Shown here in pieces: positions 1 to 64,000 of a stretch of 64,000 nucleotides of DNA. The translations under genes were made by a program, and so were the position numbers. Position 1 is the stretch's first letter. The number at the start of each line of letters is the position of its first letter. The notes beneath the pieces were generated by a model. That model was not told where the DNA came from and ran no database searches. It worked only from the letters and a program-made list of their open reading frames with translations. The stretch spans positions 558,001-622,000 of the forward strand of contig NZ_CADDWI010000013.1 in NCBI RefSeq assembly GCF_902809845.1, in the 5' to 3' direction. The stretch is from Chelativorans sp. Marseille-P2723 (GTDB lineage Bacteria; Pseudomonadota; Alphaproteobacteria; Rhizobiales; Rhizobiaceae).

Positions 1-1
1 A

Positions 2-385
2 ATTCCAGGCGCGCTTTACGTCGAGGCGCTGCGCCGGCGTGCGTCGGTCTTGTCGGAGTTTGCCGGGCCGGTCTTTGCTAAGGTGGACCTGCTCGCCACG
101 CCCACCATCGCGAAGATGATTCCGACCCGAGCCGAAACCGACATCGAAAGCGGAGCCGAGGGTGTTGTACGACGCTTCCTGTCGCCGTCCCAGAACACCA
201 GGCAGTTCAGCTATCTTGGCCTACCCGCCATCAGCATTCCCTGCGGTTTCGATCCGCGTGGCCTGCCCATCGGCCTGCAACTGGCGGGGCGGCCATTCGC
301 CGAAGCACGGCTGCTACGTACTGCCGATGCATTTCAACGCGACACAGAATGGCACCGGCATGCGCCGGCGCCGACCCCCATGTGA
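2..385 (+). CDS. Amidase-signature enzyme, C-terminal fragment (5' end outside window)
   Basis: The frame is open from the first bases of the window and ends at a TGA, giving 127 residues. The segment carries the C-terminal amidase-signature pattern: a TPT strand (LLATPTIAK), then LGLPAISIPCGF and GLPIGLQLAGRPF, and a final ARLLRTADAFQ helix. The catalytic Lys-Ser-Ser part lies upstream, outside the window. The family hydrolyses amides in the cytoplasm; the substrate cannot be told. It is followed after 21 bases by a small AtzG-like gene and then a second, complete amidase, so two amidases lie in one probable operon. Confidence in the family is high and in the substrate nil. Confidence 0.85.
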   Translation: MPGALYVEALRRRASVLSEFAGPVFAKVDLLATPTIAKMIPTRAETDIESGAEGVVRRFLSPSQNTRQFSYLGLPAISIPCGFDPRGLPIGLQLAGRPFAEARLLRTADAFQRDTEWHRHAPAPTPM

Positions 386-406
386 ACACGAGAGGAGGGT
401 GACGGA

Positions 407-607
407 ATGGATGCTGCGATAGAACGGGAATTCATTGCAGGGTTTGCCCGCGCCGGGCTGAAGCTGCCGAAGGAGCGGTACGAGCTGATGGTCCAGGCCT
501 ATGCCGGTTACCGCGAGCTTGCCGCCCTCCTGCACGAGGATGAAACACCTTTGACCGCCGAGCCTGCCGGGCTGGAGATCCCTGCCGTCCCGGAGAACAG
601 GAAATGA
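407..607 (+). CDS. Small AtzG/DUF4089-like amidase partner
   Basis: A 66-residue, acidic, mainly helical protein with a Shine-Dalgarno-like GAGGAGGGT upstream. Its last codons overlap the start of the amidase gene (ATGA), which implies translational coupling. Known biology: the 1-carboxybiuret hydrolase AtzE needs a small GatC-like protein, AtzG, encoded beside it. The length, helical pattern (FIAGFARAGLKLP, then YAGYRELAALLHED) and position here fit that role. The assignment is by context and general resemblance, since no catalytic motif exists in this family. It could instead be another GatC-like chaperone subunit. Confidence 0.6.
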   Translation: MDAAIEREFIAGFARAGLKLPKERYELMVQAYAGYRELAALLHEDETPLTAEPAGLEIPAVPENRK

Positions 608-1992
608 CAGCTCCGGTTCCCTCTCTCGCCGCTTCTGCCCGGATGATTGCCGAAGGGGCGGTCAGTTCACGCGATCTGGTCGAGGCATCGCTTGCACGGA
701 TCAGTGCCGTCGATAGCACAGTCCACGCCTTTATCACAGTGACGGAGGAACGGGCGCGCGCCGCCGCAGAAAAAGCCGACGAAGAACTAAAGCGAGGGCA
801 CCGCCGCGGGCCGCTGCATGGTGTCCCCGTTGCTCTCAAGGACAATATCGATGTGGAAGGCGTGTTGACCACTGCCCATTCCAAAATTCTGGCGAACAAC
901 ATCGCGGCCTCCAGCGCCGGCGTAACCGAAAGGCTTGAAGCCGCGGGAATGATTGTCGTCGGCAAGTTGTCGCTACACGAGTTCGCCCGTGGCGCGCCCA
1001 CAGACGTCCTTCCTTGGCCGAACGCACTCAATCCGTGGAGTTCCCGCCATGCATGCGGAGGCTCCAGTTCTGGTTCGGCGGTCGCCGTCGCCGCCGGCAT
1101 GGTTCCGCTCGCTATTGGCACCGATACGGGCGGGTCGGTCCGATTTCCTGCCGCATGCAACGGCGTCGTTGGCCTCAAGCCCACCTATGGGGCGGTCAGC
1201 CGCCGCGGCGTGCTTCCGCTCAGCTTCAGCCTTGATTTTGTCGGGCCGATAGCGCGCACGGTAGAGGACTGCGCGCTGGCCATGCAGGCTATTGCTGGGC
1301 ACGATCCACAAGACCCCGGCTCGGCCAGTTTTACGCCGCAGGACTATCTGGCCGAAATCGGCAGTCCGCTTCGCGGGCTGAAGATCGGTGTTGCACACGA
1401 TTACAATGCCGAGTCCAGCGTAGACGCGGAAACCGCCGCGGCCGTGGCAGAAGCCGCACGGTGCTATGCCGAGCTGGGCGCGACGGTCGAAGAGGTAAAG
1501 CTTCCGCCGCGCGCATTGTTCGACGCCGCCACCTGGACGATCATCCTTGCCGAAGGTTTCGCCATCCACCGGCAGAACCTGGCATCCAGACCCGAGGATT
1601 ATGGGCGCACGGCGCGCGAGCGCCTGAGCATTGGCGCGCTGGTGACTGGCGGTGATCTTGTCCAGGCTTTGCGGGTTCGGCGCAGACTGACTGCCGAGCT
1701 CGACACCATTATCGAACGCTACGACGCCATCTTGTGTGCGACTGCATCGTCACCGCCGGTGCCGCTCGACAAGGTCGACGACGGTCCGTGGCGGCGCAGC
1801 CACCCGATTACCGCACCGTTCAATCTGACTGGCCATCCTGCTATTGCCGTGCCTGCTGGCTTCAGCGGCGATGGATTGCCGCTATCGATCCAGCTCGTCG
1901 GGCGCTTTTTCGATGAAGCGCGTCTATTCACGATCGCGCATGCCTATGAGCAAGCTCACAACTGGCACACTCGCCGGCCATCTCTGCCGTGA
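604..1992 (+). CDS. Amidase-signature hydrolase (AtzE/GatA-like)
   Basis: A 462-residue cytoplasmic amidase. The Ser-cisSer-Lys triad is visible: Lys79 in VALKDN, Ser154 in the GGSSSGSA loop and Ser178 in TDTGGSVR, the same spacing as in GatA. The C-terminal GFSGDGLPLSIQLVG block completes the fold. Start ATG overlaps the stop of the small AtzG-like gene, so the two proteins are probably made in fixed ratio and may form a complex. The family includes GatA, AtzE, allophanate hydrolase and aryl-acylamidases. The pairing with an AtzG-like protein favours an AtzE-type carboxybiuret or related hydrolase, but this is inference. No gatB lies nearby, so it is not the tRNA amidotransferase subunit. 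Confidence 0.85.
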   Translation: MTAPVPSLAASARMIAEGAVSSRDLVEASLARISAVDSTVHAFITVTEERARAAAEKADEELKRGHRRGPLHGVPVALKDNIDVEGVLTTAHSKILANNIAASSAGVTERLEAAGMIVVGKLSLHEFARGAPTDVLPWPNALNPWSSRHACGGSSSGSAVAVAAGMVPLAIGTDTGGSVRFPAACNGVVGLKPTYGAVSRRGVLPLSFSLDFVGPIARTVEDCALAMQAIAGHDPQDPGSASFTPQDYLAEIGSPLRGLKIGVAHDYNAESSVDAETAAAVAEAARCYAELGATVEEVKLPPRALFDAATWTIILAEGFAIHRQNLASRPEDYGRTARERLSIGALVTGGDLVQALRVRRRLTAELDTIIERYDAILCATASSPPVPLDKVDDGPWRRSHPITAPFNLTGHPAIAVPAGFSGDGLPLSIQLVGRFFDEARLFTIAHAYEQAHNWHTRRPSLP

Positions 1993-2747
1993 CACGTCAT
2001 GCAGGCCGCGCCTCATGCTGAGGTAGATAGATCAGCATAACCCGGCCGGCCGCGTGCTGGCCTGTTCGCAGAAACATGGCGCATGTTAATCGCTTGACTG
2101 CATCGGATTGCTGCGAAGGGCACATAAAAAAGAGTCCGGGCTCAAGCTCGCTTGACCGCAAGCGGCGATGCTGTAGAATTTTATCTCCATCTAATGCGCG
2201 TGACATTTCGTTGTGTTGGATTGCCGCCGGGACTGGATGAACCGGCTACTTTACGAAAAGAACTCTGACGAAACGCCTATGCGTCGCCTGCTCCGGAGGA
2301 GCCATGGCAACCCTGTCTCGCGACTACTCTGAAAACTGCAACTATGACGTTGTGCGCCCGTGCTTGGTGTCACTCAACCCAGAGCTGAAGTCGAAGCCCC
2401 CGCAGGAGCTTTGCGGCGTTGCCATAGCCTTCCATAATGGAAGTGGCAACTCAGTGGCTGATGGCATCTGGACAGCCGCCAATACGGACCGATGGCCAGT
2501 TCCACGATCGGCATCAATCTGGGTGCCGGGAAAGTGCCAGTCAGCTATCAGATAGACTATAAGAGGCAGTCGTGGAGACACAACTTGCGACTGAATCGTC
2601 GACGAGAGCGCGCTAGAGAGTAGCTTGCTCTGGGCAGCACGCTCAACGATCACGGCATGCGAATGAACTGAAGGAGGTACAGCGCACAGGAATGGGAGGA
2701 GTTCTGTATCACTTACTTCAACAACTCACCCGTAAGGGAGGGGAACA
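1993..2747 (+). other. 755-bp stretch without a convincing gene; possible decayed reading frames
   Basis: No frame here has recognisable domains. The best open frame, 2304-2555, starts ATG behind CGGAGGAGC and gives 83 residues with no family resemblance I can name. A second overlapping frame at about 2490-2615 reads as a plausible beta-rich segment (INLGAGKVPVSYQIDYKR) and then stops. The pattern of two short, partly protein-like frames suggests a degenerate gene, but this is weak. A Shine-Dalgarno-like AGGGAGGGG near 2738 belongs to the cytochrome gene that follows. Confidence 0.3.
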
Positions 2748-3293
2748 ATGCCGTTTACAACGATACTACTCAAGAAAATGAGCTTCACAGTGCTGGCTGC
2801 GGCAGGTTTGCTTGCCTCGCCATTGTCCTCAAGAGCCGATGAGGCGGATGTCGCGCGCGGGGAATATCTCGTCTCATTCTCCGGCTGTAATGACTGCCAT
2901 ACGCCCGGCTATTTCTTTGGCAGTGCCGATCCGGAGCGTTTCCTCGGCGGCTCTGACGTCGGGTTCGAGATTCCCGGATTGGGAGTTTTCGTAGGCAGGA
3001 ACCTTACGCCTGACAAGGAAACCGGAATAGGAGACTGGACGACCGAGCAAATCGTAACGGCGCTCCAGACCGGAGAGCGGCCAGATGGGCGGATGCTGGC
3101 CCCTATCATGCCTTATCATGCGCTGGCCAACCTGACGCCTGAGGACGCCAATGCAATTGCGGAATATCTAAAGACAATCGAGCCGGTTAAAAATGCTGTG
3201 CCAGGTCCGTTCGGTCCCGGAGAGGAGGTGTCGACCTTCATGCTGCGCCTCGTTCCCCCGGGTGCGATCGCGGCGGAGGCACCGCCGCAGTAG
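2748..3293 (+). CDS. Exported monohaem cytochrome c
   Basis: 181 residues with a Sec signal peptide (charged MPFTTILLKK, hydrophobic core, likely cleavage after SSRA) and one haem-binding CNDCH at residues 47-51. The segment NLTPDKETGIGDWT followed by the likely axial Met121 in LAPIMPYHAL is typical of the cytochrome domains that accept electrons from periplasmic alcohol, aldehyde or aromatic dehydrogenases. In those systems the domain is usually repeated three times; here there is a single one and no dehydrogenase gene beside it, so it is an orphan electron carrier or a remnant of a larger locus. A good ribosome-binding site (AGGGAGGGG) precedes the ATG. Confidence 0.85.
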   Translation: MPFTTILLKKMSFTVLAAAGLLASPLSSRADEADVARGEYLVSFSGCNDCHTPGYFFGSADPERFLGGSDVGFEIPGLGVFVGRNLTPDKETGIGDWTTEQIVTALQTGERPDGRMLAPIMPYHALANLTPEDANAIAEYLKTIEPVKNAVPGPFGPGEEVSTFMLRLVPPGAIAAEAPPQ

Positions 3294-3718
3294 TGGCTAT
3301 GCGGCAGATGCAGGCTGGGATCGGTGAATTGCCGTTATCTGCCACGGGTCAAACTTGCTAGCCGCTGCTTCGCAGACGCGTCCCAAGCATGATTCTGGCG
3401 CGGATAAGCCCAGAGTGTTAACTTCTGCGGCTTCCGCTGGAACCAGGATTCTCAAATTGTATCGACTATGTGAGGGACTGGAGGCGAGGCTGCGGAAGGA
3501 TCATGCCTTCCGCGGCAACAGCTAGGTTTTGGAGGAACCTGCAGAACCTTCCAAGCAAGCCTTTCCGGTGCGATCTGGCTGGTGTCGGTCAGCTCTTCAA
3601 CGCTTACATGGACCGGTTGTCCGCGCGGCTCAATGCGCCAGGTTCAGGAGCAGCTGGCGGCGGGCGTTGCCCTGCTGCCCGCGCTAAGAGCATCGGCTTG
3701 TAAATCTGAATCGAAAGA

Positions 3719-3905
3719 TTGGGCCTTGCTCGTGATTTGCCAGGATTGCGGAGGATCTTGGGCAAGAGCTATTCGGCGGATCTGCGCCATGGGGTTGTTG
3801 CGTTTGTCGAAGCGGGTATTCGCGGCGTGCCGCGGCGCGACATCTTGGTAAGGGCGGCATGCATCAGGTTTGAGCGTATCCGGCATTTGCAAAGCAGTTT
3901 TGCGT
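3719..3905 (+). pseudogene. IS630-family transposase, N-terminal remnant
   Basis: The frame encodes GKSYSADLRHGVVAFVEAG, matching the conserved first helix of IS630-type transposases (K-x-YS-x-DLR-x-R-V). The expected continuation (RRAAARHLG) is in another frame from about 3805, so a frameshift is present, and nothing of the DDE domain follows. It is a dead fragment. It lies within a 984-bp gap between the cytochrome gene and phaZ; the part from 3294 to 3718 shows no recognisable gene. Confidence 0.65.
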
Positions 3906-4091
3906 TCTTGGGCGGGTATCGAGTTGTGACCGATGGTCTCGGAGGAGCCTTGCCGCCTGCGCCCTCATCGATTGACCATCGCACCGAGCGAATAAAGCAT
4001 CCGGATCGGCCAAACACTAGCCCCCACCGGATTTGTGATGCCATTCCGCTGCAGCAGGTGGCCCCATCGGACGGGCCTTGTTGTAATTTTG

Positions 4092-4105
4092 TTGCATTGC
4101 AGCAA
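4092..4105. promoter_or_regulatory. Candidate PhaR-type operator upstream of phaZ
   Basis: The bases TTGCATTGCAGCAA contain the palindrome TGCATTGCA and resemble TGCA-rich sites bound by PhaR regulators of polyhydroxybutyrate genes in alphaproteobacteria. The site lies about 170 bases before the phaZ start, in otherwise non-coding DNA. The functional link is inference from similarity and position. Confidence 0.4.
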
Positions 4106-4277
4106 AATGACGGTACGTTATGCCGCACCAACGGTATCGACGGGAGCGCCTGAGCGGCTCCGGGAAGATGCGAAAGTTCAACAGGGTACGGCGTCCATTG
4201 CTCGTTCTGCAGGCGCACGGGTACTGTAAAAACCGGGGCGGCTTCAACACTTCCCCGCACCCCGGAAAGGTGCGCTG

Positions 4278-5516
4278 ATGTATTATCAGCTTTATGAGCT
4301 TCAACATGCCGCGCTTCAGCCGGCGCGGGCCTGCGCTGATGCGATCAGGCACCTCTATTCAAGCCCGCTCAATCCAGTATCAGAAACCCCTTGGGGCCGC
4401 TCTATTGCCGCCGCTGCGGAAGTGTTCGAGCGGACAACACGGCGCTATGGGAAGCCCGAGTTCGGCGTTGGCTTTACAGTAATCGAAGGAAAGCAGGTTG
4501 ACGTCCATGAGGAGGTCATCTGGGAGCGACCCTTTTGCCGCCTCCTGCGCTTCCGGCGCGATTTGCCTGCAAATTACGCCTCGGATTCCAAGCTTTTAAT
4601 CGTGGCGCCTCTTTCGGGCCACTATGCCACCTTGCTGCGCGGAACGGTCGAGGCGATGCTGCCCCACGCTGACGTCTATATTACGGATTGGGCGGACACG
4701 CGCATGGTGCCACTATCGCAGGGCAGCTTCGACCTTGACGATTATATCGACTACCTCATGGCCATGTTCGGCCGGCTTGGCCCCGGCACCAGTGTCATGG
4801 CGGTTTGCCAACCGTCCGTCCCGGTGCTCGCGGCGGTGGCCCTCATGGAGGCGCGGGGCGACCGCAACCTGCCCGCCGCGATGGTTCTGATGGGCGGCCC
4901 CATCGACACCCGCCGCAACCCGACTATCATCAACCGGCTGGCCCAAGAGCGCGGGCTCGCCTGGTTCCGCAACAATGTTGTGATGCAGGTGCCATGGCCC
5001 AATCCGGGCATGATGCGGCTCGTCTATCCAGGCTTCCTGCAGCTCTCCGGCTTTATGGGAATGAATCTGAACCGTCACATCACCGCCCACCGCGAGTTCT
5101 TCATGCATCTTGTGAAGAACGACGGAGATTCGGCGGAGAAGCACCGCGAGTTCTATGACGAGTATCTCGCGGTGATGGATCTTCCCGCCGAATTCTACCT
5201 GCAGACCTTGGACACAGTGTTCATCCGGCACCTTCTGCCCAAAGGAGAAATGACGCACCGGGGCCAACCCGTTGATCTGCGAGCGGTTCACAATGTCGCG
5301 CTCATGACCGTCGAGGGCGGCAAGGACGATATATCGGGGGTGGGGCAGACGGAGGCAGCGCACTCGTTATGCGTCAATATCCCGCAAGGCAAGCGGATGC
5401 ACCACTTGCAGCCCGAAGTGGGCCATTACGGTGTCTTCAACGGCACGCGCTTCAAAGCTGAAATCCTGCCCGCCATCCTCCGCTTTCTCGGCGAGCAGGC
5501 ACGCGTTTCCGGATGA
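4278..5516 (+). CDS. phaZ: Intracellular poly(3-hydroxybutyrate) depolymerase
   Basis: 412 residues without a signal peptide. The order of features matches intracellular PHB depolymerases: an N-terminal helical region, the TDWAD strand-turn around residue 137, a lipase-box-like VCQPS with Cys177 as probable nucleophile, a GKDDISG acid loop, and the catalytic His383 in EVGHYGVF. It mobilises stored polyester granules in the cytoplasm. The gene stands alone (no phaC/phaA/phaB nearby) and is followed by a hairpin. A GTGCGCTG stretch precedes the ATG, so the ribosome-binding site is weak. Confidence 0.93.
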   Translation: MYYQLYELQHAALQPARACADAIRHLYSSPLNPVSETPWGRSIAAAAEVFERTTRRYGKPEFGVGFTVIEGKQVDVHEEVIWERPFCRLLRFRRDLPANYASDSKLLIVAPLSGHYATLLRGTVEAMLPHADVYITDWADTRMVPLSQGSFDLDDYIDYLMAMFGRLGPGTSVMAVCQPSVPVLAAVALMEARGDRNLPAAMVLMGGPIDTRRNPTIINRLAQERGLAWFRNNVVMQVPWPNPGMMRLVYPGFLQLSGFMGMNLNRHITAHREFFMHLVKNDGDSAEKHREFYDEYLAVMDLPAEFYLQTLDTVFIRHLLPKGEMTHRGQPVDLRAVHNVALMTVEGGKDDISGVGQTEAAHSLCVNIPQGKRMHHLQPEVGHYGVFNGTRFKAEILPAILRFLGEQARVSG

Positions 5517-5583
5517 TGAGGATTGGAGCGCGAAAGGTGTGGCGGCCTGAACACGCTGAGAGTAAAAGCCGGCGCTTATCCAC

Positions 5584-5608
5584 TGGTCAACCGGGTGTCC
5601 GGTAACCA
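5584..5608 (+). terminator. Stem-loop downstream of phaZ
   Basis: ACCGG-GTGT-CCGGT forms a perfect 5-bp stem with a 4-base loop, extended by outer TGGT/ACCA pairing across a small internal bulge. It lies about 70 bases after the phaZ stop. No run of T follows, so a rho-independent role is uncertain. Confidence 0.4.
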
Positions 5609-5701
5609 TAGCCATAGAATCTCCGCTTTTGCCGTTGACAGAGCCCACTAGAACTTCGTTAACTTATCATTAACGAAAGAAACGGTTGGGGAGCGGCTGC
5701 C

Positions 5702-6316
5702 ATGGCTGCTAGGCGGGTGGTTTTCATCACCGCGTTAGGATTCTCTTTGTCTCTGCTCGGCGTGGGAAGTGGTCCTGCTGCCGGGTCCGGGCTGATGGTG
5801 ACGGGTGGGCTCACGTCCCAGCCGATTGGCCATTACGAATTCTGCAAGAACAATCCGCGCGAATGTGCGCTTAGACCGCGGGACAACGGCCCGCTAAAGA
5901 CGAACGAGGATGTGTGGAGCCTGATCGTCAAGGTCAATGCCGATGTGAATAAGGCAATAAGGCCGATGAGCGATCGCGAACTCTATGGCAAGGAGGAGTT
6001 CTGGACCTATCCGGTGAACGGGGCCGGGGATTGTGAAGACTATGTGCTGGAGAAGCGTCGCCGGCTGCACGAAGCAGGCCTCGATCTCGCCAATCTTCTG
6101 ATCACGGTTGTCCGCAAGCCGGACGGGGAAGGTCACGCGGTTCTCACCATCCGCACCGACCGCGGCGATTATATCCTCGATAATCTGCATTCTGATGTGA
6201 GGCTGTGGAGCCACACCGAGTACACATTCCTCAAGCGCCAGGCGAGCGACCATACGGGCCGCTGGCTCAACCTCAAGGACGAGAACAACCTTCTCGTCGG
6301 CGCGGTCAAGGACTAA
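5702..6316 (+). CDS. Periplasmic transglutaminase-like cysteine proteinase (BTLCP family)
   Basis: 204 residues with an N-terminal signal peptide ending near residue 28. The papain/transglutaminase-like triad of the BTLCP (DUF920) family is intact: Cys111 in GDCEDY, His145 in GHAVLTI and Asp160 in ILDN. Members are exported and common in Hyphomicrobiales. In other bacteria the related LapG cleaves adhesins under c-di-GMP control, but no LapD or adhesin gene is near here and the target is unknown. The ATG is preceded by a GGGAGCGG stretch. Confidence 0.85.
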   Translation: MAARRVVFITALGFSLSLLGVGSGPAAGSGLMVTGGLTSQPIGHYEFCKNNPRECALRPRDNGPLKTNEDVWSLIVKVNADVNKAIRPMSDRELYGKEEFWTYPVNGAGDCEDYVLEKRRRLHEAGLDLANLLITVVRKPDGEGHAVLTIRTDRGDYILDNLHSDVRLWSHTEYTFLKRQASDHTGRWLNLKDENNLLVGAVKD

Positions 6317-6324
6317 ACTAGAGC

Positions 6325-7190
6325 ACATCTTCTTTAGTTCGGGTGATATCCGGCTGCCTTGAAGCATTTCGCGCATCCGCCGGGAGTGAAGAGGTCGAAG
6401 TTGAGCCCCGGGGTGTCCCACAGAGCGGCGATGGTCCTTCGGCCTTTCGCGCAGCAGCGCCTTGACCTAAAAAGGCGTTCTCGAAGGGATCGCGTGCGGG
6501 CCTTTAAGGCGGCAGATAGCGCCTGCCGCCTCGATCGCATTGCACCTGCGGCCTTTTTGGGCCGGCAGGTTGTCCATCGCGAGGATTTTGCCCTGCAACA
6601 AGTCTCGGGACCTGCACCTGCTCGACATAATGTCAGGAACAGTGCCGTTCATGCACGCCTTCATAGGCAAAAGGGCAACAGTCATGCCCGCAAGCGGCAC
6701 CGCGCCGGCGAAGGTCGTGTTCTCCAATGGCCTCCGGCAAGCCCGGCCAGTCGCGTGCCGCGTGGCGCTCTTGCACGCCGGCGTGCCATCTCGACGACAG
6801 CCCGTCTCGCAGATGAACACGAGCTGCCGGATAGAGGAAGAGCTGGCCGCCAAACCAGGTCCGACGGGCGCTTCACGATGTCGGGATGCTCCGGCTGAAT
6901 GCCCATCGACTGCTCCACCATTCTCGTTCAGCGTGATATCCTTGCGTTGTTCGGTGTCGCCCGACGATGATGGCTTCATGCGCATCGAGGCGGAAGGCGC
7001 TGCCGCTCGCCGATCCTCCCTCGTATAAGGAATCGCGCTCGACACGCCAGCGCCAAGCCGCGCCGCCGTGTGCCGGGCCGAAGCTCCTTCGTTCGCAGTT
7101 ATCAGGATGACCGAAGATCTGCGCCCAGTGTTTTTCCATCATTCGCCTCCACCAAGGTGAATCACACGCGAACGCAAACGTCACATCTAC
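6325..7190 (-). pseudogene. Degenerate IS630-family transposase
   Basis: Read leftward, this region holds most of an IS630-type transposase broken into several frames. One piece carries QLVFICETG, the start of the DDE domain; the next carries FAGAVPLAGMTVALL, then GKILAMDNLPAQKGR (catalytic Asp of the DN-x-PAH motif); and the last pieces give FAKVKALLRE and a C-terminal CAKCFKAAGYHPN ending at about 6334. Several frameshifts separate them. The upstream end near 7160-7185 shares TCACACGCGAACGCAAA with the fragment at 40275-40640, so both derive from the same element. It cannot make a working enzyme. Confidence 0.8.
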
Positions 7191-7225
7191 AAGTGCTGTA
7201 GATCAGAAGAGCCGCCGCCCGCCGG

Positions 7226-8167
7226 CTATTCCGTATAGACGCCGAAATTGTCGAGCTGCTCCTGGCTGCGGGCAATGGCCGCGATGGTTTCCTCACTACC
7301 TTCCGATACCAAAAGCGTCGCAAGGACCTGCGCCAAGGCGAAAGCGGGCAGGAGCGTTGGGAAGAGCGATCTGGAATTGTTGTTGACGATCAGGTTGAGG
7401 CTATCAGCATCGATGATGGGGGAGACCAGACTATCCGTGATGGCGATGATACGGGTCCCCCGCTGGCGTGCAAATTCCACGGCCTTTACCGCATCGCGCG
7501 CATAGGGATGATAGCTGAAGGCGATCAGGACATCGCCATCTCCCACATCGCGCAGTTCGTCGGCGAAGGTGCCGCCTAGTCCGGTAAGCAGGATCGTCTT
7601 CCTGTCGAACATCCGGCATACATAGTGAAAATAGTAGGCGACCGGAAAAAGGCTCCGAAGACCGAGCACATAGACCCGCCTCGCCCCTTCAATGAGGCTT
7701 ACGGCCTGGTTCAGACTGTTGACCGCCATTTCACCGAAGGTCTCCTGAATGTTGGTGAGCTCCTGATAGACATATTCGCCGATCAAGCGCCCATGGGGTC
7801 CCTTGGGATAGTTGGCGCGAATCGCTTGAGCGCGATGGAGCCAGTCTGCCCGGCGACCGCTCATCACGATGTTGCGGAACAGATCACGGAACTCGTCATA
7901 GCTCTCATAGCCTATTTCCCGGGCAAGCCTGAGCATGACGTTGTGGTGCACGCCTGCCCGCCTGGCGACGGAGCGCATGGAATGAACGGCTATCTCCTCC
8001 GGATTGTCGATGGCATAGCGCGCTGCCTTGCGCAGGCGGGGACTCAGTTCGGGAAACCGCGCCTTGAGCACATTGACGATCGTACCCTGCACCGCACCAG
8101 AGGCATGCTCCGCCGTCTTCAACTGTTGTCGCTCCTGTCTGGCCACGGCTAGCCGGCTTGCCAGCAT
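7226..8167 (-). CDS. MurR/RpiR-family transcriptional regulator
   Basis: 313 residues. Residues about 30-105 form the RpiR helix-turn-helix (LSPRLRKAARYAIDNPEEIA, then SVARRAGVHHNVMLRLAREIGY), and residues about 145-285 form a SIS domain (VYVLGLRSLF, VLIAFSYHPYARDAVKAVEFA, IIAITDS), which in this family binds phosphorylated sugars or similar effectors. It is the last gene of the leftward operon, 12 bases after the flavin reductase, and is the most likely controller of that operon. The start chosen is the first ATG after the reductase stop. Its ribosome-binding site is weak. Confidence 0.88.
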   Translation of the reverse strand: MLASRLAVARQERQQLKTAEHASGAVQGTIVNVLKARFPELSPRLRKAARYAIDNPEEIAVHSMRSVARRAGVHHNVMLRLAREIGYESYDEFRDLFRNIVMSGRRADWLHRAQAIRANYPKGPHGRLIGEYVYQELTNIQETFGEMAVNSLNQAVSLIEGARRVYVLGLRSLFPVAYYFHYVCRMFDRKTILLTGLGGTFADELRDVGDGDVLIAFSYHPYARDAVKAVEFARQRGTRIIAITDSLVSPIIDADSLNLIVNNNSRSLFPTLLPAFALAQVLATLLVSEGSEETIAAIARSQEQLDNFGVYTE

Positions 8168-8179
8168 GCCGCGGATGCG

Positions 8180-8779
8180 TCAACCATCGTTCATCTCCTT
8201 ACGCACCCGCACCCGCATCATGGCGAATTCGACCACCTGCGTTCCCACCAGCTCAAGCTGGCGCCGGGCCGTCTCGTCCACCAGGTCACCTTTGGCATCG
8301 AAAATCGGTAACGAAGTGTTTAAGGCAACACCCATCGGCGTCGGCCATCCCCGTAGCGAATGAACAATGGCTCTCAGCGTAGCCAGAGTCTGCCCTGCAG
8401 CTTGCCAGCCCCCTGCGCAGCAGATGCAACCGACTGCGCATCCGTCCCAATATATGCGCGGTTCGGACCGGAGGTCCTCCGCATAGTCGATAGCGTTCTT
8501 GAGCAGCCCCGAGATCGTTCCATGATAGGCTGGGGATGCAAGGATGATACCATCGGCCCGCCGAAAGAGGCCAATCAGCCTTTGGGCGGCCGGGCTGCGT
8601 TTGATCTCCGCGGGGCTGTACATGGGCAGAAGCATGTCCTCGCCCGAGAAAACAGCGGTCTCCGCACCCATTTCGGCAGCGCGAGCGAGGCTGACCCGCA
8701 TTGCGCGTTCCGAACTGGACCCGCCCCGCGATGTTCCGCCCAATCCAAGTACGAAGGGACGCTGCCCACTGCGCGGCAT
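8180..8779 (-). CDS. NAD(P)H-dependent FMN reductase
   Basis: 199 residues with the flavodoxin-like fold of the NADPH-dependent FMN reductase family: GLGGTSRGGSSSERA as the phosphate-binding loop and the ASPAYHGTISGLLKNAIDY signature around residues 80-100. It starts 7 bases after the stop of the luciferase-like monooxygenase and is preceded by AGGAAGG. Enzymes of this pair normally work together: the reductase supplies free reduced FMN, and the monooxygenase uses it with oxygen. This is a cytoplasmic partner enzyme, with no domain missing. Confidence 0.88.
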   Translation of the reverse strand: MPRSGQRPFVLGLGGTSRGGSSSERAMRVSLARAAEMGAETAVFSGEDMLLPMYSPAEIKRSPAAQRLIGLFRRADGIILASPAYHGTISGLLKNAIDYAEDLRSEPRIYWDGCAVGCICCAGGWQAAGQTLATLRAIVHSLRGWPTPMGVALNTSLPIFDAKGDLVDETARRQLELVGTQVVEFAMMRVRVRKEMNDG

Positions 8780-8786
8780 AAGTATG

Positions 8787-9899
8787 TTACCTTCCTACAA
8801 CGTCCTGCCTCGGCGCCGTTTCATTGCTTGCCATCGGGGTGCCAAGGCGGGAAAGATCGCCGTAACGACGCTCAAGCAGCGGAATCACTTCCGAGCCGAA
8901 CCGCTCCATCGAGGCGAGTATGCCTTGCTGGGTAAGTCCGGGTATGGCCATGAAGCAGCTTATATGATGCGGGTTGAGTAACTCGATGTCGCGCGCCAGC
9001 CGTTCGGCGACGGTATTCGGGTCGCCTATAGGCAAGCGCTCGGCGATCTCCTCCAGCGAAGGCTCGTCCGCAGCGGGCACCTCCTTCAAATATGCACCTT
9101 CGAGTTCGCCATATTTGCCACGCATGGCCTGCGCGATTCGGCGTACATAGCGCGCCCCGTCAGCCGCCTTCAGGGCATCTTCGCGACTGTCGGTGACAAA
9201 GACGTAACGCTGGATGGCAAACGGCATTGCCGCTACCTCGCCACCGGCTTGAGCAAAAGTCCCGGAAAGTGTTTCCCTGATCTTGGCCACCGTCTCCGAG
9301 CTGTTCCAGCCCGTGGTGAAGAACGGAATGTAACCTCGCTCCGCTGCCCTACGCTGAGCCTCAATGTCCCCTGCCATACCGGCGACATAGATTTGCGGCC
9401 GCTTCTGCACCGGGCGGACGGAAAAGGCCGTTTCCGGAAGATTTACATGACGCCCGGAAAAGCGGAAGATTTCCTGATTGAAATAGCAGTCGGCAAGATC
9501 GAGCACGTCGAAAAGATCCTGGCGCGCCTGCTTGAGGTCCCGGCTGAACTTGTGAAACTCGTATTCCTGGTAGCCCGTTCCGAAGCCGAGCACGAGCCTG
9601 CCGCCACTGATCTGGTCCGCCATGCCGATATCCTCCATCAGGCGGATTGGCTCATATAGCGGGGCCACAATAACGGCCGGTCCCAATCTAATGGTGCTGG
9701 TCTGGCCGGCCATATAGGTGGTCATCGTCAAGGGCGACGGGCAAAGGCAATAGTTCGAGAAGTGGTGCTCCGCGAACCAGGCAATTTCCATTCCGATGCG
9801 CTCGGCCATTCGAACATGCTCGACTGTTTCCTTGTAAATTGTGCCCGGCGACTTGGCCTTGTCGCGCTGTGTCATGAGACAGAAGAGGCCGAAATGCAT
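8787..9899 (-). CDS. Luciferase-like flavin-dependent monooxygenase
   Basis: 370 residues from the ATG at 9899, chosen because AAAGGA lies 7 bases upstream and the protein then begins with the typical MHFGLFCLM strand. The TIM-barrel motifs of the bacterial luciferase (LLM) family are present: WFAEHHFSNYCLCPSPL, RLGPAVIVAPLYEPIRL, and GRLVLGFGTGYQEYEF. Such enzymes insert one oxygen atom using reduced FMN from a partner, here the adjacent reductase gene. The neighbours (SDRs, polyamine-type transporter, aminotransferase) suggest oxidative breakdown of an imported compound. The substrate is not identifiable from sequence. Confidence 0.88.
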   Translation of the reverse strand: MHFGLFCLMTQRDKAKSPGTIYKETVEHVRMAERIGMEIAWFAEHHFSNYCLCPSPLTMTTYMAGQTSTIRLGPAVIVAPLYEPIRLMEDIGMADQISGGRLVLGFGTGYQEYEFHKFSRDLKQARQDLFDVLDLADCYFNQEIFRFSGRHVNLPETAFSVRPVQKRPQIYVAGMAGDIEAQRRAAERGYIPFFTTGWNSSETVAKIRETLSGTFAQAGGEVAAMPFAIQRYVFVTDSREDALKAADGARYVRRIAQAMRGKYGELEGAYLKEVPAADEPSLEEIAERLPIGDPNTVAERLARDIELLNPHHISCFMAIPGLTQQGILASMERFGSEVIPLLERRYGDLSRLGTPMASNETAPRQDVVGR

Positions 9900-9912
9900 A
9901 GTTTTATCCTTT

Positions 9913-10680
9913 CTAGAAGCCGACAATCGTCTCGCCGCCATTGGGACTGATGGCCTGCCCAGTCACGAAATTGCCGGTTGGCGCGACGAAATACGCAACC
10001 GCGTACGATATCTCCTCGGGCGTGGCCCAGCGGCCGACCGGCACCAGCTTTTCCTTGGCGCGGATCTTTTCCATGCCTTGGACCCTGATCGGCATCTCCG
10101 TAAGCACGCCGCCCGGGCAAACAGCATTGACGAGGATGTTGAAGCCAGCCAGCTCCTTTGCCCATGCCTTCGTGAGGCCGAGCACTGCGGTTTTGGCGGC
10201 ACAGTAATGGGAGGCAGTGTGATGGCCGTTCATACCCCAGATCGACGAGATGTTGACGATGCGGCCGAAGCGTCGCTCCTTCATCCGGCCCACAACCGCT
10301 TGCGTGCAGAAGAAGGTGCCGCGCACATGAATGTCGAACATGCGCTGGAACATTTGAGGCGTGATCTCCTCAATTTCCGCGTGCTCGCCGATACCGGCGT
10401 TGTTGACAAGGATGTCGATCGGGCCGAGCTGCGCCTCCACCCGGCTCACGAGCGCTCGCATCGCGCAAGCATCGGTTACGTCATCGTTGAAGACCATCGC
10501 GCGGCGCCCGGTGGCGCGTATGGCGGCAGCGGTCTCCTCCGCTTCCTCGCGCAGTACGTCATGGATGACGATGTCGGCTCCGCGGCTGGCCAGGAGTTCG
10601 GCATGGGCGCGGCCCATTCCCCGTCCCGAACCGGTGATCCAGGCGATCCTGCCTTCAAGGCTATTGGGGTCCTTTGTCAT
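9913..10680 (-). CDS. SDR-family NAD(P)-dependent oxidoreductase, copy 1 of tandem pair
   Basis: 255 residues from the ATG at 10680, which has GGAGG in front. Classical SDR features: TGSGRGMG cofactor loop, NNAG, catalytic Ser in ISSIWG, and YCAAK (Tyr-x3-Lys). The C-terminus is ISPNGGETIVGF. It is a close paralog of the gene immediately upstream, sharing long stretches such as HVRG-FFCTQAVV and LTKAWAKELA. It probably oxidises or reduces an alcohol/ketone intermediate of the pathway encoded by this operon. Both copies keep the full catalytic set. Confidence 0.88.
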   Translation of the reverse strand: MTKDPNSLEGRIAWITGSGRGMGRAHAELLASRGADIVIHDVLREEAEETAAAIRATGRRAMVFNDDVTDACAMRALVSRVEAQLGPIDILVNNAGIGEHAEIEEITPQMFQRMFDIHVRGTFFCTQAVVGRMKERRFGRIVNISSIWGMNGHHTASHYCAAKTAVLGLTKAWAKELAGFNILVNAVCPGGVLTEMPIRVQGMEKIRAKEKLVPVGRWATPEEISYAVAYFVAPTGNFVTGQAISPNGGETIVGF

Positions 10681-10693
10681 GGCGCAATCCTCC

Positions 10694-11449
10694 TCAATAG
10701 CCAACGATGGTTTCGCCGCCATTCGGGCTGATCACCTGGCCGGTCACGAAATCGGCCTCGGGCGAAGCGAGGTAGGCGACGGCGTAGGAGATCTCGACCG
10801 GCTCGCAATAGCGCTTGAGCGGCACTTTCTCCTCCTTTGCTTTCAGAACATCGGAATTATCGAGCTTGGTCGGCCCACCCGAGCGCACACCACCGGGGGC
10901 CACCGCATTGACATGGATGTTCCAGGGAGCCAGTTCCTTCGCCCATGCCTTGGTGAAGCCGAGGAGAGCGGCTTTCGCCCCGCAATAATGGGATGCCACC
11001 GGCGCTCCCGCCATTCCCCAGATGGAGGAGATGTTGATGATCTTGCCATAGCGAGCCTCCTTCATTGCGGGCACTACGGCCTGTGTGCAGAAGAACGACC
11101 CGCGCACATGCACGGCCATCATTCGGTCGAAATCCTCTTCGCGAATCTCCTCGATCAGTGCGCGTTGACCGAACCCGGCATTGTTGACGAGAATGTCGAT
11201 GCGCCCCAGCATCCGTCCAGCCTCGCGCGCCATCTCTATGACGGCTTCCGTGTCGGCCATGTCCACCACGGCGTAATGCGCGCGCCTTCCCGTTGCGCGA
11301 ACCATTTCGGCCGTTTCCCGGGCCATTTCTTCATTGATGTCGGCAATGGCGATATCGGCGCCGCGACGGGCCATGAGAACGGCATGTGCCCTACCCATTC
11401 CGTCCCCCGCTCCGGTGATCAACGCGATCTTGTTGTCAAGCGTCCCCAT
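10694..11449 (-). CDS. SDR-family NAD(P)-dependent oxidoreductase, copy 2 of tandem pair
   Basis: 251 residues; GGAGG lies 6 bases before the ATG and the start overlaps no other gene, being 1 base after the ATPase stop. TGAGDGMG, NNAG, ISSIWG and YCGAK give a full SDR active site. The protein ends ISPNGGETIVGY, almost the same as copy 1. The two copies differ most in the substrate loop (copy 1 VLTEMPIRVQGMEK, copy 2 VRSGGPTKLDNSDV), so they may act on different stereoisomers or successive intermediates. The substrate is unknown. Confidence 0.88.
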   Translation of the reverse strand: MGTLDNKIALITGAGDGMGRAHAVLMARRGADIAIADINEEMARETAEMVRATGRRAHYAVVDMADTEAVIEMAREAGRMLGRIDILVNNAGFGQRALIEEIREEDFDRMMAVHVRGSFFCTQAVVPAMKEARYGKIINISSIWGMAGAPVASHYCGAKAALLGFTKAWAKELAPWNIHVNAVAPGGVRSGGPTKLDNSDVLKAKEEKVPLKRYCEPVEISYAVAYLASPEADFVTGQVISPNGGETIVGY

Positions 11450-11450
11450 C

Positions 11451-12557
11451 TCATTCCTCCGGGATCAGCAAGGTTGCATTGGCCGGCCAGGCAAGCGTGA
11501 CAGGTTCGCCGGCAGCCAGCATTTCCGACTGTCGCACCGAGGGCAGCCATACGGAGACGGGAGAGCCCGTTCCGGCATCGACCTGGTAGCGGAGAGTTCC
11601 CGCGGTGTAGACGGCATCGATGACGGTGCCACGCAGGACATTGGTCCCGTTCCCATCGCCTTTGAAATCAGGCGATTCGAGCCTGATAGCCTCTGGCCGC
11701 ACACAGATCACCGCCTCACGCTCTGTAAACGCGCCGGTCCTGGCGCTCACGGCGTTCAGAATGACATCGTCCTTGACGCTCAGCCGATAGCCGCCGGCAG
11801 TGCTCTCTACCCCATCGATGGGGCGAAACAGGTTGGCCCTGCCCAAGAAGCAGGCAACGAAAGCGTTGCGCGGATGCTCGTACAGTTCGCGAGGTGTACC
11901 ATGCTGGACGATCCGACCATTGTTCATGATCGCCAGCCGGTCCGACATGGTGGCCGCCTCGTCCTGATCATGCGTGACGTAAAGTACGGTAGCGTCCACT
12001 TGGCCGTGAAATGCCTTTATCTCCAATTGCATTTCCTCGCGCAGATTCTTGTCGAGTGCGCCGAGAGGCTCATCCATGAGCAGCATGCGCGGGCCGTAAA
12101 CAGCCGCACGGGCGAGAGCAATCCGCTGCTGCTGGCCCCCCGAAAGCTGACTTGGCATCCGGTTGCCTACGTGGGGCAGCCGTACCGATTGCAGCATCGA
12201 TTCCACCCGCTCGCGCACGACATCGGCCGGGAGCTTGCGCAGCCGCAGCGGAAAGGCGACATTTTCGAAAACGTTCATGTGCGGGAACAGCGCATAGTTC
12301 TGGAAGACCATTCCTATGTTGCGCTTGTAAGGGGGCACCGCGACCACATCCGTTCCATCGACGCTGATCCTTCCACGAGTCGGCGGTGTGAAACCGGCAA
12401 CTGTGCCGAGCAGCGTGGTCTTGCCCGATCCGCTCGGGCCGATGAGCGAGAAGAATTCACCCGGCTCGATTTCGAGGTCGGTCGGGTGCAATGCAACGAC
12501 CTTCCCGTATTGCTTCTCGACACCCGATAGCGTCAGCCTTGCGCCCCGCTCAGCCAT
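11451..12557 (-). CDS. Polyamine-type ABC transporter ATP-binding protein (PotA-like)
   Basis: 368 residues. The nucleotide-binding domain has Walker A GPSGSGKTTL, Q-loop VFQNYALFPHM, signature LSGGQQQR, Walker B LLMDEPLGALD and H-loop THDQDEA. A C-terminal TOBE region (about 270-365) is typical of the PotA/FbpC/UgpC group. The ATG at 12557 has GGGAGGG 9 bases upstream; an in-frame TTG at 12566 is less likely. It overlaps the end of the permease gene by 8 bases, indicating one operon with the two permeases and binding protein. Confidence 0.92.
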   Translation of the reverse strand: MAERGARLTLSGVEKQYGKVVALHPTDLEIEPGEFFSLIGPSGSGKTTLLGTVAGFTPPTRGRISVDGTDVVAVPPYKRNIGMVFQNYALFPHMNVFENVAFPLRLRKLPADVVRERVESMLQSVRLPHVGNRMPSQLSGGQQQRIALARAAVYGPRMLLMDEPLGALDKNLREEMQLEIKAFHGQVDATVLYVTHDQDEAATMSDRLAIMNNGRIVQHGTPRELYEHPRNAFVACFLGRANLFRPIDGVESTAGGYRLSVKDDVILNAVSARTGAFTEREAVICVRPEAIRLESPDFKGDGNGTNVLRGTVIDAVYTAGTLRYQVDAGTGSPVSVWLPSVRQSEMLAAGEPVTLAWPANATLLIPEE

Positions 12558-13374
12558 GGGATTCAACCCTCCCGCTCCGGGCTTGCAGGATGGAAACGAT
12601 GATGAGCAGAAGGAGCGTGAAAGCGAAGATCAGTGTCGCGGCGGCGGCAATCGTCGGCGTTAGATAATCGTTCATCTGTTCCCATATCAGTCTGGGCAAA
12701 GTGCGGGTGCCGGCGCCGGTGAGGAACAGTGCCAGCATCAGTTCATCGAAGGAGGTTGCGAAGGCAAGGATCCCGCCGATGACCACCCCTGTGCGGATCA
12801 TCGGGAAGGTCACTTTCCAGAAAGTCTGCCATGGATTTGCACCCAGCGTCATGGCAGCAAGTTCAAGGGCCAGGTTATAACGCGAAAGTGCGGCATTGAC
12901 CGTGATGAAGACCAGCGGAATGCCGATTACGGTATGACCGACGATCGCTGCGGCGTGGGAATTGAGCAGTCCCAGCCACAGCATCATCGGATAGAGGCCG
13001 ATCGCCAGAATCACATGCGGCAACATCATCGGTGCGACGATGAAAGCCGCAGTAAGACCTGCCCTTCCCAGTCCGCCGCGCGCAACTGCAAGCGCTGCCA
13101 ATGTGCCGAACACCATCGACAGGAATGCCGTCGGGATGCCGATAGCGAGGGAGTTCCACGCCGCCTGGCTCCATGCCGGGTTCTCAGCGATGCGGACGTA
13201 CCATTCGGTGGACCAGCCGGAGGGCGGGAAAGAAAGATAGCTTTGATTTGAGAAGGACAGAGGCAAGATGATGAATTGCGGCAGGACGAGGTAGACCAGG
13301 ATGGCCCACGCCACTCCCAGAAGCAGCATGTTGAATATACGGTAGCGGAGCGGCATCGTGATCTCAGCGGGCAT
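12550..13374 (-). CDS. Polyamine-type ABC transporter permease (PotC-like)
   Basis: 274 residues with about six hydrophobic segments and the permease EAA-like loop AAMTLGANPWQTFWKVTFPM. The ATG at 13374 is chosen because AAGGAGG lies 8 bases before it; the start lies inside the last codons of the partner permease gene (11-base overlap). Inner membrane. Together with the PotB-like permease, the ATPase and the Tat-type binding protein it forms a complete importer of the spermidine/putrescine/iron/opine superfamily. Substrate unknown. Confidence 0.9.
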   Translation of the reverse strand: MPAEITMPLRYRIFNMLLLGVAWAILVYLVLPQFIILPLSFSNQSYLSFPPSGWSTEWYVRIAENPAWSQAAWNSLAIGIPTAFLSMVFGTLAALAVARGGLGRAGLTAAFIVAPMMLPHVILAIGLYPMMLWLGLLNSHAAAIVGHTVIGIPLVFITVNAALSRYNLALELAAMTLGANPWQTFWKVTFPMIRTGVVIGGILAFATSFDELMLALFLTGAGTRTLPRLIWEQMNDYLTPTIAAAATLIFAFTLLLLIIVSILQARSGRVESHG

Positions 13375-14272
13375 GGGCGAACCCTCCTTCCGCATGGCGC
13401 ACGACGCGCAGGTACAAGAGATAAATCGAAACGGTAAGCAGCAACAGAACGCTAGAGAGTGCGGCGGCCAGACCCCAGTCGAGCAACCTGTTGGCCTGCT
13501 GTTCGATCATGACGGCAGCCATCATGTGGCGCGGTCCGCCAAGCAGCGAAGGCGTGATGAAGAAGCCAAGCGACATCATGAAGACAAGCGCCGAGCCTGC
13601 GCTGATACCCGGGATCGACAGCGGCAGGAATACCCTGCGGAATGCCGCCCAGGGACTCGCTCCCATCACACCGGCCGCTAGAACCAGCGAACGGTCGATG
13701 CTGCGCATGTTCGCAAGCAGCGGCAGGATCATGAAGGGAAGCATGATGTGTACCATGCCTACATTGACGGCCAGGGTACCGGGGAGGAAATTGACAGGAT
13801 GTTCCGTGATGCCGGTCGCCACGAGTGCCTGATTGAGAACGCCCCGACGCTGAAACACGACCATCCACGCATAGGAACGGATGACCACGCTGGTCCACAA
13901 CGAGGTGACGACCATCGCCGTCATTAATGCGAACAGGTTCCCGCGGGCGCGCGCCATGACATAGGCGACTGGGTAGGCGATGACGAGACATAGCACCGTT
14001 ACGATGGCTGCCGTCTGAAGGGTGATCCATAGGCTCTTGAGGTAAGGTCCCGCAAATAGCACCCGCTCGTAATTGCCGAGGCCGGGGACGGGATCGACAA
14101 AGCTGCGGTGAATCACTGACATTATCGGCCACAAAAAGAAGAGACCGATGAAAGCGATGGGTGCCACAAGAAGCCAACGATAGAGCCGCGATGCGTTCCA
14201 CGCCCGGATCTCTTCCCCCGCCGGCGTGATTTCCTGAGGGGACCGCGTCACTGTCGCACCATGTGATTGCAT
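13364..14272 (-). CDS. Polyamine-type ABC transporter permease (PotB-like)
   Basis: 302 residues with an N-terminal cytoplasmic stretch of about 30 residues, a first membrane helix at WLLVAPIAFIGLFFLWPIM and five more hydrophobic segments. The cytoplasmic EAA loop is recognisable as AAGVMGASPWAAFRRVFLPL. It is the inner-membrane partner of the following PotC-like permease, whose start it overlaps. A hairpin separates it from the binding-protein gene upstream. Confidence 0.9.
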   Translation of the reverse strand: MQSHGATVTRSPQEITPAGEEIRAWNASRLYRWLLVAPIAFIGLFFLWPIMSVIHRSFVDPVPGLGNYERVLFAGPYLKSLWITLQTAAIVTVLCLVIAYPVAYVMARARGNLFALMTAMVVTSLWTSVVIRSYAWMVVFQRRGVLNQALVATGITEHPVNFLPGTLAVNVGMVHIMLPFMILPLLANMRSIDRSLVLAAGVMGASPWAAFRRVFLPLSIPGISAGSALVFMMSLGFFITPSLLGGPRHMMAAVMIEQQANRLLDWGLAAALSSVLLLLTVSIYLLYLRVVRHAEGGFAHAR

Positions 14273-14330
14273 GAGCGTAGCGCCCTGTTACGCATTATGA
14301 CGGGTCGAGGCGGTCGAACTCGCCGAGGAT

Positions 14331-14350
14331 CTGGCGGGCGAGCCCGCCAG
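14331..14350 (-). terminator. Hairpin between binding protein and permease genes
   Basis: CTGGCGGG-CGAG-CCCGCCAG is a perfect 8-bp stem with a 4-base loop, just after the stop codon of the binding-protein gene and before the permease gene. No T run follows. Hairpins at this place are known in many ABC operons to protect the binding-protein mRNA or to attenuate the downstream genes, which fits the need for more binding protein than membrane parts. Confidence 0.6.
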
Positions 14351-14356
14351 TTACCC

Positions 14357-15394
14357 CTAGCCCAGCAGCCAATTGTTGAAACGCTCGGTCGCCTCGGCGG
14401 AGTGATCGGCCCAGTAATCGACGTCGAGCATGACGGAGCTTCCGTCGAGCTTGGGCAGGTCGGCTTTCACCTCTTCATCGAGCAGGGCCTCCGCATCCGT
14501 ATTGACGGGCCCATAGGGGATAGCCTTGGCGAAGGCAGCCTGAGCTTCCGCCGAAAGGGCGTAGGCAAGCAGCTCCAGCGCTTTCTCCTTGTTCGGAGCT
14601 CCTGCGGGAACTGCCCAAGCATCGGAGACAAGGACGGCCTGATTGAAGTGAAAATCGACGGGAGCGCCAGCCTTGCGAGGCTCATGGACACGGCCGTTCC
14701 AGGTGGAGCCGGCATCGACTTCGCCATCGATCAGCATCTGCGCGCCCTGAGCGCCAGTATCCCACCACAGTACCTTGTCGCTGACGTTATCGAGGCTCGC
14801 CAAGGCGCGATCTATGTCGAGCGGATAAAGCTCGGCAGGACTGACGCCATCGGCCAGAAGCGCAACTTCAAGCGTCTGGAAGGGCTTCTTCCAGAGACTG
14901 ATGCGTCCGTCCAGATTGAACAGCGCGGACCAGTCGCCGGGGCCTTCACCGGAAATATTATCGGTGTTCCAGGCTATGTGATGAGCTGCCAGATCCGTCA
15001 GCACAAAGTGCTCGTGCATCGATCCCTCGATCATCTTGTCGCGATCGATCCCGGAAAAATCGATGGGCTCCAGCAAACCTTCGCGGGCATAGACAACCAG
15101 TTCCTCCGCCGGCCCCTGAATGAGGTCCCATTCGACGTTGTTCTGTTCCACCATGGCTTTTAGGCGAGCGCCCTCGTTGCTGGTGGTGATGACATCGATG
15201 CCGCCGTAGCCCTCCTTCCACGGATTGAAGATCGTTGTGCGATATGCGTCATCGAGCTTTCCTCCACCCGTTGCCATGACGAGCTGGCTCGACTGGGCGC
15301 GCAGAATGCCGGGCATCGCCAGCGCCATTCCCGTGGCGCCCAGACCGGCGAGCGCGGTGCGGCGTGTTACCTTGCACTGCCTTGAACTTGCCAT
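14357..15394 (-). CDS. ABC transporter substrate-binding protein, polyamine type, Tat signal
   Basis: 345 residues from the ATG at 15394, which has AGGAGG 7 bases upstream. The N-terminus TRRTALAGLGATGMALA followed by MPGILRAQ is a twin-arginine signal, so the protein is probably exported folded. The mature part has the PotD/SBP family layout (LVMATGGGKLDDAY strand, WDLIQGPAEELVVY, GEVDAGSTWNGRVHE, PAGAPNKEKALELL). It delivers its ligand to the PotBC-like permeases. The ligand is unknown; amine-containing compounds are usual in the family. Confidence 0.9.
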   Translation of the reverse strand: MASSRQCKVTRRTALAGLGATGMALAMPGILRAQSSQLVMATGGGKLDDAYRTTIFNPWKEGYGGIDVITTSNEGARLKAMVEQNNVEWDLIQGPAEELVVYAREGLLEPIDFSGIDRDKMIEGSMHEHFVLTDLAAHHIAWNTDNISGEGPGDWSALFNLDGRISLWKKPFQTLEVALLADGVSPAELYPLDIDRALASLDNVSDKVLWWDTGAQGAQMLIDGEVDAGSTWNGRVHEPRKAGAPVDFHFNQAVLVSDAWAVPAGAPNKEKALELLAYALSAEAQAAFAKAIPYGPVNTDAEALLDEEVKADLPKLDGSSVMLDVDYWADHSAEATERFNNWLLG

Positions 15395-15483
15395 TGTTGA
15401 TCCTCCTATCATTATGTGACCGGTTAGCGGTCTTGTTTCCCCTCGCGCTGCGGCTGTCGACAGCCGAAGTCAGTTGGCATCAT

Positions 15484-16230
15484 TCACGCCATCAACATTC
15501 CTCCGTTCACCATCAGTGTCTGGCCAACGACGAACCTGTTCCTGCGGGAGCCGAGAAACAGAATCACCTCCGCTATGTCCTCCGGCTCGGCGGCCCTGCC
15601 CAGCGGGATCGACTTGATGCGCTCTGCAAACCATTGCTGTTGTCGGGCCGCTTCCGTCGCGATCGCACCAGGGCTGACCGCGTTCACCAGCACCTGGTGC
15701 GGCGCTAGTTCTTCGGCAAGCGATTTGGTGAGCGAGACGAGCGCCGCCTTCGCGGCGGCGTAATGCGGCAATGTTGGCTTGGCACGGTGCGCATCGGTCG
15801 ATGCGACATTGACTATCCGGCCGTCCCCCCGCGCTATCATCAGGTCCATCAGCGCGCGGGTCGTCAAAAAGGCGGCCGTCACATTGATGCGGAAGGTCCA
15901 CTCCCAATCGGACATGCTGATCTCAGCCGCACGCCCGTGACGCCAGCCTCCTGCGTTGTTGACGAGGAGGTCTAGACGGTCATTGCACACCTCTTTCAGA
16001 TGGCCGCGAAGGACTGCAAGCTCCTCCTCCTGCGCAAGATCGGCCGCGACGGCATGAGCGGCAAGGCCCCGCCCGCGCAATTCAGCTGCAGCACTCTCCA
16101 CACCCTCACGGTCGATATCCACCATTACGGCCACACCGCCGCCCTCGGCAAACATCCGGGCAACGGTGCGGCCGAGCCCGCGCGCGGCACCGGTGATGAC
16201 CCCGTTCTGGCCCTGGAATTCGGCGTTCAT
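15484..16230 (-). CDS. SDR-family oxidoreductase, first gene of the leftward operon
   Basis: 248 residues from the ATG at 16230 (GGGAGG 6 bases upstream; longer in-frame versions start within the promoter region). SDR hallmarks: TGAARGLG, NNAGG, catalytic Ser in NVASTDAH and YAAAK. Unlike the tandem pair further along, it ends VGQTLMVNGGMLMA and is a different SDR subgroup. It lies nearest to the divergent promoter shared with the aminotransferase, so it is probably the first gene transcribed, although an 89-base gap separates it from the binding-protein gene. Confidence 0.88.
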   Translation of the reverse strand: MNAEFQGQNGVITGAARGLGRTVARMFAEGGGVAVMVDIDREGVESAAAELRGRGLAAHAVAADLAQEEELAVLRGHLKEVCNDRLDLLVNNAGGWRHGRAAEISMSDWEWTFRINVTAAFLTTRALMDLMIARGDGRIVNVASTDAHRAKPTLPHYAAAKAALVSLTKSLAEELAPHQVLVNAVSPGAIATEAARQQQWFAERIKSIPLGRAAEPEDIAEVILFLGSRRNRFVVGQTLMVNGGMLMA

Positions 16231-16278
16231 GGCGAGCCTCCCACTCTCTCCAGACAGGCAACATTGAACCATATGGTA

Positions 16279-16297
16279 CAATATGTCAATAATATTG
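16279..16297. promoter_or_regulatory. Inverted repeat in the divergent promoter region
   Basis: CAATAT-N7-ATATTG lies in the AT-rich 132-bp gap between the leftward SDR/transport/monooxygenase operon and the rightward aminotransferase gene. The surrounding DNA also holds repeated TGCATATG-like steps (16296-16309). The symmetry and position suggest an operator for a dimeric regulator, possibly the RpiR protein encoded at the operon's end. That link is inference. Confidence 0.45.
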
Positions 16298-16362
16298 CAT
16301 ATGTTGCATAACAATGGGGCTCGGTGCTATTGCTAAGCAGCTCTTCAAAGAGGATAAAACGC

Positions 16363-17727
16363 ATGGGCGAGCGAGCAGCCAGGCCAGAACAGTCCGCGAT
16401 CAGAACAAGTGTTTTCCATCGCTATCCGGCCGTGACGATGCCTTCGGCCGCGCGCGGCGAGGGCCCATATATTCTGGATACAAACGGAAAGCGTTACATA
16501 GATGGATCGAGCGGTGCGGCGGTCTCGTCGCTCGGGCACGGCCATCCCCGTCTTACCGCCGCCATCAAGGCCCAGCTCGACGAGCTTGCCTTCGCTCATA
16601 CCGGCTTCTTCACGAGCCAGGTCGCTGAAGAGCTTGCGGATCTGCTGACGGAAGCTGCTCCGGGGATGGACAAGGTCTACTTCGTCTCCGGCGGTTCTGA
16701 GGCGGTGGAAACCGCCATCAAGGTGGCAAGGCAATATTTTGTCGATAAGGGCGAACCCTCGCGACGGCGTATAATCTCGCGACGGCAGAGCTATCACGGC
16801 AATACGCTGGGGGCGCTCGCGGCAGGCGGTAACATCTGGCGCCGCGAAAAATTCGGCCCCTTACTGGCGGAGGTGAGGCATATCAGCCCATGCTACCCCT
16901 ATCGTGAGCAGCGCTATGATGAGACGGAGGCGGCCTATGGGCGCCGCATCGCTGACGAGCTTGAGGCGGCGATTCTCTCTCTCGGTCCTCAAACAGTGAT
17001 GTGCTTCATCGCCGAAACGGTTGGAGGCGCGACCCTTGGCGCAGTTCCTCCAGTGGAAGGATATTTCACCCGTATCCGCGAAATCTGCGACCGGTATGGC
17101 GTGCTGCTTATCCTCGACGAGGTGATGTGCGGGATGGGTCGCACCGGTACCTTATTCGCTTACGAACAGGAAGGAATTGTTCCGGACATCGTCACGCTGG
17201 CCAAGGGGCTCGGCTCGGGATATCAGCCTCTCGGCGCGATGATGACCACGCGCGCCGTTTTCGAAACGATTGTCGAAGGATCGGGCTTTTTCCAGCACGG
17301 CCACACTTATACCGGTCACATCACGGCCTGTGCTGCTGGCCTGGAGGTACAGCGGATCATTCGTAACGAGGATCTTTTGTCCAACGTGCGGCTGCGCGGC
17401 GCTCAGCTTGCAGACGCTCTGCAGGAACTCTTCGGCAATCATCCGCATATCGGCGATATCCGCGGGCGCGGATTGATGCTGGCGATGGAGTTCGTCGCCG
17501 ATCGGTCGAACAAGACTCCCTTCGATCCCAACCGCAAACTGGCAACTCGGCTTAAGGCAGCAGCGCTGGAGCGCGGTTTGATCTGCTATCCCATGAGCGG
17601 TCTTGTCGACGGTGTTTCGGGAGACCACGTGATGCTCGCGCCCCCATTCATCATCGACGAAAGCCATGTTGCCGAAATTGTCGATAAGCTCGACGCAGCG
17701 ATAACGGCGGTGCTCGCCGGGAATTGA
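16363..17727 (+). CDS. Class III PLP-dependent aminotransferase
   Basis: 454 residues. The ATG at 16363 has AGAGGA 8 bases upstream; a GTG 39 bases earlier is less likely. Features: GSSGAAVSSLGHGHPR, SGGSEAVETAIKVARQYF (PLP phosphate-binding), LILDEVMCGMGRTG (PLP ring Asp) and TLAKGLGSGYQPLGAM with the Schiff-base Lys. The family transfers amino groups from omega-amino acids, diamines or amino alcohols to pyruvate or 2-oxoglutarate. Divergent from the polyamine-type transport and SDR operon, it probably deaminates the imported amine. The exact donor is unknown. Confidence 0.9.
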   Translation: MGERAARPEQSAIRTSVFHRYPAVTMPSAARGEGPYILDTNGKRYIDGSSGAAVSSLGHGHPRLTAAIKAQLDELAFAHTGFFTSQVAEELADLLTEAAPGMDKVYFVSGGSEAVETAIKVARQYFVDKGEPSRRRIISRRQSYHGNTLGALAAGGNIWRREKFGPLLAEVRHISPCYPYREQRYDETEAAYGRRIADELEAAILSLGPQTVMCFIAETVGGATLGAVPPVEGYFTRIREICDRYGVLLILDEVMCGMGRTGTLFAYEQEGIVPDIVTLAKGLGSGYQPLGAMMTTRAVFETIVEGSGFFQHGHTYTGHITACAAGLEVQRIIRNEDLLSNVRLRGAQLADALQELFGNHPHIGDIRGRGLMLAMEFVADRSNKTPFDPNRKLATRLKAAALERGLICYPMSGLVDGVSGDHVMLAPPFIIDESHVAEIVDKLDAAITAVLAGN

Positions 17728-17764
17728 CCTCCTCTTGGAAGGGCAGCTTGGCTTGATGAAGGCC

Positions 17765-17790
17765 AGGAAAAGCGAGCGGCTCCGCTCGCT
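17765..17790 (-). terminator. Rho-independent terminator in the convergent gap
   Basis: AGCGAGCGG-CT-CCGCTCGCT is a perfect inverted repeat. On the minus strand it is followed by TTTTCC, so it best terminates the RuBisCO-like gene. It lies between two convergent genes (aminotransferase and RuBisCO-like protein) and may serve both. Confidence 0.7.
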
Positions 17791-17799
17791 ATCCACGTG

Positions 17800-19116
17800 T
17801 CAGCCGAAGCTTTCAAGCGCGCGCGCAAGGGCGGGATGTGTTCTTGCGTGTTCGGCCGCGGGGATGCCCGCCTTGGCAGCCTCGAAGGCCTCATGAATGG
17901 ATCGCACGCCTGCCTCCATCCCGTCGGGATGCGCAACGATGCCGCCGCCGGCGCAGAAGATGAGGTCGTCGCTGCCGAGCCGGCGATAGGTATCGCCAGC
18001 CTGGACGGCGGACTGTCCCGACGAGAACACGGGCATCACGATATCAGGACGGTCCGTCCGGGTGAACATCGGTGTAAGGCATGCCCGCGCCGAGGCGATC
18101 ACACTGTCGTCAGGTTCACAAAATTTGTTGGCAAGGCCGTTTACATGGAGATGATCGACACCAGCCAGGCGCCAGAATTTCTGGTAGGCAATATAGCTTA
18201 TGCCAAGATGCGGAGAGCGGTCATACATGCCCCAGCCGGCACGATGGCCGTGCAACACCACGGAGGAGTGACGACGAACCTCCACCACACCCGCCAGTCC
18301 GACAGAATTCAGCACCAGCATGGCGCAGGTCCCGCCGCGCTTTTCTATAATATCGAGCTGGCGGCGCATGGCATCGAGATCGCCGGAAATATTTACAGCG
18401 TACATTGCCTTGCGGCCTGTACGGTCGGCATGACGATCCACCACCTTCATGACCGCTTCGAAACGTTCGGCAAAGGGTGAGTGGGGTGGGTCCCCCATCA
18501 GTTCATCGTCCTTGAGGAAGTCCAGCCCGGCAGCGATCATCCGGTCCGCCATCTCCGCCGTCGCTTCTGGCGCAAGGCCCACGCTCGGCTTGATGATCGT
18601 ACCCACAATCGGCCTTCCATAAACGCCCGTGACGCGCCGGGTGCCCTCCACCGCGAACGCTGGGCCGGGATAAGCATCGGCAAAAGCATCGGGGAGCTGA
18701 AGGTCAATGAGCTTAAGCGCAGAAAAGTGCCGCAACTCGAACAGATTTCCCAGCACGGTCGACCATACGGTCGGAAGAATGGCGCCGGTGTTTTCAAGAT
18801 TCCAGGAAATGCAAACGCGCGCCCTGCGGCTGCGGGGATTGGGGCCGGCCGAGGCCGGCGGTCGGGAATGAGGAAGCGACGGCCCACCGGCAACCTCGCC
18901 GAGGTCCTCGATTGCTTCTACGCGAGCGCCATAACGGGCAAGCAGCTCCGGCGTCTCGCCAGGCACCGGACGAAAGGTTCCGCTCGATTGCTCACCGGCC
19001 ATGGCCGCGGCGGCTTCCTCAAGCGGATAGGCGGTCTCTATGTTATATGTTGCGATAATACGTTCCTGCATGGCAGTGGCCTCCGCTCCGGCACTTTTTT
19101 TGGTGGTAGTCGTCAT
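17800..19116 (-). CDS. RuBisCO-like protein, 3-oxo-isoapionate-4-phosphate lyase type (OiaX/OiaT-like)
   Basis: 438 residues if begun at the ATG at 19116, just behind the regulator's stop; an internal ATG at 19071 (423 residues) has a better GGAGG. The form I/II large-subunit fold is recognisable: GTIIKPSVGL (Lys176 kept, the second Lys of KPK replaced by Ser), LDFLKDDE (carbamylatable Lys202 and metal ligands kept), DHLHVNGLANKF (loop-6 region) and AGGGIVAHPDG (phosphate site). In D-apionate gene clusters such proteins act on 3-oxo-isoapionate 4-phosphate, either decarboxylating it (OiaX) or splitting it hydrolytically (OiaT). Neighbouring lactonase, oxidoisomerase and DUF1537 kinase genes support this. 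Which of the two reactions applies cannot be decided here. Confidence 0.85.
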   Translation of the reverse strand: MTTTTKKSAGAEATAMQERIIATYNIETAYPLEEAAAAMAGEQSSGTFRPVPGETPELLARYGARVEAIEDLGEVAGGPSLPHSRPPASAGPNPRSRRARVCISWNLENTGAILPTVWSTVLGNLFELRHFSALKLIDLQLPDAFADAYPGPAFAVEGTRRVTGVYGRPIVGTIIKPSVGLAPEATAEMADRMIAAGLDFLKDDELMGDPPHSPFAERFEAVMKVVDRHADRTGRKAMYAVNISGDLDAMRRQLDIIEKRGGTCAMLVLNSVGLAGVVEVRRHSSVVLHGHRAGWGMYDRSPHLGISYIAYQKFWRLAGVDHLHVNGLANKFCEPDDSVIASARACLTPMFTRTDRPDIVMPVFSSGQSAVQAGDTYRRLGSDDLIFCAGGGIVAHPDGMEAGVRSIHEAFEAAKAGIPAAEHARTHPALARALESFG

Positions 19117-19117
19117 A

Positions 19118-19879
19118 TCAGTCGGCTCCGTTCGCGCTGGATGCCGCAGCAAGCGACGCGCCCGGATTCCCCAGGGCCGGGTCGGCCAATTGCCGGTAAA
19201 GTTGATTCCCCCTTGTAATGTGCTCGCTCATTAGTGCGCTAGCCTGCTCCCCGTCGCCGTTAACGATTGCCTTGTAGATCTTCTCATGTTCCAGGATCGT
19301 CACCCGCTCGGCACCGCGTACCGAGACGAGTTCCCGCTTGAAGCGGGAAAGCCAGTGCAGCATCCCCTTCGTCACCGCAGCGACCAGCGAATTGCCGCTC
19401 ATCTCGGCAATGATGCCGTGAAAGGCCATGTCGGCGCCTACGAAGGCAGCGTGATCGCCGCGCGCTTCCTGCAGTTCCCGTACCGATTCTCCCAGCCTTT
19501 CAAGATCCCGGGCGGTGGCGTTCCGCGTGGCCATACGCACCATCGCCGTCTCCAGCCAGAGCCGAGCTTCCTTCAGTTCATCGAGCCCGCGCGGGCTGAC
19601 AGCCAGAAGCATGATCATGGCCGCTGAAATCTGATCGATAATGATTTCCGGCGCCGGATTGATGACACGCGCGCGCTCCCCGTGCGAGATCCGGATCAAG
19701 CCCATCTGCTGCAGGGTAAGCATAGCCTCGCGAATAGAAGGACGGCCGACAGCGAACATGTTCATCAACTCGCGCTCGGACGGAAGCTGCGAGCCGGGCG
19801 GGAATTCCGCCGTGGAGATTGCCGTAATCAGCCGGTCCAACACTTCTTCATAGAGCTTACGCTTCTGCACGGGCTCCAT
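19118..19879 (-). CDS. GntR-family transcriptional regulator, FadR subgroup
   Basis: 253 residues from the ATG at 19879 (AAGGAGA upstream; a longer in-frame start is possible but would include atypical sequence). The N-terminal winged helix reads LPSERELMNMFAVGRPSIREAMLTLQQMGLI, and residues about 95-235 form the all-helical FCD ligand domain, with metal-binding-type His residues (FHGIIAEMSGN, EHEKIYKAI). It sits between the RuBisCO-like gene and the divergent apnO-like gene and is the likely local repressor. A candidate half-site, TTGTATGATGA, occurs in the intergenic region at 19959. Confidence 0.9.
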   Translation of the reverse strand: MEPVQKRKLYEEVLDRLITAISTAEFPPGSQLPSERELMNMFAVGRPSIREAMLTLQQMGLIRISHGERARVINPAPEIIIDQISAAMIMLLAVSPRGLDELKEARLWLETAMVRMATRNATARDLERLGESVRELQEARGDHAAFVGADMAFHGIIAEMSGNSLVAAVTKGMLHWLSRFKRELVSVRGAERVTILEHEKIYKAIVNGDGEQASALMSEHITRGNQLYRQLADPALGNPGASLAAASSANGAD

Positions 19880-19958
19880 TCTCGTCTCCTTCTGTTCAGA
19901 CCGGTCCTTCCACATCTTCCTCAGCATCCTAGCACCGCGCTGTTCTGATTGACACCAC

Positions 19959-19969
19959 TTGTATGATGA
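19959..19969 (+). promoter_or_regulatory. Candidate GntR operator half-site (copy 1)
   Basis: TTGTATGATGA in the 236-bp divergent gap between the GntR regulator and apnO-like genes. It differs by one base from TGGTATGATGA found twice before the second apnO-like gene (46073-46083 and 46185-46195) and resembles the TGGTAT half-sites of FadR-subgroup regulators of sugar-acid genes. Confidence 0.4.
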
Positions 19970-20115
19970 CCTAACCTCTTCGATGAAATTTAATAGGTTT
20001 CCGGCAAGCGATATGGACGCGGGCCATGGATGCAGACTGGAATGCCGTCGGCGCCGTAATTGTTCAAGGTCTGGCGGAGGACCTAGCGCAACCTGGTAGT
20101 GAAAGAGATTAAAAC

Positions 20116-20943
20116 ATGACCACAATCGCGCTCATCGGTGCAGGTGGCAAGATGGGTTACCGCCTGGCCGGGAAGCTCAAGGAGTCCCGTTTCAAACTCA
20201 AATGCGTGGAGGTGAGCGAGGCTGGTAAGGAACTGCTTCAAACGAGGCTTGGCCTTACCTCCGTTTCGGCGAAGGAAGCCGTGCCGGGAGCAGACATCGT
20301 GGTGCTCGCCGTCCCCGACACGGCCATTGGCAAGGTCGCCCACTCCATCCTCGACGATCTGAAGAGGGGAGCGATGGTCATCGTCCTGGACGCGGCGGCA
20401 CCCTTTGCCGGCCATTTGCCCAAGCGCGACGATCTGGTTTACTTCATAACGCATCCCTGCCACCCTCCAATCTTCAACGATGAGACCGATCCAGATGCCA
20501 AGCGTGACTTCTTCGGCGGCGTAGCAGCCAAGCAGCACATTGTCTGTGCGCTGATGCAGGGGCCGGAAGAGGCCTATGCCATAGGCGAGGAGGTCGCGAA
20601 GATCATCTGGGCGCCGGTGATGCGGTCGCACCGGATCACGGTAGAACAGCTCGCCCTGCTCGAGCCCGGCCTTGCGGAGACCTTATGCGCCAGTCTGCTG
20701 GACGTGATGCGCGAGGCTCTGGACGAGGTGGTCAAACGGGGCGTGCCGCGCGAGGCGGCGCGCGACTTCCTGCTTGGCCACATGAACGTCCTGGGGGCGG
20801 TAATCTTCGAAGAAACACCCGGCGTCTTCTCAGATGCGTGTAACAAGGCGATCGAGTTCGGCAAGCCGATGCTCATGCGCGAGGATTGGAAACGCATCTT
20901 CGAACCGCAGGAACTGCTGGAAAGCATCAGACGGATTACGTGA
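20116..20943 (+). CDS. apnO: D-apionate oxidoisomerase-like NAD-dependent dehydrogenase
   Basis: 275 residues. An N-terminal Rossmann domain (IALIGAGGKMGYR) is followed by a helical C-terminal domain of the 6-phosphogluconate/ketol-acid type, with the block HPCHPPIFNDETD and VCALMQGPEEAYAIGEE. By family knowledge ApnO proteins convert D-apionate to 3-oxo-isoapionate through oxidation and rearrangement. The flanking lactonase-like, DUF1537 kinase and RuBisCO-like genes complete that route. It is the first gene of the rightward operon. A second homologous gene exists at 45213-46058. The name is assigned from context plus general family resemblance. Confidence 0.75.
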   Translation: MTTIALIGAGGKMGYRLAGKLKESRFKLKCVEVSEAGKELLQTRLGLTSVSAKEAVPGADIVVLAVPDTAIGKVAHSILDDLKRGAMVIVLDAAAPFAGHLPKRDDLVYFITHPCHPPIFNDETDPDAKRDFFGGVAAKQHIVCALMQGPEEAYAIGEEVAKIIWAPVMRSHRITVEQLALLEPGLAETLCASLLDVMREALDEVVKRGVPREAARDFLLGHMNVLGAVIFEETPGVFSDACNKAIEFGKPMLMREDWKRIFEPQELLESIRRIT

Positions 20944-20987
20944 GGGGCGCCGTGGGTAGTACAGCGCGATTCCGGGGAAATTGAAGA

Positions 20988-22886
20988 ATGACTGACCAGC
21001 GATCCCTGGCCCTATGGGGCACGAGCGAGCCGGTCAGTGAATCCCGTGTCCTGCGCGCCGGTCCACTGGCGGTGGAACTGGATGGAGGCAACCTTAGGGC
21101 AGTGCGCTGGCATGGGCTCGAAGCGATCCGGGCTATCCAGTTTTTGGTGCGCGACGAGAATTGGGGCACGCTCGCACTGGAGACGGAACGCCTCGACATC
21201 GAGGAAGGTGACGGCCAGTTCAGCGTCACCACCGAAGCCCGGTGCCGCAATGGCGACGCCACTCTCCTGGTCAGAACCTCGATAACGGGCTCGGCGGAGG
21301 GCAAGCTTGTCTTCGATGCGGAAGCCATTCCAGACCATACCTTCATCACCAATCGCTGCGGCTTCTGCATCCTCCATCCCATCGTGGGCGTATCGGGCGC
21401 GCCGGCCCGAGTAGAGCATGTGGATGGCAGCGTGCGCGAGGCGCGCTTTCCTGCGATCATCGAACCCGCCCAGCCATTCATGGATCTGCGTGCGATCACG
21501 CATTGGCCGGCGCCAGGTATCGAGGTGCGCTGCCTGATGGAGGGTGACACCTTTGAAATGGAAGACCAGCGCAACTGGTCGGACGCATCATACAAGACCT
21601 ATGTCCGCCCGCTCGCCCTGCCTTGGCCCTATCTGCTTGAGGCGAACGTTCCAGTGCGCCAGCGCGTGACACTCGCCATTTCCGGCGCGCCGGCCTCCCA
21701 ATCAACGGGCCCCCGCAGCGAGGGGGAGGCGATCGATGTCGAGATTGGCGAACCGATCGCGCCTATGCCGGAAATGGCGGTTGCGGTAATCCCAGACGAG
21801 TGCGCCGCAACGCTCGCCGAACTTGATCTTCTCGCGGCGAGCCGGGCTTCGCGCCTGATATTGCATTTCAACCCGCTCGAAGGTCACGGCACCGCTGAAT
21901 TGGCTGCCTATGCCGAACTTCAGCAAAAGGCGGATCTTCCGGCGACGCTTGAGTTCGTCCTGCCTTGCCGCCAAAGCGCTGAACGAGAGTGTAGTGAACT
22001 CGCCGCGTTGCTCGACAAGGCCGGATTGAGCCTTGCCGAACTCGCCATCAGTCCCGCTCCGGACCTGAAATCGACGCCGCCCGGCAGCATATGGCCCGAT
22101 TGCCCGTCGTTTGAAGAGATTTATGGCGCCGCCCGCAAAGCGCTGCCCGAACTGCGGCTTGGCGGAGGCATGTTCAGTTATTTCACCGAGCTCAACCGGA
22201 AGCGTCCACCGGCGGAGTTCATCGACTTCATTACCCACACCACGGCACCCATCGTGCACGCAGCAGACGACCGTAGTGTCATGGAGACGTTGGAAGCGTT
22301 ACCCTTCATTATCGCGTCGGTGCGGGCAATCTATGGCGACAAGCCCTACCGCATCGGGCCATCCACAATCGGCATGCGACACAACCCCTACGGCGCCCGG
22401 CTGAACGAAAACCCCGGCCGCCGCCGCATCACCATGAGCTCGGACGATCCGCGCCAGCAGGGCCTGTTCGCCGCTGCGTGGATGGTGGGTTACGCTGCCA
22501 GCATCGCTAGCGGGGGACTGGAAGTGCTCTGTCTTGGCGCTTTGACCGGCCGTTTCGGTGTGCTGGCGGACAACACATTGCTGCCAGCCTTTCACGCACT
22601 GCGCACACTCGGAAGCATATCCGGCGAGCCGCTGAGGAAGGTGCGCACGAGCAATCCTTCCGTCGCACTGGCGCTCGGCAATGATCGGCATCTGCTTGTC
22701 GCAAACATTACCGATCGGCCAATATCGCTCCGGACCGGCGCTTTTGCCGATGCAGCCGTTCTGGACGAGAGCAATCTTGCATCCATCGACGATGCCGCAC
22801 TGCTGGATAAGGAACGCCCGGCCGGCTCCGAATTACGGCTTGGCGCCTATGGCATCGCCGTGCTGAAGTCTGCGAAGCTCGCATGA
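20988..22886 (+). CDS. apnL: D-apionate lactonase-like protein
   Basis: 632 residues without a signal peptide, hence cytoplasmic. The N-terminal half looks beta-rich and the C-terminal half like a barrel (LGGGMFSYFTELNRKRPP, ITHTTAPIVHAADD, GPSTIGMRHNPYG). The size and position beside apnO-like and oiaK-like genes match ApnL, which opens D-apionolactone to D-apionate. I recognise this mainly from operon context and length. It ends by overlapping the kinase start (ATGA). An alternative is a glycoside-hydrolase-like enzyme of unknown role. Confidence 0.65.
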   Translation: MTDQRSLALWGTSEPVSESRVLRAGPLAVELDGGNLRAVRWHGLEAIRAIQFLVRDENWGTLALETERLDIEEGDGQFSVTTEARCRNGDATLLVRTSITGSAEGKLVFDAEAIPDHTFITNRCGFCILHPIVGVSGAPARVEHVDGSVREARFPAIIEPAQPFMDLRAITHWPAPGIEVRCLMEGDTFEMEDQRNWSDASYKTYVRPLALPWPYLLEANVPVRQRVTLAISGAPASQSTGPRSEGEAIDVEIGEPIAPMPEMAVAVIPDECAATLAELDLLAASRASRLILHFNPLEGHGTAELAAYAELQQKADLPATLEFVLPCRQSAERECSELAALLDKAGLSLAELAISPAPDLKSTPPGSIWPDCPSFEEIYGAARKALPELRLGGGMFSYFTELNRKRPPAEFIDFITHTTAPIVHAADDRSVMETLEALPFIIASVRAIYGDKPYRIGPSTIGMRHNPYGARLNENPGRRRITMSSDDPRQQGLFAAAWMVGYAASIASGGLEVLCLGALTGRFGVLADNTLLPAFHALRTLGSISGEPLRKVRTSNPSVALALGNDRHLLVANITDRPISLRTGAFADAAVLDESNLASIDDAALLDKERPAGSELRLGAYGIAVLKSAKLA

Positions 22887-24196
22887 GCGCGCCGCTGCTT
22901 GCCTATTATGGCGATGACCTGACGGGCTCCACCGATGTGATGGAAGCGCTGGAGCTTCGCGGTATCCGGACCGTGCTGTTCACGGCCATACCTGACAAGA
23001 CCCTGCTTGAGCGTTTCAGCGGCCACCAAGCCTTTGGAATTGCCGGAACAAGCCGAAGCGAAACGCCGCAATGGATGGACGCTCACCTGCCGCCGATCTT
23101 CCGCTGGCTCGACGCTACAGGGGCTGCGATCTGCCACTACAAGGTTTGCTCCACCTTTGATTCCAGCCCCGAAATCGGCAGCATTGGCCGAGCCCTCGAC
23201 CTGGGTGCGGAAGTGTTCAAACAGTCCAGCGTCCCTATCGTCGTAGGGGCACCGCAGCTCAGGCGATGGACCGCATTCGGTAATCTGTTTGCCGATTTCC
23301 GCGGCAAACGCTTCCGCATAGACCGTCATCCAGTCATGAGCCGGCATCCTGTAACCCCCATGGATGAAGCCGATCTGCGCCGGCATCTTGCGCGCCAGAC
23401 GGATCGCACGATTGCGCTTGTCGATTGCGCGACACTCATCTCCCCGGAAGCTGATCGGGCGATGGACGCAGCGCTTGCCGAAGGCGCGGCGGTTCTGCTT
23501 GACGTGATCGACGCCTTTACGCAGGCAGAGGTCGGACGGCAGCTCTGGCGCAAACGGGGCGAGGCACGTTTCGTGGTGGGCTCCTCCGGAGTCCAGTATG
23601 CGCTGTCGTCAGATGCAGCCGGCACGCCTTTTTCCGGCTCGCCCCGGAATTTTGCGGCACCCGGCGGCGCCGGTCCGATCGCTGTTGTCTCGGGAAGCTG
23701 TTCGCCAACAACGAGCAGGCAGATTCGCTACGCCTTGCAAAATGGCTTCGCCGGCGTCGCGGTTGATGCAGCGGCACTGTCGCAACCGGGAGCGGCGCGG
23801 GATGCGGAAATTGCGCGCACGGTGGAGGGGGGGCTTGCCGCTTTGGAGGATGGCCGTAGCGTGGTGCTCTACAGTGCACTCGAAGGCGAGATACCGGTCG
23901 ACAAGGGGGGCGGCAGTGGAGGCCACTTGCTGGGATTGGCGCTAGGCACGATCCTGTCGGCCCTGATCGGCAAGGCACGCCTGAAGCGGGTTCTCGTCGC
24001 GGGTGGGGATACGTCCAGCCATGCCATGGCGGCAATGGGAATTGCGGCGCTGGAGTGCCGCACGCCAATCCCCGGAGCGCCCGGTTCTCCCTTATGCATT
24101 GCACATTCCGCAACCGAAGAATCTTCCTTCGAGGTGACCTTCAAAGGCGGCCAGGTGGGGGGAGATGATTATTTTGCCCTGCTACGCGATCTCTGA
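22883..24196 (+). CDS. oiaK: Four-carbon acid sugar kinase family (DUF1537), 3-oxo-isoapionate kinase-like
   Basis: 437 residues with the two DUF1537 domains: an N-terminal substrate domain starting YYGDDLTGSTDVMEAL and a C-terminal nucleotide domain with VVSGSCSPTTSRQI and LVAGGDTSSHAM. The family includes OtnK, DtnK, PdxA-linked kinases and OiaK. In this cluster the likely reaction is ATP-dependent phosphorylation of 3-oxo-isoapionate at O4, giving the substrate of the RuBisCO-like protein. The start overlaps the lactonase stop by 4 bases, so the two are translationally coupled. Confidence 0.8.
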   Translation: MSAPLLAYYGDDLTGSTDVMEALELRGIRTVLFTAIPDKTLLERFSGHQAFGIAGTSRSETPQWMDAHLPPIFRWLDATGAAICHYKVCSTFDSSPEIGSIGRALDLGAEVFKQSSVPIVVGAPQLRRWTAFGNLFADFRGKRFRIDRHPVMSRHPVTPMDEADLRRHLARQTDRTIALVDCATLISPEADRAMDAALAEGAAVLLDVIDAFTQAEVGRQLWRKRGEARFVVGSSGVQYALSSDAAGTPFSGSPRNFAAPGGAGPIAVVSGSCSPTTSRQIRYALQNGFAGVAVDAAALSQPGAARDAEIARTVEGGLAALEDGRSVVLYSALEGEIPVDKGGGSGGHLLGLALGTILSALIGKARLKRVLVAGGDTSSHAMAAMGIAALECRTPIPGAPGSPLCIAHSATEESSFEVTFKGGQVGGDDYFALLRDL

Positions 24197-24216
24197 TTCT
24201 TGTAGGGATAAGCAGA

Positions 24217-24233
24217 TTGGTATAATGAGTATG
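24217..24233 (+). promoter_or_regulatory. Candidate GntR operator (copy 2) before the sugar transporter
   Basis: The motif TTGGTATAATGAGTATG followed by CC gives imperfect TGGTAT...ATGCCA symmetry, and it contains TGGTATAATGA, one base different from the motif before the second apnO-like gene. It sits in the 100-bp gap between the kinase and the binding-protein gene, suggesting that the transporter has its own regulated promoter. Confidence 0.45.
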
Positions 24234-24296
24234 CCAGACCGTTTGAACGGTTGAAGCAGCAAGCGGTTTATCGGCGCTTCTAAAGGGAGGATAAGA

Positions 24297-25337
24297 ATGA
24301 TCAGGAAATTGCTATTTGCGGGTCTCGCTGCCTCAACCGGGCTGGCTGGCATGCCCGCCATCGCCACTGCGCAGGAGGGTGACCGTCCGGTCATCGCCCT
24401 GTCCAACTCGTTCTACGGCAATACCTGGCGCCGCCAGATGGTGGACGCCTTCACCGCCGAGGCGGAGAAAGCCAAGGCCGAAGGCAAGATCGCCGACTAC
24501 GTTGTCCTCAATGGCGATGGCAGCGTGGCCCAGCAAAACAGCCAGATGGCCGAGCTTATCCTGCGCGGTGTTGACGCGATTGCCATTAATGCCGCATCGG
24601 AGACCGCCCTCAATGGCTTGGCTGAGCAAGCCTGCGCAGCCGGAATCACCGTTGTCGCCTTCGACTCTCTTTTGACCGCAGACTGTGCGTATAAGCTCTC
24701 GTTCGACTTTACCGGCTACAAGACCGCCCAGGCCGAGGCGACTCTCGAATTGATCGGCAACAAGGGTAATGTCATCGTCGTGCGAGGCGTCCGCGGGTCC
24801 GGCCCCGACAATCTGATGTATTCGGCGCAGAAGGCGGTCCTGGACGACAATCCTGATGTCACCGTCGTGGCAGAAGTCTATGGGCAGGCGACTGCTTCGA
24901 CTGCACAACAGGCCATCTCCAACGTGTTGCCGAGCCTTCCGCAGGTCGACGCGGTTCTGGCGCAGGGCGGGAGCGACGATTACGGCATTGCGCAAGCATT
25001 TGAGCAGGCGGGCGGACCTTACGCCGAAAAGCTTCCCGTGATCGAAGGCGGCGGCAGCACCGACTTTGTCATATGGTGGAGCAAGAAGGCTGCTGAAGGA
25101 TATCGTACCACTTCGATGAACACTACGCCCGGCATCGGCGGCGCGGCCTTCTGGCTTGCCTATGAGATCACCCAGGGAGCAGAGCCGGCGAAGGAGATGA
25201 CCATGCCTGTCGCTGTTGTCGATGAGGAGAATCTGGAGGAGATGGCAAAGGACCTGCAACCCGGGATGATCATCAGTCCGAGCTATGATCAGGAATGGGT
25301 TCGCGCCAATCTTATTGAAGGTGGCGGGGACGAGTAA
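24297..25337 (+). CDS. Sugar ABC transporter substrate-binding protein (CUT2 type)
   Basis: 346 residues. An N-terminal signal peptide (MIRKLLFAGLAASTGLAG, cleavage near ATAQ) is followed by a periplasmic-binding-protein type 1 domain (ALSNSFYGNTWRRQMVDAF, QMAELILRGVDAIAINAAS, GNVIVVRGVRGSGPDN). Preceded by GGGAGG. Related proteins bind pentoses, hexoses and branched sugars in the periplasm. The adjacent apionate-type genes suggest apiose, apionolactone or a related branched sugar as ligand, which is inference. Confidence 0.88.
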   Translation: MIRKLLFAGLAASTGLAGMPAIATAQEGDRPVIALSNSFYGNTWRRQMVDAFTAEAEKAKAEGKIADYVVLNGDGSVAQQNSQMAELILRGVDAIAINAASETALNGLAEQACAAGITVVAFDSLLTADCAYKLSFDFTGYKTAQAEATLELIGNKGNVIVVRGVRGSGPDNLMYSAQKAVLDDNPDVTVVAEVYGQATASTAQQAISNVLPSLPQVDAVLAQGGSDDYGIAQAFEQAGGPYAEKLPVIEGGGSTDFVIWWSKKAAEGYRTTSMNTTPGIGGAAFWLAYEITQGAEPAKEMTMPVAVVDEENLEEMAKDLQPGMIISPSYDQEWVRANLIEGGGDE

Positions 25338-25344
25338 CCTCCGC

Positions 25345-25367
25345 GGCGGCTGCCACTGGCAGCCGCC
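25345..25367 (+). terminator. Hairpin between binding protein and ATPase-permease genes
   Basis: GGCGGCTGCC-ACT-GGCAGCCGCC is a perfect 10-bp stem with a 3-base loop, 7 bases after the binding-protein stop. There is no T run. It probably stabilises the binding-protein transcript or partly terminates it, like the hairpin in the other ABC operon at 14331-14350. Confidence 0.65.
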
Positions 25368-25401
25368 AGCATATATCGCCTGAAAGGGAAACCACGATCT
25401 G

Positions 25402-27864
25402 ATGGCGACCAGTCCGGCGCTGAAACAGCGTCCCCAGGATCATGCAAGCCTGCCGCCACTGGCGGCACTGACGCGCATCGCCAAGACCTATGGCGACACT
25501 CATGCCAACAGCGATGTCAACTTTGACATCGCCGCCGGGGAGGTCGTCGGCCTCGTAGGCGCGAATGGCGCCGGCAAGAGCACGCTGATGCGGATTCTGT
25601 GCGGCGTCACCGAACCCAACAGCGGCGCGATGCGCTTCGATGGGCAGGAGATCGACCTTGCTGTCTATTCGCCTCAGCAGGCGAGGGAGCGAGGGATCCG
25701 CATCGTATGGCAGGAGCTTTCGCTTTCGCCAAATCTCAGCGTCGCTGAAAATTTCTACGTCGAGCAGCCACAATTTGTGCGCCGTTCGGCATTCTGGCTG
25801 CGCGACTATCACCGCCTGGCGAACGAAGCGATAGAGCGCATATTTCCAGGTGCTGCCATCTCCACGCGAAGGCTCGTCTCAGACATGACGATTGCCGAGC
25901 GGCAGATGGTGGAGATTTCGCGCGCCGCCTGCGATCCCCGCCTCAAGCTTCTGATCCTTGACGAGCCGACTTCATCGTTGGGTGCCGAGCGCAGCCGCCA
26001 ATTGAGAGACTTTGTGCGAGCACTGGCCGGGGAGGGAAAGGCTGTCATCTTCATCAGCCACAAGCTCTCCGAGGTGCTTTCCCTTTGTGACCGCGTAGTG
26101 GCCATGCGAAACGGCCGCATCGCCTGGGAGAAGCCGGCAAACGAGGCCAATATTGATGATCTCGTCAATGCGATGGGCGGAGCCGGTGTAGGTCAACGGG
26201 CAGCACGCCGGGACAGCCGCCTGGAAGCGGCTGGTGCGGTGCAGGTGCGTATCGATGGCCCCTGGCTGGCAGGAGATCAGCGGCCGGTTGAACTGCGGGC
26301 GGGCGAGGTCATCGGTCTGGCTGGGCTGGAGGGAAGCGGCCAGAAGAGGCTCCTTCAGGCTCTCTTCGCCAAGAAGCACGGAGATGGCCTGGAGCGTCAC
26401 GGCCCAGTCCGCTACGTCTCGGGTGACCGGCAGCTCGAAGGGGTGTTCCCGCTGTGGACGGTACTTGACAACGTGCTGATTGGCCGCGTCGCCCAATGGG
26501 CAGGTTGGCGGCCCGTGAATGTGCAAAAAAATCGTCCTGCAGTCGAAAAAGCAGCACAGCGCCTGTCGCTCGACCCCGGACGCCTTGATTCGAACATTCT
26601 CGAACTTTCCGGCGGTAACCAGCAGAAGGCGCTGGTGGCGCGCGCCCTTATCGACGAAGCCGGCATCATCCTGCTCGACGACCCGACACGAGGGGTCGAC
26701 ATTGCCGCCAAGCGGGACTTTTACCGAGTGGTGCGGGAGATTGCCGCCGCTGGCAGACTCGTCATCTGGCTTTCCACCGAGGATCTGGAGTTCCTTGAAT
26801 GCGACCGGGTGCTGGTTTTTTCCGGAGGCAAGATCGTCACCGAACTGAGGGGCGAGGCAATATCCGAGGAGGCGATCGTCGCCTCCTCGTTTGCCAAACC
26901 GGAGAAATCTGCACAATCTGCGCCTGCTCGTGAGGACCGTTCGCTCCTGACGATGTTGCTGAAATCCATTCCCTTTGTCAGCCTGGTGCTCGTCTTTGCG
27001 GCCATGACCTACCAGAACCCGCTCGTGGCTTCGGGTTTCGGACTGCAATTGCTGCTGACGCCGGCAGTTACGCTTGTGCTCATTGCAGTGGCCCAGATGT
27101 TCATCGTCGGTGGAAGCGAGATCGATCTCGGCGTGGGCAACTTTTGCGGCCTGGTCAATGTTGTGAGCGCTACCATCCTTTTTACCGCGCCCTTCACCGG
27201 CGGAGCGATATTGATCGGCCTGATCGCCGCCTATGCCCTGATGGGGCTGCTGATCCAGGCTCGCGCCATTCCCGCCATCGTTGTCACGCTCGGCGCCTCC
27301 TTCGTTTGGGCCGGACTCGGACAGACGATCCAGCCCTCCCCCGGCGGCGCAAGCCCTGAATGGCTGCGGGCTATGTTCAGCTTCAAGGTGCCAGGCATAC
27401 CGACCCCCCTGCTGCTGATATTTCTGGTGGGTCTTGCCGCCTATTCGATCGACCGATCGCCGGCCGGGACCATCCTTCGCGCATTCGGCTCCAATGTGTT
27501 GGCTCTGCGGCGGGCTGGCTGGTCGCACAACCGCTATTCAGTGCTGCGTTACGGCATCGCCTCCATCTTCGTTATGATCGCCGGGCTATACGTAACCGCT
27601 ACGAACGGAGCGAGCGACATAAATGCAGGCACCTCCTACACGTTGCTTGGCATCGCCGCGGTCGTAATTGGCGGCTGTCAGCTTCTGGGCGGGGTGATCG
27701 CCCCTCTGGGTGTGGTGGCGGGTGCGGTAACACTTGCCTTGATCGGCGCACTGCTCGCGTCGCTCGGCGTCAGCACCGACTACAATGCCGCTGTCCAAGG
27801 TACCCTGCTCATCCTGATCCTGGCCCTGCAGGCACTGGCCGGATGGAGACGCAGCCGTGGCTGA
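25402..27864 (+). CDS. Fused sugar ABC transporter: RbsA-like double ATPase joined to RbsC-like permease
   Basis: 820 residues. Residues 1-497 are a duplicated RbsA/MglA-type ATPase: Walker A GANGAGKST at 53-61, Walker B LILDEPTS at 184-191, H-loop SHK, then a second half with GLEGSGQ, LSGGNQQK at 402-409 and LLDDPTRG at 424-431. A linker (498-512) leads into a membrane domain of about 308 residues with eight or more hydrophobic stretches and the RbsC-type GGSEIDLGVG. Usually these are separate proteins. Odd points: the first half lacks a canonical LSxGQ signature (TIAERQMVE), and the second Walker B has Asp in place of the catalytic Glu. The next gene supplies another permease. Confidence 0.9.
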   Translation: MATSPALKQRPQDHASLPPLAALTRIAKTYGDTHANSDVNFDIAAGEVVGLVGANGAGKSTLMRILCGVTEPNSGAMRFDGQEIDLAVYSPQQARERGIRIVWQELSLSPNLSVAENFYVEQPQFVRRSAFWLRDYHRLANEAIERIFPGAAISTRRLVSDMTIAERQMVEISRAACDPRLKLLILDEPTSSLGAERSRQLRDFVRALAGEGKAVIFISHKLSEVLSLCDRVVAMRNGRIAWEKPANEANIDDLVNAMGGAGVGQRAARRDSRLEAAGAVQVRIDGPWLAGDQRPVELRAGEVIGLAGLEGSGQKRLLQALFAKKHGDGLERHGPVRYVSGDRQLEGVFPLWTVLDNVLIGRVAQWAGWRPVNVQKNRPAVEKAAQRLSLDPGRLDSNILELSGGNQQKALVARALIDEAGIILLDDPTRGVDIAAKRDFYRVVREIAAAGRLVIWLSTEDLEFLECDRVLVFSGGKIVTELRGEAISEEAIVASSFAKPEKSAQSAPAREDRSLLTMLLKSIPFVSLVLVFAAMTYQNPLVASGFGLQLLLTPAVTLVLIAVAQMFIVGGSEIDLGVGNFCGLVNVVSATILFTAPFTGGAILIGLIAAYALMGLLIQARAIPAIVVTLGASFVWAGLGQTIQPSPGGASPEWLRAMFSFKVPGIPTPLLLIFLVGLAAYSIDRSPAGTILRAFGSNVLALRRAGWSHNRYSVLRYGIASIFVMIAGLYVTATNGASDINAGTSYTLLGIAAVVIGGCQLLGGVIAPLGVVAGAVTLALIGALLASLGVSTDYNAAVQGTLLILILALQALAGWRRSRG

Positions 27865-28816
27865 CGCATTGCTGAACGCAGCGCAACGCCATCGCTGGAT
27901 CTGGCCGGCACTGGGGGTCCTGTTGCTGTGGGCGGCGCTGACAGTGCTGACTGCCCGCTTCAGCCTGCACAGTCTCAGCGGCGTCGCCATGTCCGCGTCG
28001 TTTCTGCTCATGCCCGCGCTCGGCCAGATGCTGGTGATAACCACAGGTCGGGGCAATATCGACCTGTCGATTCCGAGCGTCATCACCGTCAGCGCCTATG
28101 TCACGGTCGTGACGGCAAGCAGCGGCATGAACGGCTTCTGGCTGCCGCTGTTCCTGGTCATTGTCATTGCCGTCGGCGTTGGGTTGTTCAATGCCATGCT
28201 GCTGCTCGTCCTGCGCATTCCGGCGATGATCGCCACACTGGCGACGGGTTACATCCTTGCAACGGCAACCTTGCTCGTGAATGCGCGGGTCAGCATTTTT
28301 CCTCGACCTCCGGTTCTCATCTGGCTGGCCACAGGCCGTATCGGCGGTTTGCCAGTAATCTGCCTGATCGCTCTTACCGTGGCCGCAGTGGTCGGGATCG
28401 TGTTGGCGCGTACGGCCTTTGGAAAACAGCTTTCCGCCGTGGGGCAGAACATTGTGGCTGCGCGCTATGCTGGTGTGCAGACCGCCCGGCTGATCGCCAG
28501 CGCCTTCGTCGCAAGCTCTCTGCTTGCAAGTCTGACAGGCATGCTCCTGGCTGCCTATGCTGGCGGTGCGTTCCTGGAAATGGGTGCGCCATACCTTCTC
28601 CAGTCGGTAGGCGCCGTGGTGCTTGGCGGCACGCTCATCGCAGGCGGCAGCGCCAGCGTGCTTGGGACCTTCTTCGGGTCTTTTCTGCTCATCCTCATCG
28701 TCACCACCATGCAAATCGCCGGCCTTCCCGCCGGTGCTCAGGACATCCTGCAGGGGCTCGTCATCATCGGCGTGCTTTCGATAGCAGGGGGCAAGCTCCG
28801 AAGCCGCAGGGACTGA
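27857..28816 (+). CDS. Sugar ABC transporter permease (RbsC-like)
   Basis: 319 residues starting at a GTG that overlaps the last 8 bases of the fused ATPase-permease gene. At least eight hydrophobic segments, the RbsC-type motif TTGRGNIDLSIPSV and the loop GKQLSAVGQNIVAARYAGV are visible. It would pair with the membrane half of the fused protein to form the inner-membrane channel, making the transporter asymmetric in its permeases. No clear terminator hairpin is seen in the 235 bases after its stop. Confidence 0.88.
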   Translation: MADALLNAAQRHRWIWPALGVLLLWAALTVLTARFSLHSLSGVAMSASFLLMPALGQMLVITTGRGNIDLSIPSVITVSAYVTVVTASSGMNGFWLPLFLVIVIAVGVGLFNAMLLLVLRIPAMIATLATGYILATATLLVNARVSIFPRPPVLIWLATGRIGGLPVICLIALTVAAVVGIVLARTAFGKQLSAVGQNIVAARYAGVQTARLIASAFVASSLLASLTGMLLAAYAGGAFLEMGAPYLLQSVGAVVLGGTLIAGGSASVLGTFFGSFLLILIVTTMQIAGLPAGAQDILQGLVIIGVLSIAGGKLRSRRD

Positions 28817-29051
28817 TTAGCGAAATCTCGGGAGAAGGCGCGGATAACAGCTTCCGTCTGCAAAAAAAGCGACAGCTAGAATCATCTGCGTTTTTCATGA
28901 ATAATTGAATTATCCGGTTAAGCTTCGATGAAGAGGCATCCCGTTAGCTGCCTATTTTTAGCCGCCCCATAAAGGACAAACTCCCTTTCATAATTGCCCT
29001 GCAACACGCCGCTTCCGCCCGTCAGGGCAGTCAAGCTGAGGGTACATCGTA

Positions 29052-29405
29052 ATGAGTTTTCTTCCCCGGGGCGTCTCGACGCTCGCCGCTGCCGCATTCC
29101 TTGCATCCATTCCTACGCTTTCCCACGCACAATGTGGCGCCGCTTCCTGGTATGCTCTCACCTCCAAAACCGCATCCGGCGAGCGCATGAATCCTTCGGC
29201 CATGACGGCGGCGCATCGCAACCTGCCATTTGGAACCAAGGTGAAGGTCACCAACAGGACCAACGGCAAAGCTGTGATCGTACGCATCAATGACCGCGGG
29301 CCGTTCGTACGCGGCCGTATTATCGATCTGTCGAAAGCAGCCGCCGAAAAGCTCGGCTTTATCCGCGCGGGCCACACCCATATCTGCATCGAGAAGACAG
29401 AATAA
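29052..29405 (+). CDS. RlpA-like double-psi beta-barrel exported protein
   Basis: 117 residues with a Sec signal peptide ending near SHAQ, followed by a double-psi beta-barrel domain ([53 protein letters not shown]). The conserved HRNLPFGT and NDRGPF blocks and the catalytic Asp of the RlpA family are present. RlpA proteins cut peptidoglycan at denuded glycan strands. This one lacks the SPOR domain of E. coli RlpA, as is common for short alphaproteobacterial versions. Confidence 0.88.
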
Positions 29406-29457
29406 TAAGGCACTTCCTTCACGAAGTGTGTAGCGTTCTCGCCCTGGGTGTCATTCC

Positions 29458-29538
29458 GGCATTCAGGGAAAAGCGGAACGACCTGCGTGCTCGTTTTTCA
29501 GAACTTCAGGAAAACGGGATCCACTTTTCGTGAATTCC
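29458..29538. repeat. Intergenic palindromic element (imperfect inverted repeat)
   Basis: The left arm GGCATTCAGGGAAAAGCGG and the reverse complement of the right arm GGAATTCACGAAAAGTGG match over most positions with one gap, enclosing about 38 bases. Its place between two stop codons and its AAAAGNGGA core resemble the small intergenic palindromes widespread in rhizobial genomes. It may also act as a bidirectional terminator between rlpA-like and zur genes. Confidence 0.45.
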
Positions 29539-29539
29539 A

Positions 29540-29962
29540 CTAAGCGCCCACGGAGGCGCCGTTGGACGGATCGGCACAGGCTGCGCAGAGGCCGCTCATC
29601 TCTATGGTGGTCTTCTCAGGCTCGAATTTATGCGCCTCTATCCATCTGCCTAGCCGCTCTTCTATGCCCGCGTCGGAAAATTCGTTCACCCGTCCGCAGG
29701 TACGGCAGATGGCGAAGGCAATGATCTCGTGCGCATGACAATGGGGATGTGCACAGGCAACGAAGGCACTGATGCTCTCAAGCCGGTGGACAAGCCCGAG
29801 TTCCTGAAGCTTGTCGAGCGCCCTGTAAACCTGAAGCGGCGCCCGGAAACCGTCATCACGCAGCAGGTCCAGAATGGTGTAGGCGCTCAGCGGGATCTCC
29901 GCTTGTCCTAGTGCCTTGAGCACCAATGCCTGGTTCCTTGTCAGTTCGGGATGCGCAGTCAT
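29540..29962 (-). CDS. zur: Zinc uptake regulator Zur (Fur family)
   Basis: 140 residues from the ATG at 29962, which overlaps the znuB stop (ATGA). The N-terminal winged helix (LTRNQALVLKALGQAEIPLSAYTIL, APLQVYRALDKL) leads to a metal domain with CAHPHCHAHEI, CRTC and a C-terminal CAAC, the structural zinc cysteines of Fur/Zur proteins. Co-transcription with znuCB and two Zur-like boxes upstream of that operon identify it as Zur rather than Fur or Mur. With zinc bound it would repress znuA and znuCB-zur. Confidence 0.9.
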   Translation of the reverse strand: MTAHPELTRNQALVLKALGQAEIPLSAYTILDLLRDDGFRAPLQVYRALDKLQELGLVHRLESISAFVACAHPHCHAHEIIAFAICRTCGRVNEFSDAGIEERLGRWIEAHKFEPEKTTIEMSGLCAACADPSNGASVGA

Positions 29963-30783
29963 GTCGATCCCCCGGCCTGGGAGGAAGCAGGGCTGGCGCG
30001 CCACGGCGCCCGTAGCAAGCTTAGAAGAAAGAGAACGAGCGCGGCGACCACGATTGATGGGCCCGATGGGGTGTCAAAGTGAAGCGACGAGAAAAGACCG
30101 CCCAGAACCGCCGCCGCCCCTGCCAGCGCTGCAAAAAGCGCCATCGCTTCCGGCGTGTCGGCGAAGCGCCGTGCGGTCGCTGCCGGTATGATGAGAAGAG
30201 AGGTTATCAGCAATATCCCAACGATCTTGATGGCAATGGCGATGATCGCCGCCATCAGCAGCATGAAAGCAAGCCGGGCCCGCTCCGGCTGTAGACCCTC
30301 CGCCTCGGCGATCTCCGTATTCACCGTTGCAGCCAGCAGGGGCCTCCAAAGCCAGGCGAGCACGAGAAGGACGAGCGCGCCGCCAGCATAGATCACCGCG
30401 ATATCGAGGCGCGATACCGAGAGAACGTCACCGAAGAGGAACCCCATGAGGTCAATGCGTATCCAACTCATGAACGCCACCAGGACCAATCCGAGCGCCA
30501 GGGTAGAATGGGATAAAATGCCCAGCAACGCGTCCGTCGACAACGCGCCCTGCCGCTGAAGGATGAGGAGGGCCAGCGAAGCAAGCGCAGCAACGATGAA
30601 GACGCTCGCCGTCAGATTGATTTCCAGCATGAAGGCCAGCGCTACGCCAAGAAGCGCGGAATGAGCCATCGTGTCGCCGAAATAGGCCATTCGACGCCAC
30701 ACCACGAAGCAGCCGAGCGGGCCCGCCACAAGCGCAAGCCCTATCCCGGCAATGACGGCGCGCGTGAAGAAATCGTCAAGCAT
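29959..30783 (-). CDS. znuB: Zinc ABC transporter permease ZnuB
   Basis: 274 residues with seven or more hydrophobic segments and the conserved GDTMAHSALLGVALAF motif of the ABC-3 metal permeases near residues 35-50. Its start overlaps the end of znuC by 8 bases and its stop overlaps zur, so znuC-znuB-zur form one tight operon. Inner membrane; imports zinc handed over by ZnuA. Confidence 0.93.
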   Translation of the reverse strand: MLDDFFTRAVIAGIGLALVAGPLGCFVVWRRMAYFGDTMAHSALLGVALAFMLEINLTASVFIVAALASLALLILQRQGALSTDALLGILSHSTLALGLVLVAFMSWIRIDLMGFLFGDVLSVSRLDIAVIYAGGALVLLVLAWLWRPLLAATVNTEIAEAEGLQPERARLAFMLLMAAIIAIAIKIVGILLITSLLIIPAATARRFADTPEAMALFAALAGAAAVLGGLFSSLHFDTPSGPSIVVAALVLFLLSLLRAPWRASPASSQAGGST

Positions 30784-31612
30784 GGGGTTTCCCCTGCGCC
30801 TCGTGGATATCGTGGTCCAGATGGCTGCTTATCGTGCCGTCCGCCAATCGTACACGGCCGTCGGCCAGATGAGTATGGTCGTGATGATGACGATAGATCG
30901 CCAGTATCTCGCCTGCACGCGCACCGAACAGCCGGACATATTCCGGGCTTTTCAGAACATTTTCCGGCGTGCCGCGGCAGCATACATGTCCGTTGAGGCA
31001 TATCACCGTGTCCGTCTCGGCCATCACGACGTGCAAGTCGTGCGAAATCAGAAGAATACCGCAGCCTGTTTTGTCGCGAATCTCCCGGATAAGCTGATAA
31101 AGCGCAATCTCGCCGGAAAAGTCGACGCCCTGGACGGGCTCGTCCAGCACCAGCAGATCGGGCTGGCGTGCAAGCGCACGCGCAAGCAATACACGCTGGA
31201 ACTCGCCGCCCGAAAGCGTCTGCACCTGAGCGCGCACCAGATGAGGGATGCCAACGGCTTCAAGCGCCTTGGCGATCTCGCCAGGCTTTAGCCGCCCGGT
31301 AAGCTGCATAAGCCGCCCGACATTGAGGGGCATAGTCCAGTCGACGGTGACCTTTTGCGGCACATAGCCCACCTTAAGAGGCCGCCTGCGCTCCACCGTG
31401 CCCTCATCAGGCTTCTGCACGCCTATGGCGATCTTGGCCGTGGTGCTCTTGCCCGAACCGTTCGGTCCGATCAGTGTCACGATCTCGCCGCGGCGAACCA
31501 GGAGGTCGACGCCGCGCACGAGCCATTGGCCGCCACGCCATACGCCGGCTCCTTTCATTTCCACCAGCACTCCGGCATCCTTGCCTGTCGTCTGTAACAT
31601 GGGTCTGGGCAT
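30776..31612 (-). CDS. znuC: Zinc ABC transporter ATP-binding protein ZnuC
   Basis: 278 residues from the ATG at 31612; starts at 31636 and 31600 are also in frame, and the first abuts a Zur box, so it is less likely. Walker A GPNGSGKST, Q-loop YVPQK, signature LSGGEFQR, Walker B LLVLDEPVQGVD and H-loop SHDLH are all present. The C-terminal tail carries the histidine cluster IYRHHHDHTH, which is common in ZnuC proteins and may bind zinc. Confidence 0.92.
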   Translation of the reverse strand: MPRPMLQTTGKDAGVLVEMKGAGVWRGGQWLVRGVDLLVRRGEIVTLIGPNGSGKSTTAKIAIGVQKPDEGTVERRRPLKVGYVPQKVTVDWTMPLNVGRLMQLTGRLKPGEIAKALEAVGIPHLVRAQVQTLSGGEFQRVLLARALARQPDLLVLDEPVQGVDFSGEIALYQLIREIRDKTGCGILLISHDLHVVMAETDTVICLNGHVCCRGTPENVLKSPEYVRLFGARAGEILAIYRHHHDHTHLADGRVRLADGTISSHLDHDIHEAQGKPHA

Positions 31613-31638
31613 CCTTATTGCCACCAGATATGGCATAC

Positions 31639-31675
31639 GTTATAGCATTACGCAATCGACACGTTATGTCATAAC
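31639..31675. promoter_or_regulatory. Two Zur boxes in the znuC/znuA divergent promoter
   Basis: GTTATGTCATAAC (31663-31675) is a perfect 13-base palindrome, and GTTATAGCATTAC (31639-31651) is an imperfect copy of the same pattern. They match the alphaproteobacterial Zur consensus and lie in the short divergent gap between znuC and znuA. Both genes would be shut off together when zinc is plentiful. Confidence 0.85.
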
Positions 31676-31703
31676 ATTAAGCGCATCACTCTGGGATAAC
31701 CCG

Positions 31704-32666
31704 ATGATCAAGCCGCCCCTGCTTTTCTTTGCCATCCTCTTAGCCGCCAGTCTGACCGCCAGCGGGGCGAAAGCGCTGGAGGCAGTCGTCGCCTCCATAA
31801 AGCCGGTTCACTCGCTTGTTTCGATGGTAATGGAAGGCATCTCCAAACCGCAGCTATTGGTGAAGGGTGCAGGCTCTCCGCACGCATACGCGTTGCGGCC
31901 TTCCGAAGCCAGGATGCTGGAAAGCGCGCAAGTTGTCTTCTGGATCGGGCCGGGGCTTGAGCTTTTCCTGGAAGGCGCGCTCGAAACTCTGGCGGAAGGC
32001 GCACGCGTAGTGGCGCTTTCACAGACACCGGGTCTCCGCCTCTTGGAGATCCGCTCGGGCGGCAGCTTTGAGGCTCATGACGGGCATGGCGATAAAAACG
32101 GGTACGTCCATCACCATGATGATTCTTTTGGCCATTACGACATGCATGTCTGGCTCGACCCGGAAAATGCGCGGCTGATGATCCGCCGCATTGCCGAGGT
32201 CCTGTCCGATGCCGATCCGCAGAATGCCACCGCTTATCTGACAAACGCAGAGAAAGCGGAGGCACGGCTCGATGCACTGGTGTCGGAGACGCAAGAACTG
32301 GTGCAAGATGCGGCCGGCAAACCATTTGTCGTGTTCCACGATGCTTATCAATATTTCGAGCGCCGTTTCAGCTTGTCGGCAATTGGCTCACTCACCATTA
32401 GCCCCGATGTCATGCCGGGTGCGCAGCGCCTGGGAGAAATTCGCAGCAGGATCGCCGAACTGGATGCCGCCTGCATTTTCGTCGAACCGCAGTTTGAGCC
32501 AAGGCTTGTCCAGACGGTTGCAGAAGGAACAAGCGCCCGCCCGGGAGTACTCGATCCACTGGGCGCCGGGATTGAGGATGGGCCGGAGCTTTACTTCACG
32601 CTCATCCGCAATATGGGCCAGTCATTCGCAGCCTGCCTCTCCAGCGGCAGTTCAACGATACGGTGA
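31704..32666 (+). CDS. znuA: Zinc ABC transporter substrate-binding protein ZnuA
   Basis: 320 residues with a signal peptide (PLLFFAILLAASLTASGAKA). The cluster-9 metal-binding fold is clear: IKPVHSLVSMVM, GSPHAYALRPSEA (His ligand), the acidic His-rich loop HDGHGDKNGYVHHHDD, HVWLDPENAR (His ligand) and VVFHDAYQYFERRF (His ligand). The long reading frame continues upstream through the promoter region, but the real start is the ATG at 31704, just after the Zur boxes. It captures zinc in the periplasm. Confidence 0.94.
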   Translation: MIKPPLLFFAILLAASLTASGAKALEAVVASIKPVHSLVSMVMEGISKPQLLVKGAGSPHAYALRPSEARMLESAQVVFWIGPGLELFLEGALETLAEGARVVALSQTPGLRLLEIRSGGSFEAHDGHGDKNGYVHHHDDSFGHYDMHVWLDPENARLMIRRIAEVLSDADPQNATAYLTNAEKAEARLDALVSETQELVQDAAGKPFVVFHDAYQYFERRFSLSAIGSLTISPDVMPGAQRLGEIRSRIAELDAACIFVEPQFEPRLVQTVAEGTSARPGVLDPLGAGIEDGPELYFTLIRNMGQSFAACLSSGSSTIR

Positions 32667-32677
32667 CTTGCCGCCTT

Positions 32678-33874
32678 TCAGCTACCCACAAAACCGGCAG
32701 GCGCCGGGCTGATGAGGCGGGCTTCCCCCTCTGCCACTTCGTAGACCGCATAGCCCCGCTGCGGCGTGCCGTCCGAGCGGAAGCGGAAGGCGCCGGTATA
32801 GCCGGCAAATCCTGCGGGAACTTCCAGATCTGCCGGTGAGATAGCCGCCGCCGGGCTGCCGCTTCGCACGAGCGTAGCCGTCAGCAGGACGCTGTCATAG
32901 CCGAGCGCGGACGTCACGCTCGGCTCCGTCCCGAATCGTTGCCGGTATCGCGCCTTGTAAAGGCTCATGCGGGCGCGATCCGTATCGGCAAACCAGGCGC
33001 CCTGCAGATTGGGGTCTGTAAGGTCGACACTCGCCCACTGGCCGGTCCCGAGCAAACGCTTTTCACGCAAATCTACACCCATGCGGGTCAGCGCCGCGAC
33101 AATGGCGCTGGGGCTGGACCCTCCATCGGGCAGGAAGATCGCATCTGCATCAGCAACAGCCATCGCTACATCCTGCGCAGCAGCCTGCACCGAAGCATTG
33201 TCATAGTCGTAGCGCGAGACGGCCACGAGCTCGCCGCCGGCACGCGTGAGGGTTGCCCGCGCCTGTGCTTCATCGATATCGCCAGCCGCTCCAGTCGGGA
33301 CGATGGCGACAACGCGCCTGTATCCCTGAGAGACGGCGTGCGAAAGAATGCGGTCGATCAGCCCTTCCGGCAGGTAGGAGTTGAGATAGACATTGTGGCG
33401 GGCGACCGTCCGATCCGATGAAAAGGCGATCATCGTCGGCCCGCGCGGCCCCAGCATCGCAGCAGCGTTGCGCACATTGGGGGCAAAGACAGGGCCAAGC
33501 ACAAGCGCTGCTCCCTCGGCGACAGCGCTGGCTGCTGCAGCTTCGACGCCCGACTCCGTATCCTTGATGACGATCTGCAACGCATCCGCGCCTGCGTCCT
33601 CCAGCGCCATCAGGGCAGCATTCCTGAATTCGGCTGCAATGCGCCCGCCATTTCCTTCCGCGCTCAGCGGCAGAAGCAGAGCAACCCGCGTTTCGCCATT
33701 GCCGATCACCTCCCCTGTGGCAGGCGTGGCAGTCACTCCGCCGGAAAGGGGCAGAGGATTGGAGGAAGGCAACCCCCTGGGGACAGTCTGCGAGCAGGCT
33801 GCAAGCAGTGCGGTGGCGATCAGGAGCAGCCCGGCGCGGCCAAATGCTGCCAGCCTCTTTACATTCGTTTTCAC
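32678..33874 (-). CDS. Penicillin-binding protein activator LpoA-like lipoprotein
   Basis: 398 residues starting at a GTG (33874) with AAGGAGG 5 bases upstream. The N-terminus is a lipoprotein signal with lipobox LLAAC. The rest has the type 1 periplasmic-binding fold seen in the C-terminal domain of LpoA (VALLLPLSAEGNGGRIAAEF, LVLGPVFAPNVRNAAAM, YDSVLLTATLVRSG). LpoA activates PBP1A from the outer membrane in gammaproteobacteria; the alphaproteobacterial version lacks the TPR domain, so its role is inferred. It is divergent from rsmI, an arrangement conserved in many bacteria. Confidence 0.8.
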   Translation of the reverse strand: MKTNVKRLAAFGRAGLLLIATALLAACSQTVPRGLPSSNPLPLSGGVTATPATGEVIGNGETRVALLLPLSAEGNGGRIAAEFRNAALMALEDAGADALQIVIKDTESGVEAAAASAVAEGAALVLGPVFAPNVRNAAAMLGPRGPTMIAFSSDRTVARHNVYLNSYLPEGLIDRILSHAVSQGYRRVVAIVPTGAAGDIDEAQARATLTRAGGELVAVSRYDYDNASVQAAAQDVAMAVADADAIFLPDGGSSPSAIVAALTRMGVDLREKRLLGTGQWASVDLTDPNLQGAWFADTDRARMSLYKARYRQRFGTEPSVTSALGYDSVLLTATLVRSGSPAAAISPADLEVPAGFAGYTGAFRFRSDGTPQRGYAVYEVAEGEARLISPAPAGFVGS

Positions 33875-33983
33875 CTGCCCCTCCTTGATGACGCCAGCCG
33901 AACCTGCAGATTTGCAACCGGTGACCCGGCATGTCAAAGAGATTGCGGTCGAAAATTCGCTTGTCCGTGGAGGACGATGCACG

Positions 33984-34895
33984 GTGAGTGTCAGCAGTAG
34001 CGATGAGCGCCGCACCTTCATTGTCGGCGGTGCCGAACTGACGGCTCCGCGCCTGGAACCAGGCCTCTATCTGGTGGCCACCCCCATTGGAAATCTTTCC
34101 GACATTACGCTTCGCGCATTGGAAACGCTGGCGTCGGCGGACATCCTTGCCTGCGAAGACACACGTGTGACGCGGATACTTCTGGAGCGCTATGGAATCC
34201 GCCGCCGCACGGTCGCCCTCCACGAGCACAATGAGACGCAGTCCGCCGCGCGCTTGATCAAGGCTGTTGAGCGGGGGCAAAGCGTGGCGCTTGCGAGCGA
34301 CGCAGGCACGCCGCTCGTTTCAGACCCGGGCTACCGGCTCGTTCAGATGGCACGGGAAAAGGGCCTGCCTGTGGTGCCGGTGCCCGGACCGTCGGCAGTG
34401 CTCGCGGCGCTTACCGCCTCCGGCCTGCCTACTGATTCCTTCCTCTTCGCAGGTTTCCTCCCGGTGAAGCCCGGGCAGCGGATAACCCGTCTCGCGGCCT
34501 TGGCCGATGTTCCGGCAACGCTGGTCTTCTTTGAATCGCCACGAAGGCTAGCCTCCAGCCTCGCTGCCATGGCTGAAGTGCTTGGAGACCGGCAGGCAAG
34601 CGTGGCGCGCGAACTCACCAAGGCATTCGAAGAGGTGCGGCCGGGAAGCCTTCGCAGCCTTGCCGCTCATTATGAAACAGCCGGCGCGCCCCGGGGCGAA
34701 GTGGTACTCTGTGTGGCACCTCCCAGCGAACGGAAGGAAATGGATTCTGAAGAAACGGACCGCCTGCTCGTGAAGCTTGCCGCCGAAATGCCTGCTCCCA
34801 AGGCGGCGGCGGAGGCGGCCCGAATGACCGGAGCCAGGCGATCCGATCTCTACCAGCGGCTGCTTGCCCTGAAGGAAGCAGACGATGGCGACTGA
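33984..34895 (+). CDS. rsmI: 16S rRNA (cytidine-1402-2'-O)-methyltransferase
   Basis: 303 residues from a GTG at 33984 with GGAGG 9 bases upstream; the open frame continues upstream into the lpoA-like gene on the other strand, which is not coding. The tetrapyrrole-methylase fold is clear: [53 protein letters not shown] and [19 protein letters not shown]. It methylates the ribose of C1402 in the decoding centre of 16S rRNA. It overlaps the yraN start by 11 bases. Confidence 0.93.
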
Positions 34896-35256
34896 GATGC
34901 ACCACAAGCGACTTCAAGCCTATCGCCGGGGCCATCGGGGGGAATGGTTTGCCGCAGTTGCCCTGATGCTCAAGGGCTACCGGATCGTAGCTCGCCGCTT
35001 CCGCACGCCGCTCGGCGAGATCGATCTCATAGCGCGGCGGGGTAGCGTGGTGGCCATTGTGGAAGTGAAGGTGCGGGCCAAACTGGAAGACGCGATGAAC
35101 GCGGTTGGCCCGGCGACACAAAGGCGCATAGATGCCGCAGCAGACATCTGGCTGGCCAGACAGCCGGATTACGCCCGCCTTAGCCTCCGCTACGATCTCA
35201 TCGCCATACTGCCCGGCCGCTGGCCCGTGCACGTGAAGAATATCTACTCGCCATAG
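34885..35256 (+). CDS. yraN: YraN family protein (UPF0102)
   Basis: 123 residues of the UPF0102 family, which has a Holliday-junction-resolvase-like nuclease fold: [21 protein letters not shown], then [10 protein letters not shown] and [10 protein letters not shown] carrying the acidic D-x(n)-E-x-K pattern. The gene commonly follows rsmI. In many Hyphomicrobiales gshB follows next; here gshB lies 5.5 kb further on, behind several unrelated genes and IS debris. Confidence 0.9.
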
Positions 35257-35267
35257 CTCCGAGCTTT

Positions 35268-36671
35268 TCAGTTCTCCCGTCGCGTCACTCCCATCGGCAG
35301 GCCGCCTTCCGCCTGAGTGGTGAGCCGCTGTACCGGCCAGGGCTTCGTTTGCGGCAACAGCTCGAAGCGGTAGCGCGACAGAAGAACAGCAAGGGCGATC
35401 ACCGCTTCCTGCATGGCAAAGGAAGCGCCGATGCACACGCGCGGTCCTGCGCCGAAGGGCAAATACTGGAAGCGGTCGATCTTCTCGCGGTTTCCGGGAT
35501 AGAAACGCGAGGGGCGATAGGCTTCCGGATCGTCCCAGAGCTTGCGATGCCGGTGGATCGTCCAGGGCATGACGAGGACCTGCATGCTACTGGGGATCTT
35601 GAGATCGGCATAAGTGTCGTCTTCAATCGCCTCCCGGTTGATGGATGGGGCCGGCGGATAAAGCCGCATCGCCTCCTCGAAGGCCGCGCGCGTCAGGGGC
35701 ATCGCGTTGAGCCATTTCACCGGATCGGGCTCTCGGGCAAGCACGCCGTCAATCTCCGCCTCGATGCGGGCGCGCTCTCCTGGCAGGTTGGCGAGACAAT
35801 AGATGGTCCACCCGAGCGCTCGCGCAGTCGTCTCATGCCCCGCGCCGATGAAGGTGATGATATTGTCCTCGATCTCCTGGCGCGTAAGCCCGTCGGGACC
35901 TTCCGCGCGAAGCAGGAGCGTAAGGAAGTCCTCCGGTGCGCCACCTTCCTTCATGAGCCTTTCTCGCCGCATGGCAATGGTGCGGGCGACGATACCGCGA
36001 AAGAAGGCAAGCGAGTTGCGCCCAAGGATGCGGGTCACGCGCGGGAGCCAATCGGGCGCGCCGAGAAGATCGAGCGGATCGACCCTTCCCATCGTTTCAA
36101 ACAGGCGGTCGACCTGGTGGCCGAAATCATCTGGATCGCCGTCAATCTCGCCCGAAAACAAGGTCTCGGCGAGAATGTCGAAGGTGAGCAGCGTCATGTC
36201 GCGGGAGATGTCGGCCGTTCCGCCGATCGCGCTTTCATAGCGCTGGGCAAAAGCCTCTGATTTTTCGAGCATCGGCCGCGCAAAGCCGGCAATGTGGCGC
36301 GGGGTGAACACCGGCGCCATCGCCCGCCGCGAGCGGCGCCAAACCGCTCCCTCGGCCGTCAGCAGCCCGTCACGCAGAATGGGGCGGAGGATCTTCTGGC
36401 GCACGCGGGCCATTTTGTAGTTCTTGGCATTATCGACAAGCACGTGCCGGATCAGGCCGGGATCGTTGGCAATGAGGAGCGGCCCGCCGATCCCACCGGA
36501 AATGGAGATCCAGCGTTCGTTGTAGGAGGGCTCGCCCCATAGCTCCAGCGGATTCCGGTAGACGATCCGCATCATCTCAAGCGTTGATGGAGGCTTCGAG
36601 CGCGGGCGCGGGGCCGGCGGGCGGAAGGAAGCGGCGGGGGCGGTGTCGATCTGCATCATCTTATCATTCAT
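35268..36671 (-). CDS. Cytochrome P450
   Basis: 467 residues with the three P450 hallmarks: I-helix FIGAGHETTARAL, K-helix EEAMRLYPP (ExxR) and the haem loop FGAGPRVCIGAS with the haem-ligand Cys413. The meander (PSRFYPGNR) is also visible. It is soluble, without an N-terminal anchor. No ferredoxin or reductase gene is adjacent, so electron supply must come from elsewhere. It ends 12 bases from the convergent yraN stop. The start is uncertain: an ATG at 36659 is also possible. Confidence 0.9.
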   Translation of the reverse strand: MNDKMMQIDTAPAASFRPPAPRPRSKPPSTLEMMRIVYRNPLELWGEPSYNERWISISGGIGGPLLIANDPGLIRHVLVDNAKNYKMARVRQKILRPILRDGLLTAEGAVWRRSRRAMAPVFTPRHIAGFARPMLEKSEAFAQRYESAIGGTADISRDMTLLTFDILAETLFSGEIDGDPDDFGHQVDRLFETMGRVDPLDLLGAPDWLPRVTRILGRNSLAFFRGIVARTIAMRRERLMKEGGAPEDFLTLLLRAEGPDGLTRQEIEDNIITFIGAGHETTARALGWTIYCLANLPGERARIEAEIDGVLAREPDPVKWLNAMPLTRAAFEEAMRLYPPAPSINREAIEDDTYADLKIPSSMQVLVMPWTIHRHRKLWDDPEAYRPSRFYPGNREKIDRFQYLPFGAGPRVCIGASFAMQEAVIALAVLLSRYRFELLPQTKPWPVQRLTTQAEGGLPMGVTRREN

Positions 36672-36739
36672 AACTAGGGGCAGCCAGAAGACCCTTCAAT
36701 CGGTGCGGCTTGCCGGCTGTTCATCAGCCATCTCCCTGA

Positions 36740-37645
36740 CTATCGGGCGAAGCTCTTTGCCCCTTCCACTTCGCTCCTCAGGGGAATGGATGGTTGCGCG
36801 CCCATCTTCAGACAAGCCAGCGCACCAGCAATGGCAGCCTGCCTGAGAGCGGCTTCCAGATTCATGCCTGCAGCCAGCCCGGCTGCGAAATAGCCGCAGA
36901 AGGTGTCCCCGGCACCCACGGTATCGACCGGGGTGATGGAGAGCGTCGGCACATGCAGGAACGTTTCTTTCGTGGCTGAGACAACACCCTCCCTGCCAAG
37001 GGTGACCACGATGGTGCGGCCGGTCCTTTTCGCAAAAGTCCGCATCCGCGCTTCCCTTCCACTCCCTTCCAGCGCAAGTTCAGCCGCGTAGAGGTCAAAT
37101 TCCGTCTCATTGGCGATGATATAGTCAGCCAGCGGCAGAAATCGCGCTGCCTCTGCGTAGAAAGGCGCGGTGTTAAGAAGGGAGACCGCGCCAGCGGCGC
37201 GGGCCGCCTCTAGCGCTGCTTCGACGGTGGACAGCGGAATTTCGTGCTGCAGCAGAACAATCTCGCCGCCCCGAAGTTCTGCGCCGCGCACCGCCTGCTC
37301 GGAAACATCCGCATTCGCGCCGGGAATGACGGCAATCATGTTCTCCCCGCCATCATCGACGAGGATCATCGCCGTGCCGGTGGGCGCACCCGTTTTCTTG
37401 ACCGATGTGAGATCGACGCCGGCCTCGCCGAGTAAAGACAACGCCTGCTCCGCAAAGGCGTCCCTGCCCGTCGCCCCGACCATGCGCACAGGGGCTCCGG
37501 CTCTGCGCGCAGCAAGCGCCTGGTTTGCGCCTTTGCCGCCTGGCGCGGTGGAAAAATCGGTACCCGGGATCGTTTCGCCCGGAGCGGGCAATCTTTTCAC
37601 GCGGGCGATCAGATCCAGATTAATGGAACCGATGACGCTGATCAC
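36740..37645 (-). CDS. rbsK: Ribokinase (PfkB family)
   Basis: 301 residues starting at a GTG (37645) with GGGAGG 7 bases upstream. PfkB features: N-terminal GSINLDLIARVKRLPAPGET, GGKGANQALAARRAG, and the C-terminal signature DTVGAGDTFCGYFAAGL with the catalytic Asp and anion hole. The length and motifs match ribokinase. It phosphorylates ribose (or deoxyribose-like sugars). No rbs transport gene is next to it. Confidence 0.9.
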   Translation of the reverse strand: MISVIGSINLDLIARVKRLPAPGETIPGTDFSTAPGGKGANQALAARRAGAPVRMVGATGRDAFAEQALSLLGEAGVDLTSVKKTGAPTGTAMILVDDGGENMIAVIPGANADVSEQAVRGAELRGGEIVLLQHEIPLSTVEAALEAARAAGAVSLLNTAPFYAEAARFLPLADYIIANETEFDLYAAELALEGSGREARMRTFAKRTGRTIVVTLGREGVVSATKETFLHVPTLSITPVDTVGAGDTFCGYFAAGLAAGMNLEAALRQAAIAGALACLKMGAQPSIPLRSEVEGAKSFAR

Positions 37646-37715
37646 AAAAAAACCTCCCACACCTTCAGGCGGGAAGCTAACCTCTTTGCGCCCGGCCGCC
37701 TAGCGGAAAGCGCAA

Positions 37716-38597
37716 TCAAACGCTCCTTTGAAGCTGAGCCGCTTCCCAGCCAAGCATAGCGCGCTTGCGCGTAAGGCCCCAGTGGTAGCCGGTCAGCGCG
37801 CCGGATTTTCCCAGTGCGCGATGGCAGGGCACGACAAAGGAAACCGGGTTGGCGCCAACCGCTGCGCCAACCGCGCGCGCGGATGGGCATCCGATCCCCG
37901 CAGCAATCTGCGAATAGGCGCGGCCGCTTCCCATGGGGATCCGCAGGAGCGCCTCCCAAACCCGAATCTGGAAATCCGTACCGATGAAGACCACGCGCAG
38001 CGGCTCGTCGGCCCGCCACCGCTCCGGATTGAAGATTCGCGCGGCGTAAGGGGCAGTGGCGGAAATATCCTCCGCATAGGCGGCGTTAGGCCAGCGCGAG
38101 CGCATATCCGCGAAGACCAGCGCTTCCTCGCCCGCATCGGCAAAGGCTAGTCCCGCAAGGCCGCGCTCAGTTACCATGACCAGGGCCATACCGAAGGGTG
38201 ACTGATGGTAGCCATAGCTGATCGTCAACCCCCTGCCGCGCGCCTTGTAATCGCCCGGTGATAGCGCCTCATGCGTGACAAACAGATCGTGCAGGCGGCC
38301 GGGTCCGGACAATCCCAGCTCCAGCGCCGTCTCCAGAAGGGGCATGCCGCTGTCGAGCAGGCGTCGTGCATGATCCAGCGTAACTGCCTGCAAAAAGGTC
38401 TTTGGCGAAAGCCCCGCCCAGCGGGTGAACACCTTCTGAAGACTGGTGGGCGTTTCGCCCAGTTCCGCCGCGAGCGCCTCCAGCGAGGGTTGGTTACGAT
38501 AGTCGAGGCTGATCTTTTCGATCACTCGGCGCACGATCTCGTAGTCACCGCCCTCAGGCGTGACATCGCGCTCGAGTATGGCAAGGTTTGCATTCAT
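37716..38597 (-). CDS. AraC-domain / methylated-DNA-cysteine S-methyltransferase fusion (Ada-like)
   Basis: 293 residues; AAGGAG lies 7 bases before the ATG. Residues about 20-115 form an AraC-type helix-turn-helix (SLEALAAELGETPTSLQKVFTRWAG, ETALELGLSGPGRLHDLF), and residues about 125-290 an MGMT domain with the alkyl-acceptor Cys258 in VVPCHRALGKSG. The N-terminal zinc domain of E. coli Ada, which senses methylphosphotriesters and turns Ada into an activator, is missing. It can repair O6-alkylguanine, but how the DNA-binding part is controlled is unclear. Several bacteria carry this short form. Confidence 0.9.
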   Translation of the reverse strand: MNANLAILERDVTPEGGDYEIVRRVIEKISLDYRNQPSLEALAAELGETPTSLQKVFTRWAGLSPKTFLQAVTLDHARRLLDSGMPLLETALELGLSGPGRLHDLFVTHEALSPGDYKARGRGLTISYGYHQSPFGMALVMVTERGLAGLAFADAGEEALVFADMRSRWPNAAYAEDISATAPYAARIFNPERWRADEPLRVVFIGTDFQIRVWEALLRIPMGSGRAYSQIAAGIGCPSARAVGAAVGANPVSFVVPCHRALGKSGALTGYHWGLTRKRAMLGWEAAQLQRSV

Positions 38598-38660
38598 TTT
38601 GTTTCTCCTTGCCCTGAATATGCGAGGTGAGAAAGCGCCCCTCCACCCGATTCTTGCCCG

Positions 38661-39146
38661 CTACCACCCTTTTGCGGTTGCAAGCGCGCGGTTGAAAGCT
38701 CCTGCAAAGCTCTCACGATCCTCCGGGTTGAGGAAGCTGCCGAGCTTGACGCTGCGCTCCCGCGCCTCCACCGCCATGCTGGTGATTCCGATCTCTGCGT
38801 GCCGATCCACTCGGAAGCGGGTCCAGAAGGGGTTGAACTCATGTTCCTCCGCCGGGCCGGATGGCGGCACCTTGCGAATGTGCAGGCTGGTGCGGGACAG
38901 CGTCACCTCCTCTCGCACGCGGGCTGCGCGATAATTCAGCCGGAAAGCGAGGTAGAGCGCCAGAACGTCGAGGCCGAAAAAGCCGAAGATCGGCCATGCC
39001 CCCATCGAAAGGAAAATGGCGCCCACCGTAAGCCACAACAGCACGAGCGAGGTCATCAGCACAAGAAAGCCCTGCCTCCCCAGCGAACGATGAGGAACGA
39101 GAAGCGCCTTGAAGAAGGGCGTATCGGCATTCATTTCATCCATCAT
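38661..39146 (-). CDS. DUF2244 membrane protein
   Basis: 161 residues with two adjacent hydrophobic helices (FLVLMTSLVLLWLTVGAIFL and GLDVLALYLAFRL separated by a short turn) followed by a conserved cytoplasmic segment (TSLHIRKVPP, RFRVDR, SFLNPEDRESFAGAF) typical of DUF2244. Function unknown; members are common in alphaproteobacteria. Its start lies only 18 bases from the divergent nth start, so the two promoters must overlap the opposite genes. A downstream ATG at 39134 is an alternative start. Confidence 0.8.
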   Translation of the reverse strand: MMDEMNADTPFFKALLVPHRSLGRQGFLVLMTSLVLLWLTVGAIFLSMGAWPIFGFFGLDVLALYLAFRLNYRAARVREEVTLSRTSLHIRKVPPSGPAEEHEFNPFWTRFRVDRHAEIGITSMAVEARERSVKLGSFLNPEDRESFAGAFNRALATAKGW

Positions 39147-39164
39147 CCGAATTATAGAGGCAGA

Positions 39165-39953
39165 ATGACAAAGCAGAAATCCCAAAAAGCCGCAGATAGC
39201 GCGTCGGCTTCATCCGTAAAGCCCCGCAGACGATCAAGGAAGAAGGCTCTGACCGCCTATACCCCCAACGAGGTGGCGGAAATCTTCCGCCGGTTCCGCG
39301 TCCAGCGGCCGGAACCCAAGGGCGAACTCGAGCATGTGAACCCCTTCACCCTACTCGTCGCCGTGGCGCTCTCGGCACAGGCAACCGACGTCGGCGTCAA
39401 CAAGGCGACACGGCCGCTTTTCCAGATAGCCGACAGGCCGGAAAAGATGGTTGCCCTGGGCGAAGAAAGGCTCGGGGAATATATCCGCACGATCGGCTTG
39501 TGGCGCAACAAGGCAAAGAACGTCATCGCCCTTTCCGAAGCGTTGATCCGCGACCATGGCGGACAGGTGCCTGGCGACCGCGACGCGCTTACGAAACTCC
39601 CTGGGGTCGGGCGGAAAACCGCGAATGTGGTGCTGAATATGGCGTTTGGCCAGCCCACAATTGCCGTCGATACCCATATCTTCCGCATAGCGAACCGTAT
39701 CCTCCTAGCGCCTGGAAAGACGCCTGAAGAGGTGGAGTTGTCTCTACTTGAAGTTGTGCCGGAGGAATTTCTACAGCATGCTCACCATTGGCTCATCCTG
39801 CATGGCCGGTACGTCTGCAAGGCACGCAAGCCCGACTGCCCCGCATGCATCATCGCCGACTTGTGCAAGGCGCCGGAAAAGACTACGGCCGTTCCCGCTC
39901 CCCTTGAACCATGGGAGCCCATTGAGGAGAAGCACGAAGCGCAGGAGATGTAA
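39165..39953 (+). CDS. nth: Endonuclease III (DNA glycosylase/AP lyase)
   Basis: 262 residues with a basic N-terminal extension of about 30 residues not present in the E. coli enzyme. The helix-hairpin-helix LPGVGRKTANVV carries the catalytic Lys151, and the catalytic Asp169 lies in IAVDTHIFR. Four cysteines (218, 225, 228, 234) form the C-x6-C-x2-C-x5-C [4Fe-4S] cluster. It removes oxidised pyrimidines from DNA and cuts the AP site. Divergent from DUF2244; its frame extends upstream but the ATG at 39165 is the sensible start. Confidence 0.94.
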   Translation: MTKQKSQKAADSASASSVKPRRRSRKKALTAYTPNEVAEIFRRFRVQRPEPKGELEHVNPFTLLVAVALSAQATDVGVNKATRPLFQIADRPEKMVALGEERLGEYIRTIGLWRNKAKNVIALSEALIRDHGGQVPGDRDALTKLPGVGRKTANVVLNMAFGQPTIAVDTHIFRIANRILLAPGKTPEEVELSLLEVVPEEFLQHAHHWLILHGRYVCKARKPDCPACIIADLCKAPEKTTAVPAPLEPWEPIEEKHEAQEM

Positions 39954-40274
39954 GGCGGCTATGACACGTCGTCACGGCCTGTTACCGCAGGCGATCCGGA
40001 TCTGGAAAGTCAGCGGCGCTGAACTGGTCATGTTCTGAAGCCGCACCAATTATCCCGCCCGTTTTTGCGCAGCATTGCGCCGAGCTTCAAAGGATCACCT
40101 TTGAGGCTCAATCCATGGGTTCCATCACCCTGCCATAGCTGACGGCAACTGCCCACAACTAAGAGCATTGCCGACATCGAACGAGCGCAGAGACGGCGGA
40201 TGCTCGGACGCATAGTTCGTAGCATGCGCCTCATGGGACCGACATCACATTCATAATGAGGGAATTCATTTCCC

Positions 40275-40640
40275 GAGGGGTCGAGGATTGGTCCGGCCGC
40301 CTTTTATAGTGTGGCGTTGGTTCTTTCGGCCTTTGCGCGCCGCTGCGCCTTGAGCCTGGCAAAGGCGTTCTCGATCGGATTGTAATTTAAGGCCGGCAGG
40401 CAAAGGGGGCGCGCAGCGGTCTTGATTCCCTCGCAGCCTGCGGCCTTTTGGGGCCGCCAGGTTGTCCATCGCGATTATGTCGCCTTGTGCCAAGGTCGGA
40501 ACCAGCACGCTGTCATACACAAAGGGCGGTGCCCCTCACTTCAGGGGCCATGGCCGAAGATCTGCGCGCTCAATGCTCTTCATCCACCTCCGCCAAAATG
40601 GACCTGAATCACACGCGAACGCAAAAGTCGCATCACAATT
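40275..40640 (-). pseudogene. IS630-family transposase fragment (second copy, deleted)
   Basis: Read leftward, the region keeps PTLAQGDIIAMDNLAAPKG (the DN of the DDE domain) and, in another frame, NYNPIENAFARLK, the C-terminal IS630 motif. The 5' end carries TCACACGCGAACGCAAA, shared with the fragment at 6325-7190, and a large internal part is missing near 40530. It lies just before gshB. The preceding stretch 39954-40274 has no recognisable gene. Confidence 0.75.
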
Positions 40641-40784
40641 GAGTCATAAAAACGCAGGAAGTGCTTTAAGGATTCTGGCGCGGCGCATAGCATGCCTTGC
40701 TCCGCCCTTCTTGACAGGTCAGGGCATGGGGCGTCATTTGCCGCTGGGCGAGCGCGCCCCCCACCAACCAGGAGCTTGCTGCCG

Positions 40785-41729
40785 ATGGCGCTCAATATTG
40801 CGTTCCAGATGGATCATATCTCCGGCATCTCGATTGCCGGCGACACCACTTTTGCCCTGGCGCTAGAGGCTCAAAGGCGCGGACACAGGCTTTACCATTA
40901 CACGCCGGACGCTCTGTCCCAGCATGGGCGGCGCGCCATAGCGTCGCTGGAGCCCCTTGAGGTGCGGGACGTTGCCGGGAGCCATTTCACGCTTGCCGCC
41001 CCCACACGCACCGACCTTGCGGAAATGGATGTGGTTCTTCTGCGCCAAGATCCGCCATTCGATATGCACTACATCACCACTACCCATATTCTGGAATGCG
41101 TGCAGCCCAAGACCTTGGTGGTCAACGATCCGGCCTGGGTGCGCAACAGCCCTGAGAAGATCTTCGTTACGGAGTTCCCGGACCTTATGCCGGAAACGCT
41201 GATCACACGCGATCCGGACGAAGTGGATGCCTTCCGCAAGGAACATGGCGATATCATCGTCAAACCGCTTTACGGCAATGGCGGCGCGGGGATCTTCCAC
41301 ATGCAGGAGGGTGACCGGAACCTCGCCGCGCTGCTGGAACTTTTCCTCGAGACTTTTCGCGAGCCCTTCATCGTGCAGCGTTATCTGAAGGAGGTACGTA
41401 GTGGCGACAAGCGCATCATCCTGATAGAGGGTGAGCCCGTGGGTGCCATCAACCGGGTACCGGCCGATCATGATTCGCGGTCCAACATGCATGTGGGGGG
41501 GCGCGCAGAGCCTACGCAGATCACCGAGCGCGAACGCGAAATCTGCGCCCGCATCGGTCCCTCGCTCAAGGAGCGCGGCTTCGTGCTGGTAGGGATCGAC
41601 GTGATTGGCGACTATCTTACAGAGATCAACGTGACCTCTCCCACCGGCATACGTGAGGTGAAGCGCTTTGGTGGGGCGGATATTGCCTCTCTCTTCTGGG
41701 ATGCCGTAGAGGCACGGCGGAATGGCTGA
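40785..41729 (+). CDS. gshB: Glutathione synthetase
   Basis: 314 residues from the ATG at 40785 (AGGAG upstream). The ATP-grasp glutathione synthetase layout is clear: N-terminal [53 protein letters not shown], the nucleotide loop [14 protein letters not shown], and the metal/ATP site [18 protein letters not shown] and [12 protein letters not shown]. It joins gamma-glutamylcysteine and glycine. The upstream 150 bases include IS debris, so its promoter may have been altered. Confidence 0.95.
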
Positions 41730-41878
41730 CCTTTAACTGCCGGATGTTCTCCTTCTGCAACCAAGATACAACCCAGTTAAACCGGAGCGTTCATTTTGTT
41801 CGCGCAACGTTCTTGATCTGATCCGTGATCCATGCTTGGTTGTCCTTCGGGGAGCGGAGGAGCCGTGAGCGGGGGAGC

Positions 41879-43411
41879 ATGGTAACACGGGTACGTACGA
41901 TAGCGTTTGAGGGGATCGAGGCGGTTCCCGTAGACGTGCAGGTGATGGTCGCACCCGGTAAGATGGGCATGCAGATCGTCGGCCTGGGTGACAAGGCAGT
42001 GACGGAAAGCAGGGAGAGGGTGCAGGCCGCGCTTCATGCGTCAGGGCTCTCGATGCCGCCCAAGCGGGTAACGGTCAACCTGGCGCCCGCGGATCTTCCC
42101 AAGGAGGGCAGCCATTACGACCTGCCGATTGCGCTGGGACTCATGGCAGCACTGGGAGCCATTCCGGCCGATGCGCTAGCCGGCTATGTGGTACTTGGGG
42201 AATTGGCGCTGGACGGAACAGTGGCGCGGGTGGCAGGCGTTCTGCCCGCGGCAATTGGCGCCAACGCGATGGGGAAAGGCTTGATATGCCCCCATGATTG
42301 CGGGTCCGAGGCTGCATGGGCAAGCGCCGAGCTCGACATTCTTGCACCGCGCAGCCTGATCGCCCTCGCTAACCATTTTCGTGGTACGCAGGTGATGCGG
42401 CGGCCCGAGCCGGCTATAAGCCCTCCGTCCGGAAAGCTGCCAGATCTTGCCGACATCAAAGGGCAGGAGAGCGCCCGACGCGCGCTGGAGTTGGCCGCCG
42501 CCGGCGGGCACAATCTCTTGATGGTCGGCCCACCGGGCGCAGGCAAGTCCATGTTGGCACAGCGGTTGCCCTCAATCCTGCCGCCATTGGGGCCGCGCGA
42601 ACTGCTGGAGGTCTCCATGATTGCCTCCATAGCGGGGGAGCTTGCCGATGGTCGCCTGTCGGACAGCCGCCCATTCCGGGCACCTCATCATTCAGCATCG
42701 ATGGCGGCGATGGTCGGCGGAGGCATGCGCGCCCGGCCTGGCGAGGTCTCTCTCGCCCATCATGGCGTACTCTTTCTTGACGAGCTTCCGGAGTTTTCGC
42801 CGCAGGTGCTGGATTCGCTGCGCCAGCCGCTCGAAACCGGAGAATGCATTATTGCCAGGGCCAACCATCGGATCAGCTATCCGGCCCAGATTCAGCTCGT
42901 GGCGGCCATGAATCCCTGCCGCTGCGGCATGGCTGGGGAACCAGGACATTCCTGCGCGCGCGGGCCGCGCTGCCGGATTGATTATCAGGCGCGACTTTCC
43001 GGGCCGTTCATGGATCGGATCGACCTGCGCATAGACGTGCCAGCCGTCACCGCAAATGATCTTATCCGCCCGGGCCGGTCGGAGACGAGCGAGACGGTTG
43101 CGGCCCGAGTTGCGCGCGCCCGCGAAATACAGAAAGACCGCTTCACCGCGCTTGGATTGCCTGGCTGGGCAACGAATGCACGCTGCCCCGCATCGCTCAT
43201 TGAGGAAGTGGCTGCGCCTGATTCTTCCGGGCTCGCATTGCTGGAGGATGCTAGCGAGAAGATGAGCTTTTCGGCCCGCGCCTATCATCGCGTATTGAAG
43301 GTTGCACGAACCTTGGCGGATCTGGAGGGAAAGCCCAGTGTCGGCCGCATCCATCTGGCGGAGGCGATCTCCTACCGTCTGCCCGGCGACCGGCTTGTGC
43401 AGGCAGCATGA
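41879..43411 (+). CDS. Mg-chelatase-like AAA+ ATPase YifB (ComM family)
   Basis: 510 residues from the ATG at 41879 behind GGGGGAG. An N-terminal Lon-protease-like S5 domain (VQVMVAPGKMGMQIVGLGDKAVTESRERVQAAL) is followed by a Mg-chelatase ATPase with Walker A GPPGAGKSMLA near residue 210, DELPEFSPQVLDSLRQPLE and a C-terminal helical domain. A cysteine-rich loop (NPCRCGM...HSC...RC) is typical. ComM proteins are helicases helping branch migration during transformation. The family is often annotated as competence protein, although competence is unproven here. Confidence 0.92.
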   Translation: MVTRVRTIAFEGIEAVPVDVQVMVAPGKMGMQIVGLGDKAVTESRERVQAALHASGLSMPPKRVTVNLAPADLPKEGSHYDLPIALGLMAALGAIPADALAGYVVLGELALDGTVARVAGVLPAAIGANAMGKGLICPHDCGSEAAWASAELDILAPRSLIALANHFRGTQVMRRPEPAISPPSGKLPDLADIKGQESARRALELAAAGGHNLLMVGPPGAGKSMLAQRLPSILPPLGPRELLEVSMIASIAGELADGRLSDSRPFRAPHHSASMAAMVGGGMRARPGEVSLAHHGVLFLDELPEFSPQVLDSLRQPLETGECIIARANHRISYPAQIQLVAAMNPCRCGMAGEPGHSCARGPRCRIDYQARLSGPFMDRIDLRIDVPAVTANDLIRPGRSETSETVAARVARAREIQKDRFTALGLPGWATNARCPASLIEEVAAPDSSGLALLEDASEKMSFSARAYHRVLKVARTLADLEGKPSVGRIHLAEAISYRLPGDRLVQAA

Positions 43412-43425
43412 AGGCAAGCTAGCCT

Positions 43426-44240
43426 GTGGTGACAGTTTAAGGCTTGGGGATTTCTCTCTAGGAGCAAATCAGGTTCAACGCTGGCTTTTAGCGGCTGGCG
43501 ATGGATGGTGAACCTCTTCGTGACGATCCACGGGAAAAGATCGAGCCGTTGGAGCCGGGCGGACGGAAGGGCAAGCGCGACCCGCGCAGCGATTATCGCC
43601 GCTTCTTCAATGCATTGTTATGGTGGCACGTTTGAGCCGCGCTGGTGCGACCTACCGGAAGGTAGGTCGGCCGTACGAGACGGTGAAGCGAGGCTATTAT
43701 CGCTGGATCGAGGCTGGCGTCTTTGACCGCCTGTTTGAGGCCATTACCGGTGATCCCAACCTCGAATGGCTGATAATCAATGCCACCCTTGTCCATGCTC
43801 AAGCGCCGGAGCGCGGTACAAAGGGGGAGCGGAAGCGCAGGCTCTCGGCCGATCGTGCGGCGGCTCAGCACCAAGCTCCAATGCCGTCGCAGAGGCTCTC
43901 CGCCTGCCGGTCCATGTTGCCGTCGAACCCGGCCAGCAGAAGGACATGGCGCCTGCCTGCGGCCTTATTGACGGCATATTGGCGCAACTTACCGCGCCCA
44001 CGACGCCGACCGCCTCTACGACGTGATCCTCGATCAGGGCGGCGAGCCGTTAGCCCGCTGCGCCATCCTCACAACAAGGACGGGATCGCCTACAAGAACC
44101 GCTCGGGCACCGAGGCATCTTTCGCCAGATTCAAGCAGTGGCGAGCATCGCAACCGGCTACGACAAGCTCCCGCCAACTTGCTCGGCTGGCCAAGATCGC
44201 CAGCATCGTGCTGTGGCTTGAATGATTAAGTTGTCACTAC
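43426..44240 (+). mobile_element. Decayed IS5-family insertion sequence
   Basis: The ends GTGGTGACAGTTTAA and (reverse complement) GTAGTGACAACTTAA form imperfect inverted repeats about 815 bp apart. Inside, transposase pieces match the IS5/IS427 type in different frames: KIEPLEPGGRKGKRDPRSDYR at the start with an early stop, TVKRGYYRWIEAGVFDRLFEA, LEWLIINATLVHA, and at the end YKNRSGTEASFARFKQW and RLAKIASIVLWLE. Several frameshifts make it non-functional. It lies just after yifB. Confidence 0.8.
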
Positions 44241-45212
44241 ACCCTAAAGCCTTTCAGGTTTGCTAGAGGCATATCCTGCATTAGTGATGTAGTTTCTGCA
44301 GTCGCTGGGCTGGATTGAGGAGACGAGACCGTCGATGCGGCGCCCAGGTCTGACCAAGGGCGCGCTCCTGAGCCAAGGGACGTTAGTGCTTGATCCTGGC
44401 AAGGGTCTGCTGAGTGGTTCGAGGTCTGGCCAATAGGCGGCAGATGCTAACACACCGGCGGTGCGGATCGTCTGTGTGATCTGGCTAACTTATGCGAGCC
44501 GCGGGCTGAACGGCACGCCAGCCTTTCCGCCGGAAGAAATGTCGGCAGGTGACTGCTCAAGTGAACAGCGTTTTTCGAACGGCAGCGCTGGCGGCACGGA
44601 AACCGTCATACAGTATGGTGTGACACCTTCCAGTATGGTGTGACGCCTTCCTTCACCCCGCGCATCTTTCAGCTTGTGCAGCGTCGGATGCGGCGTCTGG
44701 CTGATCCGCTCGGGGATGAAGGCACGTGCGGCTCCAGACCGCTTACGTTTCCCCCCATCTTGTCTTGCCCGGCCTCGCGGTGCCGCCTAGCCGGTGAGGC
44801 TGGGACCACTTCACCGCAGATGATACGGTAATGCCGAAACGCGCCACCCTCCGGCAGCTTTCGCCCGCCACGATCGCCAGAACGACACGCTAGCGAAGAT
44901 CATCGAAAGAGGTCGCGCCATTTGATGCTGGTCGCCACTCACCAACATCTTCAACGCCAAGTTCGCGCGAATGGCGCGCAAAAGAGCTCGCCGAAGCCGC
45001 AACGACCGGATCAGAGCGGTTCAGGTCTCAGCTAAACCGGGATTCCCGAACTGCCAGTTCTGCGATTATGCATGCTGCCAACATCCAGCGCCCAGCACCT
45101 TCGTCGCGGAGGTCATTACGATGGCGCGCTTGAGATACTCGCCGAACGACAGCTTGCGGGACCTTCTTGACGAACATGCTGACGTTCTGCAGGCCGCGCT
45201 CGGTCAGCTACC
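44241..45212. other. Gene-poor remnant region with fragments of uncertain origin
   Basis: About 970 bp following the IS5 element without a convincing gene. Short frames on both strands show no family I recognise. It contains a 20-bp tandem duplication (44611-44650). Its composition and the neighbouring IS debris suggest a scar of past insertions and deletions. Confidence 0.5.
44611..44650. repeat. 20-bp tandem repeat, two copies
   Basis: CAGTATGGTGTGACACCTTC is followed directly by a copy with one change (CAGTATGGTGTGACGCCTTC). Each unit holds a GGTGTGACACC-like near-palindrome in the first copy. It may be a duplicated protein-binding site or a trace of element decay. Confidence 0.75.
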
Positions 45213-46058
45213 TCATGCGCCTTCGCCATGGACAATCAGTTCCGATGCTTCCCGGACCTTGGCGGGCGAGAGCGCCTCGCGCCACTCAGGCTGGACCACC
45301 AGGCTCTTTGCAAAACGCATCAGCCGCAGTGCGGCGTCGGACGGCACCTTTGGCGAAAAGCCGAACCACATGGCGATCTCCACATTGAGATGGCCGATTA
45401 GGAAATCCATGGCTGCCTCGCGCGGGATGCCGTATTTCTTCTCGCATTCCTCAACCGCTTCAACCATCGTGTCCACGAAGGGCATCGCGATCATCTCCGA
45501 CAGTCCCGGTTCGAGAATGGCAAGCTGCTCCACGGTGACGCGATGGGCATTGTTGATCGGCGACCACATGGCCCGGCAGATTTCCTCACCCAGAGCATAG
45601 TGCTCTTCCGGCCCCTGCATAAGCGCGCAGACGATCGACTGGCGGGCAATGCCGCCGTGATAATCGCGGCGAGCCTCCCAATCCGTCTCGTCGTTAAAGA
45701 GGGGAGGATGGCACGGATGCCCGACAAAATAGGTCAAGTCCGGCCGGTCCTCCGGCAGGACCCCGGCATAGGGTGCCGCCGCGTCGAGAATGAGTAGCAT
45801 TGTCCCCGAAGCCAAGCCAGGTACAAGCTCTTGCGTCACCTTACCAATCACATTGTCAGGCAACGCCATCACGACCACCTTGGCGCCGTTCACCCCCTCC
45901 TTTAAGTCCACCGGAGTAATGCCCGCTTCCGCCAAGCGCTCGCGACCTGCCTCGCTGATCTCGATAGGGCGAACGTCGTAGCCGGCATCAATGAGCTTGC
46001 GCGTGACGCGATAGCCCATCTTTCCGCCTGACCCCAGTACTGCGATGGATAACGCCAT
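45213..46058 (-). CDS. Second ApnO-like NAD-dependent oxidoisomerase/dehydrogenase
   Basis: 281 residues from the ATG at 46058 (GGAGGAGG upstream; an in-frame ATG at 46079 is an alternative). The Rossmann IAVLGSGGKMGYR, HPCHPPLFNDETD and VCALMQGPEEHYALGEE blocks and LAILEPGLSE match the apnO-like protein at 20116-20943 closely, with divergence in between. The gene stands alone between IS debris and the hrpB locus. Two copies of TGGTATGATGA lie upstream of it, the same motif found near the main cluster. It probably acts on a related branched or C4-C5 sugar acid. Confidence 0.8.
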   Translation of the reverse strand: MALSIAVLGSGGKMGYRVTRKLIDAGYDVRPIEISEAGRERLAEAGITPVDLKEGVNGAKVVVMALPDNVIGKVTQELVPGLASGTMLLILDAAAPYAGVLPEDRPDLTYFVGHPCHPPLFNDETDWEARRDYHGGIARQSIVCALMQGPEEHYALGEEICRAMWSPINNAHRVTVEQLAILEPGLSEMIAMPFVDTMVEAVEECEKKYGIPREAAMDFLIGHLNVEIAMWFGFSPKVPSDAALRLMRFAKSLVVQPEWREALSPAKVREASELIVHGEGA

Positions 46059-46072
46059 TTCCTCCTCCGGAG

Positions 46073-46195
46073 TCATCATACCAGATTAGGAAGCTATATG
46101 CTCAACTGGACGCGCTGACAAGCAGGAATACGCCGAATTCCTCAATCTACGCTGAAGCCTTTAGATCGCTGTACGTTCAAGATGTGGTATGATGA
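46073..46195. promoter_or_regulatory. Two inverted copies of TGGTATGATGA before the second apnO-like gene
   Basis: TCATCATACCA (46073-46083, reverse complement of the motif) and TGGTATGATGA (46185-46195) are exact 11-base matches in opposite orientation, 101 bases apart. The first lies between the ribosome-binding site and the upstream promoter region of the gene. Near-copies occur at 19959 and 24219 beside the GntR regulator and sugar-transporter genes. Confidence 0.5.
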
Positions 46196-46554
46196 GCTAA
46201 TTACCGTTCCGGCCTGCATCGGCCGACAGCACTTGTTCACAAGCGAGTGAGGTAGCCCTCCGATGAACGCGCCAAGCCAAATGCGAGCGGGCGTTGGCCG
46301 CGGAGCCGTGCCCTCACCGGACTATGCGCAAGCCACCTATGAGGCCGACCTTGGCCGGAGCAGAGCCTGCTTCGCTCCACCGAATGGGGAAACTGCATCA
46401 AGTCAGGAGGGACACCACATTAACAGGATGTGAACTAGCGTCACAACTGGCGAAAGCAGCTTTCAAGGCCAATCTTTCTTGCGGGAAGATATTGAACAAG
46501 GCAGAGGAATATTGACCAATTTCAAATACCGTAAAACAACGTGATCCCCATTCG
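46196..46554. other. Intergenic region before hrpB
   Basis: About 360 bases with no gene I can support. Short frames on the plus strand show no domain. The promoter for hrpB should be here, but no clear -35/-10 or repeat stands out. Confidence 0.4.
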
Positions 46555-49010
46555 ATGACGCAGAAAGAGCTGCCGGAGCTTCCCGTCACCGCTGTGTTGC
46601 CTTCTCTGAAGGAGGCGCTTGAAGCGGAAAACCGGGCCGTACTGGTCGCGCCTCCCGGCGCGGGCAAGACGACGCTCGTGCCGCTTGCCCTTCTGGACGC
46701 GTCGTGGACTGGAGCAGGACGCATCGTGCTTCTGGAGCCACGTCGCCTCGCCGCCCGGGCGGCAGCAAGGCGCATGGCCACGCTTCTCGGCGAGGAGGTA
46801 GGCGGCACTGTCGGCTACGCCATGCGCATGGAACGCAAGATGACGGAGCGTACGCGCATTCTCGTCGTGACCGAAGGCGTCGCCTCGCGCATGATCATTG
46901 ACGACCCCGATCTGGGCGGCGTGGCGGCCATTATCTTCGACGAGTTTCATGAGCGTTCGCTCGACGGCGATTTTGCGCTGGCGCTGGCGCTTGACGTCCA
47001 GGGCGCGCTACGCCCGGACCTGCGCCTCCTCGTCATGTCGGCCACCCTTGACGGGGCGCGCGTGGCTAAGCTTCTTGACGGCGCGCCGGTGCTTAGAAGC
47101 GAAGGGCGCAGTTTCCCCGTAGAAATCCGCCATGCCGAGCGGCAGCCTTCAACGCCGGTGGAAGAGGCCGTCGCGCGAGCCGTCCGCGGGCTGCTTGCAG
47201 AAAGCGGCGGCAGCGTGCTCGCCTTTCTACCTGGCCTGCGCGAGATCACCCGTACAGAAGCCTTGCTTTCCGGCAGCGTGGCGGAGAACGTCGACGTTAT
47301 GCCGCTTCATGGTGCCCTTGACGGAGTGGCGCAGGATGCGGCCATCCGGCCTGCTCCTGCAGGGCGGCGCAAGGTGGTTCTGGCCACCGCTCTTGCTGAA
47401 ACGTCCGTAACCATCGACGGCGTAACCGCAGTGGTGGACAGCGGGCTATCGCGCTTGCCCAAATACGAGCCGGGCACCGGGCTTACCCGGCTCGAAACAG
47501 TGCGGGTCTCACGCGCATCGGCTGACCAGCGCGCCGGACGGGCGGGCCGCACCGCGCCCGGCGTCGCCTGTGGCGGGAGCAGCAGACAGCCGCGCTTTTG
47601 GCCTTCACGCCGCCGGAAATCCTGGAGGCTGACCTTTCCGACCTTCTGCTCGACTGTGCGGCTTTCGGCGTCACCGATCCGGGGCAGCTTGCCTTTCTCG
47701 ATCCTCCGCCGCTGCCTGCACTCAATGAAGCGCGATCGCTGCTCACCATGCTTGGAGCGCTCGATGCCGACGGTCGGCTGACCGGCAAGGGAGCCGCAAT
47801 GCGCAAGCTCTCCTTGCCCGTGCGACTTGCGCATATGGTGGCCACGGCGGCAGAGCGGGGACAGGTGAAAGCGGCGGCCCGGCTTGCCGTGCTCCTTACC
47901 GAGCGTGGGTTAGGCGGTACGAGCGTTGACCTGGATGAGCGCCTCGCCCGTTTTGGAGCCGACGGTAGCGAACGGGCCCGCCGAGCGCGGGCATTGGCGG
48001 ATTTGCTTGCCCAGACTGCTGGTGGCAGGCAGGAAGACGATAAGTTCTGCGCTGCCGGGCCTCTTCTGCTCGCCGCGTGGCCGGATCGCGTCGCCCGCGC
48101 AAGGGGCGAGCATGGCCGTTTCCTCCTTGCCAATGGGCGCGGGGGCAGCCTCGACCCCGGCGAGAGGCTGGCGGGCGAAACTTTTCTCGTCGTTGCCGAT
48201 CTTCAGGGGCAAGCGCGCAACGCCCGCATTGCCGCTGCTGCAGCCATAGACGAGGAGGAGGTTGCCGCCGGTCTTGCAGATCGGATCGAAGAGCAGGTGC
48301 AAACCCTTTTCGACAAGGGCAGGGGCATAGTGCGCCAGGTCAGGACGCGGTGCCTCGGTGCTATTGTTCTTTCCGAACAGGCGTTACCTACGCCAAAAGG
48401 AGAGGCGGCGGACCGCGCCATCCTCGATGCGGTACGAATTCACGGCCTTGATGTCCTTCCCTGGGGGAAGGAGGCGGAGAGGCTGCGCGCTCGACTTGCC
48501 TTCCTTCACGCGATGCAAGGGCTACCGTGGCCCGACGTCGCGGACGAAGCGCTTCTTGACCGGCTCGAAGACTGGCTTTCACCATTTCTGACGGGGGAGT
48601 CTGCCTTACTCGCCATTTCCGTCCGCCAGATGGCGGACGGGCTGATGTCGCTGGTGCCATACGATCTGCAAAGACAGGTGGACTACGCAGCTCCCACCCA
48701 TTTCGAGGCGCCGACGGGAAGCATGGTTCCGATACGCTATGAAAACGGCGAGGCGGTACTTGCCATACGCGTGCAGGAGCTGTTCGGCCTTAGGGACCAT
48801 CCTATGGTGGGAGGCAGTGTGCCACTAACGCTTGAGCTTCTATCGCCGGCACTCCGGCCGATTCAGAGAACGCGTGACCTGCCAGGTTTCTGGCAAGGCT
48901 CCTGGGCAGATGTGCGCTCGGAAATGCGCGGTAGGTATCCCAAGCATTCCTGGCCGGAACATCCAGCATCGGCCCAGCCGACCAGCCGAGCCAGGCCGCG
49001 GCGAAAATAG
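46555..49010 (+). pseudogene. hrpB: ATP-dependent helicase HrpB, frameshifted
   Basis: Two overlapping frames together make a full-length HrpB. The first (46555-47781) has Walker A APPGAGKTT, the DEFH box (FDEFHERSLDGDF), SATLDG, and motif VI ADQRAGRAGRTAPGVA, and then loses sense. The second frame picks up at about 47565 with RLWREQQTAALLAFTPPEI and runs to 49010 with the HrpB-specific C-terminal domains. The join is in motif VI's tail: GTCGCC and CGCCTGTGG overlap on CGCC, as if 7 bases including a Tyr codon were lost between two CGCC repeats. HrpB is usually dispensable, so inactivation is tolerable; an assembly or sequencing error remains possible. Confidence 0.85.
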
Positions 49011-49048
49011 TGCTTTGTGCGCAGTGCATGCCGTCCCATAAAGGCACC

Positions 49049-50389
49049 ATGCTGGACGAACTGAAACAACCGAACTCCCGCCTCGGCAGCAGCCTGAGGC
49101 TCAACACGCTCATCCGCTTGCGATGGCTTGCGATCGTCGGGCAGAGTTTGGCGGTGCTCGTGGTGGCCTTCGGGCTTTCCTTCCCGCTGCCGACGGCTGA
49201 GTGTTTTGCGCTTATCGCCGCTTCGGCCTGGCTGAATCTCTATCTGACCTTCCGTTATCCGACTGCGCACCTTCTACCGCCGCTGGCAGCGCTTGCCATT
49301 CTCACCTTCGATGCCTCCCAGCTCGCAGGGCTGCTGTATCTGACAGGCGGGCTCACCAATCCTTTCTCGATCTTGATGACGGTGCCCGTTGTCATCTCGG
49401 CGGCCTCGCTGCCGCTGATGTGGACGGCTCTTCTCGGCGTCTATGTCGTGGGGCTTACGGCTCTTCTCGCCATCTTCCATCTGCCGCTTCCGTGGTATCA
49501 TGGCACCGAGCTTTCCGTGCCATTTATCTATACGGCCGGCATGCTGATCGCCATCATCTCCTCCATCGCCTTCACCGGCATCTATGCCTACCGGGTGGCG
49601 GAGGAGGCGCGGCTTTTGGCGAACGCGCTGACAGCTACCGAGCTTGTCTTGCAGCGAGAACAGCACATTTCAGCGCTGGACGGCCTTGCGGCCGCTGCGG
49701 CGCATGAACTCGGCACGCCGCTTGCCACCATTGCGCTGGTTGCGCGGGAAATGGAGAAGGCGCTGGGGGATGACCCACGCTTCCACGAGGATGTGACACT
49801 GCTGCGCTCGCAGAGCGAGCGCTGCCGCGAGATACTCAAGCGGCTGACCAGCCTTTCCTCTGAAGGCGAGGAACACCTGGCGCGTCTTCCGCTCACCTCG
49901 CTTATCGAGGAAACGGCAGCACCCCACCGCGACTTCGGCATCGATATCCGCCTGGAGCCGGGGAAGACGCACGGGCCGGAACCGGTTGGCCGGCGTAATC
50001 CCGGCGTTCTCTACGGGTTGGGCAATCTGGTCGAGAACGCTGTCGACTTTGCGCGCGATTCCGTGAGCATCCGCTGGGGATGGGACGATGAGATGGTGCA
50101 TATCACCATCACGGATGATGGCCCGGGCTTTCCTGCCGAGATCATGGATCGCATTGGAGAGCCTTACATGTCGCGCCGGCAGGCAGGAAGCTCCAGCGGC
50201 GGCGGGCTAGGGCTGGGTCTGTTCATTGCCAAGACGCTTTTGGAGCGGTCAGGCGCAATGGTGAGCTTTGCGAATGCGGGAGGCCAAGGGAAGGGGGCTT
50301 CGGTGACGGTAAGCTGGCCGCGGGAAAGGTTCCTCAAAGAGGAGAATGGTCTGGCTTGGGAGCAGAAAGACTGGAAATCTTTGGCTTGA
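49049..50389 (+). CDS. Redox-sensing sensor histidine kinase ActS/RegB
   Basis: 446 residues from the ATG at 49049 (AAAGG upstream; GTG at 49010 and ATG at 49028 are alternatives). Six hydrophobic segments in residues 25-185 include GGLTNPF (100-106), the quinone-sensing motif of RegB. The kinase part has the H-box AAAAHELGTPLA (His219), the redox-active Cys259 in SERCREIL, N-box LVENAVDFA and G-boxes DDGPGF and GGGLGLGLFIAKTL. It phosphorylates the adjacent ActR-type regulator in response to the redox state of the quinone pool. Confidence 0.92.
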   Translation: MLDELKQPNSRLGSSLRLNTLIRLRWLAIVGQSLAVLVVAFGLSFPLPTAECFALIAASAWLNLYLTFRYPTAHLLPPLAALAILTFDASQLAGLLYLTGGLTNPFSILMTVPVVISAASLPLMWTALLGVYVVGLTALLAIFHLPLPWYHGTELSVPFIYTAGMLIAIISSIAFTGIYAYRVAEEARLLANALTATELVLQREQHISALDGLAAAAAHELGTPLATIALVAREMEKALGDDPRFHEDVTLLRSQSERCREILKRLTSLSSEGEEHLARLPLTSLIEETAAPHRDFGIDIRLEPGKTHGPEPVGRRNPGVLYGLGNLVENAVDFARDSVSIRWGWDDEMVHITITDDGPGFPAEIMDRIGEPYMSRRQAGSSSGGGLGLGLFIAKTLLERSGAMVSFANAGGQGKGASVTVSWPRERFLKEENGLAWEQKDWKSLA

Positions 50390-50420
50390 CTGCCTAAATC
50401 CGGACAAAAGCGAGCCAAAG

Positions 50421-50987
50421 ATGGAACCTAGACCAAGCGAACTTCCTGAAAACGTTTTCGAAAACGATCGTACCCTCCTCATCGTCGATGACGACCGCCC
50501 CTTTCTTGCGCGGCTTGCGCGGGCCATGGAAGGGCGCGGATTCTCCGTGGAAACGGCAGAAACGGTTGAAGAAGCAGTAACCAAGGTGCAAGCGGCTGCT
50601 CCCGCCTTTGCCGTCATCGACATGCGGCTTGGCGACGGCAACGGACTCGATGTGGTTGCCGCAATCCGCGAGAGACGGCAGGATGCACGCACCATCATTC
50701 TTACCGGCTACGGCAATATCGCAACCGCCGTGACAGCAGTGAAGCTGGGCGCCGTCGATTACCTTTCCAAGCCTGCGGACGCGGATGACATTTACGCCGC
50801 CCTCATGCGCCGGCCGGATGAAAAAGCAGAGCCGCCGGAAAACCCGATGTCCGCCGACAGGGTACGTTGGGAGCATATCCAGCGCGTCTATGAGATGTGT
50901 GACCGCAACGTGTCGGAAACGGCGCGCAGGCTCAACATGCACAGGCGAACCCTGCAGCGCATTCTCGCCAAGCGTGCTCCCCGCTAG
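50421..50987 (+). CDS. Response regulator ActR/RegA
   Basis: 188 residues. Receiver domain with DDD at residues 23-25, phospho-acceptor Asp67 in VIDMRLGDG, Thr in LTGYGNIATA and Lys in YLSKPADADD, joined by a short linker to a Fis-type helix-turn-helix (residues 145-185: NVSETARRLNMHRRTLQRILAKR). This is the RegA/ActR/PrrA layout. It starts 31 bases after the kinase stop, so both are one operon. It is a global regulator of energy and redox genes in alphaproteobacteria. Confidence 0.92.
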   Translation: MEPRPSELPENVFENDRTLLIVDDDRPFLARLARAMEGRGFSVETAETVEEAVTKVQAAAPAFAVIDMRLGDGNGLDVVAAIRERRQDARTIILTGYGNIATAVTAVKLGAVDYLSKPADADDIYAALMRRPDEKAEPPENPMSADRVRWEHIQRVYEMCDRNVSETARRLNMHRRTLQRILAKRAPR

Positions 50988-50998
50988 AGCAACTAAGA

Positions 50999-51022
50999 TC
51001 ATTTCGCGTTTCCATGAAATGA
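50999..51022 (+). terminator. Stem-loop after actR-like gene
   Basis: TCATTTC and GAAATGA form a perfect 7-bp stem with a 10-base loop, 12 bases after the regulator's stop. It is AT-rich and lacks a T run, so a terminator role is only possible. Confidence 0.3.
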
Positions 51023-51110
51023 ACTTTGGTCGAAAAAGCGACATAGGGCGGTTTTTCTATGAGCGTTCGTCAGGAGAGGCCCTCAGCCAGAGGGCGGGGC
51101 CATTGGATGC

Positions 51111-51611
51111 TCAGGCTTCCTCTCCATCGAGCGAGGGAACGGATACACCGGCCAGTTCCGCCGTCGTCAGGCGCAGGGCCCCGGTGCGCGCGAAACGCAG
51201 CATCATTGACCTGCGGGTGGCAGGCGCAAGCCGGTGCTCCGGCGCTTCGCGCAAAATTTCAGCTCCGTAACCGTCGGAAAGAATGAAGCCGCATTCCTCC
51301 GGAAAAATCTCCACAGGTACGTCAGGATGCGAGGCGAAGAAAAAGCGGTCGCAATGGAGGCGGTATTCCGGCCATTTCCGGTCCACGCGATAATCCTCGA
51401 CCGAGGACTTGATTTCGATAATCCAGATGCCGCCCTTTGCGGTCAGCGCGATGAGATCGGCGCGGCGCCCCGTGGCGAGCGAAACTTCTGGCAGGACGGC
51501 CGCACCCATTTGCAGGAGCAGGCGTTGGACACCCCGGCGGATGATCAACGCGCGCTCGGATTGGCGGCCATCGGCCAGAGGATTGGGGGCGAAAGGGGAA
51601 ACGATCGGCAT
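51111..51611 (-). CDS. MmcB family DNA repair protein
   Basis: 166 residues from the ATG at 51611; a longer version starting at 51668 would add an atypical segment. The core RRADLIALTAKGGIWIIEIKSSVEDYRVDRKWPEY has the D-x(n)-E-x-K nuclease-like pattern, matching MmcB (DUF7669/SHOCT-unrelated nuclease-like) proteins, which were linked to repair of mitomycin damage in Caulobacter. It is commonly found beside the regB/regA pair in Hyphomicrobiales, as here. No ribosome-binding site is obvious. Confidence 0.75.
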   Translation of the reverse strand: MPIVSPFAPNPLADGRQSERALIIRRGVQRLLLQMGAAVLPEVSLATGRRADLIALTAKGGIWIIEIKSSVEDYRVDRKWPEYRLHCDRFFFASHPDVPVEIFPEECGFILSDGYGAEILREAPEHRLAPATRRSMMLRFARTGALRLTTAELAGVSVPSLDGEEA

Positions 51612-51802
51612 GGAACGACAATGCCAGCAAAAAATGCCAAAAAAAAGCTCCTCGAATGCGATCGCCATGGCGGTGTGACGTTGCCTTCAGAAGAAATGTC
51701 GGTTGCTCATATGCTCCAGGTCGCGAAGCGCCCGCAAGAAAGCGCTCGGTTAGTTCCCCCTCCATTCAATTTCGCACCGCTAACGGTTCGGAATCCTGGC
51801 GG

Positions 51803-51925
51803 GTGCTCGGCTACGCCATTATCAGCCTCGTCTTTTTGTTCGCCAGTGCGTTTGCCTTCGTTGCCGGATGGACTACCTTGGCGGAAAAGAACGGAACCGG
51901 AGGACGCATATGCCGAGCGGATTGA
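51803..51925 (+). CDS. Possible small membrane protein before the peptide transporter
   Basis: A GTG-started frame of 40 residues, mostly one hydrophobic helix (AIISLVFLFASAFAFVAGW), followed by a short charged tail. It ends inside the yejA-like gene start (overlap of 16 bases), so it could be translationally coupled. There is no family match I know and no strong ribosome-binding site; it could be a chance frame. Confidence is low. Confidence 0.25.
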   Translation: MLGYAIISLVFLFASAFAFVAGWTTLAEKNGTGGRICRAD

Positions 51926-53790
51926 GTCTACCACGGCTGATGGCCCTGTTTCTCGCCCTGGTCCCCAGCCTGGCGGCGATGGGGGCTAACGCTCAAGATT
52001 GGCGCACCTCCAGTTCGCTCATCGACTCTGAGATCGAGACCCGTCCTTTCGAGCGATACAGCTATGTCAATCCGGACGCGCCGAAGGGCGGTACACTGAA
52101 CATCTCTGCGTTCGGCACTTTTGACAGCTTCAATCCATTTATCGTGCGGGGCACGCCGGCGGCGGGTCTGTCCTATTTCGGCGGCCTGCTCTGGGAGACG
52201 TTGATGCAGCAGTCGCTTGAGGCTGCCGGCACGAGCCACCCGCTCATCGCGGAGGCATTTAAATATCCGGAGGATTATTCTTCCGCGACCTACCGGCTGA
52301 ACCCCGATGCACGCTGGCATGACGGCAAGCCCATCACGGCGGGCGACGTCGTGTGGTCGCTCGAAATCCTCAAGGAGATCAGTCCCCAGCACAACCGCTA
52401 TTTCGCAAATGTCAGCGAGGCGGTGGCGCTTTCGGAGCGCGAGGTGGAATTCCGCTTCGACCAGTCCGGCAATCGCGAGTTGCCGCATATCATGGGCGAT
52501 CTACCCGTACTGCCCAAGCATTGGTGGGATGGCGTCGATTCGCGGGGACGCCAGCGCGACATACGCCAGCCGACACTCGAAGCGCCACTGGGGAGCGGCC
52601 CCTATCGCATAGCAACCTTCAGGCCCGGTTCTGAAATCGTCTGGGAGAGGGTTGAGGATTATTGGGCAAGCGATCTGCCGGTAAATATTGGCCGCTACAA
52701 TTACGACCGGCGCCGCTACACCTATTTCCAGGACGATAACGCGCAGTTCCTCGCCTTCCAGAAGGGTGGCGTGGAAGACATCCGGCGCGAGGTGAGCACA
52801 CGGCGCTGGTCCACCGAGTACAATTTCCCGGCGGCAAGGGATGGAGATGTCGTCAAACGCGAATTTGAAAGCACAAGCGCCGAAGCGTTACAGGCCTTCG
52901 TGCCCAACATGCGGCGGAAGCGGTTTGCCGATAGCCGGGTTCGGGAAGCGCTCACGCTAGCCTATAATTTCGAGGAGCAGAACCGGACGCACTTCTTTGG
53001 ACTTAATGCGCGCTTCAGCAGCTATTTTGAAAGGTCTGAACTTGCGGCGACCGGGCTGCCCGATGGGCGGGAGCTCGAAATTCTGGAGGAATTCCGCGAC
53101 CAGCTTCCGCCGGAACTCTTTACGGAAGAGTTCAAGCTGCCGGTCCATGATTCACCCCAGGCTGAGCGGCAATATTTGCGCGAGGCGGTCCAACTCTTCA
53201 ACGAGGCGGGATGGGAAATCCGCGATGGCCGCATGGTGAACAGGCAGACGGGCGAGCAGTTCCGGATCGAGTTCCTTGGCGCTGCGCCGACAGCGGAAAT
53301 CATCACTAGCGGCATCATCCCGAATCTGAGGCGGATCGGTATCGACGCCACGCTGCGCATTGTCGATACATCGCAATATATTCAGCGCGTCCAGAATTTC
53401 GATTTCGACGTGGTGACGTCACGCTTTGCCCAATCCCTCTCTCCCGGCAACGAGCAGCGCGATTTCTGGAGCACCGAAGCCGTCAATATTCCCGGCTCGC
53501 GGAACCTTGCAGGCATCAGCGACCCCGTGGTCGATGCGCTGATCGAGAAGATCATCTATGCGAAGGATCGCGAGGACCTGGTTGCTGCGACGCGGGCGCT
53601 CGACCGCGTGCTGCTGTGGAACTATTACACGATACCTCAATACTATCAGCCGACGCTGCGCTACGCTTATTGGAACAAGTTCGGCATTCCGGAGAACCAG
53701 CCCAGCTATGCTGGCGTGGACATCGAATCCTGGTGGATCGATCCCGAACGCGAAGCCGCGCTTGCCTCCAAGTACAGAAGCCAGAATTGA
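51910..53790 (+). CDS. Oligopeptide/microcin C-type ABC transporter binding protein (YejA-like), Sec-exported
   Basis: 626 residues from the ATG at 51910 (GGAGG 6 bases upstream). Signal peptide (LMALFLALVPSLAAMGANAQ), then SBP family 5 features: YSYVNPDAPKGGTLNISAFGTFDSFNPF, RLNPDARWHDGKPITAGDVVWSL, and LEAPLGSGPYRIATFRPGSEI. The NPDAPKGG and WWIDPERE blocks are characteristic of YejA-type proteins. It feeds the YejBEF importer encoded downstream. Confidence 0.92.
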   Translation: MPSGLSLPRLMALFLALVPSLAAMGANAQDWRTSSSLIDSEIETRPFERYSYVNPDAPKGGTLNISAFGTFDSFNPFIVRGTPAAGLSYFGGLLWETLMQQSLEAAGTSHPLIAEAFKYPEDYSSATYRLNPDARWHDGKPITAGDVVWSLEILKEISPQHNRYFANVSEAVALSEREVEFRFDQSGNRELPHIMGDLPVLPKHWWDGVDSRGRQRDIRQPTLEAPLGSGPYRIATFRPGSEIVWERVEDYWASDLPVNIGRYNYDRRRYTYFQDDNAQFLAFQKGGVEDIRREVSTRRWSTEYNFPAARDGDVVKREFESTSAEALQAFVPNMRRKRFADSRVREALTLAYNFEEQNRTHFFGLNARFSSYFERSELAATGLPDGRELEILEEFRDQLPPELFTEEFKLPVHDSPQAERQYLREAVQLFNEAGWEIRDGRMVNRQTGEQFRIEFLGAAPTAEIITSGIIPNLRRIGIDATLRIVDTSQYIQRVQNFDFDVVTSRFAQSLSPGNEQRDFWSTEAVNIPGSRNLAGISDPVVDALIEKIIYAKDREDLVAATRALDRVLLWNYYTIPQYYQPTLRYAYWNKFGIPENQPSYAGVDIESWWIDPEREAALASKYRSQN

Positions 53791-53795
53791 CGCCC

Positions 53796-55652
53796 ATGCG
53801 CTCTGTAAGATCCTCGCGACGCGAATTCCTGAAGGTCTCCGGGGCAGCGGCGGTCGCGCCGATCTTCTGCCGGCCGCTCTTCGCGCAGACGGCTACGGGC
53901 GTGCCGCTGCATGGGCTGTCCGCGTTCGGTGATCTGAAGTATCCGCCCAACTTTGCGCATTTCGATTATGCCAGTCCGGAAGCACCGAAGGGAGGCACCT
54001 TCAATTTCCAGCCGAGCTACTGGTACTACAATCAGAACGTGCTCACCTTCAACACGCTGAACAGCTTCGTGCGGACGGGCGATGCTCCGCCGCGTATGGA
54101 AATGTGCTTCGATTCACTGATGGCCTGGGCCTGGGACGAGCCGGATGCCGTCTACGGGCTACTAGCAGAAAGCGTCGTCGTTTCAGATGACCGCAACAGT
54201 TTCACCTTCAGGCTGCGCCCGGAAGCACGCTTTCATGACGGATCTTCGGTGACGGCGGAAGATGTGGCCTTCAGCTATGATCTGCTCAAGGATAAGGGCC
54301 ATCCGCAGATTGCGCTTTCTCTTTCGGAGATGACATCTGCGGAAGCTTTGGGAAAGCACGAGTTCCGTCTCGGCTTTTCTGGAAAGCAGTCTGAGCGCAC
54401 ATTTCTGAGCGCAGTACAGTTTCCCGTCTTTTCCAAGGCAGCGCTGCGTGACCAGGCTTTCGACAGCTCGCGGCTTGAAGCCCTGCTTGGCTCGGGGCCG
54501 TACAAGGTCGGGCGTTTCTCCGCTGGGCGCTATATCGAGTACGACCGTGTAGAAGGTTATTGGGCCCGCGATCTACCCGTGATTCGCGGGCTTTACCACT
54601 TCGACCGTATCCGCATCGATTTCTACCGCGACCGCAACGCGGCCTTCGAGGCCTTCAAAAAAGGCGAAACGTTGTGGCGGGAGGAGCCGACCTCGCGCTT
54701 GTGGGCGACCGCTTACGAGTTTCCGGCCGTTACGGAAGGCAAGGTGGTAAAGCGTGAGATCCCGAGCGAGTTGCGGCCGAACCTGCAGGGCTGGGCGCTC
54801 AACCAGCGCAGGTCCCGGTTTCGCGATCCGCGCGTGCGGGAGGCGATCGGGCTGTGTTTCGATTTCGAATGGACCAACCGGAATTTTTTCTATGGCATTT
54901 ACGAACGCAGCCACTCACCCTTTGAACAATCCGAGTTCAAGGCAGAGGGGAAACCATCGCCCGAGGAGCTTGCGATTCTGGAGCGCTTTCGCGGGCAGAT
55001 ACCCGAGGCTGCTTTTGGAGAGCCGTTCGTGCCGCCGGTTTCCAACGGGTCGGGAAGGGACCGCCGTCTCCTGTCGAGGGCTCAGGAGCTTCTTGCGGAA
55101 GCAGGCTGGGAGCGCAAGGGCCAGTTTCTGCACAATAAGGCGGGTGAAAGGCTGACGCTGGAGCACATCGTCAGGGACGAGGTTTTCGTCCAGGTCACGA
55201 TGCCATTCATCGAGAATCTACGCGCCATCGGCATCGATGCGTCGATTCGCCTGCTCGATGCATCCCAGTATCAGGTGCGCGTCATGAGTTTCGATTACGA
55301 CATGATTGGCCACAGGGTCCTGCTCGCAGCAACGCCGACGCGAGACAGCCTGGAGCTTCTCTTCCATTCCCGCGCCGCGGCCATGGAAGGTTCCAGCAAT
55401 TACACCGGAACAGCTGACCCCGCCATCGACGGGCTGGTGGAAAACGCTGGCAGCGCGAAAAGCCGCCAAGAGCTGATCGTTTCCATGCGCGCTCTCGATC
55501 GCGTGCTGCGGGCACGGCAGGATTGGATCCCGAACTGGCATTCCGGCTATCGCAGGGTTGCACATTGGGACCTGTTCGGCTTCAAGGAGAAAAAGCCCGA
55601 TTACTTCTTCCCCGTGGAAGCCTTGTGGTGGTACGAGCGGGAGAAGGCGTAA
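53796..55652 (+). CDS. Second YejA-like binding protein, Tat-exported
   Basis: 618 residues starting 5 bases after the first binding-protein gene. The N-terminus SSRREFLKVSGAAAV is a twin-arginine signal, unlike the Sec signal of its neighbour. The body is the same family (FDYASPEAPKGGTFNFQPSYWY, LRPEARFHDGSSVTAEDVAFSY, ALLGSGPYKVGRFSAGR). Having two binding proteins with different export routes suggests different ligand ranges or a cofactor-containing ligand. Related Yej systems carry peptides, microcin C or opine-like molecules. Confidence 0.92.
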   Translation: MRSVRSSRREFLKVSGAAAVAPIFCRPLFAQTATGVPLHGLSAFGDLKYPPNFAHFDYASPEAPKGGTFNFQPSYWYYNQNVLTFNTLNSFVRTGDAPPRMEMCFDSLMAWAWDEPDAVYGLLAESVVVSDDRNSFTFRLRPEARFHDGSSVTAEDVAFSYDLLKDKGHPQIALSLSEMTSAEALGKHEFRLGFSGKQSERTFLSAVQFPVFSKAALRDQAFDSSRLEALLGSGPYKVGRFSAGRYIEYDRVEGYWARDLPVIRGLYHFDRIRIDFYRDRNAAFEAFKKGETLWREEPTSRLWATAYEFPAVTEGKVVKREIPSELRPNLQGWALNQRRSRFRDPRVREAIGLCFDFEWTNRNFFYGIYERSHSPFEQSEFKAEGKPSPEELAILERFRGQIPEAAFGEPFVPPVSNGSGRDRRLLSRAQELLAEAGWERKGQFLHNKAGERLTLEHIVRDEVFVQVTMPFIENLRAIGIDASIRLLDASQYQVRVMSFDYDMIGHRVLLAATPTRDSLELLFHSRAAAMEGSSNYTGTADPAIDGLVENAGSAKSRQELIVSMRALDRVLRARQDWIPNWHSGYRRVAHWDLFGFKEKKPDYFFPVEALWWYEREKA

Positions 55653-55758
55653 TCTACCGGCAGAATCCGACCTGCATGAGCACCAGCCATGATCGCGCGC
55701 CGCGCATGACCCACCGTCCGGCACTCATTTTCCGCAAATCTTGCCAGGGCGCCTGCTG

Positions 55759-56853
55759 ATGGGCGCATACATCCTTCGACGCCTGCTGCTGATGATCCCG
55801 ACCCTGTTCGGAATCATGCTCATTTCCTTCATCGTCGTCCAGTTTGCGCCGGGGGGGCCGGTGGAGCAGGTCATTGCCCAGGTCACCGGGCAAGGCGGCG
55901 GCGCCGATGCCCGAATCGGCGGCGGCGGCAACGATTTCAGCCAGGGCTTCGAGGCTGGCGGCGGCAATGCGCGCTATCGTGGCGCCCAGGGGCTCGATCC
56001 GGAATTTATTGCCCAGCTTGAGCGCCAGTTCGGCTTTGACAAACCGGCGCATGAACGCTTTGCGAAGATGCTTTGGGACTATATCCGCTTCGACTTCGGC
56101 GAGAGCTATTTCCGCGACATCTCCGTGGTAGACCTCATCCTGGAGAAGATGCCGGTGTCGATCTCGCTCGGCATCTGGATCACTCTCATCTCATATGGCA
56201 TTTCCATACCGCTCGGCATCCGTAAGGCGGTGAAGGACGGTTCACCCTTCGACGTCTGGACGAGCGGCATCGTCATCATCGCCTACGCCATCCCCAGTTT
56301 CCTCTTTGCCATCCTGCTGATGGTCCTGTTCGCGGGCGGCTCCTTCTTCGACTGGTTCCCGCTGCGCGGCCTTACATCCGACAACTGGCACGAACTTTCA
56401 TGGCCGGCACGGATCCTTGACTATTTCTGGCACCTGACATTGCCGCTCACTTCGCTCGTCCTCTCGGCCTTCGCCACGACGACACTGCTGACGAAGAACT
56501 CCTTCCTGGATGAGATCCGCAAGCAATACGTCACGACAGCCACTGCCAAGGGCCTGACAGAGCGTCAGGTGCTCTATGGCCACGTCTTCCGCAACGCCAT
56601 GCTCATCATCATTGCCGGTTTTCCCGGAGCCTTCATCTCATCCTTCTTCACCGGCTCGCTGCTCATCGAGAGCATCTTTTCCCTCGACGGATTGGGACTG
56701 CTGGGCTTCCGCTCTGTGGTCGACCGCGATTATCCGGTCGTTTTCGCCACGCTCTACATTTTTTCTCTGCTGGGCCTCATCGTGAGCCTCATCTCTGACA
56801 TAACCTATACGCTCATCGACCCGCGCATCGACTTCGAGCGGAGGGATGTTTGA
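55759..56853 (+). CDS. yejB: Peptide ABC transporter permease YejB
   Basis: 364 residues. Six membrane segments (first [20 protein letters not shown]) and an unusually glycine-rich periplasmic loop ([17 protein letters not shown]) typical of YejB. The cytoplasmic loop [18 protein letters not shown] is the binding-protein-dependent transport signature. It overlaps yejE by TGATG. The N-terminal [10 protein letters not shown] start and length match YejB rather than DppB. Confidence 0.9.
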
Positions 56854-58004
56854 TGTCCGACATCCTGTCCAAGACGGAAGTGGAGAAGGTTCGCACACGC
56901 GCGACCCGGCCATGGCTCTCGCCGATCAACCAGCGCCGCTGGCAGAACTTCAAGTCGAACCGCAGGGGCTACTGGTCGCTGTGGATCTTCCTGATCCTTT
57001 TCGTGCTCACGCTTTTCGCCGAGTTCATCGCCAACGACAAACCGATCGTCGCGTCCTACAAGGGCGAGATCCTCTTCCCGGTCCTCGTCCACTATCCGGA
57101 AGAGAAGTTTGGCGGCTTCCTCGCCATAACGGATTATCGCGACCCCTTCATCCAGGAGGAGATCGAGGCCAATGGCTGGATGATCTGGCCGCCCGTCCGT
57201 TATTCCTATCGCACCGTCAACAGCGAGATCCCTGAGGCAGCACCCGCCAAGCCTTCCTGGCTCTATTCGAAGGAGGAGCGGTGTCAGCGCTATCCATTGG
57301 GGGCTGACGATCCCAATTGCACCATAGGCAACTGGAACTGGCTTGGCACAGACGACCAGGCACGCGATGTGCTCTCCCGCGTCATTTACGGGTTTCGCAT
57401 TTCGGTTCTTTTCGGGCTGGTCCTCACCGGGCTTTCGGCGGTAATCGGTGTCTCCGCCGGCGCCGTCCAGGGTTATTTCGGTGGCTGGACTGATCTCATC
57501 TTCCAGCGTTTCATAGAGATCTGGTCTTCGATCCCGGTCCTTTATCTTATTCTCATCATCGCCGCCGTGCTGCCGCCAGGCTTCTGGATCCTGCTCGGCA
57601 TCATGCTGCTTTTCTCATGGGTGGCGTTCGTGGGCGTGGTGCGCGCGGAGTTCCTGCGCGCCCGCAATTTCGAGTATGTGGCCGCAGCGCGCGCGCTCGG
57701 CGTGGCCGACCGCACCATTATGTTCCGGCATTTGCTGCCAAACGCGATGGTGGCTACACTGACATTCCTGCCCTTCATCCTCAACGGCTCGATCACTACG
57801 CTTACATCGCTCGATTTCCTTGGCTTCGGATTGCCGCCCGGCTCTCCCTCGCTCGGCGAACTCCTCCGCCAGGGCCAGCGGAATCTCAACGCCCCTTGGC
57901 TCGGTATCACCGGCTTCTTCAGCCTTTCCATCATGCTGTCGCTGCTCATATTCGTCGGTGAGGCCGTGCGTGATGCCTTTGATCCGAGGAAGACATTCCG
58001 ATGA
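56853..58004 (+). CDS. yejE: Peptide ABC transporter permease YejE
   Basis: 383 residues with a long N-terminal cytoplasmic and first-helix segment (SPINQRRWQNFKSNRRGYWSL) followed by a large periplasmic domain of about 110 residues (residues about 50-160), as in YejE. Permease core: LGTDDQARDVLSRVIYGFR, AARALGVADRTIMFRHLLPN, PPGSPSLGELLRQG. The start overlaps yejB's stop (TGATG). Confidence 0.9.
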   Translation: MSDILSKTEVEKVRTRATRPWLSPINQRRWQNFKSNRRGYWSLWIFLILFVLTLFAEFIANDKPIVASYKGEILFPVLVHYPEEKFGGFLAITDYRDPFIQEEIEANGWMIWPPVRYSYRTVNSEIPEAAPAKPSWLYSKEERCQRYPLGADDPNCTIGNWNWLGTDDQARDVLSRVIYGFRISVLFGLVLTGLSAVIGVSAGAVQGYFGGWTDLIFQRFIEIWSSIPVLYLILIIAAVLPPGFWILLGIMLLFSWVAFVGVVRAEFLRARNFEYVAAARALGVADRTIMFRHLLPNAMVATLTFLPFILNGSITTLTSLDFLGFGLPPGSPSLGELLRQGQRNLNAPWLGITGFFSLSIMLSLLIFVGEAVRDAFDPRKTFR

Positions 58005-58088
58005 GGGGGTGCACGAGATGAAGCTTTCCCCGTCGCTTTTGCGCTGGCGGAGCGTTTTCGTCGGGAACCTTGCAGTGGGTCCATTGCC

Positions 58089-59717
58089 TTGAACGCGCCT
58101 CTCCTTTCCATACGCGATCTTTCCGTCGCCTTTGCACAGGGCGGGCAGGAGGTACTCGCCGTCGACCGGATTTCCTTCCACATCAATTCCGGGGAAACGG
58201 TCGCTCTGGTTGGCGAATCGGGCTCGGGGAAATCCGTCACTGCGTTATCGGTGCTGAAGCTCCTTCCCTACCCGGCAGCAAGCCACCCTTCCGGTGAGAT
58301 TCTCTTTGAGGGACGTGATTTGCTGTCGGCTGACAAGACGGGCTTGCGAAAGGTGCGCGGCAACGACATCACCATGATCTTTCAAGAGCCAATGACTTCG
58401 CTCAATCCGCTGCACACGGTCGAGAAGCAGATCAGCGAAATACTGGAGATTCATCGCGGCATGAGCGGCAAGGCTGCCCGTGCGCGCACGCTGGAACTTC
58501 TCCACCAGGTGGGAATCGTCGAGCCGGAAAAGCGGCTCGATGCGTTCCCGCATCAGCTTTCCGGCGGGCAGCGCCAGCGCGTCATGATTGCCATGGCCTT
58601 GGCTAACGAACCAAAGCTTCTCATCGCCGATGAGCCGACGACCGCGCTCGACGTGACCGTACAGGCGCAGATCCTTGCCCTTCTCGCAGACCTGAAGCGC
58701 GAGCGGAATCTTTCCATGCTCTTCATCACCCATGATCTGGGCATCGTCCGCAAGGTGGCTGACCGGGTGTGCGTGATGACGGGGGGCAAGATTGTCGAAA
58801 CCGGGCCGACGGCGGAAATCTTCTCCAACCCCCAGCACGAATATACCCGGCATCTGCTTGCCGCCGAGCCGAAGGGCGATCCGCCTGCGGCGGACATCTC
58901 CGCCGAAAAGGTGATGGAAGGCGACAGCATCAAGGTCTGGTTCCCCATCAAGAAGGGGCTGTTCCGGCGGACCGTGGACCACGTGAAAGCGGTCGATGGT
59001 GTGGATGTTATCGTGCGCGCGGGGCAGACGCTCGGCGTCGTGGGCGAATCCGGTTCCGGCAAGACGACGCTGGGGCTGGCGCTATCGCGCATGATCTCCT
59101 CCCAGGGCGAAATCCGCTTCCGCCAGGACCGGATTGACAACCGCTCCTTCCGGCAAATGCGCCCCTTGAGAAGACAGATGCAGATTGTCTTCCAGGACCC
59201 TTATGGAAGCTTGAGCCCCCGCATGTCAGTGGCCGATATCATTGAAGAAGGTTTGAAGATCCACGAACCCAAACTTTCGGCGGCGGACCGTGATGCGATG
59301 GTGGTTGGTGTGCTTCAGGAGGTGGGCTTGGACGCTGAGGCCCGCTTTCGCTATCCGCACGAGTTTTCCGGCGGTCAGCGCCAGAGGATTGCCATTGCAA
59401 GGGCAATGGTGCTCAAACCCCGCTTCGTCATGCTGGACGAGCCGACCTCCGCGCTCGATATGAGCGTGCAGGCTCAGGTGGTCGACCTTTTGCGCGACCT
59501 GCAGGCGCGGCATGATCTCGCCTATCTCTTCATCAGTCACGATCTTAAGGTCGTGAGGGCGCTTGCCAATGAGGTAATTGTGATGCGCGGGGGCAAGGTA
59601 GTGGAAGCCGGGCCCACCGAGCAGATCTTTCACACGCCAAAAACCGATTATACGCGTGCCCTCATAGCCGCTGCCTTCGATATCGAGGCGGCGCCCTCGG
59701 GCGCGGTCAGCGAATGA
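58089..59717 (+). CDS. yejF: Peptide ABC transporter double ATP-binding protein YejF
   Basis: 542 residues starting at a TTG with weak upstream Shine-Dalgarno. Two complete ATPase domains: Walker A GESGSGKSV (residues about 42-50) and GESGSGKTTL (about 319-328), signatures LSGGQRQR and FSGGQRQR, and Walker B DEPTTALD and DEPTSALD, with His in both H-loops (ITHDLG, ISHDLK). This double structure is characteristic of YejF. It powers import through YejB/YejE. Confidence 0.92.
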   Translation: MNAPLLSIRDLSVAFAQGGQEVLAVDRISFHINSGETVALVGESGSGKSVTALSVLKLLPYPAASHPSGEILFEGRDLLSADKTGLRKVRGNDITMIFQEPMTSLNPLHTVEKQISEILEIHRGMSGKAARARTLELLHQVGIVEPEKRLDAFPHQLSGGQRQRVMIAMALANEPKLLIADEPTTALDVTVQAQILALLADLKRERNLSMLFITHDLGIVRKVADRVCVMTGGKIVETGPTAEIFSNPQHEYTRHLLAAEPKGDPPAADISAEKVMEGDSIKVWFPIKKGLFRRTVDHVKAVDGVDVIVRAGQTLGVVGESGSGKTTLGLALSRMISSQGEIRFRQDRIDNRSFRQMRPLRRQMQIVFQDPYGSLSPRMSVADIIEEGLKIHEPKLSAADRDAMVVGVLQEVGLDAEARFRYPHEFSGGQRQRIAIARAMVLKPRFVMLDEPTSALDMSVQAQVVDLLRDLQARHDLAYLFISHDLKVVRALANEVIVMRGGKVVEAGPTEQIFHTPKTDYTRALIAAAFDIEAAPSGAVSE

Positions 59718-59745
59718 CACAAACTCAGACGCCCTGGTGGACAAC

Positions 59746-60699
59746 ATGACCTGTACGGCGGGAAATGGCCGCGTCCTTCTTTCCATCACGGGATTCGACC
59801 CGACGCGCTGGTACAACATCCTGTCCGCCCGGAGAGCCGTTGTGCTGGAGCTGGACGGGCCGGAAGACCCCAGCATCGAATATGCGGTGGTCTGGAAGCA
59901 GCCGCGCGGTCTGCTGAAGCGCCTGCCTAATCTGAAGGCAATTTTCTCCATCGGGGCGGGCGTCGATCATGTGTTGGCGGACCCGGATCTCCCTGACGTT
60001 CCAGTAGTGCGGGTGGTCTCGCAGGACCTGACACAGCGCATGGTGGAATATGTGGTCTGGCGCGTGCTCGACCATCACCGTCAAGGGTTGTTCTACCGAA
60101 CGCACCAGCAGCAGAAGCTCTGGCGCAGCACGCCGCAGCCTGTAGCAGGCGAGACGTCGGTCGGCATAATGGGACTTGGCGCGCTCGGCTCCGCCGCGGC
60201 CGGTGCAATGCTTTCGCTCGGGTTCGCCGTCAATGGCTGGAGCCGCCGCGAAAAGAGCATTGACGGTGTGACGTGTTACCATGGAGATGAGGGGCTTACC
60301 CCCTTCCTTGCCGCCACCGACATCCTCGTAGTGCTGCTGCCGCTGACGCGCGCTACCCGAGGCATCATTGATTTTTCGCTGCTGGAACGGCTGAGACAGA
60401 ACGGGCATCTAGGCGGCCCCTGCCTCATCAATGCAGGGCGCGGGGGGCTGCAAAGGGAAGCTGATATACTGCAAGCGCTTGACGAGAACATATTGAAGGA
60501 AGCCAGCCTCGATGTTTTCGAGCAGGAGCCGCTTGACCCTGAAAGCCGGCTGTGGACGCATCCGCGCATTTTCATCACCCCCCATATTTCGGCAACGTCC
60601 CAGCCAGACCAGCTCGGGCCTGAGATACTGGCGCAGATGGAGGACTTTGAGCGCGGCGAGCCGCTGCGCAACGTGGTTGACCGGGACGCCGGATACTAA
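59746..60699 (+). CDS. D-2-hydroxyacid dehydrogenase, GhrA-type glyoxylate/hydroxypyruvate reductase
   Basis: 317 residues (a GTG 9 bases earlier is in frame). Hallmarks: the short VKIFSIGAGVDH-like AIFSIGAGVDHVL, NAD loop MGLGALGSAAAGAM, INAGRGGLQREADIL with Arg, the Glu in DVFEQEPL, and His in ITPHISATS. The GhrA subgroup reduces glyoxylate and hydroxypyruvate with NADPH. It lies 28 bases after yejF and may be co-transcribed, though no metabolic link to peptide import is known. Confidence 0.88.
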   Translation: MTCTAGNGRVLLSITGFDPTRWYNILSARRAVVLELDGPEDPSIEYAVVWKQPRGLLKRLPNLKAIFSIGAGVDHVLADPDLPDVPVVRVVSQDLTQRMVEYVVWRVLDHHRQGLFYRTHQQQKLWRSTPQPVAGETSVGIMGLGALGSAAAGAMLSLGFAVNGWSRREKSIDGVTCYHGDEGLTPFLAATDILVVLLPLTRATRGIIDFSLLERLRQNGHLGGPCLINAGRGGLQREADILQALDENILKEASLDVFEQEPLDPESRLWTHPRIFITPHISATSQPDQLGPEILAQMEDFERGEPLRNVVDRDAGY

Positions 60700-60720
60700 T
60701 TGGGGCGGTATCCATTCATG

Positions 60721-62901
60721 TCAGGCCCGGCGGAGCGCTACCTGCGGGAAGTATCGATCGGCAAAGGCTGCGGCGTCGAGCGGCTGTGAGAACAAGAAAC
60801 CCTGCATTTCCTGGCAGCCCATCCGCTCCAGCATCCTCCGCTGCTCGGCTGTCTCGACGCCTTCGGCGGTAACGCCAAGCTTCAATGCATGTGCCATGGC
60901 TACCATCGCAGCCACAATCGCGCGCCCTTCTTCTGCGCCCTCGCTGAGTGCGCGGACAAAAACGCGGTCGATCTTCAGCCGGTCGAGCGGAAAATTTTGC
61001 AGGTAGCACATGGAGGAGTAGCCCGTCCCGAAATCATCGAGGGCGATGCGCACGCCCGCCGATCTGAGGATTTGCAGAGTTGCGGTCGCCAGTTCGGGGT
61101 TATCGATGATGACTGCTTCGGTGATCTCCATACGGATACGATCCGGCGAGGTTCCTTCTGCGGCCATGATTCGGAGGCAGCGGCGGGCGAAATCGCGATC
61201 ACGTAGCTGCACCGGCGATACGTTAACCGCAATCCATGGCACAGGAAGCCTGCCGGCCATGCGACACGCCTCCCGGAGCACCCAATCGCCGATCTGCATG
61301 ATCAATCCGCATTCTTCCGCGATGGTAATGAGGAAGGCGGGGGAAATGCCATTGTGGGCAGGGTGCTCCCAGCGCAGCAGGGCTTCCGCTCCCGCAAGGC
61401 TGCCGTCGATGGCGTGAAGCGGCTGATATGCAAGACGAAGCCCGTTTTCGCTTGCCAGCGCCATGCGCAGGTCCGACTCCACGATGCGGCGTCGCCGCAC
61501 AATGTGATCCATGCTCTCCGAAAAGAGCTGCCAATGTCCGCGCCGCTTCTTTGCCTCGTAAAGAGCAATGTCGGCTTTGCGCAGAAGCTCCCCGCGCCGG
61601 ATTCCCGCTTCCGGCGCGACCGCAATGCCTAGGCTAAGCCCCACATGCACAACATCGTCTTCGAGTTGGAAGGGCTGATTGAAAACGGCAAGGAGGCGAT
61701 CCGAAAGGCTTTTGGCAGCTTCCTCGGCGTATTGATCCTTGATCAACACGGCAAATTCGTCACCGCCCATGCGGGCAATAATGCCGTTCTGGCCAACTGT
61801 CTCTTTCAGGCGTGCAGCCGCCTGAAACATCAACTGATCGCCGGCACGGTGGCCGAGTGTGTCGTTCACCGTCTTGAAGCGGTCGAGATCGAGGAAGAGC
61901 AGTGCGGCCTGACCCTCCCCACCTTCCACGGCACGCAATTCACGGTCCAGATGGTTCTCGAAAAGAACGCGATTCGGCAGGCCGGTCAGAGCATCGTGAA
62001 AAGCCAGGTGGCGAGCGCGGACCTCGCTTACATGCAGCTCTCTTGAGGCGCGGCGAAGATTGCGCGCCAGATGAAAGCCGACCCCGAGGGTAATGGCAAG
62101 CGCCAGCCCCGCCCAGGGCGCAACCTGCCTTACAAGGCGCAAGCCCGGCCGGTCTGGTGTCCACGCGAAATATCCGATCGTCCGGCCATCTCGGGAAGCT
62201 ATGCGTACACTGGCAGACGGTGGCTGGCCATGCCGTGCCGACACATATTCTATATCAGTCACGAGGGGTTGATGGGCGATTTCCTCCATGGTGGCCGGAT
62301 CGATGAATTTCACCGCCACAAAAACCGCCTCTGAATTTTCGGGTACGGCAACGTTGTCGGTGTGGGAAAGAATGGGCTTGGCACTGACGATTGCAGGCCG
62401 GGCGGCAATCTCGTAGACGTCGCTTGCAGCGATATCCAACCGGTTGGCAAGGCCGCGCCTGGCTAGCCGCTCCCGCAGCCTTGAGATAATCTCTTCGGCC
62501 GCCTGCCGATCGTCGGTAAAGCGTGCCGGCGTGATCACTTTTCCGCCGATAGCCGCAAAAAACAGGTTCCCTTCCGAATCGCACACATAGATGCGGTCGT
62601 AACCGAAAAAGCGCTGCATCCAGCTTCTGAAGTTTTCAGCAAGCCATGTTACATCGCCCGAGGCCGCATGAAGGACGGCCTCGTCCCATACACTGAAATT
62701 CTCTTGCTGGTGAGGAATGTCGGTAAGCAGCCGCATAAGGCCATGCCGGACGAGGAACTTTTCCTTGGCGAGCGCCGCTTCATCCACCTTCAGTGCGGCA
62801 AAGAGGACGAAGCCCGCAAAAAGCGCAACCGCAAGCGCGGAGAGCAGGCCAATGGCAAATGTTATCCGTGACGTAAGAGTACGGGAGGAAAAACAGCGCA
62901 T
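60721..62901 (-). CDS. CHASE4-GGDEF-EAL membrane signalling protein
   Basis: 726 residues. Membrane helix 1 at about 12-36, a periplasmic CHASE4-like sensor domain (about 50-245), membrane helix 2 (about 262-282), GGDEF domain (about 300-455) with intact GGDEF at 379-383, and EAL domain (about 475-715) with EALLR at 506-510 and the DDFGTGYSS loop. No RxxD inhibitory site is seen just before GGDEF. Both catalytic motifs are intact, so it could both make and break c-di-GMP. It is a single-gene unit convergent with the hydroxyacid reductase. Confidence 0.9.
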   Translation of the reverse strand: MRCFSSRTLTSRITFAIGLLSALAVALFAGFVLFAALKVDEAALAKEKFLVRHGLMRLLTDIPHQQENFSVWDEAVLHAASGDVTWLAENFRSWMQRFFGYDRIYVCDSEGNLFFAAIGGKVITPARFTDDRQAAEEIISRLRERLARRGLANRLDIAASDVYEIAARPAIVSAKPILSHTDNVAVPENSEAVFVAVKFIDPATMEEIAHQPLVTDIEYVSARHGQPPSASVRIASRDGRTIGYFAWTPDRPGLRLVRQVAPWAGLALAITLGVGFHLARNLRRASRELHVSEVRARHLAFHDALTGLPNRVLFENHLDRELRAVEGGEGQAALLFLDLDRFKTVNDTLGHRAGDQLMFQAAARLKETVGQNGIIARMGGDEFAVLIKDQYAEEAAKSLSDRLLAVFNQPFQLEDDVVHVGLSLGIAVAPEAGIRRGELLRKADIALYEAKKRRGHWQLFSESMDHIVRRRRIVESDLRMALASENGLRLAYQPLHAIDGSLAGAEALLRWEHPAHNGISPAFLITIAEECGLIMQIGDWVLREACRMAGRLPVPWIAVNVSPVQLRDRDFARRCLRIMAAEGTSPDRIRMEITEAVIIDNPELATATLQILRSAGVRIALDDFGTGYSSMCYLQNFPLDRLKIDRVFVRALSEGAEEGRAIVAAMVAMAHALKLGVTAEGVETAEQRRMLERMGCQEMQGFLFSQPLDAAAFADRYFPQVALRRA

Positions 62902-63041
62902 AAAGAAATACCTTAAAAATATGCGCGCGTTTTAACTGATCTCCTTTGACAATTTAAGCAAATAATTTCCTGGATGGCTGCGTCCCGTCTTTCGCGCACC
63001 GGTGGGACAGGCAGATATTTATGACCTACTGAAGGCCCGCG

Positions 63042-64000
63042 TTAATCTGGAATGGTTCCGTTCTCTGCAAGAACCTCACCCACCAGGTAGAGCGAGCCGC
63101 CGATCAGGATCCGCGGCGGAACATCCTCGCTCCAGGTAGTGGCAAGGAGCTGCAAGGCATTGGAGACGGAATGGACCGGCTCGGCGGAAAGTCCGGCTTC
63201 GAGCGCACGCGCGGCGAGCTCAACATTTGGCACCCCGGCATCGCTATTTTTAACGGGAACGGTGTAAACATGCCTTGCTATCCCCTCAAAAGCGCGGAAA
63301 TAGCCAGTTTGGTCCTTCGTGTTGAGCATGCCGGAAATGAGGAAGAGGGGTCGTGGGTGCTTCTCCTCAGCTTCAGCAAGCGCTTCGGCGACGGCCGCGC
63401 CTGCGGCGGGATTATGGCCACCGTCCACCCAGATCTCCGCTCCTTCGGGCGCAAGAGCTACCAGGTGCCCGTCAGGCAGGCTCTGCATGCGGCCTGGCCA
63501 GTTCACCTGCATCATGGCCGCTTCCGCCGCGCTGTCGTTAACGGGGAAGCCGGCTGCCTTTACCGCAGCGATCGCGGCGGCAGCATTGGCAATCTGGTGT
63601 CGCCCAAAAAGGCGCGGGAGCGGCAGGTCCAGAAGGCCGTCCTCATCCTGGTAGACGAGACGGCCGTTTTCCTCCATTGCGATGAAATCCTCGCCATAGA
63701 CCTTAATGGGGGAGCCGAGCCGGATTGCCGTGTCCACGAGCACATCGCGCCCCGCCTCCCACTCCTGCTGCCCCACTATCACCGGCGCTCCGGCTTTTAT
63801 GATGCCCGCCTTCTCTGCGGCGATCAGTTCCACGCGATCACCGAGATAAGCCTCATGGTCGAGAGAAATCGGCATGATCAGGCTTACCGCCGGGCAAGGG
63901 AGTACATTGGTCGCGTCAAAGCGCCCGCCAAGGCCCACCTCCACGATGGCCGCATCCGCCGGATGCTCCGAGAAGAGCAGGAACATGACGGCTGTCAGTA
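63042..64000 (-). CDS. folC: Folylpolyglutamate/dihydrofolate synthase, C-terminal part (runs off the window)
   Basis: The frame is open to the last base of the window (LTAVMFLLFSEH...), so the N-terminus with the P-loop is outside. Visible: VEVGLGGRFDATN, PISLDHEAYLGDRVELIAAEKAGIIK, IGQ-type VIVGQQE, and the C-terminal domain WVDGGHNPAAG and LISGMLNTKDQ, GSLYLVGEVL. This matches the bifunctional FolC family, which adds glutamates to folate and makes dihydrofolate. In Hyphomicrobiales folC often follows accD and trpA/trpB, which would lie outside. Confidence 0.92.
   Translation of the reverse strand, partial: LTAVMFLLFSEHPADAAIVEVGLGGRFDATNVLPCPAVSLIMPISLDHEAYLGDRVELIAAEKAGIIKAGAPVIVGQQEWEAGRDVLVDTAIRLGSPIKVYGEDFIAMEENGRLVYQDEDGLLDLPLPRLFGRHQIANAAAAIAAVKAAGFPVNDSAAEAAMMQVNWPGRMQSLPDGHLVALAPEGAEIWVDGGHNPAAGAAVAEALAEAEEKHPRPLFLISGMLNTKDQTGYFRAFEGIARHVYTVPVKNSDAGVPNVELAARALEAGLSAEPVHSVSNALQLLATTWSEDVPPRILIGGSLYLVGEVLAENGTIPD

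Follow-up and report, generated by a model that had tools for sequence, protein, structure and literature searches.

Gene content of the locus

The window, that is the whole 64,000-nucleotide stretch of Chelativorans sp. Marseille-P2723 DNA analysed here, carries between 17800 and 28816 a RuBisCO-like protein (RLP), a GntR regulator, ApnO-, ApnL- and DUF1537-type genes and a sugar ABC transporter. The initial annotation had listed these as lying together, and all were found, with family matches in profile searches that are far beyond chance (Table 1). Their layout would be that of a divergent regulon, with nanR and the RLP gene on the minus strand and apnO, apnL, oiaK, the binding protein and the fused ABC-permease on the plus strand. 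The reading frames of the RLP and the regulator stay open up to 19152 and 20125 respectively; the starts given in Table 1 agree with aligned relatives and are probably the correct ones. Profile searches identified the importer domains as a CUT2 binding protein, ATPase and permease, and a domain search resolved the first membrane-component gene as an ATPase-permease fusion and the second as a separate permease. The SDR and class-III aminotransferase genes (15484-17727) were considered as members of the cluster and rejected, as no close relatives of either were found in the 10-kb flanks of the relatives' clusters; SDR-like genes with 32-37% identity to the window SDR do occur in the stretches of L005, L006, L010 and L038.

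Table 1. Features of the cluster and of the displaced oxidoisomerase-family gene, in window positions
Feature	Position	Strand	Remarks
RuBisCO-like protein (RLP), probably OiaT type	17800..19071	-	423 aa from ATG at 19071 (probable start)
GntR/FCD regulator, NanR type	19118..19879	-	253 aa from ATG at 19879 (probable start); NF003011
Conserved 28-bp element, candidate operator or promoter	19948..19975	-	divergent promoter region
ApnO (ApnO1), D-apionate oxidoisomerase family	20116..20943	+	PGDH_C
ApnL, D-apionate lactonase (family assignment)	20988..22886	+	NF049900
OiaK-type kinase, DUF1537 (SBD_N + NBD_C)	22883..24196	+	profile match
Periplasmic sugar-type binding protein	24297..25337	+	Peripla_BP_4
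CUT2 ATPase fused to permease domain	25402..27864	+	two ABC_tran stretches + BPD_transp_2
CUT2 permease, second one	27857..28816	+	BPD_transp_2, 99.5 bits
ApnO2, displaced second oxidoisomerase-family gene	45213..46079	-	51% to ApnO1

The regulator scored 281.2 bits against the NanR subfamily model NF003011, above the cut-off of 260. A strict pattern of the 28-bp element gave no matches across the loci, but a substitution-tolerant search (up to 8 substitutions allowed) found it in 14 of the 16 window-clade loci, at one match each and nowhere else in these loci (350,527 bases). The element is a candidate operator or promoter, and the shared promoter region is the probable site of action of the NanR-type regulator.

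The apionate genes

ApnL scored 774.4 bits against NF049900, above the curated cut-off of 750. ApnO has a PGDH_C domain (253.1 bits), is 74% identical to the ApnO of the annotated R. leguminosarum OiaX/apiose cluster (L100) and groups with it among the ApnO proteins of apiose clusters; its near relatives apart, it is closest to an ApnO of an OiaX cluster. The kinase is 53% identical to that of L100 and reached 439.2 bits with the OiaK model NF042436, below the curated cut-off of 700. Different chemistry was rejected as an explanation for this score because the kinases of the R. leguminosarum OiaX cluster (484.1) and a Microvirga apiose cluster (575.4) also miss the cut-off; the window kinase, while not a member by NF042436, would work like OiaK by its context. 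The core of the cluster, with ApnO, ApnL, an OiaK-like kinase, a NanR-type regulator, an RLP and a CUT2 importer, is, as judged from sequence relationships, the known D-apionate route. The route named in the initial annotation is therefore borne out at the level of families by the ApnL score, the ApnO and kinase identities and conserved synteny, with the RLP read as OiaT and not OiaX.

ApnO2 belongs to a clade of its own (17 rows, support 100). In the 15 other window-clade loci it neighbours the RLP either directly or with one TRAP-like operon in between, whereas in the window it is displaced from the cluster. Its usual neighbour is a TIM-barrel gene, and through it a second acid may enter the kinase and RLP steps.

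The RuBisCO-like protein

The RLP matched RuBisCO_large at 221.7 bits. In an alignment of 115 RLP/RuBisCO rows, and in RuBisCO numbering, it has the carbamylatable Lys with Asp and Glu (K201/D203/E204) together with K175, H294, R295 and K334, positions that we take to be catalytic and metal sites of RuBisCO; this is the fold and metal site of the superfamily. It is set apart from true RuBisCO (forms I-III) by Ser at 177 in place of the second Lys of KPK and by missed cut-offs (245.5 bits with the form III model, against 497). The initial annotation had read both features correctly, the kept Lys of LDFLKDDE and the Ser after GTIIKP, as KDDE and GTIIKPS are seen in the alignment. The Ser is no oddity: 95 of the 115 rows, the window included, carry Ser177 with E60, N123 and H327, so that Ser is normal for the group and a clade trait.

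The best NCBIfam match was the OiaX model NF042437, at 435.2 bits against a curated cut-off of 700; the OiaX of L100, as a control, scored 785.4. MtnW-type models gave 125-170 bits and RuBisCO models 159-246 bits, and a grouping with methylthioribulose or tetritol enzymes, the case that was to speak against the apionate reading, was absent for the families tested. In the tree the window RLP falls in a clade of 16 rows (support 100), with the OiaX clade (5 rows, support 100) placed apart. The latter has D60/G123/Q327 and has lost Glu60, Asn123 and His327, all three of which are retained by the window RLP (E60/N123/S177/H327). The model cut-off, the separate clade and the differing residues led us to reject an OiaX decarboxylase, and model scores and gene neighbourhood to reject a role in methionine salvage or as RuBisCO. 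Proteobacteria, Acidobacteria, Bacteroidota and one haloarchaeon have relatives of the RLP that neighbour the kinase and ApnO.

The window clade adjoins a 57-row group (support 87) that includes the RLPs of a Xanthobacter-like genus, the 58-62% type, and as the window RLP groups with these, OiaT is the best reading. The choice between OiaX and OiaT, which had been left open, leans towards OiaT. The probable OiaT membership is drawn from a census at the level of the genus, in a tree that represents it by these RLPs and not by the Xanthobacter Py2 OiaT itself; in three of 30 genomes of the Xanthobacter-like genus a stretch of pXAUT01 has a counterpart with 89-92% identity, and the best match of the Py2 plasmid within the genus is 92%. 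Clade and active-site residues make it quite probable that the RLP is of OiaT type, with 3-phosphoglycerate and glycolate as products. Parts of a review (PMC6302742) assign transcarboxylation/hydrolysis to the Xanthobacter RLP and decarboxylation to that of A. radiobacter K84.

The missing dehydrogenase and the importer

The initial annotation saw no clear D-apiose dehydrogenase (ApsD) in the cluster, and the same is true of the 3.77 Mb genome as a whole: no ApsD ortholog was found there, the best Gfo/Idh/MocA match having 29% identity (E 4.9e-12) over 8-257 of 344. ApsD is present in 11 of 15 window-clade genomes and in the L064 cluster. It is missing from the source genome and from three near relatives; the four window-clade genomes that lack it do not form one clade (p-AU 0.023), and the closest relative by RLP, L002, is also without it. 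Of the Xanthobacter-like genus, 16 genomes bear the RLP; ApsD (E <= 1e-45) is present in 3 of them and absent from 13. With ApsD missing, the cluster probably does not serve mainly to use D-apiose as the free sugar. Two ways round the gap had been suggested, of which import of an already oxidised form is the better; use of a nearby SDR fared poorly, with no close SDR relative beside the relatives' clusters.

The importer genes are kept in all ApsD-less window-clade and Xanthobacter-like genomes examined, and a binding-protein ortholog (63% or more) occurs in all 15 window-clade genomes searched. The importer permease adjoins ApnL in all 13 ApsD-less RLP-bearing Xanthobacter-like genomes, in 7 of which the fetched stretch takes in the permease only. 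The ApsD-positive G441 has, between its importer and ApnL, a cassette made up of a ribose-type transporter, DUF2291 and ApsD. Of 41 distinct contexts, 28 contain a lactonase gene, of the ApnL, SMP-30 or MBL-fold kind, no more than 1.5 kb from the importer (one plasmid taken from its annotation), half of the 28 belonging to one genus; the remaining 13 have no lactonase in the fetched stretch. In the 29-kb stretch of L149 the importer is paired with an SMP-30 gene, and a search there for apionate genes gave none. In the order sample, ApsD occurs in 8 of 13 importer-bearing genomes.

At 25% identity to the ribose-type protein of L100, the binding protein has no close similarity to the ribose-type D-apiose-binding proteins that go with DUF2291. 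Its nearest solved structure by sequence is 4pe6 (38-39% identity), which was also best for the binding-protein model (mean pLDDT 83.4, 9 sequences; Z 34.5, 38% identity), the other 49 structures listed having 15-23%. A structural hint to the ligand was rejected, since no ligand follows from a best match of 38% with the rest at 15-23%. From gene context, the fused CUT2 transporter may import D-apionolactone, a suggestion to which we give slightly less than an even chance; apionate or apiose are the alternatives, and some genomes, among them the importer-bearing ones that have ApsD, speak against it. A paper on an apionolactone importer was not found in the literature searched, most subscription journals lying outside that search.

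Discussion

We propose, with somewhat better than even confidence, that this divergent regulon catabolises an oxidised form of the plant sugar D-apiose by means of an OiaT-type RLP and a lactone importer. The fused CUT2 transporter would bring D-apionolactone into the cell, where ApnL, by family assignment, would open the lactone to D-apionate. ApnO, likewise by family, would oxidise D-apionate and shift its hydroxymethyl group to give 3-oxo-isoapionate, which the DUF1537 kinase, by family and context, would convert to the 4-phosphate. The RLP would then decarboxylate 3-oxo-isoapionate 4-phosphate to the enediol, place the CO2 on the neighbouring carbon in the manner of RuBisCO and hydrolyse the result to 3-phosphoglycerate and glycolate; for the ApnO and RLP steps this is the chemistry described in the literature. 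Perhaps, though this is on the unlikely side, a dedicated importer of a sugar lactone, D-apionolactone, is combined with a second, undescribed entry through ApnO2 and the TIM-barrel gene that brings another branched acid to the kinase and the OiaT-type RLP, the apiose transporter and dehydrogenase being an optional cassette, in cells living on apiose oxidised extracellularly.

Another possibility is a full D-apiose pathway, with D-apiose itself taken up by the fused transporter and ApsD replaced by a dehydrogenase encoded at an unlinked site or nearby, such as the SDR at 15484-16314. CUT2 binding proteins usually bind sugars, and a dehydrogenase step would call for ApnL afterwards. The importers of G230 and G124 cluster with an ApsD-like gene (45-49%), a ribose-type transporter not being seen in the stretch, and that of G012 has an ApsD-like gene (50%) about 1 kb past it, arrangements that fit import of apiose itself. 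However, no ApsD ortholog was found in the genome, no close relative of the SDR was seen beside the relatives' clusters, L002 lacks ApsD, and in G441 the fused transporter has as its neighbour a ribose-type one that comes with ApsD; we consider this pathway unlikely, if a serious contender.

Simple decarboxylation of 3-oxo-isoapionate 4-phosphate to L-erythrulose 1-phosphate, with the RLP acting as OiaX, is improbable, even though OiaX is its best NCBIfam match, OiaX clusters share the gene set and ApnO is closest to that of an OiaX cluster outside its near relatives, as its score (435 against 700 bits), its clade and its E60, N123 and H327 all oppose this. Moreover, the OiaX clusters L065 and L166 have triose-phosphate-isomerase-like and RpiB-like genes nearby, and a search of the window that used those of L065 as queries revealed neither, a weak point because the stretches of L100 and L167 also show neither. 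A cluster for another branched acid, such as hamamelonate, would accord with the divergent ApnO2, which suggests a second substrate, and with the parts of PMC8914248 in which an RLP of Ochrobactrum anthropi is assigned to D-hamamelose and 3-phosphoglycerate and glycolate are named. This seems a shade less probable still, given that ApnL exceeds the D-apionate lactonase cut-off and that ApsD accompanies the RLP in 11 of 15 window-clade genomes and the L064 cluster. The near-complete set of RuBisCO catalytic residues might point to methionine salvage, methylthioribulose metabolism or carbon fixation with incidental apionate neighbours, but the MtnW and RuBisCO scores and the recurrence of kinase and ApnO beside RLP relatives across phyla make this extremely improbable.

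Apiose is a branched sugar of plant cell walls, and the cluster, which would let the bacterium feed on its breakdown products, can be recognised as a variant of an established pathway; what sets it apart is that the first enzyme is missing and that the importer is of a type of its own. OiaT-type enzymes bring RuBisCO chemistry, CO2 transfer and hydrolysis, into a catabolic pathway. The contrast at E60, N123 and H327, kept in the group and lost in the OiaX clade, offers an easy means of distinguishing the two RLPs in genomes and a starting point for asking which residues govern the choice between decarboxylation and carboxylation. As a candidate for lactone uptake, the importer could be put to the test. 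As ApsD is absent from many genomes with the pathway, some bacteria labelled as apiose users may really live on oxidation products.

Comparison with known systems

The OiaT route of D-apiose/D-apionate catabolism was reportedly the work of Carter et al. in 2018. The window shares with it ApnL, ApnO, an OiaK-type kinase and an RLP with a RuBisCO-like active site, in the gene set found around the RLP in the Xanthobacter-like genus. It differs in lacking ApsD, a ribose-type apiose transporter and a TRAP transporter at the locus, in having the fused ATPase-permease CUT2 importer (common to the ApsD-less Xanthobacter-like members) and in its second, divergent ApnO. This route is summarised in parts of the review PMC6302742. 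The OiaX route of A. radiobacter K84 and the R. leguminosarum plasmid L100 has a similar ApnO (74%), kinase (53%), ApnL (51%) and NanR-type regulator (38%), but the window RLP is only 44% identical and differs in clade and active-site residues, and L100 has ApsD and a ribose-type transporter. The RLP of structure 3nwr ('A rubisco-like protein') is of the same superfamily and, of the solved structures, matches the window RLP best by sequence (378 bits), yet it has Asn at 177 and belongs to a separate clade, whose other members (L068, L103, L131, L133 and L136) have VOC and TRAP genes as neighbours. In Ochrobactrum anthropi, the RLP of the D-hamamelose pathway (Kim et al. 2018, via PMC8914248) likewise belongs with sugar-assimilation genes, and 3-phosphoglycerate and glycolate are mentioned for it, but it serves another sugar.

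Gene content of the cluster

Gene calls together with family and domain searches confirmed the gene set of the initial annotation, comprising a RuBisCO-like protein (RLP), a GntR regulator and the genes of a D-apionate-type pathway with its transporter; likely start codons were taken from DNA comparison and aligned relatives. The RuBisCO large-chain family is matched only once in the genome (3.77 Mb, estimated completeness 99.8%). The RLP and NanR-type regulator genes are likely to share one transcript. A 28-bp element close to GTTAGGTCATCATATATGTAATGTCAAT sits upstream of nanR, with one match each in 14 of the 16 loci of the RLP clade that holds the window (the window clade), no other match in the 350,527 bases that these 14 loci comprise and none in L008 and L014. 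In L011, which yielded no nanR, the element is instead located where the RLP frame begins; it may be an operator or promoter. Two further features of the window, a zinc-uptake set and a cytochrome P450 gene, were recognized by eye.

Features of the window and of one related locus
Feature	Source	Coordinates	Strand	Basis or remark
RLP	window	17800-19071	-	family/domain searches
NanR-type GntR regulator	window	19118-19879	-	family/domain searches
28-bp element	window	19948-19975		
ApnO, ApnL, DUF1537 kinase, periplasmic binding protein, ATPase fused to permease, second permease	window		+	family/domain searches
ApnO2, second ApnO-like gene	window	45213-46079	-	isolated from the cluster
Putative zinc-uptake set (Zur-like regulator, membrane protein, ATPase, binding protein)	window	29540-32666		by eye
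Putative cytochrome P450	window	35268-36671	-	by eye
TIM-barrel gene	L002	15173-16027	+	homologs in 13 other window-clade loci

The RuBisCO-like protein

Among NCBIfam models, OiaX fitted the window RLP best, with 435 bits, below its cut-off of 700; the OiaX of a Rhizobium leguminosarum plasmid (L100) reached 785 bits, and the RLPs of Microvirga and Paraburkholderia apiose clusters 453 and 444 bits. In an alignment of 115 RLP and RuBisCO rows, numbered as in spinach RuBisCO, 95 rows including the window carry E60, N123, K175, S177, K201, D203, E204, H294, R295, H327 and K334, with Ala at 380 in seven of the 95. The Ser reported initially for the second Lys of KPK is thus S177, a residue common to all 95. 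The five OiaX rows have D60, G123 and Q327, position 177 being Ala in four and Ser in one; Asn occupies 177 in seven rows, 3nwr among them, and the remainder are six RuBisCOs with KPK and two remote sequences. Judging from the RuBisCO mechanism, E60, N123 and H327 would serve CO2 addition and hydrolysis, so OiaX could lose them. An RLP phylogeny had been proposed as a check, and in a tree built by a quick method the window RLP fell outside the OiaX clade (five rows, support 100), within a 16-row clade of support 100. This is adjoined by a 57-row group (support 87) that includes RLPs of a Xanthobacter-like genus with 58-62% identity to the window protein, and both the OiaX clade and the 3nwr group (seven rows, 100) branch apart from it; deep joins are uncertain because long branches were flagged.

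PMC6302742 reports decarboxylation of 3-oxo-isoapionate 4-phosphate by the A. radiobacter K84 RLP, and its transcarboxylation/hydrolysis by the RLP from Xanthobacter autotrophicus ATCC BAA-1158. The second activity is taken here as that of OiaT. The genus with the 58-62% type was taken to be Xanthobacter through a stretch of the Py2 plasmid pXAUT01, scanned against 397 genomes of the order, which makes the OiaT link one at genus level: G101 matched at 90% and the next best at no more than 80%, and within the genus G433, G101 and G447 matched at 89-92%. An RLP was present at E <= 1e-60 in 17 of its 30 genomes, 16 of them with the 58-62% type; a 50-51% type occurred in three, one of which lacks the other. 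The 58-62% type adjoins an OiaK-type kinase in all 16 fetched stretches, with ApnO also seen in 15 (G445, the exception, is represented by a short contig). Since the 50% type adjoins VOC and TRAP genes in G432 and G445, and neither ApnO nor ApnL was found in those stretches, the 58-62% type is, on gene context, the better OiaT candidate. The window RLP, too, is probably of OiaT type.

RLPs were also seen in other settings. Five loci (L068, L103, L131, L133 and L136) hold a subgroup near 3nwr whose neighbors are VOC-family, TRAP-transporter and DUF1537-kinase genes, and an actinomycetotal RLP (L042, 9854-11239) with several active-site positions changed is adjoined by RpiB-, triose-phosphate-isomerase- and RpiB-like genes. 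A Croceibacterium plasmid (L099, 2024-15352) carries an RLP and kinase within a polysaccharide-degradation locus with a beta-L-arabinofuranosidase domain protein, a fucosidase and galactosidases, a setting that suggests a direct link with the degradation of plant cell walls. The haloarchaeal Halalkalicoccus plasmid (L066, 10001-15025) has an RLP, a four-carbon acid sugar kinase, an ApnO-like gene and a GntP permease, which may amount to a minimal form of the pathway for acids only.

D-apiose dehydrogenase and the fused importer

The initial annotation found no clear D-apiose dehydrogenase in the cluster, and for ApsD this holds genome-wide, as the best match to the L100 query was 29% and no ortholog was found. 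Among the 15 window-clade genomes tested (of 16 loci), ApsD was present in 11 (at least 61%) and absent (at most 33%) from the window's and those of L002, L004 and L007; the sixteenth locus, L064, has it inside the cluster. This set of four was fixed before any tree was built, and a single clade for it was rejected on the RLP tree (p-AU 0.023). G013, of the window's genus, gave identical matches at identical places to the L004 genome, Nitratireductor aestuarii. In the Xanthobacter-like genus, ApsD reached E <= 1e-45 in three of 16 genomes.

The fused importer was proposed to carry D-apionolactone. Each of the 15 window-clade genomes tested encodes its binding protein (63% or higher), and in the 13 ApsD-less genomes of the Xanthobacter-like genus its permease lies 36-634 bases from ApnL (in seven, the permease is the only part inside the fetched stretch). 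G441, a genome of that genus with ApsD, has the order SMP-30, fused importer, ribose-type transporter with DUF2291, ApsD and ApnL, and upstream of these lies a further transporter with weak similarity to the ribose type. Together these arrangements indicate that in G441 ApsD brings its own transporter and that the fused importer persists without ApsD. A lactonase gene (ApnL, SMP-30 or, in L148, an MBL-fold protein placed beside the permease by annotation) lies within 1.5 kb of the importer in 28 of 41 distinct contexts (of 46 rows, five that duplicated genomes already counted were set aside), 14 of the 28 belonging to one genus; none was found in the fetched stretch of the other 13. The importer of R. 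jaguaris (L149) is paired with an SMP-30 lactonase (156 bits) in a stretch where no apionate genes were found. Against the proposal, eight of the 13 importer-bearing genomes among the 397 sampled have an ApsD match at E <= 1e-45 (five have none), G230 and G124 combine the importer with an ApsD-like gene (45-49%) in one cluster whose fetched stretch shows no ribose-type transporter, and G012 has, close to the end of a contig, an ApsD-like gene (50%) some 1 kb past that of the binding protein. With evidence on both sides, uptake of the lactone is therefore reasonable but not proven. The same fused importer was seen in an OiaX cluster (L166, 8046-16000), where triose-phosphate-isomerase-like and RpiB-like genes adjoin OiaX, a set fitting an erythrulose-phosphate route.

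The displaced second ApnO-like gene and comparison with the known pathway

ApnO2 is 51% identical to the in-cluster ApnO1 and retains the near-invariant residues of the family, departing at otherwise fixed positions such as F133 (His), T189 (Met) and F238 (Pro; ApnO1 numbering). Its 17-row clade (support 100) occurs, among 67 rows, only with window-clade RLPs and in G012, and only one of 248 matching records in the plasmid collection exceeds 60% identity to it. All 16 window-clade loci have it, directly after the RLP in 12 loci other than the window and separated from the RLP by TRAP-like genes in L002, L004 and L007. A xylose-isomerase-like TIM-barrel gene (PF01261), whose L002 copy had no NCBIfam match, follows ApnO2 in G012 and in 14 of the 15 other loci (the L014 stretch ends early); it was not found in the window, and DNA comparison gave no counterpart there of the L002 TRAP stretch. 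With ApnO2 displaced and both of these missing, the window therefore represents a rearranged, reduced form. Its enzymes are those of the known pathway; what marks the cluster as a variant is that ApsD is missing, the importer is fused and ApnO2 is displaced.
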